A stretch of DNA of 64,000 bases from Antennarius striatus (taxonomy: Eukaryota; Chordata; Actinopteri; Lophiiformes; Antennariidae). Under the pieces are notes generated by a model. It had not been told where the DNA came from. It was given only the letters and a program-made list of their open reading frames with translations, and did no database searches. The stretch is taken from contig NC_090784.1 in assembly GCF_040054535.1 (NCBI RefSeq), positions 15,820,501-15,884,500 on the forward strand. Reading direction: 5' to 3'. Position numbers and translations under genes: made by a program. Numbering within the stretch: position 1 is the first letter of the stretch; every line of letters begins with the position of its first letter. Of this stretch, positions 1 through 64,000 are shown piece after piece.

Positions 1-301
1 ATTTTATTATCTAATAGGTCAAATTTACATTTTTGATGAAAATTTACATCTCATGAAAATGTGATCTTTTTTGCTTGCATTTATTTTTCCTATATTGATC
101 ATTAACATATCCTTGAACAGCCTTCAATCTAAGTGATGGGGACAGGTATTTATCAAATGCATGTGTGGGACTACAGCAGTCTAAGTTAGACAAATCGACT
201 ATTTTTAAACAGTCAAAAAATTATGAAGTTATTCTTCAGATGTAAATCATTCCTCAGGCTAAAATGTTGATGTCAGCTTTTCTGAATGTTTTTCTCTGCA
301 G

Positions 302-3300
302 GACCTTTTATTCAGTGCATGTGGTCTCAGCATTCTGTCCACCATCATCTGCACTCTGTCCACTGTGACCTGCAGCATCCACATATTCTCTCTGGACCTT
401 GTACACCTGGTAAGAGACGACACAGCACACATACAAAATCAGTAAATTCGGGTTTGAATTTACATTTGAAAAACAGACTTGAACCAAAACTTCCACTTAT
501 GATGTTTATATGTTGTACCCGCCCAGCTGGCTCCACATCGCTCTCGCTCAGTCAACCCAGAATGCACTACTCCTCAGGATGCTTTCCTCACCAACATTAT
601 GGACTTTGAAGAGTTTGTCCCACCCATCCCTCCGCCCCCCTACTATCCTCCTGAATACACGTGTAGCTCCGAAACAGATGCTCAAAGGTACCACACAAGC
701 TTATATGAGCATTTTATAAACTGGTTATTCTGTTATTCTCGTATATATCATGTGCTTTTTTTAATTAACACACAGCATCACTTACAATGGCTCAATGGAG
801 AGCCCTGTTCCTCTCTACCCCACTGACTGCCCCCCACCTTATGAAGCTGTGATTGGACAGAGAGCTGCAAGCCAGGTGAGCGTGTGTTTATGATTGAAGA
901 CTTTGTGTGTTTTCCCCACTGTCTATGCTAAATTTGTCAATTTTGATGGTCAAGGCGACAGTGTATGACCCCCATGCCACTGAGCTGTCTGCAGAGAGGG
1001 GAACTTCTACGGCCTTCAGTGGGGAGGGTGAGAAACCATTACCCATTGTCACAGGTCCTCTACAGAATCAAAATCAGGTTTACTGGTCAAATAACTGAAC
1101 TCTTACATGGAATGGGAATGTGTGAAGGTGATGTCAATGTCACACGTGTCACACTTTAACAGATTTTAGAAACACAACAAGCAGCGAAGAACATGCACAA
1201 AGTCAAAAAATAGATAAAAATAGAACTATTATGTGCATAAAAAGAAAGGGGGAAAGGTATGTGTGCATATACAGTTTATAACTATAACAACACAAAATCT
1301 CTATATAATCAAAAAATAGTGTTATGAAGAGTACTCATAGTTAAAAGGAATACATACTGTATTAAATGAGGAATCTGCAGAAACATATGTATAGCTGGTG
1401 GTTATCTACAGTCTATCAGCTTATACAGGTCAATGATTGAAAATAAAGATTGCCATCTGTTCTGTTCATTTGTACCAAATGACTGAGTACAAAATAAAAA
1501 TCAATAATTAATAAATAAATAGATAGATAAAGAACAGAATAGAATAGAATATCACAAGCAGTTTTTTGTCTCTGACCAAACTCTTAACAGACTTGAACGT
1601 GAAATAAATTGTACCGTCAAATTAACGTCAGCTACAAGTTTTAAAATGTCAACATTTTGCTGACAGTAATTGTGGAGATTTGTTTGTGTGCAGTGTCAGA
1701 AATCAGGAAATGATAGCAAATATTCATTTTTTATGAAAATAGAATGAACAAGTTATATTAAGATTAAGTTCAACTTAAATCAGTAAAATGCATTCAAATA
1801 AAAGATAAACTCCTCCCTGCTCTTTTTAAAAAAATAGTCTCCATGGACAGTGGTTCTCTGTTGATGTCGGACATTGTGGACATCCCTGATGATTCCTCTC
1901 CTTCTGAGGACTCCTGTCTGATGGAGGTTGGCCTGAGGAACCACAGGGGCAGGCGCAACAGGACCATAAGTGAGGGGGGAGAACCTGGGGAGCAGATAAG
2001 CTTTCGTGGTCCTCCATCTCAGACTCCAGAAAGTCCTCTAGCAGGAGGACCTCGAGCCAGGCGTTTCCTCAGAGGAGAGCGATCTAATTCTTGCTCTTCA
2101 CCCAGCACAGCGACCTCCACATACAGGTGAGGACAAACACACTCACACACGATTAATAGTGGACAGTTTAACTCTACAGTTTGTGGTGTCCTGCAGTGAA
2201 GTGAATACAGTAAGGAATGAATGTTATTCCTCAGCTCACTGCAGAATTATTGAGATACAGTCTAATTAAATGCACAGCTTTAAATCCAGAATTGAACCAT
2301 TAACACAATCTAACACTTAGTGCTGTCCTCTCTCTTCCTGCAGGTCTCCAGTGTTGGGTCGCCAGGCCATGTTAGCTAATAGCTGTTCTCAGCTGGAAGC
2401 AATAATCAGTCATCAACACCAATGTTCCATCCCAGAGCTCCGAGTTCATGCCTCCACTTGCTCACGCCAAGGAACTGCCCCAGCCTCATCCACTCCTCCC
2501 GCTTCATCCTCAATAGCTACCAGTGAGCACAGCAGCAGAGCAGGAAGCGGACCACCCCTCCCGAGCCAACCGTCGTACCTTCAACAAAGACCTGGGAAGT
2601 GTGAGAAGGATGGAGAAGGTGTAAGGAGGGACAGCGAAGGGCTTTTACCTCTAGTAAGGTCCCACAGTGAGCCAGGCCTCGGCTCTTCAACTGATACCGG
2701 TAAGTCTGACAAGGAAATGAGAGCATATTTTACTTTGCTATTTCTAGTATGTTCACAAACTGTCCCTGTATCTCCTCTACTGTAGTCGGCTCTGGAGGCA
2801 GTAAAGTATCTACAGACACAGGTAAGACTACCACAGCCTCTCTCTACGTTTTGATTTCAGTGATACATCTTGGTTGGTATTAATGGCCATATCATAAAAT
2901 CTGAAGGGTCACCAGACTTTAACTGCTCAGAATAAACCACCAGGTTTGAAATATTAGATATCTTACCTTTTGTCACATATTTATTGTATCACCTATTACA
3001 TTTGAACACACAACCAGATTCTGTTTTCGGAGAACCTAGTGACTGTTTACTATATTATGCAATTTCAATAGTGTTCCATACTCTATGTGGACACACAGTG
3101 TATTTATATGAAACAATGAAATGATGTAGTGGTCAGCATGTTCATCAGTTTTTTGGATCATAAGTCAAAGTTTGCAGTTAGTTACTATAACTGCTCCTTG
3201 TACAACCATGCCATGCCATCTTGTGTTGGCTCCTTTTTTTCTAAATAAAGATTCAGATTATAGTCACTTCTTTTTCTGGGTTTTCATGGTGTTTTTATCT

Positions 3301-4259
3301 CTAGTTCTCTAGCGAGGACTGCTTTGTTATGTTGGCTTTGGCTTTTCCTGAAATCACTTTTAGCCTCTATCTGGCAATAAAATAATTAGAAAATGTGCAA
3401 ATGGACTCCTGATTTTCTTCATTGAGCTTCATGTTACTTCTCTCTTCTTCTTCTGACTCCTCTCAAAGGTCCATCCTCTGAGGCTTGTCTTCTGCCGCGT
3501 ACAGCTTTGCCTCCTGCAACAGCTCTGCCAAGGAAAAGCACCATGAAATCAGCAGCCACTGGGGTGCAGGTGCCCTCCAAACCTCCCCCTACCTCACCAT
3601 TACGTTTACCGAAAGACTGCCACCGGTCTCTGGGAGACCTTAAGGTATGGATGAGACATGTTGCTAAAAGATATACGAGCTAAAATAATTCAGAGTAAAA
3701 ACTTGGTGTTTCTTTGTCATAATCCCCCCCCCCTTTTTTTCAGGTGACGCGAGGTCTGGTTGCTCGCTTTTTGCAGCGCTCCAAACGCAATTTATCGCCC
3801 TATGAGCATGCTGGTAGCATTGGGCCAGGGCCTAAGAAAAGGGGTGGAAGTGAGGCAACTGCCATGAGCCACTTGCCCATGGAGCAAGTATGATAGTGAA
3901 TTCTAATCAACTCTGTTCACCAGTTCACACCATCAACATAGTTCTTTTGCAAGTAATTCAGTCTGCTGTTTGTCTAAACTTCTGCTCATTAACACCATCT
4001 TCAGGTGTTGCTGACTCCTTGGAGCGCAAGCCGAGGACACCCCAACCATCACCCCCATCACACTCATCGCCGTGGTCACCACCACTCCCATAGTGACAGT
4101 CGACACAACAGGCATCACGACACTCAGGTGCCGGAGGGAATCCACCTGCGCAGCTGTGGGGATTTGAGCTCCTCATCCTCAGCCTCGCTGCGTCGACTTG
4201 TGACACCCCATCCACCACACGGATCATCAGGAGCTCTCTACTCTGAGTCTGCACTGTGA
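302..4259 (+). CDS. entrep3: ENTREP3 (FAM189B), endosomal transmembrane epsin interactor; 3' part only
   Basis: Ten coding exons join in phase: 302-409, 527-687, 776-875, 955-1027, 1838-2126, 2344-2699, 2786-2821, 3469-3644, 3744-3887 and 4005-4259 (stop included), about 565 residues. The 5' exons with the first membrane helices lie outside the window. The first exon here encodes the last hydrophobic helix (LLFSACGLSILSTIICTLS). Next come proline-rich cytoplasmic motifs with PPxY sites (PPPPYYPPEY and PPPYEA), then the family signatures SMDSGSL, SPSEDSCL, HRSLGDLK and, near the end, LHLRSCGDLSSSSS. PPxY motifs of ENTREP proteins recruit NEDD4-family ubiquitin ligases such as WWP1/ITCH to endosomal membranes; that role is family knowledge. 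A His-rich run (residues encoded near 4046-4120) precedes the conserved tail. The assignment rests on recalled human FAM189B and on position next to FDPS and GBA1. Confidence 0.93.
1028..1837. other. ENTREP3 intron with a degenerate dispersed repeat
   Basis: This is an 810-bp AT-rich intron. From about 1068 (agaatcaaaatcaggtttac) onward it resembles a repeat often seen in fish introns and intergenic DNA. It also carries short (GATA/GAATA)-type runs at about 1500-1550. No coding exon fits here: the flanking exons join directly in phase to give the conserved VSMDSGSL. Confidence 0.4.
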
Positions 4260-6390
4260 GGAGAATCGGAGGGAGGTACAGACGAGGAAAATGGGAGGCA
4301 CATGAGTTGACAGGGTTGTGAGGACGACTAGGGTTGGATCAATTAAGGCTGGTTAATGGATGTATCTAGTACTAAACTTTTGAAACTTTTCCTTCCTATG
4401 CCTCCTTTCAACTCCGTTTCCAACTGTGCAAACAGCCTTATTCAGTGGTGCTCTTTATCACTCTGAACATCAGCCTCAAGCTTGCACTATTGCACTGCTC
4501 GGCATCAGTTAAACAGCGACTAGATGCTTAATTTTGGGCAGCATGTTGTAATAAAATCATAAAATGATTCCTCGACCGGCTGAGAGGACCAACCAGAAGC
4601 ATCTTCTCTGCAGTATTCTCCTCTCACTCCCTTAATACTCAACTGAAATCATCTGTTCCTCAAGACTGAAAATGGAACTCAATCAACATCCATACTACAA
4701 GAAACTCTTACTCATATGTACATTGAGTCATTTACATTAGTGTGGGTTGAAATATGCTTCTGGTCCTTTTTTACATAGCTGTTCATCCCACTGGGTCGCT
4801 CAGGTGAAGTGATCGGAATTATCCTTATTCGTCTTCCACTGATAAAAAACCCCCAATGCATCTCAAACATATAGTTAGCCGAGTATAATGTAATAATAAC
4901 AGATGGCATTGCAGTTGTGGACAAAGTCTCTCACATTTTAATCCCTTTACTGATATGCTTTTTTTTCTTTGTTTTTGTTTTTCTAATCCCCACTATCTCC
5001 ACACTTTTACACCTCCATGTTTGCCACAAGAAAAGGGAGACAGCCTTTTGAACACTGACAGTACTAGACACCATAGAAATGCTCAGCCTTGGAAATGTAT
5101 TATCAGGGGATGGCCCCCTTGATATAATGATGATTTCTTTGCTAATGTGCATATTTTGATAAATCCTCCCAGATACATCAGGAACCTTGTGCATTCAATC
5201 CTGGTTATCTGTGTAACAAGTAACATGTTCCCAGAATGGCTTTATCTGCATGTTTTGATAATGCTTGTTCTATTTTGCTTTTGCATCCAAGATTTAATAC
5301 ACTAGCTATTTGTAATGTGTTTGTTTCAACAGATAGCAGAAGCTGAAAGTGAAAATCAGACCAAATATTAGTAGCTCCAGCAATTGCTTCATCCAGGTGC
5401 CACTAATCAAGCCTCTGCATTCGAGTTTGATTTTATGATTGAAAATAACTGTGACTGGCAAAAACTAGCTTTACCCTGTAAGATTAAGAAATATAAATTG
5501 CACTGTGACTCTGATCATGTGAGTCTCTTGCAATAAATGTACAGAAAAATTTATTATGAGATTGTGATTCACTCTGTGTTTGCACAGGCACTGTCACAGA
5601 AGAGTAGTTGATTAATAAATAAGTCTGTTAACAGTCCAGTGATAGTGAACATGTGATGGCTCTGGCAGCTCTGGATAATGGATTTTGAGGTGTATTAATA
5701 TCATGGGGGGGGGGGGGGCAGTCATGATATGGTCTGCTTAGTGGAAAGGCACATTTGGATACTCACATGTATGTAATTGATTTTAAAAATGTGCACCCAT
5801 ACACACTCCCTCATTTAGGCACTGAGCTGTATTTCTACCTCCTGTCTTGCATAACACAATATTTATTTAAGGAAATATATAAACCTGTATGGCAGGCTTA
5901 ACAGGACACATTCTTGAAAACAAATAATAAATGTAACTAATCATGACCTATTCCAGATTTTAATGCAGTGGCAAAACCCTCAATGCAAGTTGTGTATTTG
6001 AAAGTATGAAATAAATAAGAGATATGAAATAAAATATCTATGTTTATGTTTTATACATATGAAGAGCAAATTCTCACACTATGTAATAACATTTTATTTG
6101 ATCACCAATTTTATTTTATTTGTTTTTTGTTTTGTACATGATCAGAGAAATTGTCATAATGTCTTAATCCAACTAGTTTCATATAACCCCCTATTAACAA
6201 GTTGAAAATTATATTCATACATGTTGTAATAGTGCGTAAATATATTGGTCCTTTTTCAGATTTCTGAGGCGTATAATTAGACTGAGGTGAAGAACCAACC
6301 TGTCTTCTCTAATCTCCGCTCCACTTAAACTCCACCTCTTGACAAATCCTATTAGTCAATTCATCTGAAAGCCCATCCTGGTTCGATATT
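4260..6390 (+). other. ENTREP3 3' UTR and ENTREP3-FDPS intergenic DNA
   Basis: There is no coding exon here. The first AATAAA after the ENTREP3 stop is at 4550-4555 and others follow (for example near 5533), so the 3' UTR may end at several places. A G homopolymer of about 14 bases lies at 5705-5718. The rest is AT-rich, with only short unsupported open frames. Confidence 0.6.
4550..4555 (+). terminator. Candidate ENTREP3 poly(A) signal
   Basis: A canonical AATAAA hexamer lies about 290 bases past the ENTREP3 stop codon. Use is inferred, and later copies exist. Confidence 0.45.
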
Positions 6391-6394
6391 TCCG

Positions 6395-6648
6395 TCCAAT
6401 CAAAGCGTTCTATGTCAAATGGAGCCTTCGAACGTCACGCTTGTACGCGCCACCCTCAATGGATTGTGGGAAATTTAGTCCAGCTTCTTCACAATAAAAC
6501 GAACTGGTGTGCCCGGGAACTACAACATACACATCCTGGTGGTAAGAGACGTTCACAGACTTCGGTTTTACTGCACGACGAAGAAACAAAAGAGAAACGA
6601 TTTGGTTGCATTGCACTGGACAGCCCGAAATAAGAAGATAGTATCATT
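6395..6648 (+). promoter_or_regulatory. FDPS promoter and 5' UTR region
   Basis: A CCAATC box lies at 6396-6401, followed by a moderately GC-rich stretch that ends at the FDPS start codon. In mammals FDPS is driven by SREBP with NF-Y, so a CCAAT box is expected. I cannot point to a convincing sterol response element. The transcription start is not visible. Confidence 0.45.
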
Positions 6649-9600
6649 ATGGTATGTAAAGTTTTATGCCTAAGCAAAAATCATTTTGTTTTGACATACA
6701 GTAGCTAGCCGTGACACCAGACTGGATGCTGGGAAACGATATGAACTCACGTCAGCTAACGTCACCTTTTTCATGACAGCGGAACTTGCTAGCCAATTAC
6801 AGCGATGCCTTTTAGCTTGTTCTTGCTCATGTAGCTAACTTAGCTGTTTCTCTTTACCGGTTACGATCATTGTGTGTTTAATGAGCAGTTCTTCATGTAC
6901 ATGTTTCTGTCGCAGTCGGTTTGACGGAAGTTTATTTACAGTACAATTGTTAGCACAGCTGGGGATGAGAGCTCTGCTAAGCTGGGTCACTATTGCCCCT
7001 AAAGCTATCTGGACGGTGCTCCTGACTGTCTACCCTCTAAAGCCACAAAACGCACTTAGATTATGTACATCCTCATTTTTCCAGGGAGATAGAATTTGCA
7101 ATGGGACGCAAAACAAGAGAGCACTGCTGTCAGATCCTCAGCTGTTCGAAGACCAGTTCGAGGACCTGGTGACAGAGCTCACGGAGAGGGATTTCACTGA
7201 CCCTGCACTTGCTGATGCTCTGACCAGGTTGAGACAGGTGATGTATACTGTTCCATCATTTGCAAAATTACTTCTGTAAACTGCTGAGCATCTGCATGAT
7301 GTATTTACAATTCATGTTTTTCTTCTAGGTGTTGGTTTATAATTCCCCTGGAGGAAAGAGGAACCGGGGCCTGTCTGTGATTGGCTCTCTCAGGGAATTT
7401 CTTCCACCCAAGCAGCTCACACAGGACGTAGTGCAGCGGGCTCTTTTAGTTGGCTGGTGCATTGAATTGGTAATGACATGCCTGGTTTGTTTAAATAGAA
7501 GTTTGGGAATGTGTTGAATTTTCAATGTGTATTTTTTTGTACAAGAAGAATAGAAATTGAGATTTAAAAAAAAGTTTATGCTTCTACAGCTTAGCTTGTG
7601 CTCATCTCCATATTGCTTGCGTAAGTATAGGATTTCAGGTGCAAAAGTTGATATTAACAGAGCAGAGACACAGTGGTGTATTATACATATAATTTAGTTA
7701 TTGCCTCCCCTCCTTGCTGCATTTATTTGTCAAAAAAATTATTTTTTATTGCAATAAAATTGCTGTTTAGAATTATTTTGATTTTGATAATTGTGTTGTA
7801 AACCCCACATCAGATGTGTTGATCTAACATAATTTCTTGTGCACACACATAGTCACACAGTCTTGTTGTAATGACAAACTGCAAAGGGGCTACGTTCCTT
7901 GAGTCAATCGTTACAACTGTGTATCTGCTGCTTGCAGCTTCAGGCATTTTTCCTTGTGGCTGATGACATCATGGATGGTTCTGTGACTCGGAGAGGACAG
8001 CCCTGCTGGTACAAGAAGGTGAGGCTTAACACAGTCCGGAAAAGAGATTTGCGGTGTAGCGGTTATGATCATTATATTTTCACTATTACAGGTGACTGAA
8101 GTTTCTAAAGTGAATCATAATTGTTTGTTTTTAAGGACGGAATCGGTCTGGATGCCATCAATGATTCATTTCTTTTAGAAGGGTCAATCTACAGATTACT
8201 TCGAAGACATTGCAGAGAGCAGCCCTACTATGTTCACCTACTGGAGCTATTTACTGAGGTATGTAGGAACTGGTGCGATAAAAATGTCCACACAGAAGCG
8301 CCAACTCAAAGGTCTTAAAGCATCTCTATTTGTTCCAGACTTCTTTCCAGACAGAGCTCGGCCAGACTCTGGACCTCATGACATCACCCCATGGTCAGAT
8401 TGACCTCAACAGATTCTCCATGGAGAGGTAATTAAGGTTTGGCTCTTGAAAACATTTTCAGAGAAAAGTGTTGTTTAGCCAAGCAAACGTGTAATTATTT
8501 CTTCTTATCTTTTAGGTATAAAGCTATCGTGAAATATAAGACTGCGTTCTACTCATTTTACCTCCCAGTTGCAGCTGCAATGTACATGGTGAGTGTATTA
8601 GGCCCCTTTGTGTGTGTGTGTGTGATACAGGGGCCTGTACTCACAAATATGTATGCATGCGTTTGTAATCAGTAGCTAGAGTGTGCTGTCTTAATTTCCC
8701 TTCGGGGATCAAACCAGTATATAAAATTAAAAAAAAAAAAAAAAAAAAATTAAAATTAAAATTACATTCTGCGAAGAGGTGATGTATTTGTCAGTGTTTG
8801 TGTGTTCGTCCATCCGTCTGTCCACCAAATATCTTAACAACCGTTGCAGATAGAAAGATGAAAGAAAAACACATTACTGGGGGGGGGGGGATTAGATTAT
8901 GACCTTAATCTTGAGAAAACTGAGTCAAGGTCAAATTTCAACTTTTGTACATTTCTTTGTACATATCTGAGGAACCGGATAAGATAGAAAGATGAAACAA
9001 AAGGCGTTATATTCAGGGAGGCAAGAGGATGAAATTAGATCACAACCTTAACCTTGAAAAACTAGTTAGTCAAATTTTCACTTTTATATTTTTTAGGTAC
9101 ACATCTCAGAAACCTAATGAGATATACTGTAATCACAAAACAAAAAGCAACATTTTCAGGAAGCCAGAGGCACAAAAAAACGTGATGATGTCGCGGGATG
9201 TTGCAGTCTCTGATTGCCTTGTATGCGTATGACGGAAACCACGGGTGCAGTGGGGATGACTTTAAAGAATGCCATCAAATAAATGTTCACAGAATGTGAT
9301 GTGTGCAATGGTTGGATAAAAAGAAGCTGACATAATCTGAACACTGACCAGCTAAAGGATTTTTCTTTTGCAGGCAGGAATTGTGAGTGAGGAGGAGCAC
9401 AATAATGCCAGACACATTTTGCTTGAAATGGGAGAGTTCTTTCAAATTCAGGTAATTTCTTTTACATGCCTTGCATTGAATAATAATATGATGCTGTCCT
9501 GCAAATAACCACCTGATATGGTTCATTTGCAGGATGACTACTTGGACTGTTACGGAGACCCTGCTGTGACAGGAAAAATTGGAACGGACATTCAGGATAA

Positions 9601-10428
9601 TAAATGCAGCTGGCTAGTCGTGACGGCTCTGGAAATCATGACTCCTGAACAAAGAGCAGAGCTGGAGGTGGGACCACAGATACCCTTTCTATTGGAGCAC
9701 CTTTTTTTTAACAGTTTTCTGTAACAGTGGTTTAAAAAAGAAAGACCGTTTTTTTTAAACCACTTCAAGCATTTTTACATCCCACTTCAAAGTGGTGATG
9801 TAATTGTCAGCGTTTGTGTGTTCGTCCGTAAGTTAGTCTACCAAACTACTTTGCAACCGTTGCAGATAGTGCTTTGATCAATGACAGTAGATCAGAGTAG
9901 TACTAGCTTTGATGTTTGACCTATGCAAGTAGGTCAGGGTAAACTTTTGAATTTAGGGGAAAACCGACTAGGATTGTGTCTGCCATGATATTGCAGTCTG
10001 TCACTGTCGTGGTTCTTTTTGTCAATTGTTTGTTTAAGGTTGTATATCAAAGGTTTCATCTTTATCAGAAATAAATACTGTAATGGATTTCAGTTTTCAC
10101 CTTTTGTTGATAGGTCAGTCTTGTTTTTGTCCTTTAAGCCAAGTTTTTGAACTAAGTTAAAACCCTCCATGCCCATTACTTGTGATACTTACAAATTAAC
10201 TGGATTTCATGTTCATCTTCTCCTCAGGCATGTTACGGGCGCCATGATGACACCAGTGTGGAAAAGGTCAAGGCACTGTACAACAACTTACAAATTCCAA
10301 CACTGTATCAGAGATATGAAGATGAGAGCTATCAGAGGCTGCAGAAACTCATCGCTAGTCATGCTCAAAACCTTCCTCATTCAGTCTTCCTCATCTTTGC
10401 CAAGAAAATCTACAAGAGGAACAAGTGA
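6649..10428 (+). CDS. fdps: Farnesyl diphosphate synthase (FDPS)
   Basis: FDPS condenses dimethylallyl/geranyl diphosphate with isopentenyl diphosphate to farnesyl diphosphate, the precursor of sterols, dolichol, ubiquinone and prenyl groups. Coding exons: 6649-6651 (the ATG alone), 7085-7237, 7329-7469, 7938-8018, 8136-8258, 8339-8427, 8516-8588, 9374-9451, 9533-9667 and 10228-10428. They join in phase to 358 residues (human cytosolic form 353). Both Asp-rich metal-binding motifs are present: FARM DDIMD in exon 7938-8018, followed by the conserved RRGQ, and SARM DDYLD in exon 9533-9667, with [14 protein letters not shown] after it. The C terminus IYKRNK matches human IYKRRK. The catalytic core is complete. 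The start codon is the last coding base triplet before the first splice donor, which lets other first exons change the N terminus (see 6965-7084). Confidence 0.97.
6965..7084 (+). CDS. Candidate alternative N-terminal exon of FDPS (mitochondrial presequence)
   Basis: Directly upstream of FDPS coding exon 2, and in frame with it, is an open segment starting with ATG at 6965. It encodes 40 residues ([13 protein letters not shown]... ending [10 protein letters not shown]) with four Lys/Arg and no Asp/Glu, as expected of a mitochondrial presequence. It runs into GDRICNG of the normal protein without a stop. The human long FDPS isoform has a mitochondrial leader at the same place, ending RALCSSLRMNGDQ, which resembles [13 protein letters not shown] here. 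It would need a transcript start inside intron 1 or intron retention. The open frame actually extends up to 6872. Confidence 0.5.
8680..8761 (+). repeat. LINE2-type SINE/LINE tail with poly(A)
   Basis: The segment reads taatttcccttcggggatca and then an A-rich run. It is the 3' tail motif shared by many fish SINEs and LINE2 elements, here truncated in an FDPS intron. Confidence 0.55.
8762..9225 (+). repeat. Dispersed repeat family, copy A
   Basis: This copy shares long blocks with 9774-10015 and 31349-31750. It has the opening ttacattc...gtgatgta...ttgtcagtgtttgtgtgttcgtcc, the block ccaaatatcttaacaaccgt, and the closing gggatgttgcagtctctg. Its opening hairpin is decayed. It holds a 10-base G run at 8880-8890. 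Not recognised by name and no coding capacity; it fills most of an FDPS intron. Confidence 0.7.
9774..10015 (+). repeat. Dispersed repeat family, copy B (internally shortened)
   Basis: The copy begins with a hairpin (ttacatcccacttcaaagtg...gatgtaa) and continues with the same ttgtcagcgtttgtgtgttcgtcc block. It skips the middle part of copy A, then shares with copy C the stretch tagtgctttgatcaatgacagtag...cctatgcaagtaggtcagggt, and ends with ttgcagtctgt. It lies in the last FDPS intron. Confidence 0.7.
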
Positions 10429-11280
10429 GAGAGGAAGAAAAGAGGGAATGATGGTCACAGGTCTAGTGTCTAGTGCAAATACCTGACTTTCTTTAGACTT
10501 TTATCACGATGCACAAATGAACTTGCCTTCCTTTTTGTAGAAGGTTTTGTAGGTTTGCCTGGGCTAAGACATTTAGAACTCATACAAGCAGGTTTTTTAA
10601 TCTTTTGAAAGCTTTGTAGATACTGCAACAAGAACTTGTCACAGTTGTCCCATGTCATCTATTTATTGAACCCAGGCCATTTATGTATTGTTTTACCCAT
10701 TCTGCCCTAAAACATGGAAGGCAGGTTGTAGATCCATATCAAACAGCTGAAATATATTTTGGTGTTGTAGGAATAGCTTTGATTACACACCTAAAGAGAA
10801 AGTATAAATATAACTGGATAACACAACTCGACAGATGTCAAACCTGATCATCTTAATTATTCTGTATTTTTTACATTGCTGCAAGGCATCTGTCATGTTC
10901 TGAACTGGATATGAATTTTAATAAATAATTTATGGACACTAATATTCTTTAATTTCATTGCTTTTGTGTTTTTGTGTGTTATTTTAGCATATATACAAAA
11001 CAGAACATGAACAAGACTATTTTTTACCGTTTCAGCCATTTCACATCCAAAAACAACTAAATTCCAGCCTTTACAATGGGAGGATTTGAAGTTGTTCTAG
11101 TAAATTGAATGTGAAGTTTAGAATCTCAATCACAAAAAAATGAAAATGTCATATTCAAAGTATTCACTATTTCTTGGAAATGTATAGGTTGATATTTCAA
11201 AAATATTCCTGATATATTTGTAGAATTGTTGAAGACACAGTTTGCTGCATGTCCAATGTCTTCAGTTAAATGAGGGACAA
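10429..11280 (+). other. FDPS 3' UTR and start of the FDPS-RUSC1 intergenic region
   Basis: No coding exon is seen. An AATAAA at 10920-10925 is a plausible FDPS poly(A) signal about 490 bases after the stop. Beyond it is AT-rich sequence up to a SINE. Confidence 0.6.
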
Positions 11281-11612
11281 CATGGGGCAGCAGATGCCTC
11301 ATAGACGGATCACCCCAGCCATGATGCCACCAGGAGTGTGAGCTGACAATGGGAGGTGTCAGCTCACCTCCTAGCCACTGCAGAGGCGCCCTTGAGCAAG
11401 GCACCGTCCCCCCTACAAGCCGTTTCGAAGCCGCTGCCCGTCACTCTGCCTCCCTGATGTGTGTAGTGATGTGATTGTACTAACTGCATGCTTACAGGCC
11501 CCCTGGTGTGCTCGTGTGTTCAGGGGCCCTGTATACTTGTCAAACTAACCAAGTGACTTTGTAATTTCCCCCTGAGGGATTAATAAAGTAAACTTCTTTC
11601 TTTCAACAGGAT
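11280..11612 (+). repeat. SINE copy (tRNA-SINE family with LINE2 tail)
   Basis: The copy contains the fish SINE core cagaggcgcccttgagcaag preceded by a block like ggagtgtgagctgacaatgg. It ends with ttgtaatttccccctgaggg attaataaagta and short (CTTT) repeats. The core block also occurs at 18000-18060 and 49020-49060. The 5' tRNA head is not intact. Confidence 0.7.
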
Positions 11613-11802
11613 GAATCAGAAGAAATAAAGTGAAAGACGAATTTAAAAAAGGAACACTTGATCAAAACTTTGTTGGAGATAAAGTTTACAATAAAATCAG
11701 TATATGTTGCACGTAGTGGTAAAGCAAGCTATGGGTGTGGTTTGGTTAGGATCGGAGATGGTGATAGTTTGGGGGAGGATGGGGGGTGGGGGGGGTTTGA
11801 AT

Positions 11803-11812
11803 TCTCGCGAGA
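11803..11812. promoter_or_regulatory. TCTCGCGAGA palindrome, likely RUSC1 core promoter element
   Basis: The perfect 10-bp palindrome TCTCGCGAGA is a known TATA-less core promoter element of vertebrate genes. Here it lies just upstream of a CpG-containing segment ending in a good splice donor (gatc|gtgagt at 11925/11926). It is probably the start site of the RUSC1 transcript with the long first coding exon. Use is inferred. Confidence 0.5.
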
Positions 11813-11925
11813 AGACAAATGCTGAGGCTGGAGAAGGATTCGCGTCCATACGGAGCAGGATGTGAAAGAGCCCGATGCGATGGAGACCATCATCCATCTT
11901 TTCCCGAATTTGATCGTGAGTCGAC
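11813..11925 (+). other. Candidate 5' untranslated first exon of RUSC1
   Basis: This GC-richer stretch follows the TCTCGCGAGA element and ends at GTGAGT. An ATG inside it (11880) would run only a few codons into the next exon (acceptor at 13883) before a stop, so it would be a short upstream ORF rather than the protein start. Confidence 0.4.
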
Positions 11926-13883
<1,958 letters not shown>

Positions 13884-14007
13884 GATCTTGGGAGTCAAGC
13901 CAGAATGTGACAGTCATGGCGCATCATAGTTTGGATCTGTCCAGCCTTTACAACACTTGTTTCCATAGCAACAGAAATATCACCATATCCGAAAAAGTCC
14001 CATTTCC

Positions 14008-17000
14008 ATGATGCAGTCCTCAAGCTGCTCCACTCGGGCTTCGAAGTCTCGCCACCTTGATGCCAGCAGACGAGGCAATACCTTAGCAGCACCAAAGTCC
14101 AATGGCCCTGGCTTTCACAGGGAGGAAAAAAACAACAACATGATTGCCCCATCATCTCCTCGCCAGGCTACTAAAGGCTCCACTGCACCCGCCAGGAGCA
14201 GAACAGGGACTCAGCCTCGGGCACCAGTGAACCAGTCCAGGTTCAGCTCCCAAAAACAAGTTTCGACCCTTTCCAAATCAACCAAGCCCAAACCAAGGAG
14301 TACTCGTGCATCTGTGGCGACCAAAATTGCTCGTGCAGCGTCTCCTCCTCCTCTACCCTCAGTCCTCCCACTTGACCCTAACTGCAACGAGCCAAGCCTC
14401 CCATGTCTGTGCTGTGATGGCCGCTCCCCACAAGACAACAATAGTATGTTTAACCACAACCACAACAACAACAACACTATCTCCCTCAAACAACAACTGC
14501 TTATACCTCCACCTCCACCACAGTTGCCCCTGAGGCAGGAGAAGAAAGAGGTGGAGTCTAAGCCTCCTTTCCAAGCGCAGGCCCAACTGGAGCATTCTGC
14601 CTGCCCTGCTGCTCGTGCAGAAAATGAAAGCAAGAATGCAGATGGAAGCACCGATCTGGACAACAAGGAAGATATAAAAGGAGAAGAAGTAGAAAGTGGT
14701 GGAGACATTGATGACAATGAAGAGACTGATGATGATGATGAAGATGATGACACCCTGGTTCCCTCCTGTTGTGACTGTCCCCCCTCCCTTCTGGAGTTCT
14801 GGTTGTCGTCTTCAACCTCATCTTCCTCCACATCCATTAGCTCCTGCTCTGATCTGGAATCGGACTGTGCGGATCAATCCACTTCCTTCTGCTCGTCCAA
14901 TGACCAAGATGATCTAGCCATCACTCCATCCCCCCAAAAAGACTCTGCTCCACAAGTCCCTGAGTGCCAGCCTTCTCCTCCACCCCTTAATCTTAGCCGC
15001 AACCCCTTCTCCTTAATATCACATTCCCCAATTCTGCCTTGCTCCCCAGATGAGGGCTATCCCCCTGCCTTGGACTCTCCTTCCCCTGACTACTTAGGCA
15101 TCAAAGGTGATTCAGAGATTAGTAAACTAGGTTTACTTGACTTTCTGGAATCTGTAGGGGAGTTTGGAAAAATGGAGCGCTTCAGCCAAGTGATCCAAGT
15201 GGCTCGTTGGGATTTGGAGGGGGAACAACACTGGGATGTCCTGAGAGATCGGTTGGATCATCTTGATCGCTTGGAGAAGGTGAACAGGGAAATAAAGCTG
15301 GCTTACGTTGCCAGACTCCACGAGAAGGGATTTGATCTGGGAGATCTGGAAGAGCAGGATCTCTCGGACGTCATGGATGAAATGGGCAACATTGAAATTC
15401 CCTGGAAGTTATATAAAAATCATGAAACAGTAATGGGAGTCTCTCAGGAGTTTTCAGATGCAGGCGTTGACCTCACAGCTCCATCAGACTGTGATGAATC
15501 TCTTGTTCCCGATTCCCTAACTCCCTCCCCTGTTGAGCCACCACCTAGACCCCCTAAACCTCCAGCACGTCATGCCAGTGTGAGCTCCGACCTTCACACC
15601 TACATCAATATCAGCAGGGAGACGACCTCAATGGCAGTCTCTACCTCTCCCACATTATCTACTTTTTCCCCTAACTCCTCATCCCCCACATTCACCACCT
15701 TCAGGTGTGAGAAAGCCTTGCCCCCAACTCCACCATCAATTCCTCCTCTCCCCACCTCTAAACCAGTCCCTTACCTCTCTCTGTATACCACTTCTTCTCC
15801 TCCTCCTTCAATCCCTACCCCAACTCCTCCAATTCCTCCACCTCGGAGGCGTCACCTTGCCAAGAAAGAGGCACAGCGACTTGCTGCTCTTCAAGCTGAA
15901 CAGGAAAAGACTCCCCTTTCCCTTCCTCCTCCTACTATGCGTCCCCCACCTTTACCTCCTCCCCCAGTTATCTCAGTCTCTTCCTCATCTCCTCCTGCTG
16001 TACCACCTGCCCTACCACCTCCCCCCTCCTTCCATGCCCTGGATGTAGAGATCCGGAAGCTACTGATGCTTGCTGGACTGACTCAAGCTGAACTTCTTAA
16101 ACTCAGCCCAGAACTTGGTGTTTGTGTTGGAGCTATTGAGGATGAGGGAGCAGTAGATAATGTTACATTGTCTAGATCTGTGGAGCCACTTGAGTTCAGT
16201 TTTAAAGCAAGGGAAGAGGAGACGGAATGTGACACTGCACTGATTCCTAGAGATAGATGGTGCAGAAAAGAGAAATTGGATGGTGATCGAGAATTAGATA
16301 TAGCTGAAGACGGCAAAAAGAGAGAGGAGAGCAAAGACACACAAAGAACCACATCATTCACTGAAATGGCAAAGAGAAGAAAGAGGAACAGTGGTCTGAA
16401 ACCTGAGTCTTATTACAGCACTGGTTCTACCTATATAGATGAAACCAAAACAAAGAACACAAATTATGAGTCTTTCCCATATCCTGTTCAGTTACCTGAG
16501 TCGCCTCCGCCTCCTCCTCCACCCCGGCCATTACCTCCAATCCCTCCATCTTTGCAACACACCAAAAGCAGCACTCTCCCTGCCAACTCTGCACAGCCTG
16601 AGCGATTTGATTGGCTCATAGCTTTTACACCAGATTGTGACGGTCCACCACAGCCTCCACCCTTGGATGTGAGAAAATGCCATATGGATACACAAAAGAA
16701 GATAAGTTCATCAGCATCACCTCCAGGGTTAGCCCCAAGGGTGACAACTTTTAAAGAGCTTCGATTTCGCAACAAGAGCACGTCACCCCCAACAAAAGTA
16801 ATCACAGACCCGGAACCAGATCCAACAGTTATTACTCCAGATCCAGATATATTGTACAACCTGAGGTGGAGAAGACAGAAGGCAGGTGATGATGGAAACC
16901 AATGGGAATACACCTCACAGGCTCAGGCCTTATTCATGCAACCACCACCAGCCCTCACCTCAATGGCTGCTCTGAAGGAAATGCTCCAGAGGGCTGACAT

Positions 17001-20000
17001 GGAGGGTGGGCAACTGGAGCTTTGCCCGTCACAGAAGATTGGCTGTTCAGTCAGTGACAGCAGCCTGTGGACCATGGGCAGGGAGTGGGAGCGTGAAGAC
17101 ATTAAAAGGGAAGAAAATGAAGGAAAAGAAGTGAAAGAGGTAGATGAGGTGGAGGTGAGAGGAAGAGCTGACGGAGGAAGGACGCTTGAATCAAGAACTT
17201 CTGGTGAGTTTCAATTTTCATTTTGATGATAGTTGTAAAGATAGACAAAGCAGAAATTGGGTTATAGTAAATTGTAAGTGGAAGGGATCTGGAAAGGTGT
17301 TTTGTATGACATTTGGAAACACATCGAAACACTATAATTTACACTACTAATCTGGAATAGACAGATATTGGACAAAAACAGATGGGGAACAGCTTTTACC
17401 TGGTCAGTGATGCACACGCAGTATCTATCCTTGAACAGTACAATAAAGAGAGACAAATCCAAGGGAGGGGAAAATATTGACTCATATTTTTACACTGATG
17501 TATGGAAAGACAGTAGAAAGATGGAGGATAGGCATGAGTCACTGAAAAGGATGATACATGATATGATGGATAAATAACGGTAGGTGGTTAGCAGAGGGTG
17601 AGTTCACTGACAGAAAAAGCAAAAAGACAGTGGAAGCTGGTAACACAACACAGGCAACAGTTAGAGAGGAAGAATGCAGACAGTGTAGAGGAAGAAGGTA
17701 ATCTGAGGAGAGTGAAGACATTGGAAAGTTTCCAGACAGTATTTCTTGCAATGCTTTCCAGATTGTGATATCATCATTGGCTTATTTAATTATTCATCCA
17801 CCCTTCAGTCCAAACGGAGGGGGGGAATGGACTGCCCACAGAGCTCACTATGTTCTCTTCCGGCTTTTGCGTTGCGAACTCTCAGCTGGACTGTCTTCAT
17901 TTTTTCTATTTGTGTGTACTAGTGGTGTGGCAATAGCTCAGTCCACTAGGTTTTGGTTTGGGGACTGGAGGATAGCCGGTTCAAGACCAGAGTAGACTAA
18001 AAGTATGGAGTGTGAACTGGTAGCTGGAGAGGTGCCAGTTCACACCCTGAGCACTGCTTGTGTGTGACTACCCTTCATTACAGTATTTAAAAAAAGTTAC
18101 TCCTGTCCTTCTTTCCCTGCCTTATTACTGGTCCTAAATCCCATCAACCTTGGGTTTTCTCTTGCTGCCTCTCTGCTCACCCCACACCCATGCTCCCTAG
18201 AGCTGCACAGATAGCCCAGATCAAGTTACTTATCTCATACTGCGCTTGCATCCAGCAACACAGACATTACTGCTGTCAATTTCTAGTGTGGAAGTTCAAC
18301 TCCAATATTCTCCACCAATGCTCACTAGCTGATAATTTTACAAGGATTTGAACTTCTGTAATTGAACGATCTTGTCTATTTCTATTTTTAGACTTTACCA
18401 TGGATTTGTTAAGTCACATGAATTAAAAATGAGTTGCATGCTGCAGCTATAGCTGACAGGGACACACCAGGAGTGGTGTGTATGCCTTTAAGACTTCAAA
18501 GGGTGGATCTTCGTACGTGAGCCAATAGCTGAGAAGCAGCGTAAAAAACAGGAAGTGCCGTGGGTTTGTTGTGTTGGAAGTCAGCTCAAGTCTTACCAAG
18601 GTAATGTTTCATTCCGGCTAGTTTTGGAAACATAGCCTTACAGTCTGTCATAGTGTAGTGAGAATTGTGTCACCACAGTCTATGAATGTTCACAGAGACA
18701 GACATGATTAAGCATTAAGTCAGCTATTAGCCGGCTGACTCAGCAGTATGCTGTACTACAGGATAGGGGAGGATGGGGTTGTGGGAGCAGAGGCAGAACA
18801 TAAGGCAAAGAGAGAAGGTGATCCATTAGAGACAATGGCAGGAAAGCACTGCAGTAACATATAGAATAAAGACAGACACTCACCGTGCTGACATGTTCAT
18901 AGCTGTCAGTGCAAGTGCAAATGGAAGTGCTATAATACATTTCAGTGAGGATCCCAACATGATTAATGTCTGCAATTGATGATGACTTTTTTTCCTCATG
19001 CTGTCATTGGTGAATTTGTGGCTGATTGACAGAATTCTTACTGGCCACTCTGTCCGTACACCATTTTAAATAAAAGGCTGTGGTTGTTGCTCTTCATGAA
19101 TCTACTCCGTTAACGGTCACGCACTGCCAATATATAATCGTCAATCAACTGTCTGACTTGTTCAAGTGATTTATTTCATGATACTTGATGAGGATTTCTA
19201 CCAGAATACACTCATGAATGTGCATTTTTCTCTCAACAGACACTAACATTTTCTGCATCTTTCTCTCCTTCCCATCTTTTGCCACATTTTTTAAATCCAC
19301 CTTGGGGTTTTTTTTCCTCATCTATCCATCCCATTTGGTTGTTTCCATTGTTTGTACATTTCTCTACTTTGCTCCTTTGAATTTACTTGTGCGCTTGCCT
19401 TACTGTCCCAACACCTGCACCTCACACATTTTGGCCTGTTTTCCTTTTCCAATAAGCAGTTTCCTCTCCCCCACTTTCCCTTGCTCGACTTTCCCAACCC
19501 TACTTCCTGCACAGTGCCCTCCCTTCCCAAGCTACAGGCTGCTGTAACCCCCAGCTCTCTGCAGATGTCAGACCTCACACCCATGTAGGAAGGGAAACCA
19601 CAGATAAAAACTGCAACACACAGCGGGCTCCCTCTACCAGCTCAGGTTTTATCCACAGAGATAATTCCAGCATTGATTTAAATGCCGGGTTTAACTATGA
19701 ATCTCCGGCTGATTTTGTTGGTGACTCTCCTTGCGATAATGGAAATGGCTTAAACACACACAGGGATACAACATCTGAATCTGTCAGCAATTTTGATTCA
19801 CTCTACTGCAGTGGCTCAGAGAAACAGAATGGCGCACAGGCTGAGGCAGACAAGTCTGTTAGTTACACTACAGACATTCCAGGTTGCACCACCCCATACA
19901 AAAACATTGATGTCATGTTGACATATTCCAACACTATGGATTCTTTGTATTCAGAAAAATGCAAGAATTCACACACAGACCTCAACAGCAATAAGGCTAG

Positions 20001-23000
20001 GATGTACAAAGAGCTTCCTCCTCTTCCCACATATTACTTGCACCACCCTAAAAACTGCCCCATACACCGGGGTACCCCTCCTCGCCTCTCCCCAATCGGA
20101 GCCCTCTCCCCTCCCCAGCGTTCTGGAGAGCTCCCTCCAGGTGTAGCACGCTCCGGTCTCAGCTCCCCGCTTTTCCCCCGCTCTCACACATTGCCTGCCC
20201 TAGCTGCTCCCCTTTACTACCCAAACCTCTACCCGCCTATACCCCCCAGGGTTCCCCCCCTACCCCCAAAACTCTACCAGGCTCCTCCGCAGTCACGTGT
20301 TACGAGTAAGAGCTCTCTCTCTCTTCTCTCTCCTTGCATCGTACACTTTCTTTTACTCGACATTTTGCTTGCTTGCATGCATGTCTGTCTGTCAGTCTGT
20401 CTGTCTGTTGTCTGTTGGTCTGTCTGTCTGTTTTTCTATGTGTGTCTCACTGTTCTCTTTCAGTATTTGTTCTCTGCCTATGTGCCCTCAAAGTTCTGGC
20501 CCTCACAGTTCTGCTACATTTTCAACCTGGGCGAATTGCAGATGTGAAAGAACTGGGCAACTACCTGTTCTATCTATCAGAAGGCAGCTTCCTGCAGGTC
20601 ATCTGATATGACTTATCAACAGTGTCCTTTCAAATCTGCAATGAGCCTTCACAAAGTTACCAGCTGTTCCTGTCAGAGGGTGTTACTTTATCTCTCTGTC
20701 TCTTTTCTTTTATCTGTTAGTCTCGTCTGTTTTGTCGACCTGTGGATTTCTGTTTTTGCACGATGTGTTGAAATGGACTCATGCATTTCATGCCAAGCAC
20801 ATCCCAAATAGTGTGATGTTGTAATCTTCAGTATTGTCTTTTTATCTATGTGTGTTTCACCCAACACCTGCCCTTTATACATATATCTATTTAAACTTGT
20901 ATCCGACCTGTCTGATGTAGTAACGCACACAGCAGTTCCCCCCATAGATCAACCCCGTGGATGTGTGTTAAAAATATGTGTGAATGTGTTTGTGTGTTTG
21001 ACAGTGAATAAAGATAATGAATGAGATCTCATTCATCTCTGATGCACGTAGAAAGTTGTCTTCACAAGTACAGATGTTACAAATTCACCAGAGTAAACTA
21101 AATTTTCCAGGTTGTTCTCACACCCTGTTTATTGTCAAGAACACCATCGGCTTTTATCTGCCTACTTCAATGCTTTTCATTGCTTCACTGCTTCTGCTAT
21201 GGATCTTGATATTTTAGTAACAACATTACTCTATGTGATGATTTTTTTATTTTCTGCTGAACCTGAATATATTTTTACATTTTCAATAAATAATCACTCT
21301 TTACTGTGACTGTTAGCTGTTCGGAGTGTGTCATTTGCTGGCTCTGTACCGAAGACGACAACATCCTGGATGGGCGAAGATGTGAAGCATCCAATGAGAG
21401 GTCTGGTCTTGTCTACTCAGTGCCTGCAGGAAAAGAAAGGTGTGCTTCTTACTGATCTGTTTGTGCACTTGCCTTTCTGGGTATATTTGCCCCTATTGTC
21501 TAAGCCTATTCCAGCTTTACCGTAGACCATTGTTCCTCTCTGCAGCTCTGGTCGGTGCAGTCAGTGTGGCAGTAGAAGCCATTGTGGCCCAGTTCAGTTC
21601 TTCTCGAACAGTGGTTCAGAAGGTCAGTCATTGATGGATTTACAGTACAGTTGGGATTTTGACATTGGCATTATGTTGTTTGATTTTCTGTTGAGGAATG
21701 TTTTCTGTCATATCACTCTAGCTCTTGGCTCTTTGTATTGGAAAACTGAATTTTACTGATTTCATTGCTGAACTATGGAAATGCTTTCCCTCCCTTCCTT
21801 CTTGTTCTGACTTTTTGTGTCTTCTTATATCTCTCCTCAGTCTTTCTCAGTTAACAAGGTACTATAGTATCTTTAGATAACCCAATCTTGTCTTATTAAG
21901 AATGTCCAAACTTCTTGCTTCCCCCATGACATTCCTATCAACTCCCATCATCCCATTTTTTCAAATTCCCATTTATGTGTATCATATCTTTTTCTTGAGT
22001 CATCCTTATTTGTCTATTCCCCTGTCTCTCCTTATCACCACATATCTGCTTCCTCTCTCTATCCCATTTTCCTCTCATTTCTTTTCCTGTCCTCCCAGGC
22101 TTTATCAGGAGACAGCACTATAAATCCATCTCTGGGTCGTCTGGTGCTGCAGTGTTTCTGCCCTGCCCTGCATAGTTTGCTGACTGATGGTTTAAAACCT
22201 CACCAGAGTGACTTGATTGCAGGCAGGAGGCCAAACTCTGCCTGGGGCTTAGTCCAGGCCTCCACCAAACCAGGTAATACGCAAAGGATTGTTGGGAAAG
22301 TTGCATTTCTGCGCCATTAATTCCATTTGTATTTTACCATTGATGATAATGATAAACCCCAGACCTAATCTATTTTCCGTTTCCTTACATTTCAGTCAAT
22401 ATTTGCTGATCTTAGTGTCTAAAATGCTGAATATTAAACTACAGCAGCATGCAGATATTGATTAGTGTCTGAGTGCCAAGTTTCATTGCAATTTTTTTGC
22501 TCACTTCTGTAAATTCCTCTGTTGATGTCATTCTCTTCTTCCGGTGGTATTTTTCAAGGTCTAAAAACACAGGCCTTGTTCAATCTTCAAGTTCGAGTTG
22601 GAGAGCTGCCCCAGCTCAGACAGAGCAAACACAGGTTCAATGCATTCCTGCTTGGCCTACTGAAGTAAGCACTGGCTCCCTTCTTAAAGTATAGTAGTTT
22701 AAAAATAGTTGTTATTCAAATCAAATTTTATTCGTATGCCACCAAATCATAACAAAAAAATGCTCTTCTCTGTTTTTTTCTTCTAGTATCAAATTCCTTG
22801 ATGTCTGGCTGTCTCACCTACAGTCTTGCAGCGGTATGTATCATCAGTAGCTCACCTCACTTTCAGTGATGAAAACGTATGTAACTGTGATCTCTCTTCT
22901 CCTCAGATGTGCTGGAAACATATTACCATCCCAACTCCTTCATGCGTTTATCACTGACCACCTGCCAGCCTCTGTTTGAGGAGCTGCTACTCATGTTGCA

Positions 23001-24934
23001 GCCTCTCAGCCTGCTCACATTTAACCTCGACCTGCTCTTCCAGCACCACCATTTAGAGCCACATAATCACAGTCCAGAGATTCCCAGTCCACTTTCTCAA
23101 AATCCTGGGCTTCAGGTCTCAACAGAGAGGCCCCAATCCAAAATCACTGATTGTAGGCATATTGAAAGCCTATCGGGAGTAGAGTTCATAAGCCCAGAAC
23201 ATCAGGTTGCCAAAGAGAAATTGTCACCAATTGCAAATCCAAAGAATGGAGCAGCAGTAGAGTCAACACATCGCTGTGCTGCGCCCTTAAAGGGTTCAGT
23301 TGCTCTCGAGCAGACGAGTCCTCAGCTGCTATGGGTTCAAGAAAAGGAAATTGGAGATTTGCCTCCTCCTAATATTGATGACAGCTATGCCCAGCAAGCA
23401 GGACAGGTGGGCTGCTCATCTTTTTGTGTGTCTGTAAAGTTTTGTGTTAAATTTGTGTGTTCCTGCAGGACTGAATATTTTTATTCACAGGTGATCCAGC
23501 AGGGATGGGGGGCTGTCATCCGCTGGGGAGGCAGACTGGGTCAGAACCTGGTTGACCTAAAAGAGGGGATGAAGACTGATCTGCAGGACCAAGCAGGGAG
23601 TGACTTTGCACCTGTCAGCAATGCTGCTCAGGTGCCCTGGGGCCTGGGGCGGCTCTTTGGAGCTTCTAAAAGCCCCAACAGCCCACCAGGTCACACACCT
23701 CCAACAAGGTTAGCCGATGAATTTTGCACATTTCAACAACAGTGGATTTCAACCCACTTGTCCTGCCTGCTGCTAGTATAAGACAACCTAAAGATTTTGA
23801 TGTACTCGATTGTTTTTTTGAGGAATCATTTGCATGAACAGTGTCTGCCTGTGATAGTTCCCAGCCCAATTATACAATGCTCTCTCTCCCCTGTTTATTC
23901 ACAGGCGTCCCTCTCAGTGGCTGACTCCTGGTGTCACAGCATTGACCCGAATGGTGAGCAGCAACTCCACCCCAATAAGGAGGGCAGCAGAGCCCCAAGG
24001 AGACTCTGAGCCAGATCCAAAGAAAGAGATCAATGTAATGGAGATGAAGGTCAAACCCATGCCACTCAGGTACATAGACCTAATGTGATATACTGTAGGT
24101 TATATGTGCATTGTTGCGGGCCTTTGGTACCACAGAGCACTAACTGAAATTTCAACTTTTGACAAGTTGGCATTTTTTTACAAGTTTCAGACAACTCAAA
24201 AACTTCTTAAAAATGCAGTTTTAAATGTTTTTTTTAAAGATTTTAAATAATTGATTCCTGATATGTCGTGCAATAATAGTCCTGTTTTGATGTGGTGTCA
24301 TGATGATCTAAGATCATAATGTATTGGAGCAACATCAAATTCATTAATTAGATATTTTTTCTAGTTCCTCAAATAAAGTTTGAAAAAATTACACACACTG
24401 TATTCCATTCCACAGCCATCAGGCTTTGGCAATCATAAAATGCAGAATAGTAATAAGGACTGTTAATAAATAATTGAAATGAAAAAAGATAGACATAATG
24501 TAAGCAAATAAGTATTCTAAGATCAAATTTAAGGTTCACTGTAAATGGAATGAATTATTGATTCAGGTTAGTTTAGGTATAACACTTTGGGCCTTTCTGA
24601 ATTTATAAAATATTGATCACCCTAATTGGAAGATCAAAGATTAAAAATAAAATTCTTTCTATAATTTGACAGTCAGATCGTGCTGAACCCTTCGTTATGA
24701 GTCATCCAAGATTTGGTAATGTCACATTTAGGAACTGTGTTTGACGTTTATTTTCCGTCTGTCCTCAGGTCAGTGCGAACACTGTGTGACCACACTGGAG
24801 CAGGTTCAGAGCTCAGCTTCTGCAAAGGGGAGGAACTTGTGGTTCTAGGTGGAGTCGATCAAGACTGGATTCGCTGTCGTCAGGGTGAAAAAGAGGGTCT
24901 GGTACCAATTGGCTACACCTCCTTAATCATGTGA
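14008..24934 (+). CDS. rusc1: RUSC1 (RUN and SH3 domain protein 1, NESCA)
   Basis: RUSC1 is a vesicle-traffic/signalling adaptor (TrkA signalling, AP-4 vesicle transport). Coding exons: 14008-17203 (exon begins 13884), 19565-20305, 21317-21439, 21546-21622, 22099-22273, 22559-22664, 22787-22833, 22907-23406, 23491-23708, 23905-24069 and 24769-24934, in phase to 1837 residues (human about 900). The ATG at 14008 is the first after an in-frame stop at 13966. The long, Pro- and Ser-rich N-terminal exon keeps human landmarks SISSCSDLESD, TTSFTEMAKRRKR, FDWLIAFTPD and VTTFKELR. The RUN domain spans about residues 1355-1570 (GAVSVAVEAI... PALHSLLTDGLKP... LLTFNLDLLFQHHH). The SH3 domain is the last exon (RTLCDHTGAG... 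DQDWIRCR... GLVPIGYTSL). Human short NESCA starts MAEAQSG; the matching spot here has MGEDVK in exon 21317-21439, so a short isoform is plausible. An 18-nt optional exon lies at 21841. Confidence 0.95.
17915..18090 (+). repeat. tRNA-derived SINE
   Basis: The copy has a pol III-type internal promoter. An A-box-like TGGCAATAGCTCAGT sits at about 17928 and a B-box-like GGTTCAAGACC at about 17977. The SINE body follows (agtatggagtgtgaactggt, gtgccagttcacaccctgag), shared with the copies at 11280 and 49010. It has decayed from a tRNA and is not a tRNA gene. Confidence 0.7.
18480..18602 (+). promoter_or_regulatory. Candidate internal promoter and alternative first exon of RUSC1
   Basis: A CCAAT box (gagccaatagctg, about 18519) and an ETS-like site (caggaagtg, about 18548) are followed by about 50 bases ending accaag|gtaatg, a good splice donor at 18600. 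This would give a noncoding first exon for shorter RUSC1 transcripts, which mammals are known to make. No direct evidence of use. Confidence 0.3.
20306..21316 (+). other. RUSC1 intron before the RUN-domain exons
   Basis: About 1 kb without coding features. It carries a short (CTGT)n run at about 20385-20440. Confidence 0.6.
21841..21858 (+). other. Candidate 18-nt in-frame microexon of RUSC1
   Basis: Between exons 21546-21622 (ending VVQK, phase 0) and 22099-22273 (starting ALSGD, phase 0) lies tctttctcagttaacaag. It is preceded by the strong acceptor ctctcctcag and followed by gtacta. It would insert SFSVNK into the RUN domain without changing frame. The human protein has no insert at this point (VQKAQLGD), so skipping must also occur. 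Confidence 0.4.
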
Positions 24935-27134
24935 CTTCAGCTCTGTAACTGTTGCATTCAATCAGTAATTGAAAACGATATATAGTTTGGACATACAACT
25001 TAGAAGTTATGGTGAGACTCTGAAAGGGATATTTCACGTGTGCCTGGTTTGAGTTTGAGTTGAGCGCAGAACACCATCTTTTCTGCTTTTTGTGCATCAG
25101 AAGCAGTCTGCAGCCCTCTTATATTAAGAGTGCATGGGAGCTTTTTCCCATTACATTCCCATTCAGCAGCAGGGATGCAGCAGATGGTGTAAAATGATAA
25201 TGACTCAAGTGTAATTGTGAACTGGAAAAACCTTTTCTCCCAGAGTGAAGTATCCCTTTAAATGTCCTTTTCTCATTTTTTGCCTAACATGTTAGCTACT
25301 GATATGAAAAATAATCACAGTGGATATCCTGTGCAATCAACCACTAGCGCTTTCAGATCAGTGGCTGCCGGTGGCGAGGATGCGACAGCCTGGTAGAAGC
25401 CACATTATCATCTGGAGTTGTCAGCTGTAGAGAGTCGAGCTTGTAGGTTGTCAAGTGGAGAAAACATGTTAGAGTACTTGGCTGTAGCTCCTGTTGCATA
25501 CTGCGTAGTAATGTAGTGAATTGTAGCTGTGTAGATCTGTGTTCTAATGACCTTTTACCCCTCTTGACCTCTCACCTTTATCGCGTGGTTCATGTGTGTT
25601 TGACATGTTTCTGCTTCTATATTTGACTGTATAAATATACATAAAAATTATATATATATAAATATATATATGTATAGGTATATAAATTGAGATATTACCA
25701 AGATGGACAGAAATATAAAAGAATAAGACAAAGCAATTGCTAAAACACAAGCCACATACTGTGGTCACAATGATTTCAGATAGTCATTCTTTATCCACAC
25801 ATCTGCAACTTTACTAAGTGGTTTTCATACATGTGGGGAAAAAAATGATGTAGTAAGTAAGTAGCACTCTGTTTTCAGTGTGAAATCCAGCATCTTCCCT
25901 CCTTTGTGCTTTATCTATTGCTGTCATATCATAGAATCATTCATTTTAACCTGATACCTTAAACACTGTATGCAAGTGCAATGATGAACTCCAAAAAATA
26001 TTTGAAACAAGCATCAGAAAATAAAACACAAACAGCAGCGATCTGTAGCTTCTCTATTCTGTTCGTCCAAAACCCAACATGTGTGGGAATTAAAGAAAGA
26101 TTATTTGACTTGACATTTAATGCATTAAGAGAATCACAGATGAAACCCATAAATACTTCTGTAAAGTCTGTAGGTTTGGTGGCTGGTCTTCACCTTGTAC
26201 CTCAGCATCTTTATTTTTCTCCCTTCATTAACCTTAATGATAGTGATTGATAGTGATGTTGAATATTGTTGCAAGTGAGAAACAATTTGCTTTGTGTCAT
26301 ACATTTATCATTAATCTCTGCATTTTGTACCGATGACTATGCATCTGTTTTGAAGTCATTGTAACTTAATTTTGCAAGCTGGCACCTGAAGCCTAAAACA
26401 ATAGAAAATAGTTAACAGTGTTTTCTTTAACCGGTCAGGGAAGGCAATGTAGGACACCCGTTTCACAGGAGAGTTCCACTGTAACCCATTCAGGGAAAAG
26501 CAGAGTTCAACTTTTCTCATGTTATTATGTCAATGCCATGTAGCATGACGTTACTCGCACTGTGTCAACTGTGTGATAACATAAAGTTAAACCAATACGA
26601 ATAACTTGTAAGTTATTATCACAATTAAATGCCATCAAATGAGTAATACATATATGTTTACAAGAAATAGTGTCTAGAGAAAGATAAAATACCAGTTGAC
26701 ACATAAAAAAGTGTCAATTTTTTGTCTTTGTATTTTTATTCAACTGTAAGGTGATGGTCTAAATGCATTTGTGTGAAAGCTGTTTATTTATTGGATGTAA
26801 ATTTCAGTGGACTGACAGGAATAGCTCTATCTGACTCATTTAAAGCCTCTATCTGGGTTCTTTATGTATTTGAGCGTATGTTGTGAATACATGTGAGCGC
26901 ACATGGCAGCATGTGTGGGAGTGAAGGCAGTGTGAGCACATCTGTGTACCCGCACAACCTGCACTTTCATTTGTGTTAGTGTAATGAGTTGTGTTTCTCC
27001 TCCTCTTCCTCTCTCTCTGGTGTCATGTAGCCTGTAGACATCCCCTGTGTCCAGTTGCATATAGTTCAGTGCCCCTGTAGTGTCAGTCATTGTCCACCTC
27101 CTGCATGTGCCTGTTTGTAAATACACTTAATAAA
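24935..27134 (+). other. RUSC1 3' UTR (probable)
   Basis: After the stop there is 2.2 kb of noncoding, mostly AT-rich DNA. It includes an (AT)n-like stretch at 25650-25682. The first convincing AATAAA near a T-rich end is at 27129-27134. The true 3' end is not determined by sequence alone. Confidence 0.4.
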
Positions 27135-29643
27135 ATGATCAGTATAAACCAACCCTGTGCTGCTTGTCGCTTCTATTTCTTTTTACAAGTGCATACAAAA
27201 ATCCTCATCAATCAGTTTATATATTTAGCCATCATAGAAAAATGTAGACATTACCTCATTCTCCAAATATGAATTACATGTCTTGGAATTGTTGCTCTCG
27301 GAGATGTGACAGGACACGTCAGATTGCAAAGGAAACAAAGACTCACAATCGAGGCTTTTATGAAACATTTTTAATACATCTTTGCTTAGATCAAAAAGCC
27401 CCGGATGCCCTCGGATGTTGTGAAGGACAGAGAGAGGAGGATCTCTGGTGTGAGTTGTGGCCCTCCCCCATCATGTCCACCATTGTGGGTCATTCTGGAG
27501 GACAAAACAGTGCATGATATACAATCTAACACCACTAGATAGCACTGTTAGCTCAAGCTGATCAAAATCACTGCAGTAACCTCCCAAAATATACATGCAC
27601 ACACCACCAGGAGGGCGTTATAACTGATACACCTAGAGTTTGGTGGGTTTAATGATATTAGACATAAAATGCTTTTGTTATGATGGTTATAATGGCAAAA
27701 AGACTGAGGTGACATTCTATGGCATTAAGCTATAACTGTTTCTGATGTTTTTCAGATGCACATTATCAGAGGTGACAGGCGAAGGTTACATGTCATGCAA
27801 ACTAGATAAATAAATCTTTATGTGTACCTTTACTATAAAGTTAATCATCCACTGGCAATAATGTAGTGCTCCCAGTTAAAAAAAGAAAAAGAAAATATAC
27901 ATACATTATGTAAACAGTCAAAGAAATTGCACTTTCTTGGCTTGTTATTAGAAGCCACACTACTGAAAGAGAGCAGAAATTTAACACTGAAAAAAAAGTT
28001 TCACTGCCACTGATTGTCTGACCAATAAAAAAACATACACTCTGCTAAAAAGAGACAAATTATGTAATTCTACAAAAACATACACAATCATAGTCAGTTT
28101 TAAGGACAATAACTGATATATTGGTCAGCTGTATAGTCTGTTAAAAATACGTTAGTAAAATGACAGATTTGACTTTGATGTATAATCTAAATAGTATTAT
28201 CATGTGTAATGGTAATTCTGCACGCTACTGTTGACAGAAGGAAAACAGATCTTTCTCTCTATATACATTCACATGAAACTGTAGTCTCATAGTAAGCTCC
28301 ACTAAGTGGATTAGCCCAATGCTCCTAAGATAATAGCAATCCACTATGCAACTGTACAGAAAAACAAGCTCCAATCCTAGGTATTCACAATTTAAAAAAA
28401 CATGATAAAGGAAGTTGTAATATAGTCCTTATCAGAAGAGATATTGCTTTATAAAGACTGCATTAGTTTGCTTAGGTACATACACAAGACAACATGGCAC
28501 TTCTGCAGAGCATTTGGGGCAAATCAATTTATTCCCTTTCCTCTCTCTTCTCTACCCTCGAGGACATTCTGATTGTCAATGTTCTGAAGCAAAAAGTGAA
28601 ACATTCTCAAAGGCAGCCTGAAGTAAACAAAACACTTTTTAACCTCTCTCTCTCTCTTCCCCAGGAAGCAATACTGAAAACCCTCAACAATAGGCATTCC
28701 TATCATTAATATATTTTGCCATTTTCTTTATCAGACGGTGACGTCATCCATTTTATTCAAAAATAACTTCTTTCTTAAATCCTCATTAGAAATTCTCTAG
28801 CAGCAATGCCAAAATTCCCATCATGAAGCCCACCCTCCCATGCCTATTCACTCCTGCATGGCAGACACTGTCTTGGTAAAGAGAAGAAAAAACCTTACAC
28901 TGTCTCAACAGCTTTTAACTGGTTCACTTCTCCTTGTATCATTTCCCAAAGGTGCAACGTGACTTTGAAAGCTTAACAATTAAACGAAGGTTAAATTTTG
29001 ACCTAGTTAGGCCCAGGCTTAAAAATTTTTTTGTTCCTGTGGGCAGTTTTTAATTCCTTGTCTCTCGGAAACTTCAGAGTCAAAATGCTAAGTACCATAT
29101 CTGTCCACTTTCAGGCCATGAACAGCGTCTGTCTTTCTCAGTTGCTTAAGGTGCCAAGTATGATGTACTGTGTCCACTGAGCATACATACAGTCTTTAGT
29201 GTGCTTGTTCATTCAGCACTAGTGCAAATTCAATTCAGCTGGTCTGTTTCTTTCATCTGGGACAGTGTCTCTCCATTTCTATTATCCGTTGCCGCTTGGA
29301 CAAAAGATGTGTTGCCATGGTTTCATCCTTGGTGTTACGGCCTTCAGAATGCTTAGTTCAACAAACTCAAATGTCAGTGAGTGAGATATCCTTCGTGAAT
29401 TTTCATCAGCTATGAATCTTCGCATCTCTTCTTCTGCTTTTGCTTGTTCTCTGTGGTGTTACTACTGTAAATAGCAGTGTTATGACATCTTTTTCCATTC
29501 ATCTGTCCAGTGGTGGGCCTGGTCCCTTTCTCAGAGTGGTCCCACCTACATAAAGGCAAGATACTATCAAGAAAAATGTCAATAGACCTTTCTGAGTTCC
29601 CTTGTTTTTCTAGCTTATACACAACTCACCTCTTTCTGTTAGC
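27135..29643 (-). other. Noncoding DNA between RUSC1 and the ASH1L-like gene, probably including its 3' UTR
   Basis: I searched both strands for the bromodomain, PHD and BAH coding of ASH1L, which should lie here or in the introns above; nothing resembling them is present. TTTATT (minus AATAAA) occurs at about 28539 and 28730. The segment 27390-27500 is more GC-rich than its surroundings but has no recognisable exon. Confidence 0.45.
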
Positions 29644-32600
29644 TTATAAATGCTGCAGGGTCAAAAGTAAATCATTCAGCCGTTTCCTCCTCTGTTCTCG
29701 GCTGCAGACCTCGTCTTCCCCTCGTTTTTCTTCCTCTCTGTCCTCCTCCTGTCTGTTTCGGGTTTTGGTGTGCTGTGGTGAACAAGCACGCAGAATTATT
29801 TGCAAAGGCAAACTTTTCTTCTTACGATTTTAGAGATCTTGTTGTGTTTTTAATGTGGCTGCATTTGTTCATTCACACTCACACTAGCAGTGAGCGAACT
29901 GGAGGTGTCCTGATTCTGATGCTGAGGGTCACTGCTGATAACCGTCACCTCCACCCCCACTTGCTGATCTGAGGGTCAGAGAGAATAAACCGTTTTCTGT
30001 ATTCTGTATGTTAATGGAGACATTACAGGAGATAAGGCAAACAGTACTTCATTTATTGTACAGATAAAGTTTATCAGGCTTTATGCTAGTTTTTATTTGC
30101 CCCGATTCCTATCTGCCATCAGTCAGGGAGTCTGATGGAAACTGTGGTTTCACTACTAATGGGGAGAGTTGATGCCAAAAGTGGATGACAGACATGGGGA
30201 AACATTTCTGCAGACTGAAATTCTGTGGTTGGAAAACCACTTAGTTTGTGCTGAGTATGATATGGACAGACAAGCCAAATATGAGGGCAGCAGGCTGTAA
30301 GCTGAGCACACACTAGCACATATACATGCTCACATAAAGTAAAAAAGACACAGAACACCAACGTGAATTCATACAGGTGTAGAGTAAAAAAAAAAGAAGA
30401 CAATGTGGATATGAGTTCAACCACATACACACAAACACCTACAGAAACAAAAACAAACACACACACTTGCTTCATGGACCTGACTTGATGTGGCTGTCGT
30501 CCCCATTGCCTCCATCAAAGGGAAGATGTTGTAAGTCCCTCTCCTCTCCCTCTGCGTCTCTCTCTCTCTCTACCCTCAGTCGTATCTGTCTGTCTCTCAC
30601 AAGCTCCCAGTTTCTCACAAGGAACACATGGTGTTTCACCACAAAGTTCCTGGTCCAGGCACAGGAGGGAGAAACGGAAGCCATCAACAATACTTCAGTT
30701 CAGTGACAATGCACAGAGCAGCTGATCTTCAAATAGTTCTTTCCATACCTCTCACAGCTGGTCAGAGGCTCCATGTCGAGGTGAGGGAACAGACTGGTAA
30801 TGTCACTTGAGCTCTCCTCCTGTGGAAAAGACATACAAAGGAGTGAAATACACATTTCAGCGGTTATAAATGTTGCATTCTTCACTGCTCTGAATTAACC
30901 TGAAGCCGCAAAGACTCACCACTCTCTGGTGAGAAGATAAAGTCCTCTCCTTCAGTCGGCCTGAGTGCAAAGAGAGCAAAAAAAGAAAAAGAGAAAAAGA
31001 GTATAAAAACATTGATTTGATCCATCAACTGAACCTGAAGATAATATACCCAATCCTGACGACTCACAGTAGTGCCGCTTCCTCTTCAAAGGGACGGAAG
31101 GCTGTCTTTGAAGCTGTAGCAACATAATATGACAGTTGTATACCATTTTTACCTCCAAGAATGCTTTTGCTTGACCTTCTAAATTCCTGATTCTGTGTTG
31201 GGGGCTCCTACTGTACCTGATTGTTCTGCCACAGCCACATCACATCATAGGGTAATTGGAAATGAATCCGTTTCAGCCTAAGGTACTTCCCTAGAGAACA
31301 CAAATGATTCTGGATGAAACACCATGATAAACTACATGTACACTGTTTATTACATTCCGCTTCAAAGCGGTTATGTATTGTAATTGTCAGTGTTCGTGTG
31401 GTCGTTCGTCCGTTGGTCCACCAAATATCTTCGCAACCATTGCAGATAGAAAGATGAAACATAAAGCACATTCCTCAGGCGGCAAAGGGGATGAAAATGA
31501 GATGATGACCTTAACCTTCAGAAAACTAGGTCACAGTCAGATTTCAACTTTTGTACACTCAGGAACCGGATAAGATAGAAAGACAAGGGAGGCCAGTGTG
31601 AGTAAGACCATAGATCAAAGCTAGTGCTTTGATAAATGACAGTAGGTCAGAGCACTAGCTTTGATCTTTGTCCTATGCAAGTAGGTCAGGGTAAAATTTT
31701 GAATTTAGGGTTGTCGTGGGATGTTGCAGTCTGTGGCTCCCTTGGTTCTAGTTTTTTATTTGATATACTGACCAACATGTATGGGAGCAGGTAGAATGCC
31801 ATACTGATGCTCCTCTGGTATGTATTCCATACTGTCTCGATACAGCTGCTGAGCTTGTGAGGGGGGACTGAGAAATAAACACGTGAATTAATTTAGAGAA
31901 AAAAAAACTGATGACAAAAATACTTCATAAGAGCTTTTTAAGTATGCAACTCACTCTGTAGTTTTGTAATCATCGGAGTAAAGACCTGCCCTCAGAAAAT
32001 TCTTCCTGGGAGGACCGTACGCCCTCTCCTCTGATTGGATAGTTACTGGTTGGGATGGAGCCTCATCTACGTCGGATTGGCTGAAACGTTCAGGGGGGTC
32101 GTCATACTCGTGTTTATCCTCAGTAACACTAAAAGGAAAACATCAACAGAGAGACAGAACGATAGAGAGGAAAAATAGGAAGAGGGAAAGGGCACTGGTT
32201 TAGCACACAGTGCTGAAAACGATGTGTTAATATAGCAGTGAGTGAGTGGTTGTATTGAATTTTCCACTCAACCAGCTCAGGTGCTTTACAATACTATCTG
32301 ATTGCTTACCTCTGATGACAAGGAGAGTCACCATGTTTTCTTTTCCGCCCTCTCTTTCTCCTGGCTTGCAGCTTCAACTCTGTCACCTGGCCCGCTGCGC
32401 TGCCTCCTCGATCTCTCTCTGACCCTCTTACATCTTTTCTACCCTCAACGTCTCTCCCATCTCTGTTGTGGCCTGGCAAGAGCTCAAGTGATGACAAGGA
32501 GGGAGCTGCTGATGAGTGCAGGGTGGACAATATATCGGAGGGCAGTGGGTGCTTTCTGGGCCGCCCCGGCCCTCTTTTTTTGTGCCCTGCCCCAATGTCT

Positions 32601-33457
32601 GGTATTAGTACACTTTTCTGTATACCCCGGCTTCTCGAGTCACCTTGTAAACCTGCAGTCGTTGAAATAGAAAGAGGGTGGGGGTGTAAGTATGGTAGAG
32701 GAAATGAGACAGATGTGCATCAGCGATTGTGCTGGGAGGAGGTGTGAGGTGAGGGCAGTCTATGCTGACTCATACAGGACCACAGATTAGGTGAGTCACA
32801 ACGTTTTCTCTGACCAGATCACTTCTGGGAAATGCATTAGGAAATGATTTATGTACAAACACTCAGACGGCTTTAAACCACAAGGTCGGTCAAAACAAAG
32901 TGCAGAATGCATACTTTTTAATATGAGTGCAATCTCAAAAGGCTGACCAGATGAAGAGAGAAAGGAAAAAATGTCTCTGTGTGAGCATGGCATGCTGTAC
33001 TTCACAACACGTGTGTTTTAAATTAGATGATGACCTGATGTCAAAAGTATTCCACCTCTTTCTAAAACAAAATTTCTCTTCACACTTGCCCAAAGCCTGA
33101 CCTCTGTGGTAGTCCTTCATCAATCACTACTGAGGTCATCTATCTTTTTGCTAATTTTCCACAGTCTCCGACAAGACTGGCCACTATTTCCAGTCTGGAT
33201 TTTTCCAAGTCAAATAGGCCCTGTTGGCCAGCAGTGAGGAATAGGCCAAGCTTTAAATAGACAATCTGGTGGTTAACTAATGACTGTGTTCAATGAGTAG
33301 CCCCAGCCTGCAACAGCGTGTGGTTCGTCAGTGACGGGAAGATTCAAAGATTTTCTGCAAGATTCCCATCAAGAAGGTGCCGTCATGCTGTGACACTTTC
33401 TTTTCTTTTTTTTTAAACAAAATTCCGACTATGTTGTTGTGTGCGCATGCGATAGTG

Positions 33458-33493
<36 letters not shown>

Positions 33494-36400
33494 GGGGAAC
33501 CAAGCAGAGGGAGTCGGAAATTGACTATAAAAAGAACCGACTCTGATTTCCTCTAAAATAGCCTCTAGGCTTTAATGAGTTGCTCAACACTAAGGAAGCA
33601 ATGCTCAGACTAGATTGAAGAAACCGCTGGAGCCACAGTCTCATGTCAACATTGTGCAAATACAAAAGTCTGTCACTGTGCAAATGATTAGAATCTCTCA
33701 GCAAAATCATTCAACAATCTATCCTGTAAGTTAGACCTATATTGTTACCATATTCTTCATATTCATATTTTCTGCCATTAAAATAGAAACAAAGTACAAA
33801 ATTGAGTTTTTTGTAGCTTTTAGCAGCACAAGCAGTTTACAGACAGAGAAATTCTCCCATTACATTGCAATGTTTGTATTAAGTGGTAATTCTAAAAGAA
33901 CCTTATGCAGAGGCTTCAAACAGAATCACATGCATATCAGTGCTCTACTAATTCATATATTTAAGGGTGCAATAAGACATCCTTACCTGATTCTCTCCTT
34001 TCTGTCCACGCCGGCTCGTCTCTCCTCCATGACCTGTCTCCACTTGCTGGATTCCTACCAACCAATCTGCTTCTCAGACCCCGCCCCCCTGCTGTGAGGG
34101 CAGCGGATGTGAACAGGTTGGTGTGTGTCGGGGACGTTGACGTCCTATATTGTTGTGGCTCTTGAACACCTTCATCATCTTCATCTTCTACATCTGATGC
34201 AGCAAGTCTATCAGTTTGTTGCTCCTCAGTGAAGCCTCTCCAGCTGGGGTTCGACTTTCCAAATCCTGTCCCTCCCAGGCCCCCAAACTTTGTCCATCCC
34301 TGACCCAATCCTCCCCATCCTCCTCCAAATGAAGACAGGTGAGAGGACCCAAGCCCCACTGAAGTGAGAGATGTGCATTTGTACCTTTCTGCTGGAGATG
34401 ACAATGGTGAGGCGGATGTGGCAGAAGACAAGAAGGAATCGTTCCCTTTCTCACGTAACCAAGGAGATTCTTTCGACAACACAGTCCCTATTTCTCTTGC
34501 CCCTTTCCTTCCTCCTTCTCCTTGGGCCATAAGGAACCCAGACCTCGTCTTTGAACTGGTTAACCCCTCTCTCTCCATACCATCTTCCTCCCCATCCTCG
34601 TGTAACTCTTCTTCATCGTCCACATCTTGCTCGCAGTGCCTGTGACGATGTTTATGCTTGTGTTTGTGGTCACTCCTCCCACAGCTGCAGGACAGGTTGG
34701 ATGTGTACCCTGAGCTGAGGTGTGGGCCTCCTCCACTAACACCTACTCCACCTCCTAGATTACCATCAACCTCTCCTCCTAAACTTCCTTCCCTTAACAG
34801 CCTGCTCCTCCGCCTATGGAATCTGGCGGGGTTGAGGAGGAAATGGGCATGATGGGGCTGATGGTGGGAATACTGGTGTGAAGAGGGAAGTGTGTAAGTG
34901 CTGGGGAGGTGATGGTAAAGGGTTGTAGCTGGGGGATAGCTGTTGTAAAAACCTATATTTTCAATGGTCTCCTGAAACTTTGATGAACAACCACACTGCC
35001 TGCGGTCCAGCTTCCTATTACACTGCACCGGCTGGCAGGGGAAGAACGGCTGAGTGTTGAAGGAGGTATTAGTGGAGTAGGATGAAGGGTGAGGTGAGTA
35101 GAATCCATTCAGATTTATTCTGAAGATGTTGGAGCGGGGAGAATGGGAGGACGAGTGAAAACGTTTTCCTCCACCAGCATTTATACTCCCGTCAAAGCCT
35201 TGTCCCACTCCTGTCCTTGTCCAAGCTCGCCGTCCAATATGGACCTCACTGAACTGACCAATCAGATCTTCTATTTCAGCCAGAAACTCTGGATCCTGCA
35301 TATGCAACTGCTGGTGCTTCTTCTTGTGTTTATTTTTCTGTCTTTTAAGTGCATTGTGCCCAAGGCAAGGGTAAAAATCTGAATGGGTGCACTTGTGTCC
35401 TGGGCATGGGCATGGGCACAAGCAAGTGCAGGAGGAGGAACAGTCATAATCCCTCCGTTTGTGTCTGTGTCGGTCTCTGTGACGGTCCACACCTGGGGGG
35501 TTGATGATGGGGTTTGTGTGTCTGGGCATATGAGAGAGGGGTGAAGAGACAGAGGAGGAACGGTCGACAGCACAGGAGGGGATCCTTTGACCCTTCAAAA
35601 TCACTCCTGATCCCTGAACCAACCTGAGTACACCTCGGGCTCCCCGGACCTCCCCTCGCTCACAAACACTGTTGTTATCTGTTCCTATTCCGCTATCACT
35701 AGGCAAAGTCTCTTCACTGTGTGATTCACTCCTAGGGGAGGGGGTGGCCTCCTTTAAGTGGCTAGGGGAGCCAGGTGTGTGGTGAAGAGGAGGGGTCGGA
35801 CAGGACAGCTTACATGAAGACTGGTGAAAGGGAAAGTGATGCCTTCCTTGACATGGACAACTCTTTTTCACAAATGGAGAGAGGGATGAAGAGGAAGAAG
35901 GACGGGGAGAGGTACAGGAGGATGACGGTGAGGGGAGGGAAAAGGGGTGAGGAAAAAGTAAGGAGGATGTTGGTTCTGTGAGGCTACCTTCACTATAAGG
36001 GCTCTGAGCCCCACTTGAGTGGGTGAGAGATGGGGAGGGAAATGGGTGAGAGGGGGGAGGCTGGAGTTGGTTAGAGAACAGAGACGTCTCAGAGAGACTG
36101 GTAAACAGAGACGACTGAGTTGAGTTCTGGGAGTTAGTTTGGATCTTAGAAGTTGTTTGGATTTTAGGCTTGCGTCCTCGCCTCTTGCCCATGTAGATGG
36201 TTCCTCTCTTGCTCACATTAATCTGAGGTCCCAGTTTACTCCCAAAGGAGGAAGACAGGGCTGAGAGCGTGTGTACTGTTGTCGCCCCTATTGATTTACA
36301 CATATTTAGAGAGGTTTCACCATCTTCTGCCTTGCCTCCGCGTCTCTGCATTCCTATATACCCAGAAAACATTACTTTATGAAGTTTTCTCTTCTTCCTT

Positions 36401-39400
36401 TTGTGAATCTCATTAATCACTTTTTTGATCTTTATCTGTCTGTCACCCTGACAATCTTTATTCCTGCCTCTATCATCTGCATGATTCAGTGCATCTCCAC
36501 TCTGGTTTTGGGAATGAGGTCGTTTGGGAGGACGACCTCGCTTCTTGGGACTGGATTTAGATTGAGCAGCACACTGGAATATTGGACTTGGCTCAAGCAC
36601 AGGGGCTTTCTGAATTCTGTCACACCCCAAAAGAGGCACCTCAGTTTGAATACAATTTGGTGAAAGTCTAGGGGGAGGTTCGTTTAAGAGAGAGCTTTGG
36701 GACTTAGGACGGCCGCGTTTTCGAGCAGGGGTTATGGCATATGTGGATGCAGGGGGGCTAGCATTTAATGAAGAATGACTCTGCTGTGGGGATGGAGGTT
36801 TGGTTGCAGGGGAGATAGCAGAAAAGCTGCCAGTTAAGGAGCTAGAGGGAGCATGATGTGACTCATCAGCATGCTGAAAAGTGGCTTTGGCAGGAAAGGG
36901 AGTCTTGGGGTTCAGGGGAAAACTGGTATTATGATGGGAATCTGAAGACACTTCCTGACTTTCTGCCCTCTGAGCCCGGTGCACTAGCTTGGTCCAGCTG
37001 GGCCGCCTGGCTTTACGTTTCTTGAGTGGTCGACTATCCTGCTCCTGGGGGGAACAAGGGGGGGAAACTGATGCACGAGCAGAAGGACTGGGCACAGAGG
37101 GAGGTGTAGAGGAAGAGGTGTGGCTTTGAGGCACAGCTGAATGTTTGGTGACGTCTTGATCTTTTGACTTATTATTTTCACCTGTTGCTGAATCAGCTTG
37201 GTTAACTGGCTTGCAACTGTCATCTACCTTGTTTGTTTCCTCTGATCTGTTTAGAGTTACTATTTTAGAGGACGTATCTATTTTACCAATTTCAATGGTT
37301 TCATCGCATTTTCCATTATTATTCTCAGTTCTTGGTCTGTCTGGGCTAAATTTATCCCTTCTTTTTTCACTCTTTCCTCTTCCTGTCTTTAGATCATCCC
37401 TCCATGCATCATCAGTCAAATGTCTTTCATCCTTTTCTTTACTGTGTCTTGATTTTCCTTCCTTCCCTTTATCCCTTTTCTTCTTCTTGCCCTCCTTGTT
37501 TCTGCTGTCGTTGTTTGCTCCTTCAGACTCGAATCTCTCTCTCTTCAGTTTTCTGTTTTTCAGTTTGTCTTTCTTTATTTTCCTCTCTTTCTCTCTCTTT
37601 ATCTCTGGTGAGGGCTGTGGAGAAGGAATCTGATCTTGGGATTGGGTAGAGGACAGATGCACAGTGGGGGAGGACTGTGGTTTAGAGGTGACTGGGGAAG
37701 CGGAAGGAGAGTCTGGTCTTGTCTTACTGGACTGGCCAAGTTCTTTATGGGAGCTGCTGGAGACTAGAGGTTTTGTTAAGCTCTCAACTGAAGAAACAGA
37801 GGAGGAACTGCTGTGCTTTCCAATTCTGATTTTCGATGAAGTGGAAGTGCCAAGGATGACCACAGAGCCTTTCCCATTCAATTTGCCCTTTTGTTTTTTT
37901 GTCTGTAACGCGTCATTCTGTTTCTTGCAGATCTTTTCCTCATTCCTTGTTTCCGAGGCTTGGATAGTTAAGGTGGAAGGAGTAGTTGTAGCTTTATGAT
38001 TTGCTGTGGGAGAACTGGGTTTGTGTCCTATAGAGACAGACTGGCCATTGACACTGGGGAGCGTGTCTTTCTTCACTCTCTCGGATGAGCCATTGGAATT
38101 CACATTTGTTTTATCAATCACTTTAGTAGGGACCTAGAGGAGGCAAACATAGGATCTCTGTCTTAGATAACATTGGCTGTGACATCCATTTGTTTTCTGT
38201 CAACAACAGGAGAGGACAATAGGAAAGAGACAATAACTGAAATACTTTTGTTTTTGTCCACACATGTAAAGAGGGAGTGAGAACAAAATTACTCAATCAG
38301 GCAGAGAAAGGAGGGCATACGGAGGAGAAAGGGGAGAACAAGGTGATGGAAAAAGACAGAGCAAGGAGAAATACAAAGGCACAGAAACATGGAGGAAGGG
38401 AGTGGAAGAGGGATGGTGGGGGAGTGAAAGATAAATGAGAGCAGGTAGAAAAGAGGGGATGTAAAAATAGAAGAGAGGGGCAGATATAGAGATCTAGGCA
38501 GAGACAGAAGAGAGAGAGAAAGCTGTGCTATTGGTAGCTATTAATTGCCACAAATACAGATGAGAAGGCTTGACATTTTGTACTTGTCCTGTAATTTTGG
38601 TATGCTGCAGATTAAGTGGCGTGTGCACAGCAAAAGCAATAAGCTTCCCCTTGGGCAATTGTCATAGGGACTGATTGACCAATGTCTGTAATACCTCCAA
38701 GTGGTTGCTGTGCTGTTGTCCTATTAATAGGCCTGTTTATTGAAATGGGCTTCTAAGGTTTCATTATTGAGACAATAGCTCATTTGACCTTATTACAACT
38801 GAGCACAGAGCAAAGCATTTTTGCTCTCATTTTGTCTCTCTGGACATTTAGTGCAAGAACCAAAGCTGAGCCACAGCACATCCAGTGCATACCATTCATG
38901 AATACCTTTAGCCACTGTAACCTTGGGGCTGCTTTACCACTTTAGGCTAACTGAGACCAATGGCAGGTTTATCATTAGCATGTCATTTGAGTCTTTATGT
39001 GTGTGAGGTATGATTCCCCTTTCCTTAACTTACCTGTTTTGCAGACTTGATCCCTTGGCAGGTTATGGCAGAGACTGAGACTTGGGTCGATTCTATTGTA
39101 AATGCTGACGTTAACGACACCGGCTGTGATGACAAAGACGATGTTGGCGATGATTTCAATGATGCAATTGGTGGTGGTGGAGCAGCAGATGCAGTTTGTT
39201 TGGAAGTGGTCTGGACAGGAGCCAAGTGGTTTGGAGAGGATGCGATTTTGCCAACTCCTGCTTCTCCATCGCCCCTCAGAAGCACCCCCCTGCCTTGCCT
39301 CTGATATGTCCTGATTGTGGGCTTGCAAACATAGCTCTCCAAGATCTTAGGTGGTTTCTTGGTGCGTTTGGCCTGTAGTCCAATCCGGAGTCGTACATTC

Positions 39401-39681
39401 CCCTCAGGGCAGCTCGTCTCTCTGCCAGAGATCTGAAGCTGTTGCTGTCCTGTGTTTCCACACCGCCCCTCGATCAGCAACTCCAGCACTGCCCCCTTGT
39501 CTCCATCTCTCTTTCTCCCTGTACCCCTTTTCTCCTCCTCTTTTCCCCTTGCATCTCCATTTTCCCCCTCCTCTCTCCACTTCTCTGCCACTTGGTCCAG
39601 TTCAGAGTCTTCGGGCACAGAGGCAGTGTCCAGAGTGGAGTTTGTGTTTTGAGGGGTTCCCCCCTTTACTCTCTGGTCCAT
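29644..39681 (-). CDS. ASH1L-family protein lacking SET, bromodomain, PHD and BAH regions
   Basis: Twelve coding exons (minus order): 39681-39034, 38133-33987, 32652-32310, 32128-31955, 31867-31773, 31290-31217, 31113-31068, 30960-30920, 30819-30749, 30649-30480, 29968-29883 and 29772-29644. All join in phase: 2007 residues, against nearly 3000 for human ASH1L. Shared blocks include [19 protein letters not shown](P/Q)QINVSK, GTIY(M/I)[60 protein letters not shown] and HFQLPYD. At least four AT-hooks (GRP/GRKP cores) are kept. After the FQLP exon the chain goes straight to KRKRHYC...[18 protein letters not shown] and DDSHIKSD, then to a tail [13 protein letters not shown] like the ASH1L C terminus. 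ASH1L methylates H3K36 through SET, activated by MRG15. This protein could bind DNA and MRG15 but not methylate; that is inference. Donor GTCCAT at 30479 is weak. Confidence 0.85.
31349..31750 (+). repeat. Dispersed repeat family, copy C
   Basis: This is the fullest copy. It opens with the hairpin tacattCCGCTTcaAAGCGGttatgta and ends gggatgttgcagtctgtggctcccttggttcta. It shares blocks with copies A (8762) and B (9774). It sits in an intron of the ASH1L-like gene, ending about 20 bp from the donor of exon 31773-31867. Confidence 0.75.
33460..33492. repeat. (GT)n microsatellite
   Basis: Sixteen uninterrupted GT units in the intron after the giant exon of the ASH1L-like gene. Confidence 0.95.
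38134..39033 (-). other. Intron 1 (coding) of the ASH1L-like gene
   Basis: A 900-bp purine-rich (on +) intron. Its flanking exons join in phase 0 (KQ|VPTK). No other feature is seen. Confidence 0.7.
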
Positions 39682-41719
39682 CAGAGAAGTCAGGGGAGAG
39701 AAATAGGGGAGGGTGGGGTTTCCAGTCTAACAATATTATATGACCCCGGAAGGGTTAGGGGTCAACGACAAGTGGAGTAGAAAGCAGGTGTAGGTCAAGA
39801 GATTTGAAAACAGTATCCTTTAACAGTATCCCAGGACAGTGTGCTTCATCCACAAAAGGAAGGTCTCTTTCTTGCGCTTTTTGCTCAAAATGAGATGGAA
39901 TAAGTCTGAGGCAGTGAGAGAGGGAAACAAGATACAGTCAAAAAGATAGAAGCCAGTGATTAGTCATTTGGTAATCTCAGAGTTAGAGTAGCAGCAGTAC
40001 AGGAATTGAAGGGGAAAGTCCCATTCCTGCAATCAGCTGTAGAGGTGCTGAAGTCTATGAGCTTAAAGATGATCTCACCATACTGAAAACTCAAGGGGCC
40101 AATCAGCTCTACAGATTCTCAGAATGTTGACAATAACTGAAAGACAGATTCAGATTCTTCCAAAACAGCTTCGGCTAGTTTTTTACAACATTCTGTACAT
40201 AAGAGCAATTAACCAAGGAAGCAAACCCTCCCTTCAACTCCATGCTTAAACTTATGTTAAAATCATTGCTCTGCCTCCTCTGTCCAGATTGATATATCAA
40301 TCAATTAGCTCTTGACTAATTCAAACCCTTGATTCAGTCTCCTCCCCTCTTCTCCCCACAACCTTCTGTTCTCAGCTACTCTCGCAAGCACTTCTCCCTC
40401 CCACCCTTCGCTCTGCTGTACTTTCTTTTCTCTTGAAAACTCCCCTTTTCATGTTTGGCAGAGAGCGTTTGCATGCATTCTCTATTAGTCCTATCCACTC
40501 TCTATCCCTCCCTCTTTCTCTGTAGACCACACAGTAAAACGGTCAACTCATACACAGTATCCATGTTAATCAGAACCATATTTCCTCTACCGCTTCATTC
40601 TTTTCCTCCCCTCAAACCTAAATCTCTCCATTCACAGTCCGTCCATTCCCCTCCTCCCTTTTGAATAGTGGTAACACAAATCCGTAGGAAAGGGTAAAAC
40701 TTATTTTTGGAAAAGAGCACAAATTCCTCCTCCTCCCATTGCTTCCTTTCAGTCAAGTAAGCTTTTCATTGACCCCATTGTAAATGGACTTTTAATGTGA
40801 CATTACAGCAAGGAACCCACCCTAAAATAACATTCTCCTCGTCAGAAAGAAAACTTTCACTCTCGCTCAGACTGTTCAGTCCAGTTTTTAATATACTGAA
40901 GGGAAGCAGCATCTTCTGTTATGCTTGCTTCATTACTCTCTCTCATTAGGGGAGACAGACATCCATTTTCTAATAAAACACGCCCCACCAAACACTGTCA
41001 CAGGTTTCTCCTGAGAACCTCTTATGAAATAGCACTTGGGTCTCTAAATACATCAAACTGTCCCCTTAAATATCTTTGATAATGTTTAAAAGCCCAGTGA
41101 GATATCTCTCTTGCCTCATGGTCCCTCCACACCCAGACCCTTTCCTTGAATCATACTGAGCTCAAATCAACATCTGTTCCAGTAACTGCTATTATGTAAC
41201 ACGTTTTGGAAAGTATTTCGCAGCCCAAACCTGCTCACAATAAACTAGATTGAGTAAAGAATAGGCAGACCTATTATTGTGACCTCTGTTTCAGAGGCCT
41301 GACTCATATAACAACAGGTAACTGGACAGGAAGAGGACATAGGCATGGGTCAATTACAATCTTTTTGTGAAATGTGACAATAAGAAGAGCAAAAGTATGG
41401 CAGATTTTCAAACTTAAAAGTGCAAACCCATTCATCATCAGTCAAAGAAATACTAAGAGCTTTTAATAGCTTTTTATAGATTTTTTAATATTCCCTGGAG
41501 CTTAATATTTGATGTATATTTAGAGTGGAGTCATTAACCACATGTCATACAACGTGTTGTAAATTACTGTAAAATCTGCAATGCAATCTGGTTGAAATAA
41601 ACGACAGCATTGTGAAATAATGCTATGACTGGCATGGATGTACTATACCCTCACACATGAAAAGAAAAAAACCATCATCGTAAGGTGGAAGAAAAATGTA
41701 GAAACAAAATTCGGAACCA

Positions 41720-41965
41720 TCAAAGCTGTGGCTCAGTGGGTGGAGGAGATACCCACTTATTGGAAGATCAGTGGGTCGATCTCAGTCTCCTAGATTCTGC
41801 TTGTTCAATTACAGTGATTGATTGTGTGAGTGGCAATCACTTCTGTAGAGCAGGTGGCACCTTGTAACCTTGTGGCCACTGTGTCTAGATGTTTAAATGT
41901 AAATGTTTGCTTGTTTTGAAGAGCTTTGAATGGTCAGTCACAATAAAAGGTCCTTTATGCATATA
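41720..41965 (+). repeat. tRNA-derived SINE (second family)
   Basis: An A-box-like TGGCTCAGTGGGTGG at about 41730 and a B-box-like GGGTCGATCTC at about 41772 mark a tRNA head. A body follows with the tail gctttgaatggtcagtcaca ataaaaggtcc, as in a common fish SINE type. The head differs from the family at 17915. Confidence 0.65.
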
Positions 41966-42774
41966 TAATTTTAGTAACACTATTGAAATGTCATTGAATA
42001 CAGGATACATGATAAACTGACTGTTTCAGGGTTTAGCCTCTCGCTTTTTGTTAGCGGCGATTTCCTGCAGGGATGGATGGATATACTGTACACTAAAATA
42101 CAGAGTTATGTGCTCACAATATGTACTAATTTACTGACTGACATCAGCTCTGTGTTGAAAATTCTAGAGAATAAATTTATGAAATGTAAATTAATTACTA
42201 GTAATGCATTGTATATCTATCTATCAAAATATAACCTGTACCAACTAAAAAATAGAGTACTTTGCATGTGTGGCTGCTCCCACTTATTTAAAATAAATTA
42301 AAAGGTTTTACAGTGCATAGTTCTTGCACATAATTCAAATTTTTTTCCAACAGCACCCCAGAAGCTATTTCCATTGACAGGATGATAAGTGGACTGAAGA
42401 CTGTAGGGTAGTTCCTCGGCAGAAGCGATGAGGCTACGATTAAATCATGATAATGGTCCATTGTTTTTCCATCACCATCCCATGTTAGCACCAATAACTA
42501 CTACACCATTATCATCTGCCTGACAACAGCAGGAGCATGGCAGTCCAAAGTGAAAAGTGGGGTTGCGTGTGGTGTCATCTCAAATTATTCAACCGTGAAG
42601 CCTCAACTCCTCAAACGGTGGTAAGTTTCTCATGCGCGTCCTCCTCACGCACGGGTACGCGTTCTTTCCCCCCCGGTGGGCGAATACCTGTACGGAAAGA
42701 GTGTTTGTTGTACATTGTGTCCCTAAGCTGCGTAGGCTGACTGATGTTGCTACTGTAGATACAGTATGGCCAGT

Positions 42775-42802
42775 ATGTGTGTGTGTGTGTGTGTGTGTGT
42801 GT
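42775..42802. repeat. (GT)n microsatellite
   Basis: Fourteen GT units, followed by a G run at about 42806. Confidence 0.95.
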
Positions 42803-43334
42803 ATGGGGGGGGTGTAACCGCACTGGAGCGACCTATCACTGTTTTACTGACGACGTCAACTGGGGCTTCCTTCTCCATAATGACTTTGCGCACCTCTGAA
42901 AATCCGCCAGATGCTGTCGCGCTCACAAATGACACACACATGCACGTGTTGATGTTGTCGTCACGTCTATTTCCATATTATAATAAAAACCCAGATAAAG
43001 GCGCACTAAAACAACGGGGGGGGGGGGGGTGGAAGTCAACGTGAAATTGGGGCACTACGTAGCATCCAAAATGTGCTTGTGATGAGTCCGGAGCCACCTT
43101 CTTCTCCCCGTCCTTTGCCAGCCCTCGTCTTGTGTCAGCAACATTGAAATAAGAGATACCACCATGCACGCAGAGAAATACTCAGCAACAAGAGATAAAA
43201 TTAGCGCAAAGCGGAAGCACACAATTCTCACTGTGCTGTGAGCTTGCTGATGATGATGATGATGATGATGATAGGCCTACACATTAATACAGACTGCCAT
43301 GAAAATCTGTAATAAGGCTACGTAGGCTACTTAC

Positions 43335-43990
43335 CCGAGAGCGCGTCCCGGAGCCAACTGCGTTCAGGCAGGAGGTTAAGGTGTTGCTGTCCTGCTCTCT
43401 CCTTTGCAGCAGCAGCAATCCGGAGTCTTTGGTGCATTAGCTGTTGCTTTGATTACATAACTAAAGAGAACGGAGGTTAAAACACCTCCTAAAACCGAGT
43501 TTCAGTCTCTTTGAGCGCAGAGCCTACAACAACATTGGCGCGGTGTTTTCATAATCATAGAGTCGACTGATGTCCGTCAGCGCGTCTCCGCAGCTAGGTG
43601 GCGGACTGGTTACACTGGATCCTATTTTGCACACTTCTCTCTGGGAAAGTTACATCTCTCCTGCCAGTAATAATGGCTGAGATAGTGCCCTAGTTTGCAT
43701 ACAAGCCGTGAACGTGTCCGCGCCAAGGGCTGCAGTGTGAGCGGGGGCCACGGGCTCTAAACGCGGAGGGGTTTGTCAGTGTGCGGGAATGCAATTGCGT
43801 GGCCATTTTCATGCGGCCAGAGGAGGAGATAAAACGGTGAACGCAGCACAGGAACTCATTGCGGTTCATAACAAGCGACCGGGGAGGGTTATTTAGACGC
43901 TTAATAAAATGGCGACGACTTGGTGAAAGTAGACTGTTGGCAGGATTTATGAACAGCTAAAAAGTTGCATCGTGCGTTCAACTACGGGAT
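43335..43990 (-). promoter_or_regulatory. GC-rich promoter and noncoding first exon of the ASH1L-like gene
   Basis: On the minus strand a segment rich in CpG ends at cgctctcgg|gtaagt (donor at 43334), fitting a noncoding first exon. CpG-rich stretches continue to about 43990, unlike the AT-rich flanks. The exact start is not visible. A (GAT)n run at 43248-43272 lies just inside the intron. Confidence 0.5.
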
Positions 43991-44224
43991 TCAGCTTGTT
44001 GGCCACCAGTGGAGGAATTATAGATGTGCAGGTTGATGTAATAAGCACATAAAAAGTTCATATGTGAAGGCTGTATTACGTGAAAAGAACATTTTTTTTA
44101 ACAAAAAATATTTTAACCCACTCATGCAGTAGTAATTACATAACATCTCTGTGAAAGACACGGAAATGTGCTTGTGATATGCGGACATATTTAAAAATAG
44201 ATCCTTTAGTAAAACAAAAATCAG

Positions 44225-44225
<1 letters not shown>

Positions 44226-44261
<36 letters not shown>
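44226..44261. repeat. (ATT)n microsatellite
   Basis: About twelve ATT units. Confidence 0.95.
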
Positions 44262-44262
<1 letters not shown>

Positions 44263-44468
44263 ACACATTTTTCTCCTTGCCTTCTGTGTACAGTATTGTG
44301 TTCTTTATCACCTCTGCACAATCAGTAAGTTTTCAGTGTTTTCGTACTTTATCAGAATGAGGTTTACTGCCAAGATTTCATATTCAAGCAGTTTACTTAG
44401 GGATATTTACACATGACAATAAACACAGTACACAAAAAACTAAGGAAAAGATGAAAGGCAGTTCTGTA

Positions 44469-44526
44469 ATCCATCCATCCATCCATCCATCCATCCATCC
44501 ATCCATCCATCCATTCATTCATTCAT
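44469..44526. repeat. (ATCC)n/(ATTC)n microsatellite
   Basis: About eleven ATCC units grade into ATTC units. Confidence 0.95.
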
Positions 44527-44712
44527 GTTCTTGTAGATGAGAGGATTGCAATCGTCTCATCTACAGCTGTTCATCTGCAGACCCTTGTACTGCAATTCAA
44601 GGTGTCAACTAAAATTTGACTGTACAAGATTAAAAATATAGAAGTCGATATTGGGTTTATATCGTGTAAAACAAAAGACAAAACGGAAGACAAAGTCAAC
44701 AATTTTTTTAGA

Positions 44713-44713
<1 letters not shown>

Positions 44714-44781
<68 letters not shown>

Positions 44782-44782
44782 T
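44714..44782. repeat. (GT)n microsatellite
   Basis: About thirty GT units, with an AT interruption near 44775. Confidence 0.96.
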
Positions 44783-44879
44783 CTGTGGCTTGAAGGTTTG
44801 GACACAGTCTCTGTTAAAATTGCTGTGTGTCTTGTGGAATGGGACCCTCTTCAGTTGACACAGCAAGTGCATCCTTTGA

Positions 44880-45390
44880 TGGGATTCTTTTGTGATCAAA
44901 CTCCCACATGAGGTTCTGGGTGATAATGGTGTCCAGGAGGAGGAAGAGAAGCTCAAGAGTGTCAGATAGAAAATGGCTCAGAATGATGGGGTCAAGTGGG
45001 CTGACTCCTACTTACAGCTTGTAACAACCTCTGCTGTCCTTTGTGTATTAATGTCCAAGTTGCTCTGACAGCCCAGTGTCACCAGATGGATGCTCTCCCA
45101 CCTGTAGGCGGACTCCTCTCTGGAGGTGAACCTAATGCAGGTGGTGCAGTTTGCAAACTTCAGGTGCTTAACAGACTGGAAGTGCAGCTGTTTGTTTGCA
45201 AGGAGAAAATCAGACAGGAAAGGACACAACCTTGAAGGGATCTCGTTCCGAGGCATACGGCATCTCCACACCATTACATGCTGCCTCCTGTCAGACAAGG
45301 GTGTCAAGGAGAAGATTTCTTCTTGGGCTTGCATGATAATTTTAAAAGGTGACTTCCACAATGTGAGTCCTTCCAAGAATTGCTGAGGAT
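44880..45390 (-). mobile_element. Decayed Rex1/Babar-like LINE fragment (reverse transcriptase)
   Basis: The minus-strand frame at 45376-45008 reads SVKHLKFANCTTCI... EESAYRWESIHLVT... SNLDINTQRTAEVV. It aligns by eye with the RT region of fish Rex1/Babar LINEs (LKFADDTTLIGLI... ESAYR... LELN..KTVE). The catalytic FADD is FANC here and there is no full ORF, so the copy is dead. It lies between the ASH1L-like gene and DAP3. Confidence 0.75.
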
Positions 45391-45627
45391 GAAAAAGTTG
45401 ATTAAATTAGGATGATATTTTTTAAAAGGCAAAAAAATGTGTAAGAATGTTTATATTGAATAAACAACATCATCAGAAGAGTTATCAAAGAGTTATTCAT
45501 GTCCTGCGTTTTACTTTGCATCTTCTAATAGTCTAATTACAATCATTTGTTATTGTTGGTGAAATGTACAGGGGTAATCTCTGATGAACTCCATTTCCCT
45601 TTTTTAGTGTCATAGGCTACTAACCCC

Positions 45628-45670
45628 ATTGGCTAAGCAGAACTGGCATATTATGACGTCACTTCCGTCT
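45628..45670 (+). promoter_or_regulatory. DAP3 promoter elements (inverted CCAAT, CRE, ETS)
   Basis: ATTGG (inverted CCAAT) lies at about 45628, a perfect CRE palindrome TGACGTCA at 45654-45661, and an overlapping ETS-type ACTTCCG. A noncoding exon ends at ctgaag|gtttgt (45732/45733). ETS and CRE sites are usual in promoters of nuclear genes for mitochondrial proteins. The start site is inferred. Confidence 0.6.
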
Positions 45671-46014
45671 CCGTGCTGCACGACCGGCTAACTCCGTACA
45701 GGATAGCGCTAGCACGCTGACTTCAACTGAAGGTTTGTAGCTGACCGTGTTATTAAACTTCTCCCAGGGAATATTTGTGCAAACCTGACATAATCCGAAA
45801 TCATTACCACACGATATTTATGGAGTTTAAACACTAATAGTCACTTTTTTGATCCACATTGCTAATGCTAACTATACAGTAATCATATTTCTGGGTGCTA
45901 CCGCTAACTGATAGCCAAGTGTTAACGCAAGGTTAAAGGACACAATTGTACATCGATACTGTTCGATCCTTCGCTCTTTAAATATATGTTTATTTCATTC
46001 CGTTGTTTCAGATC

Positions 46015-47088
46015 ATGGCGCTCCACAGGCTGTCCTTTCGAATTCGGCAAACGGTAAGATCACAGTCTGTCATTTAATTATGTGTCGCTAGACTGATGCT
46101 AAACACGCATACCTGTCATGTGTGTCATATGATCCTAAAATTAATTTAGTTAAATTGGTCTGATTCGTTGTCAGGATAGTATACTTCTATTTAGATGCAC
46201 TTCCATTTAGTCATATAGAAGATTCACAAGTGATTAGAAGAAATGCATTCAATATTCAATTGTTTTTAATCATAAATATTGACTAAATTATATCTTGAAA
46301 ATGGCATATCTATGCCCAGAAACGTGACAGATGGATTTACATCACAGTATACTGTATGTTTATATGCTCATCATTCGGTCAGTTTGTTCTCTATCTTTGT
46401 ATTGAAATTTTGTATAAATAACTTTTACCAATGTTGTGTTTTGATACAAATTCCAAATAAATACAAACACTTGTTATGTGAATTTTTTACAGGTTATACA
46501 CGCCCGGCAATACAGTGTAGCAGTACAGTCAGAAGTTGAACCTTTGGCAATATACAGAACTGAAGAAATGGATCCGGTAATCAGACTTCAAATGGAAATA
46601 GATCAAATAGCTGCCTTTTTGCAACAGATATGTATTTGAAGCATTGGGTGAGTGTGTGCTCATGACTTAACTGGTGAGCTGACTATTTGTTTCTTTGTAG
46701 GCATGTCACACAGAGAATCATATTGGGCAGTATTATACCCTGCCCTCTGCAGAGACTCGCTGTCTGTTTATCCGAGGCCTCGCTCGGCCCTACCAGCAAC
46801 GGGTATGTGGTTCCTGTCTATGGCAATATTTGCATCATTTCAAACTTACTGGCTCCTATTTTTTGTATTGTGACTTTATTTTTGTAATTTGTTAATGGTA
46901 AATTATTTACTCAAACTCTCGAATGTTACTGTTTTTAGATCAAGACGTTTAATGAAGCCAGTATCATGGTGAGGTCGCCGGCTCTAGAGGTCATCTCTTA
47001 CTTGAAGAACACAGACTATAGCAAGCCTGCATCACGATTTTTATTCTGTATCCTTCATTACGCATACTTCTGCTCTCTCTCTTCTCTG

Positions 47089-47122
<34 letters not shown>

Positions 47123-49094
47123 CTCTCACTACTTATGAATTAGTTTGATGTTAACCTTATCAAATTGTTCAGATGGGCCGAAGGGCAGTGGGAAGACAAT
47201 GTCTTTGTGCCACACGATCCACTACTGCATGAGGCAGGGATGGTTGCTGCTGAATGTTCCTGATGGTGAGACTAACATAATCATTAGATCAAAGTGGCGT
47301 GCAACTAGCCAGAAGTACTAAAAATGATCAAAGCCTACCCTCTGACATCATCATGTTTTTGTCAAACAGCTCACCTCTGGATAAAGAACTGTAAGGAATT
47401 ACTGCCCTCATCCTATAATATGTCTCGCTTTGATCAGCCAATACAAGCCACTGAATGGTTACGCAGCTTCAAAATTACCAGTGAGCCCTTCCTTTCTAAG
47501 GTAATTTTATTGCACTATGCCTATACAAATACAATAATCCCTCGCTCATCAACACACACGGCTTAACTACATCGCTGATTTTTAGTAGGTAGTCATGCAA
47601 TACGGTACGCACATTCCGTTGGCTGATGGCATCCGGAAGTGCGCTGCGTTCCGAGACTCACTTCCGTGAGACACAAAATTACTTTAAACGGTCTATAAGA
47701 GTGTCGTAACAGGTAATACAGATAAAATATGGTTTAATATCAGTATGGAGAGGGTTCATAAATGTTTACATGACCGTAAATGAGAAATAGTTTATCGCTA
47801 TATTGCGGAATTTGGTTTTTGCAGGTGGTTCCTGGAAAGAATTAACCGCGAGTAACGAGGAATTACTGTAGCATTCTTTAAACATTTTCAGTAGTGCAAT
47901 TTAGCATTTAAAAGAATGAATGGAGAAGTCTAATGGAATGCAAATGATGTTGTTCCCTTTATAAACCATCCAGGTTACTCTAGGACTCAATATGTTTTCC
48001 ATGAAGCAAATAAATTGTCCTTTGCAAGTAATAGCTCCCGTTTTTTTGCAATAATTGTCAGAAAGCAGCTCAGTCTTAAGTTATACATAAAATTTAAAGC
48101 CAATATTGTGCATCTTAAAAATATAAAAAATTTAGCAAATGTAATGCTAATAAATTTCAAAGATAATTTAAAAGCTGATTCACGACTTGATATTATGAGG
48201 ATCTACAAATGTCAATAAAGATGTCCTGTGTCTCTCCTAGATCAAGACAAAACATCGGTATGTGTGGACGAAGAGAGAGTTCACTGAGGAGGGAAGTTCT
48301 CTCAGAGAACTTGTGGATCAGGTGAGTCCTCTCACATAATATGGTGCTGGAGGTTTCCTTGCTCGGAGTGTTTTCTGGTGTTTACTGGAGATGTTGTTTA
48401 TCTTGTCCCCCTAGACGTTTTCTTTTTATTATATTTCCTGTTACCCATTCTGTTTTTACACTGACTAAATTCCCACAGAGGTCAGTAAAATTTCATTTTT
48501 CTTTTCAGCTGTGCTTAGTGGTGATCAATAGCCAATAAACTGATCGTGCTGATGTCTTAGGTCATTGTGTTTGCACCACACAAAGTCTCAGAGACATTAA
48601 AAAGCAGCAGATTCTTGTTCAGTCTGTGAATTTGTCACCTTGTTTGAATGACTTATCTTTGTCTTCTATTAATATCCAAAGTATTATAATTTAGTATTTT
48701 ACTAAACATTTGATCTGAAATAAGGTAAATTTTGACATTTAAGACGCATTTATCTACTGAACACAGACCGATGGAGGTTTCTGTACATAGGAGACATCTG
48801 TACGAAGGAGAGAGAATGGGTCTCAAAATATTCTTTCTGGTGTAATTGTATATTTATGGCAATCTGTAAATAGGCTGACGACGCATCATTAAGTAACTCT
48901 GCTTCAGTCCGGCTGAAATGTCTGTGTTGAACCTTTGGACACTTACGTGATTAAATCTAATAAACATTCAATAATATGTACTTCCTGTCGATTGACTAAA
49001 GGCTTTACACATCTTCTTGAATTCACCTCCTGAGCACTGCTGAGGTGTCCTTGAGCAGCACACCTTCAAGTTGCCCATTGGGTGTACTGCGACC

Positions 49095-49162
<68 letters not shown>

Positions 49163-50845
49163 TGACAAATGACAACATAATAAGAGTGGAAAAATAATTT
49201 CTGCTACGAGGGATCAATAAAGTTCGATTCTTCTTCTACTGTCATCAGTATTCCAATGGTTTTTCCTTTTCCATAGGGAATCACTCGTTTTAAGAGCAGC
49301 ACCGATGTGGTCGGGGCGGTGATGAAGGAGCTGAGGTTGCAAAGTGGGCAACCAGGTTCCGAGTTCCGTCTTGCTTTGGCTGTGGATGGTGTCAATGCAC
49401 TGTGGGGAAGATCCACCATCCAGAAACTGGACAAGAGCCCTGTGAGGAGACATGTTCACAATGCCGTCACATCTCTAATTTGTCATCATACCTTTGGTAC
49501 AGAAAGGAGGTCTTACGCTTTTCTATTTCTCACTGCCCACCAGATGGATCCAGAGGAGCTCTCTTTGGTTCATAATCTGAGGAAGCTGATAACAGACACC
49601 TGGGTAATCAGAACAGACTAAAAATTAGAATGACATCATCATGAGAAAATGTCAGATTCTTCCATTAACGTTACCCACTTTCAATCAGACCGGAGGCGCC
49701 ATCATCACTACTCTGTCTCAGACAGGGTCTGTCTACACTTCAAAATTTGACTACTTGCCTCAAGAGCTGCTGGGAGAGGTCAGAGGTCTTTTTGTTGTAC
49801 TTTTTAATCTGTAGCACTTGCCTATCCTGCTCTGACTGCAGACTAAAGTTGTGAACCTGGCTTTGAGACTGCAGATTTCTGATTCTGAGGACTTGTGGCC
49901 AGAGGCTGTACGCATGTAGTATTCTTTATTATACCGAAAATATGTGTAAAAAAAACTCTAATCGGATTAAACTACTTAGAATTAAATCAAGTGACAATGT
50001 AGAACGTTGATTCTTCGTTTCTACTTTGTGATGGGGAACAGTTTTTGTTCCCACTGAGTCACCAGGTACCCACCACACCCAGTAGCCAGTGTACAAATAA
50101 CAACATTTCAAAGGACTCCCATCCCTGAATATGTCACTGTCCTGTCTTCTTGGTTCATTCATCATTGTGTTATTGCAGTAAGATGTAGCATTGAGAGTTA
50201 GTTCTCCTGTTCACCTGATGTCATGTGATAAAAGTCGTAAGGAGCCAATTTATTGTTATTGTCTCTCACCTCCTCCATATGTGCCCTACAGCATATGAAC
50301 CTTAAAGCCCAACAGTGGGGCATTTAATTAAAGTTGATTTCAAAGTTGATTTCAAACCGTTTTCCATACAGACCTCATTTAGTCATTTTTTAAGTTTACA
50401 CACCTTTAAAAAAATTATAATATTACATTTATCTTTGTTACACCAGTGCATCAGATTAATTTATTGCATTTAGTTTTTGATCTGAACATGCCACATCAAT
50501 GGGTTATTTCTGTCTTAAGTATGCCTCTGTCATTATTTCTGTCATCAGACGGGCTTTGACAACATGGACCCATTCATCCCAGTGTTGGTGCCCAACTATA
50601 GTCAGAAAGAGTTTGAGAGTTGTCACCTCTACTACATGGACCGCAAGTGGCTGCAGCATCCACAGAGTAAGTGATGATACTGCAGATTCTTTGTTTTATT
50701 AAAAAAAAATATTTAAATGATGCTCTTTTAGTGACTTGGGATCTTTCCTTTTTCATCAGGTCGAACAGAAGAAGGAAAGAAAGAACTCGTCTTTTTGAGC
50801 AGCAGAAATGCGTCAGCCTTTGACAGACTTTGTGCGTTCCTTTGA
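46015..50845 (+). CDS. dap3: DAP3 / mitochondrial small ribosomal subunit protein mS29
   Basis: DAP3 (mS29) is a GTP-binding protein of the mitochondrial ribosomal small subunit, also linked to apoptosis. Coding exons: 46015-46053, 46493-46576, 46701-46802, 46939-47047, 47173-47265, 47370-47500, 48241-48321, 49277-49441, 49544-49603, 49689-49778, 50549-50666 and 50760-50845, in phase to 385 residues (human 398). The N terminus ([13 protein letters not shown]...) is Arg-rich without acidic residues, a mitochondrial targeting signal. The P-loop GPKGSGKT is in exon 47173-47265. The Walker B-like [14 protein letters not shown] and the LSQTGS segment are conserved. C-terminal blocks [12 protein letters not shown] and EEGKKELLFLS match human. 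The last residues (FDRLCAFL) replace human LLERHCAYL. Confidence 0.97.
47090..47120. repeat. (CA)n microsatellite
   Basis: About fifteen CA units in a short DAP3 intron, ending about 50 bp before the P-loop exon. Confidence 0.95.
47530..47870. mobile_element. Candidate MITE (short DNA transposon) in a DAP3 intron
   Basis: The ends are imperfect inverted repeats: tacaataatccctcgct at the left, and at the right a sequence whose complement is tacagtaattcctcgttac. The 340-bp body has no coding capacity and is more CpG-rich than its surroundings. No clear target-site duplication was seen, so the family is left open. Confidence 0.5.
49010..49245 (+). repeat. SINE copy with an embedded (CA)n tract
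   Basis: The SINE core cctgagcactgctgaggtgtccttgagca and the LINE2-type tail gagggatcaataaagttcga with (TTC) repeats flank a (CA)n microsatellite. It belongs to the family of 11280 and 17915. Confidence 0.65.
49096..49159. repeat. (CA)n microsatellite
   Basis: About 32 uninterrupted CA units inside the SINE copy. Confidence 0.97.
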
Positions 50846-50973
50846 CGCTGTTTAAGATTTAAATCACATACATAAATATCAAATGTCACTGTCCTGTAAA
50901 TACATAAATATATACATATGCCTGTCTGAAATGTGGTTCCATTGTAAATTATGATGCATGTGTATTCTTTGAT

Positions 50974-50979
50974 AATAAA
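50974..50979 (+). terminator. DAP3 poly(A) signal
   Basis: A canonical AATAAA lies about 130 bases after the stop codon, the only well-placed one. Confidence 0.7.
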
Positions 50980-51660
50980 ATGTTGAATTATCAAAAAACA
51001 AGACTGTACATTGTTCTTTTAAGTAATTAGACATAAACCAGCTACCTTCGATACTTGTAAGAACTAAATCAGAAAACAGTCCTAAGTTAAGTCAAAACAA
51101 AATCCAGTAACTTACTGATATGTTTTATATCACAAATCAAACACACACTAGAAGGATGCTACCATAATTGTTTGCTTGCAAAATAACACGAAAAAGCTTT
51201 ACTTCAGAATGTTTACGGGAATTAAATGGTGTTCCAGAATATCAATTTGTACACTCAAAACATCCAAATCCTTTTTGAAAGTGATTTGTTTACATATGAA
51301 GTTGAGTGATCAGATAACCTTTATGAATAAAGTAGAATTAAACAACACTCATGTATTTCTGCAGGGGAAATTGGCATCGGTGCTGGAAAATTGGCAAAAA
51401 TGCAACAATCTTTTTTAAATCCAATATTTAAAATGTGCCATGATTTACTGTGTGAAAAACTTTCAAATATTGTTGATCAAACAATACTACTGAAATATAC
51501 AACTTAGTTGTATATCTCAACTAAGTTATTCTGTTTGTTCAGTTGTGTTGTCTTTTCAAAAGGTAAAAACAAATAGAAACACATGGAATGACGTCAGATT
51601 TAGAAGGGTCCTTCCAATCTGCGTAACAGCACCATCTGGCGTCAGGCCAGAATACTGTAC
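50980..51660. other. DAP3-GBA1 intergenic region
   Basis: AT-rich DNA with no exon or recognised repeat. It becomes less AT-rich after about 51590, towards the GBA1 promoter. Confidence 0.6.
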
Positions 51661-51665
51661 ATCTG

Positions 51666-51695
51666 GTCACGTGATAGTTATCAAAGTCACCTGAC
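51666..51695 (+). promoter_or_regulatory. Two CLEAR-type E-boxes in the GBA1 promoter
   Basis: GTCACGTGAT at 51666-51675 differs by one base from the CLEAR consensus GTCACGTGAC. GTCACCTGAC at 51686-51695 also differs by one. They sit 20 bp apart (start to start), about 100 bp upstream of a splice donor (gaaag|gtgatc, 51795) that would end a noncoding first exon. CLEAR sites bind TFEB/TFE3, and human GBA1 is a TFEB target. Confidence 0.65.
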
Positions 51696-51944
51696 AGGCC
51701 AGACGTCATGTTTGTTCGCCAAAGCACCGGCCTGAAACGAAGTTTGACCACAAACTTGCAAGTCATGTCAGAATTCTTTGCATCTGTGCCTGAAAGGTGA
51801 TCTTTTTTTAAATGTCCTAAATGAAATAACTTAATATGAGTGTGGTCTGAATTTTAGCATTTATCAGTGGCATTGATAGAAATGTTGTTTGATTGAAGTT
51901 AAACTCTGTTGACCAATTTCGATTATTGATTGTGTCCAGATAAA

Positions 51945-54900
51945 ATGGCGTTGTTCTTGCCATCATCGATACTACTGGCCCTTTTCCTCACAGCAGAAGT
52001 GACCGTCTCTGCAGGTAACACAATTCATGTGAAAATTGATTTTTAGATTACAGTGTCCCCCAGATTCCTATAGTACTCTGTATTTCTGATGCATCACTTT
52101 ATGACATATGTTGCATTCCCTTGAATCCTGGATATTATTTGGAAATACGCTACGGACAAAATAATCAAATATCTATCTTCTTTCAGTGCAAAAAATAGAA
52201 AAATTAATTTTTTGTCAGGGTTGATTTATATAAGACTGGTAAAGCTAGAATGTGTGGTTTGCCAGATATGCTTTGAAAAAATTTACAACCCTTAGGTGTA
52301 ACTTAAAATCATATTGGAAACAACAAAATATAAATTTGTTGAAAATTAAAGAATTCTAAGACCACAACTACTTACCATGGTTACCATATGTGCAAAGTTT
52401 TCTGGAATTAATTAAAGTAATTACCATTACGATGATATTTCTGTTTTGTTAACTTACAAATACATTAAGACAAGATGCAATATAGCATAATACTTTTCAA
52501 AATCAATAAATGTGATAGTCTTGTTTGCTTAAAAACTTTAAATTAAAATCTGATCAGGTTTATTGTGAAATATTCCATGTTATGTAATAAACAAGGCTAT
52601 ATTGCTAAGATGTGAAACTCCCATTTGAAAGCGGAAACATCAAACCACAACAGATAACTTGATAATGATGCTTTATTCACATGACCTGATGAATCAAGAA
52701 GAGCAAAAAAAAGTCGACTAGACTTGTTGAAGGTTGATTTCTACAGGAGTTCTCCTCCTTCCAGGATTGACTGATTGTATAGCCAGAGACTTTGGCCATG
52801 AGTCCGTGGTGTGTGAGTGTAATTCAACCTACTGCGATAGTGTCGGCTCACTCGTCTTGCCTGCTGTGGGCCAGTACTCCACCTATCTGACCAGTATGGC
52901 TGGCAGCAGATTAGAGCCGGGACAGGGTCAGGTCCAGGTGAACAGCAGCGGGACAGGTGAGTGCTGTTGGCTTCTCTTGGGATCTCTGTGGCGTTGGAGC
53001 AGGTAAAGACCACCTCGCCTGTTAACGTGTCCCTCTCAGGCCTCAGGCTGACTGTCAATCCCAACCAGAAGTACCAGAGGATCAGGGGATTTGGTGGCGC
53101 TATGACGGACGCAGCAGCCATTAACATCCAGTCTCTTTCTGCTGGAGCACAGGACCAGCTGCTACGTCAGTACTTTTCCCCTGAAGGTAAACGGCAAAGT
53201 GAATGAAAAATGTAGAACAGTAATATATCAAAAAGCCATTTATTTTAGGAATACCACTTTTTAGTTGGAAAACACATATTATTGTTATTCATGGAAAAAT
53301 GGTTGTCCTACTCAAGCCTCTAGGATTGATTTAAACGAGTTTGCATCTCTGTGGAGAAATACTGTTGGAAATATGAAGTCAAAATACGGGATGTGAACTG
53401 AAGAATTCAACTGTTTCACAGATGTTGGGAATAACAAAGTGAACAGATTATGGAAAATGTCATGATAATGCACATTTCTTACACATATGCAAAGTAACAA
53501 CAGAATTTTGTACAAACATAACGTGATAGCGATAGTCTTGAGCCAGCTTTAGTTCTAGATGTGGCGTCTCTGACAGGGATTGGCTACAGGGTGGTGCGTG
53601 TGCCCATGGGCAGCTGTGACTTCTCCACCCGTCTCTACACATACGCTGACACGGCTGGAGACTACAACCTGGACAGTTTCACTCTAGCTCCAGAGGACAT
53701 CAACATGAAGGTCTGTCTGTGCGCTTGTCATCTCACACCTCTATGACATCCCTTCCCATCTTCACCTCCTCTCTTCTTCTCAGATCCCTCTCCTGCAGCG
53801 AGCTCAGGTCTTGTCTCCTCAACCCCTGTATCTCCTGGCCAGTGCTTGGACTGCCCCTGCCTGGATGAAAACTAACGGTGCACTCGTAGGGAAAGGCTCC
53901 TTGAATGGCAAGCCAGGTGGCAAGGAGCATAAAACCTGGGCTCAGTATTATATCAGGTGTCATGTGGGGTTGTTCCTGAATGTGTTGTCAAATGTCAGTA
54001 AAGACTGACACGGAGCAAACTCACGCTGGTGAACAATTTTTTTTCTTCGTCTCAGGTTCCTTGAGGAGTATGCTAAGTATAACTTGACCTTCTGGGCAGT
54101 GACCACAGGGAATGAGCCCTCTGCAGGACAGATGACGAACTACAGGTCTCATCTCATTACGTTAAATAGAATTCACTTCAGTCAGAGCATGAACGTTTTA
54201 CAACAGTCAGAGAAAACTGTTTGTCTCACTGAAGTTTCCAGGCTCTGGGCTTCACTCCTGAAGAGCAGAGGGATTGGGTGGCTCTGGATCTGGGCCCTGC
54301 TCTGCACTCGTCACACCCACAAACACATATTCTCATACTAGATGACAACCGCCTGCTGCTGCCTTACTGGGCTAAGGTGGTAAGTACAAGTTTAGAGGAA
54401 AAGTGGCACTGTACCTGCAACTGAACTGGAACCGGGGCTGCAGACAGGACTCAGGAATAGCTAGCCACTGTTCTGCAGCAGTAATGAATTTCTTACATTT
54501 TCTGTTTTTCATATCATTATTAAATGGTTTCTTGGAACAGCATCACATCAACCCTGCCACAGAACTCAGGGACACTAGCTGTCACCTGTAACGTTACCTG
54601 CATATAATTCTTTATATCATGAAATACATTGTGTGGATAGATTGTAGGAATGTTTTTCTTCAGTCCACCCCTTCTCAGTTTGCGAATTTGAGTTTGTCAG
54701 GTAATGTAGTGACTGTTAGTGTCTATTGCTGCAGGTATGATGGGGCTGACAATGACCCTGGGAGCAAAGAGGAAAACAATTAAAACAATAAAATACATTT
54801 TATTCTACCTTCTATTATAAACCGATATGTGAAGAAACTACATTCAGTACTTGAATCGTGTGACCTGCAGATTCCCTTAAAACAGGAGCAATAACAGTAT

Positions 54901-56134
54901 TTGCATTACATCTGCAAACTCTTTGTCCCCTCCCCAGGTCCTAAGTGACATTCAAGCAGGAAGGTACATTAATGGTGTCGCAGTTCACTGGTACTTCGAT
55001 AGCCTTGTCCCAGCTGAGATAAGTCTGGGATTGACTCATCATCTCTACCCGGAGTATTACCTGTTTGGCACAGAGGCCTGCGCTGGCTGGAGCGGACTGG
55101 ACAGAGGGGTGAAACTGGGTAGCTGGCGCAGGGCTGAACAGTATGCACACGATATTTTAGAGGTAAGATCATCCTGACTTATGCATGAGCGTCATGCTTG
55201 TTCAGTCAGACCCACTGTAACAGATGAGACTTGACAAGACATGAGCCGTTTCTGACAAGTGATTCACCTCTGCCGGTGATGCGGCGCAGGTAACAAGTTG
55301 CAGTCTGTTGCACACCCTCATTGGAACCTGCCTGCAGGCCGTTGAAGCAAGCTGGAACTGGTGGTGTCTTCCCCCTTCACTTGCTCTTGAACGAAATGAC
55401 TCCCTCCATTCTTTGTACTTTGCAGGGGTGAATTCAGACTCCAGACATCTTAAAATGAGCTTTATGGGTTGCTTTTAAAATGAACATTGTACACCAGTCC
55501 AGTGGGTTCCCTTTAACATGTCTCCCTTAATATTACCACCAACATACCAGAAATTAACTTTTTTGTCTGTGGCAGGACTTAAACCATTATGTGGTGGGTT
55601 GGACTGATTGGAACTTGGCAGTGGACCTGACTGGTGGACCAAACTGGGTTAAAAACTTTGTAGACAGCACTATAATAGTGGACGCCCAGCACAATATATT
55701 CTATAAACAGCCGACATTCTATGCTATGGCCCACTTCAGGTAGCAAATTCACTTTTTTAAATGTCTAATTCCACATGTTCTGTTATAACAAAGAGGCAGT
55801 CTAAAGAGATCTACACAAATTTGCTTTTTCCCCCCACACAGTAAGTTCCTGTGGGAAGGCTCTCAGAGAGCGGGCGTGTCATCTAGTGAAGAAACACAGC
55901 TGGAATATTCAGCCTTCATCAGACCAGATGGCTCGGTGGTGCTCATCATACTCAACAGGTATTTAAATCCTTTGTGTGCAATGACAAAAAATGTATACAG
56001 TACCGAGCTGTGTGCTCCTTTTCTATAGGACGTCGTCAGGGATCCGGTTTGAAGTGTGGGATCCCACAGTGGGCTACATCCCCTCCACTTCTCCTGCTCG
56101 TTCAGTGCTCACACTGGTTTGGAATACACACTAA
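51945..56134 (+). CDS. gba1: Lysosomal acid beta-glucosidase (glucocerebrosidase, GBA1)
   Basis: GBA1 hydrolyses glucosylceramide to glucose and ceramide in lysosomes, with saposin C; it is a GH30 enzyme. Coding exons: 51945-52014, 52747-52956, 53040-53186, 53577-53710, 53784-53956, 54056-54145, 54235-54379, 54938-55162, 55576-55739, 55842-55958 and 56029-56134, in phase to 526 residues (human 536). A signal peptide ([23 protein letters not shown]) fills exon 1. The acid/base Glu lies in TTGNEPSAG and the nucleophile Glu in FGTEACAGW. Disulfide Cys residues of [10 protein letters not shown] are kept, as are glycosylation sequons NST, NSS and NRT matching human N19, N59 and N462; those at human N146 and N270 are absent. 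[14 protein letters not shown] and [10 protein letters not shown] are near-identical to human. At human N370 and D409 positions this protein appears to have Asp and Asn. No sign of a pseudogene. Confidence 0.97.
52015..52746 (+). other. GBA1 intron 1 (coding)
   Basis: A 732-bp, very AT-rich intron; nothing else is seen in it. Confidence 0.7.
54380..54937 (+). other. GBA1 intron before the nucleophile exon
   Basis: A 558-bp intron with no recognised feature. Confidence 0.7.
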
Positions 56135-57416
56135 TGATTTTCATCATTTCAATGGTCACAGATGACTTTCATTTGTAATTTGCTATGCATATTGTTAGAA
56201 CCTCTAGTTGCAGTGGTTCTGTACTGTATATTTAAATGAACCTCAACAGATCTGATTTGCATCCAGAATGTATTTAACGTCAGTAATTGGACCTCAATGA
56301 ATCATTAAACCAGAATGACCTGTACCTTGTTTTTTGTTCACAGCACTGAATAATATATATTTATACAAAACTTGTAAAAGTCTATGGCAGCCATTTAATA
56401 TTTTACTGTTCTGTAAAACACATGGTTCTAAAACATGTCAAATGTAACTCTTTCTTTGGGTAGAGGATGTAAAATGACAGCTTTCTGTTGATTGGGTTCT
56501 TAACAATAACAAAGTGACTTATTTTTTCAATTTATTAATACATCAGACACATTTCTCATATATATTATTTACAGTTTGATAACCAGGTATTTCACATACG
56601 TGTTTCTATTCTCAATGGGTTTTTTTCCATTTGCAAACCATACACTGGGTTAAATTATTTACATAAAAAAAGTGATAAAAATGTGAAACAATGAACAGAG
56701 GAATAAAATGACAGAAGGATCTGTTAATAATATATACACCAGGTAAACTATTTTTTAATGTTAAGCATTAGATAAATGGTCCAGCTTCATAATTTGTAAT
56801 TTATTCCCTTAATGGTTTAACTATAATTTCTTTTAGAGGCAGAAGTTGTTGCTTTGAAAAGCTCAATCCTGACTCAATCTCAGCAATAAATAAACATTAT
56901 ACCATTCATAAACATTATTTATTGAAGAGGTATAGATGTTCATGTTGTGAGATCCAGTCCTTGTAAATGCCAAATGTGAAAGTAACCACTTTACTACTCC
57001 CATAGCCTGTACAGGGCTCAGTTGCAGGCGTTAACAAATTTTTCAATGATTAAAGACAGCATGGTGAAAGATTTGAAGTCTGTCATTCCTCCGCAAAAGT
57101 CAATCGCAGCAGTGATTTTCAAGAAATATTGAACAGTAGAGTTTGATTGCGAGTAGAGAAGACATGGGTTTGATCATATTCCTAGACTGATTTGTTATTT
57201 GCACAAAATAAGGTGATACAGCAGACTTTAACCTCGACTGCTAAAATGTTTGAAGAGAAAGGCATTAAAAAAGAAAATAAAATACAAAAAGAAAAACAAC
57301 ATACCGGGATGATTATGACTGCAACAGAGATGAAAAAAGGGAGAGTGAGAAGTGTTCTGTCTTCTCTGTGTTGCTGGATGCCGGTGAGGAGAACAGGGAT
57401 GAGACAGGTGGATGTC
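56135..57416. other. Convergent 3' regions of GBA1 (+) and RNF115 (-)
   Basis: Noncoding AT-rich DNA. Candidate GBA1 poly(A) signals are ATTAAA at 56304-56309 and AATAAA at 56702-56707. A candidate for RNF115 is TTTATT (minus AATAAA) at about 56928. If both distal signals are used, the two 3' UTRs may end very close together or overlap. Confidence 0.5.
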
Positions 57417-60400
57417 TCAAAAGGACCATCTTTCCTGTGTGCGGGGGTCCATGGAGAGGGAGGGGGACTCTGACAGGGACTGACTGCTGCTGTCTTGTCC
57501 ATTCAAACTCTTCCTACACACTGGACAAGTGTCATGCTGTGCAGAACAGAATATAGACAGTCTTATGTTGGGACATTTCTAACATTTGTTTGCATTAGTT
57601 CATTTTTGTTTACATGTCAGTCAAAAATAAATCAAGACAAAATCTCAATGGCAAATGTTACATAGAAGAGGGCACTGGTAAACACATCCTCCATTTAACA
57701 TTAATTCTTCATTTACTTGAACCCTAACAAACAGCTGTCTTCCGTATAACAGATTAATCATCTGTAAATTGCCTCAAACGTTTTTGAAAAATATTCCGAA
57801 TACAAATGAACCACTGAAGGAAAATGTTTGAGGCAACAATACATACATGATCCTGTTGCTAATGCTATGTGGTAAATAAATGGACTTATATCACACATTT
57901 CTGCCTTCACAGAAAAAGGCGTTAAAAACTGGACACTCAGAAGCATATTGGGGAATAAGGTCATGAATGTTTGAACAGGAGGACAAGGGGTCAATTACTG
58001 GATGATTATGCCTTCTCAGCGCCCATACACCTCTCAAAATGAATTCACAAAAGAAAATTGTAGTCAACAAATGCACGATTAACTCAATTACACCTATGAG
58101 AGCAGTCAGTGTCACCGACAGGAGATTTTGGGCTAATTAGTTGTTCTTTTTAAGTTTTTTCATCAGATTTGCTGACACACACACACACACACACACAAAA
58201 AATCTCCCTCATTTGCCATTTTTTCACATTGAATTCGTTGAATGTCCCATTTTCAGTATGCCTGTACTTGGATTGAATTTCCACCTCTTGTGTAGTGACT
58301 TACCATTTCCAGCCATGGTACTATACAGTCTGAATGAAAGAAGTGGTTACAGGGTAGCTGTCTAACTGGCTCTCCCACTGCAAAGTCCTCTTTGCACACA
58401 GGACATTCCATACAGCAGTCTACAAGAGGGAAGATTAAAAACTCATTCACTCACATTTAAGCTGGTCTAATGTGTTTTAACAGTTACTTGGTTTTGACTT
58501 GCTACATTTTTGAGATGGTATGCATCAGAACCACAACTGTTCTGGTACAGTGCCAAATATGTACAGATTACAAAAAAACAAAAAACCCAGTGCAATAAAA
58601 AGATCTTGGAAAAGACAAGAACATGGGCAAATACAAATACATGAGCACTTTGAGGCATCAAAAATGGAAAAAGTGGATGTTTACCCACATATTTAGAGCT
58701 TAGTTGTATACGGAACAACACACAGAGAAGGAGAGGTCTAAAAGATCCTCGAGAGAAATCTACTGGAAAAAACAAAAATACCTTTATGCTATTTACAGAG
58801 CTAATTTATACTCAAGGTTTTTCATCCCAACAGTTGCATAAGTTTCTCTTGGCATGCACAAAACAAATTCAAGACCCATTTCAGCCTGTGTCTGTGGGCT
58901 GCACAGACATCTAAACAAACAATCCTATATTTTTAATAAAGATGTAGTGCCAATCACAAATTCATACCTTAGTAAATAAGGTGGAAACAGGTTTAAAGGT
59001 TTACTTTATACCAAGTCAAAAATCATTTGCAATAGATTCAAACAATAATGGTCCACCTTGAGATTTGTGTTTCACTAATTGCCTAAATTCAATTGGCACT
59101 TCAGGGACACAAAAGGAAAGGATCAAGCAAGCAAAATGAACACACATAATTTCTGACCTGCTTGTTCCTGAGAGATATTAACAGTTGGTAGGGAGGAGAT
59201 CTTCTCTTTCTCTGCAGGAGGTGGTCCTGTGTTCTCCAACTGACCTAGTAACTACACAAACACGCCTGTAAACTTTAGAGACATTGAAAGGTTACAGAGA
59301 AGGAAAAAAGTTTCTTCAAGGTAGGTTCACCTGTGTTACCACAGCGTCTAACCCTCCCTGTCCCCAAGCATAATCTCCTGGGTTAGAGTGGAGCATCCCC
59401 GTCCTGACAGAGATACAGACACAGTTAGTATGAAAATTCACAGATACGGTAATGTAACAATAGAATCATCTTACCATGAGAGAGGGGGTGAGCCAGGAAC
59501 TCCAGAATTAGCAAAGAGCCCAGTAAGAAACTGTTGTACTATCCTGAGACAAAGATGGAAAATACGTTAATGTCATCAGCAGATGACAAAACAGGAAGAG
59601 AACTTTACAGGACAGCAAGATCATCAATTGAATGTGTTCATTTTAAGTTTGAGTATGCAAAATCGGGCAGAGCTAAGAGGATAAGGAAGACAAACTGGTT
59701 AGTTCCTCACCCTTCCACAGCAGGTGAGCGGTCTGGCCGACTACTACCTCTAGATCGGTATCGCCTCTGGCTGTGCAGGCGAGGGGGACGTCCTGGTCCC
59801 CAGTGTTCCCCAGCTCCAAGTAAACCCCCCATGTGTCCTCCTAGGCCTGCTGGGACCGAACCTCCAATTGGTCCCCCACCCAATCCTCCGAGGTCAGAGA
59901 GCCCACCCAGGCGCCCTCTGGAGAGCCGAGGTTCTGAGTCAGGTGTTTCACCATCTGTGAACGGCCTCTCCAGTAATAAAAGGTGCCAAAGCTACGAGGG
60001 TTTAGGGATTAGAGCAGGGAGGAGATGGATAGGAGAAAGTAAGGTTTTCAGACAGACAATGAGATTAATGAAAAGAATTGGGGCCATAAAATGGGAAATG
60101 AGAAGGAAGCCATGAATGAAAGAGAGCAGACAACAGAAAGGGAGTGGAGAAAATGGCATAAGCAAAAATAAAAGAGAAATATCATTTTAAAAGACCTCTG
60201 AAATATTTGCAGTGAAAATTTTTGCATCACATTCCCTAAAATCCCACAGAGCATTTTTACCTCTGCAAAGTGTGTGGCTGTGTCATCAATCCCATTAGCA
60301 CCACCTTCTAGGAGACTAAAGAAAAATGTAGGACAAGAAACATTAACAGGATCCACTGAACATAAAAGCACATTATTAACTAATTCACTGCCAGAGCTCT

Positions 60401-63400
60401 GTAGTAATTCATCTCCGTCGAGGGACTTTCTCTGATGCTCTGGATATTTATCTGCTTTCTTTTGGTTCCTGATCAATCGCAAGATGCATCGCTCAGAGCA
60501 AAATCATGTTCGCTTGCAGGTGCACACAGACATTCGCAAACTTTATTGTATCGTAAGCTGCCGCAACTTCTCCGTCTTCCTCTCATTCACCATCCTCTGT
60601 TTCGATAAGCTGTCGTTATGCTAAATTCCATGATTATAAGGTCTTTGTTAATTATGACACCCTCCACCACATTATACCGCAGTCCTCCCTGTTGAAAAAC
60701 GTAATAAAAGTTTATGGACATCATTGGATGCCACTGAGTTCACAGGATCCACTGAACCCCATACAGATGAACAAAATGAAAACACATTAACAGGATCCAT
60801 TGAACCCTATACATATTTGCAATTTCAGTGTTAGCCTGACCAAAACCACACGGGGAAAAAATGGGTTCTCGTAAACAAGCATTAGAATATGTCTGACAGT
60901 GCATGTGCCTGATAATGTTCCAGACTACTACAAAAACACCTTCACAACTAATGTTTGGACAGATGAGGAACATATTACATAAGTAATACAGTGCATCTCT
61001 TACCTTGAGTCTTCTGTTACTTCCTCAATGAAGCCTGAATCACATCTTGGACAGATGTACTCCTGCAAAGAGTTCCCACAAAGACTAAGTCACACAAAGT
61101 TCAAATATGTTTGGAAAAATTCTCATAATTACATAAAAGTAGTTTAGGTATTCAAATATCTTTTTTCTTTTAAACTACTAAGAATTGAACAACCCAACAC
61201 ATGATGTTAACCACATCAAAGTATCACACTGTACAAGATTGAACAAACAATGCATTACTTTTTCAAAAACGGTCAACAAATAATTGAAGACAGATAAATA
61301 GATCGTGGATCATTTCCTCAGGGAAATTCTTTTTTCCATAGAAAAGAACCACCCGGGAATCACTGAACTGAATATAGATAACATGGATTGATTTTTTCCT
61401 GCTGCATTTGTGTGAGCTTATTTAACTGTATTGAAATGATTATATCTCAGGGAATATTTACAACAGCAACTTTAAAAAAAGACTTCAAGTTTTTGTCGAA
61501 ATGTACATATAAAAGTATAGCACATTCATCTTTTAAAAGCATATTCACAGACTATTTTCAATAATTTGAAATAATTTGTTATTACATGTTCTGTAATCAC
61601 TTTGCCTGTGTAGGTTGACAGGGTCTTTAGAATATTTATGTCTAGAAAAAAAAAAAGTTTCACATTCTATCATAATAGAATGTGAAGCAATATGGGTAAC
61701 ATACAGCACTTTTCCTGGTTTGCTTGAAGGATAATGTCAGATTTTCATAATGGCAAGTTTTTTCCAATGAATGCAGCCCAGGAGGTGGAGCTAGTTTACC
61801 AACCACACCTGACGTGTGCAGGGTTTTAGAAAATAAACAGAATGAGGAAGGCGCTACAACCGGTTTGAAAAACTGGATCATAGCACAGCACAGCGTTTGT
61901 CATTTAATGCAACAAGACTGAAGACGGTTCTTTAACACACACACTGGGCTATGGATTATTGGACTGATAACACATAACACATATGTATTGGGGAGTAATA
62001 TAATTTTCAAAAGAGTATACAAGTTAACACCATTAAAAAACTCACAACTTAATTATTAGTTGTACTATATTATCTATTAGATGAATTGAACAAGAAAATA
62101 ACGCTTTGTCATGATATATTAGGAAATTCCATAATAATCAAAAACAACTGGGTTTCATTCTCTCACTGAAAGCTTTTCATATCTGTAAATAAATATAGAC
62201 ATGACCATGAGATGAACATCAGGATATACTGTAGTAATGTGGTCATATAATAGTTATGGGTGTTGCAGTAAGATCATTCTGTGGAGACATCCTAGGATTG
62301 AGTGTGCATGAGACAAATATTCCAATCTAGAGTCAGTGACAGAGCAGGCTGGAAATTCCCTCAACGACACCATAAAAATTAAACAGACAAGTAAATCTGG
62401 TAGACTGAAATAATACAACATACACTCAGACATAAAATTACAAGTTAGATTATTTTGACTCATTTAAAAAATAAAAGTTTGAAATTAAAATAATTAGTAT
62501 TTTAATTATATTTGCTGTGAACCAATAATTTAAAGACCCTGAACTCATCTCATTTGAGATATTATAACACATTAAAAGGATATATTTCCTTATTTATAAC
62601 TCAGCTAAATGGTCTGTAATAACAAATATTTGATTATTTTGAAAAATGATTATTTCACTAATCATTTCAAATCTATCTGGTTTAAATCCAAACAAGAAGT
62701 AAATGATGAATTAGTTGAATTTCTTGCTCTCAAAAACACTTTTTACATCACCATTATAACCTTCATAAGCCTAGAATTTACTCCAAGGATTTTAATAGTA
62801 GACCTGCATGATTTTAGCTCGAGTGCCCAGTAGTATGACAACTGAGCAATAAGAAAAAGTTCTCAACAATGCAGAGTATATATTTAATGTTCTCAGAGAC
62901 TAATAATAGAAATCTATCAAGATTTTGGCAATGTCAACGTTTAAATATAACTACATTACCCTTACATTTGACTTAAAAACTGAAACTAAAAGTAGATACT
63001 TATGATCCTGGAAATTCCCCCAACTTGTCCTGCCAGGTAAATTCTTTTTATAAAACGCAGAATACGAAATCGAAAATGTCAAACATTAATGTTAACTATC
63101 TAAATAATAGATTGGACATATACTCACACTGACCTGTCTGCTGTTTGTGTTATTTTGTGCAGACCACAGTATCCCAAAGCTGTCAAAGCAAGTCGTCGCG
63201 CAGTGCTTTGGAAAATCTTAATAACTCAGCAAATCTAATGAAACATCTCCTGACGACATTTTCTTTTAATATCTACTTTTGGATGAAGATATCTGAGCGT
63301 GTCACGAGTTTATTTAGAGAGTTAAGAACAAGAAACGCCGCGAAGTGCTAGCAGGCTAGCTAGTGTTGTTCAGTAGCAAGCAACAAACAAATGGTATTTT

Positions 63401-63556
63401 GTAGACAGGATGACTTGTCAATCTCATATTTCATATGAGATATTCTGCTAGTTCGAAAAAGAAAAAGATCTGCATTACCGGTAGTTTGGGGTTCACTTCT
63501 CCTTTACAACAGTGGCAGAAAAACCTATGCGGTGGAACAGCCGCAGCCTCCGCCAT
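57417..63556 (-). CDS. rnf115: RNF115 (BCA2) E3 ubiquitin ligase, RING-H2
   Basis: RNF115 is a cytosolic RING E3 with an N-terminal zinc finger; it works with Rab7/EGFR trafficking and innate signalling. Coding exons (minus order): 63556-63479, 61062-61004, 60315-60261, 59991-59711, 59543-59475, 59403-59331, 59251-59158, 58419-58304 and 57536-57417, in phase to 314 residues (human 304). The zinc finger is [10 protein letters not shown]... [43 protein letters not shown] and the [15 protein letters not shown] segment follow. The RING-H2 is ECPVCKEDF... [27 protein letters not shown], with all eight zinc ligands. The C terminus RWSF matches human RWTF. Exon 59711-59991 has a Gly-rich stretch longer than in human. 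RNF126 is the close paralogue; the C-terminal RWSF and the length favour RNF115. The large introns (for example 61063-63478) hold only AT-rich DNA. Confidence 0.92.
58175..58197. repeat. (CA)n microsatellite
   Basis: About eleven CA units in an RNF115 intron. Confidence 0.93.
61063..63478 (-). other. RNF115 intron 1
   Basis: A 2.4-kb, strongly AT-rich intron after the first coding exon. I see no exon, repeat or conserved-looking frame on either strand. Confidence 0.65.
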
Positions 63557-63650
63557 CTTCCCCTAGAGTAGCTCAAACACTGACGTCGGTCCTCCACAAA
63601 CTGAAGACAGCTGTCCGCCCCCATCCCGTCATGCACCGCGGTGTGGCTGG

Positions 63651-63690
63651 ACCAATCAGAGACAATCAGGACCAATCAGGACCAATCAGA
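63651..63690 (-). promoter_or_regulatory. Tandem CCAAT-box array in the RNF115 promoter
   Basis: Four 10-bp units (accaatcaga, gacaatcagg, accaatcagg, accaatcaga) stand in direct tandem about 95 bp upstream of the RNF115 ATG. Three hold a perfect CCAAT; the other has ACAAT. NF-Y binding is expected from the motif. The 10-bp spacing equals about one helical turn. Confidence 0.6.
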
Positions 63691-64000
63691 GACAGCAGAC
63701 CCCAAAAGCGGAAGTCTTTCACATGTGTTCAGTCGTTCATCTGTGGAATGCTTGAAAACAAGGAATCTCCACCAGAGCCAAACTTTCAGAAAGGTTTGTA
63801 TTGACCAGTGACGCAGCAGATATTTCGAGTGACGCCCTAATGTAAATGTATACGTTTTTACTAAAAGACTGACGCATCGCGAAAGTACAACGTTTATTTT
63901 GATCTTTAATAAAGCCAAAAAACAGATACAGTAATCGCACTGTACTTTTATTCTAATTAACGCACGCCGGAGAGCTTGTGTTGACTTTGTTTCTCTTGAT
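63691..64000. other. Region upstream of RNF115
   Basis: Modest CpG content and a ccaaaagcggaagtc ETS-like site at about 63701. A divergent gene may start here (human RNF115 is divergent from POLR3C), but no POLR3C coding sequence is recognisable in the window. Confidence 0.3.

Follow-up and report, generated by a model that had tools for sequence, protein, structure and literature searches.

An ash1l duplicate without a methyltransferase domain retains an MRG15-docking segment in its sequence

A 64-kb window of this 548-Mb genome of 42 contigs (the window being the whole stretch of DNA analysed, G000:C9:15820501-15884500) contains an ASH1L-family duplicate that has no methyltransferase domain and reads as an intact gene. 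At the level of sequence, the segment that docks MRG15 is retained in this gene, referred to below as the C9 gene after its contig. A complete, enzyme-bearing ash1l is present on contig C14. We lean towards the view that the C9 gene is a retained duplicate whose product would now serve as a non-catalytic, DNA-bound adaptor or competitor for MRG15.

Structure of the C9 gene

The gene runs along the minus strand from 39681 to 29644 and was modelled with 12 coding exons (6024 nt, 2007 residues, one terminal stop). All 11 introns are of the GT-AG type with matching phases, and the 64-kb window holds no N. Its features, in window coordinates, are as follows.

39034-39681, minus strand: first coding exon (MDQRVKGG...); contains the N-terminal ASH1L box and is followed by a GT donor
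33987-38133, minus strand: long exon of 4147 nt, with conserved blocks and three of the five AT-hook-like motifs
32310-32652, minus strand: exon with an AT-hook-like motif, from comparison with the C14 exon and the splice model
31955-32128, minus strand: homologous to C14 exon B, with identity at 24 of 54 aligned residues (0 of 2000 shuffles equal)
31773-31867, minus strand: homologous to C14 exon C, with identity at 18 of 29 aligned residues (0 of 2000 shuffles equal)
31217-31290, minus strand: FQLP exon (exon D), with the MRG15-docking segment (17 of 24 residues identical to C14)
31068-31113, minus strand: probable pre-AWS exon (C14 exon E), from its 46 nt, phase and a targeted alignment
30961-31067, minus strand: intron of 107 bp, the probable place of the C14 AWS exon, SET exons and most of the post-SET exon
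30920-30960, minus strand: exon, tentatively what is left of the 3' end of the post-SET exon (C14 RLKEKRKSKHQLKKR)
30749-30819, minus strand: short exon before K, with C14 counterpart EEESSDSNKFYPHLMKPMSNRE (by eye; 0 of 2000 shuffles equal)
30480-30649, minus strand: homolog of C14 exon K (...HIKS), with 12 of the first 15 columns identical and 12 of the remaining 40
29883-29968, minus strand: exon of 86 nt matching no C14 exon, from splice sites and phase
29644-29772, minus strand: last coding exon, with the stop and a C-terminal motif similar to C14 REAQRERLNKILLDLLH

The gene has the features of the ASH1L family: the N-terminal box, the long disordered exon with AT-hook-like motifs (five in the gene by a simple pattern match), the FQLP exon and the exon order. 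The exons at 31290-31217, 31113-31068, 30960-30920 and 30819-30749 lie exactly where the initial annotation had placed them, with an intron of 103 bp after the FQLP exon as it had stated, and the phase agreement it described extends to frames and splice sites across all 12 exons. The 4.1-kb N-terminal exon, said there to be fully open, has no stop in its own frame, whereas the remaining frames of 38133-33987 have 52, 101, 54, 60 and 53.

A dispersed repeat occupies 31331-31570, within the intron that precedes the FQLP exon. It resembles stretches at C3:23075021-23075186 and C3:23100843-23101002 and, via these, at window 8783-8904.

The complete copy on C14 and the exons missing from C9

By tblastn, the first C9 exon matched C14:1830399-1830545 (63% identity) and C3:23121324-23121193 (51%). 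With the long exon as query, a protein search returned, besides the exon itself, two rows at C14:1833358-1836588 and two at C3:23104114-23104653. On C14 the exons follow in the order FQLP, pre-AWS, AWS, SET (three exons), post-SET, K (NFVLKH...), L, bromodomain, PHD, BAH and last. When these were joined from FQLP as far as the beginning of the last exon, SET, BAH, AWS, bromodomain and PHD all exceeded their Pfam cut-offs. The initial annotation had proposed a search of the genome for a second ash1l with SET, and this complete gene on C14 answers it.

We searched the genome with the C14 region from FQLP to exon L, obtaining 60 rows at E up to 10; the best candidates were scored (58 of 58), and N stretches of the genome lie outside the reach of this search. 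All rows of at least 68% identity fell at C14:1839621-1844495, and other SET rows, at no more than 65%, lay elsewhere. Two rows fell in the window, one on the FQLP exon and one on exon K, and an additional exon-K row on C17 (E 3.55) is at chance level. A second set of ASH1L-type SET exons was not found outside C14 in this search. It should also be noted that four SET-domain matches share an identical score of 41.6 bits (C3:28780939, C5:26502234, C8:23267992 and C18:12469941); a SET gene that spread or was retro-duplicated recently may account for them.

Comparison of the C14 exons with the window by tblastn separated two groups. Exons A, B, C, D and K matched with E from 4e-9 to 5e-12, whereas the AWS, SET, exon-L, bromodomain, PHD and BAH exons gave no row below E 0.099 anywhere in the 64 kb. 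A Pfam scan of the last 205 residues, from the FQLP exon onward, found no family at E up to 1. The same scan of the long exon and of the reading frame around the first exon found no family; two of the three exons in between gave none and the other a chance row (E 0.19), with nothing over cut-off. Thus, the AWS-SET-post-SET array of the ASH1L methyltransferase is missing from the C9 gene, save perhaps for a vestige of the post-SET exon, and the absence first proposed from the letters of the window is borne out by both methods. Bromodomain, PHD finger and BAH, also found together in ASH1L, are missing as well. The original account of what was lost was therefore right for SET and overlooked the loss of these three domains.

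The exon directly after the FQLP exon decides where the first gap lies. Exon 31113-31068 and the C14 pre-AWS exon E (LYKRPDVPLYKKIRS) are both 46 nt long, both run from phase 0 to 1 (the C14 phase was read by eye) and both directly follow the FQLP exon. In a targeted alignment of the two, the score was 33 and the best shuffle reached 32 (0 of 2000 as good). An untargeted tblastn with the short C14 exon misses this site, its best row (E 1.7) lying elsewhere. On the short targeted alignment, length, phase and place, the C9 exon is probably exon E. A post-SET origin was considered for it and rejected on the same four properties, so the initial description of this KRKRHY exon as a post-SET tail was probably wrong in detail. 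If the exon is E, then the missing AWS, SET and most of post-SET map to the 107-bp intron at 31067-30961, one intron further on than the 103-bp intron in which the loss had been placed. The next exon, 30960-30920, resembles the post-SET exon at 2 of 2000 shuffles equal and at a tblastn E of 0.18.

The second gap lies between 30480 and 29772; exon L and the exons for bromodomain, PHD and BAH are not there, and a single 86-nt exon stands in their place. Beyond it, the C-terminal motif matches the C14 C-terminus better than any of 5000 shuffles (49, compared with a best of 48; 0 of 2000 in a repeat). The match is weaker when the whole last exons are aligned (9 of 2000 shuffles equal), as an acidic stretch is aligned instead. 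We also tried the motif as a remnant of exon L and rejected it, with 931 of 2000 shuffles equal.

Because exons survive between both gaps, two separate losses are the simplest reading, and the domains were probably removed by two internal deletions. A very improbable alternative is that the assembly dropped the SET and reader exons at this locus. Raw reads could still reveal such exons, but the error would have to occur twice, each time leaving a proper in-frame intron, in a window with no N and in a genome where the search found no second ASH1L-type SET exon set.

Origin of the copies and signs of selection

Upstream of the C9 and C14 copies alike, and in the same relative orientation, lies a RING-finger gene, the one neighbour seen to be shared. 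From this gene, the two copies are most likely duplicates of one ancestral locus, and, as judged from the one shared neighbour, their split may date to the fish-specific genome duplication. Other domain matches around the C9 gene are listed in window coordinates.

21877-22317: RUN match (24.5 bits, cut-off 22)
22891-23778: RUN match just below the cut-off (21.9 bits)
24701-24931: SH3 match
49277-49618: DAP3 match

The RUN-SH3 gene at 13969-24931 is convergent with the ash1l duplicate and, up to E 0.01, its long exon matched nothing in the genome but itself. We take this neighbour to be of the RUSC type. Human ASH1L lies near RUSC1 and DAP3, and the C9 neighbours with RUN, SH3 and DAP3 matches resemble its surroundings.

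Divergence between C9 and C14 was compared codon by codon, a comparison that covers the whole time since duplication, including the time before SET was lost. Exons B, C, D, E and K together yield pS 0.654 and pN 0.303 (174 aligned codons). Exons C and D together give pN 0.20 and pS 0.71, and the FQLP exon gives pN 0.126 and pS 0.829, the least amino-acid change of the five tail exons compared, with synonymous sites saturated. In the long exon, 446 of 1170 aligned codons are identical (pS 0.81, pN 0.44).

It is unlikely that the C9 gene was recently silenced, with SET lost late and the remainder decaying without selection. In favour of such decay, the second half of exon K, which adjoins the lost reader domains, is eroded relative to its first part (12/40 and 12/15 identical, respectively). 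Against it, the 6024-nt model contains none of the marks of a pseudogene that were looked for (stops, frameshifts or broken splice sites). Neutral evolution of the coding sequence was simulated in 400 runs per level, with substitutions as the only changes modelled and indels left aside. At 0.02 substitutions per site the mean was 4.7 stops and 1.25% of runs were stop-free; at 0.01, 9% were. The simulation caps any neutral period at about 0.01-0.02 substitutions per site. Together with the open frame, it means that either SET was lost very recently or the frame was kept by selection afterwards.

The erosion of exon K suggests, short of proof, that the loss of SET is not recent. It fits an old loss with local relaxation, or the beginning of decay. 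There were probably two separate losses that kept the frame, and the exons between the gaps are intact, which suggests a gene that is stable without SET. The claim of the initial annotation that this is a maintained protein is thus supported without being proven, by the open frame, the splice sites and the codon pattern of this one genome.

A third ASH1L-like gene lies on the minus strand of C3, from about 23121627 to 23098365. It has an exon with the N-terminal ASH1L box, open stretches of 690 and 375 residues, AT-hook motifs and a further motif-bearing exon that runs into a stop. The model is incomplete, with 5000 bases of N between the first and second coding stretches, and no in-phase join of these two was found by eye. 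The counterpart of the long exon of the other copies seems to be split by introns here. No FQLP or SET exon is recognisable downstream, and the genome search likewise yielded no FQLP-exon row at this locus. When the C14 exons beyond A were run by tblastn against 80 kb of C3, they gave only weak rows (E 0.001 for exon K, 0.006 for the last exon and 0.012 for post-SET), and these were rejected as real exons, being of low complexity or having internal stops. A search for RUSC relatives near this copy placed the closest RUN-domain match of C3 some 0.69 Mb from it.

The C3 gene bears on another explanation for the C9 gene, in which selection acts on the N-terminal DNA-binding part alone and the FQLP tail is a passenger. 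In its favour, the C3 gene shows N-terminal parts, and neither an FQLP nor a SET exon is recognisable after them. On C9, however, the FQLP exon shows the least amino-acid change among the tail exons at saturated synonymous sites, and we consider a passenger tail improbable. It is possible, if tentative, that the family as a whole has split into the C14 enzyme and two non-catalytic scaffolds, one on C9 with AT-hook-like motifs and MRG15 docking and one on C3 with the N-terminal AT-hook part.

MRG15 docking, proposed role and known systems

In Ash1 and ASH1L, MRG15 binds a single FxLP motif, located some 40 residues ahead of AWS, and raises H3K36 dimethylation about 30-fold for the fly enzyme and sevenfold for the human enzyme, as reported in PMC5963871. 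The MRG-binding signature is given in PMC8701324 as FxLP(x)2-3-hydrophobic. The C9 gene has this motif together with the flanking ASH1L-type segment: 25 of 34 residues are identical to the ASH1L chain of PDB 6INE, the ASH1L chain of 6ago was also matched, and the hydrophobic residue after FQLP is kept, as V for I. MRG-domain matches are present in the genome on C1, C4 and C24 (5 rows). The segment was also scanned against viral contigs, with no match.

Two structural models for the activation of ASH1L, one involving P2064 and P2067 and the other H2193 and Y2207, are described in a review (PMC8106495). Exon 31113-31068 has prolines at both positions corresponding to human P2064 and P2067, as placed by counting from Ile2051 on the 6INE letters and extending along C14 exon E; by this count two residues lie between P and Ile2051, compared with three in PMC8701324. 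H2193 and Y2207, the residues of the second model, fall outside exon E, which counts against the proposed role.

We propose that one ancestral ash1l was duplicated and that the C14 copy stayed a methyltransferase. The C9 copy would have lost all folded catalytic and reader domains, probably through two internal deletions, while keeping both ends, the AT-hook-like DNA-binding motifs and the MRG15-docking segment. If the gene is expressed, the AT-hook-like motifs may anchor its product on DNA, and the FQLP segment and the following P-x-x-P may grip the MRG domain of MRG15. The protein could then bring MRG15 to chromatin without H3K36 methylation, draw MRG15 away from the C14 enzyme with a possible effect on H3K36me2, or both. 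As its predicted product could hold DNA and MRG15 but could not methylate, the gene is best read as encoding an adaptor or competitor, and it may be a natural version of ASH1L stripped to its scaffold.

Whether recruitment or withholding would dominate bears on a narrower account, in which the main role is to keep MRG15 from the C14 enzyme, as a negative regulator, rather than to recruit it to chromatin. This fits the docking segment, which of the five tail exons compared has been preserved best (pN 0.126) although the domain activated in ASH1L is gone, and MRG15 binding is what activates ASH1L according to PMC5963871 and PMC8106495. A simple decoy would nevertheless have no need of the long N-terminal part, the AT-hook-like motifs and the blocks shared with C14, all of which are kept, and we regard this account as rather doubtful. 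The broader adaptor-or-competitor reading would accommodate either role. If it is true, a duplicated enzyme gene has become a possible regulator of the other copy, and the C9 paralogue would let enzymatic and scaffold roles be separated in a vertebrate.

No description of a SET-less ASH1L paralogue was found in open-access titles and the starts of abstracts, a scope outside which most subscription papers fall; within it, the initial remark that none was known still stands. One ash1l row, on chromosome 19, appears in a zebrafish SET survey (PMC2200798), and one ash1l is named in a Nile tilapia bromodomain survey (PMC9454494). Gene surveys by SET or bromodomain would miss a gene of the C9 type. 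Should the three-way split of the family be true, it would be a natural separation of enzyme and scaffold roles that is invisible to such domain-based surveys.

How much of ASH1 action runs through H3K36 methylation and how much through a scaffold is unsettled. Flies with SET-deleted ASH1 reach adulthood, as reported in PMC8426247, so SET-independent functions of ASH1 are real. In the same report, disrupting the fly AT hooks together with BAH is lethal, and the AT hooks act together with BAH in mitotic binding. BAH, their partner there, is absent from the C9 gene, which counts against the scaffold reading.

Compared with ASH1L/Ash1, the H3K36 methyltransferase of the trithorax group, the C9 gene shares the N-terminal box, AT-hook-like motifs, FQLP segment, exon order and C-terminal motif, but is without AWS, SET, bromodomain, PHD and BAH. 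The engineered SET-deleted Drosophila ASH1 is also comparable, as its AT hooks contribute to chromatin binding (PMC8426247) and the C9 gene has AT-hook-like motifs; the C9 gene differs in being natural and in also lacking BAH, PHD and bromodomain. A further likeness is with PALB2, MRGBP, Pf1 and MSL1, which are not known to carry a methyltransferase. These proteins have the FxLP(x)2-3-hydrophobic motif (PMC8701324) in common with the C9 protein, which, in contrast to them, is derived from an enzyme that MRG15 activates.
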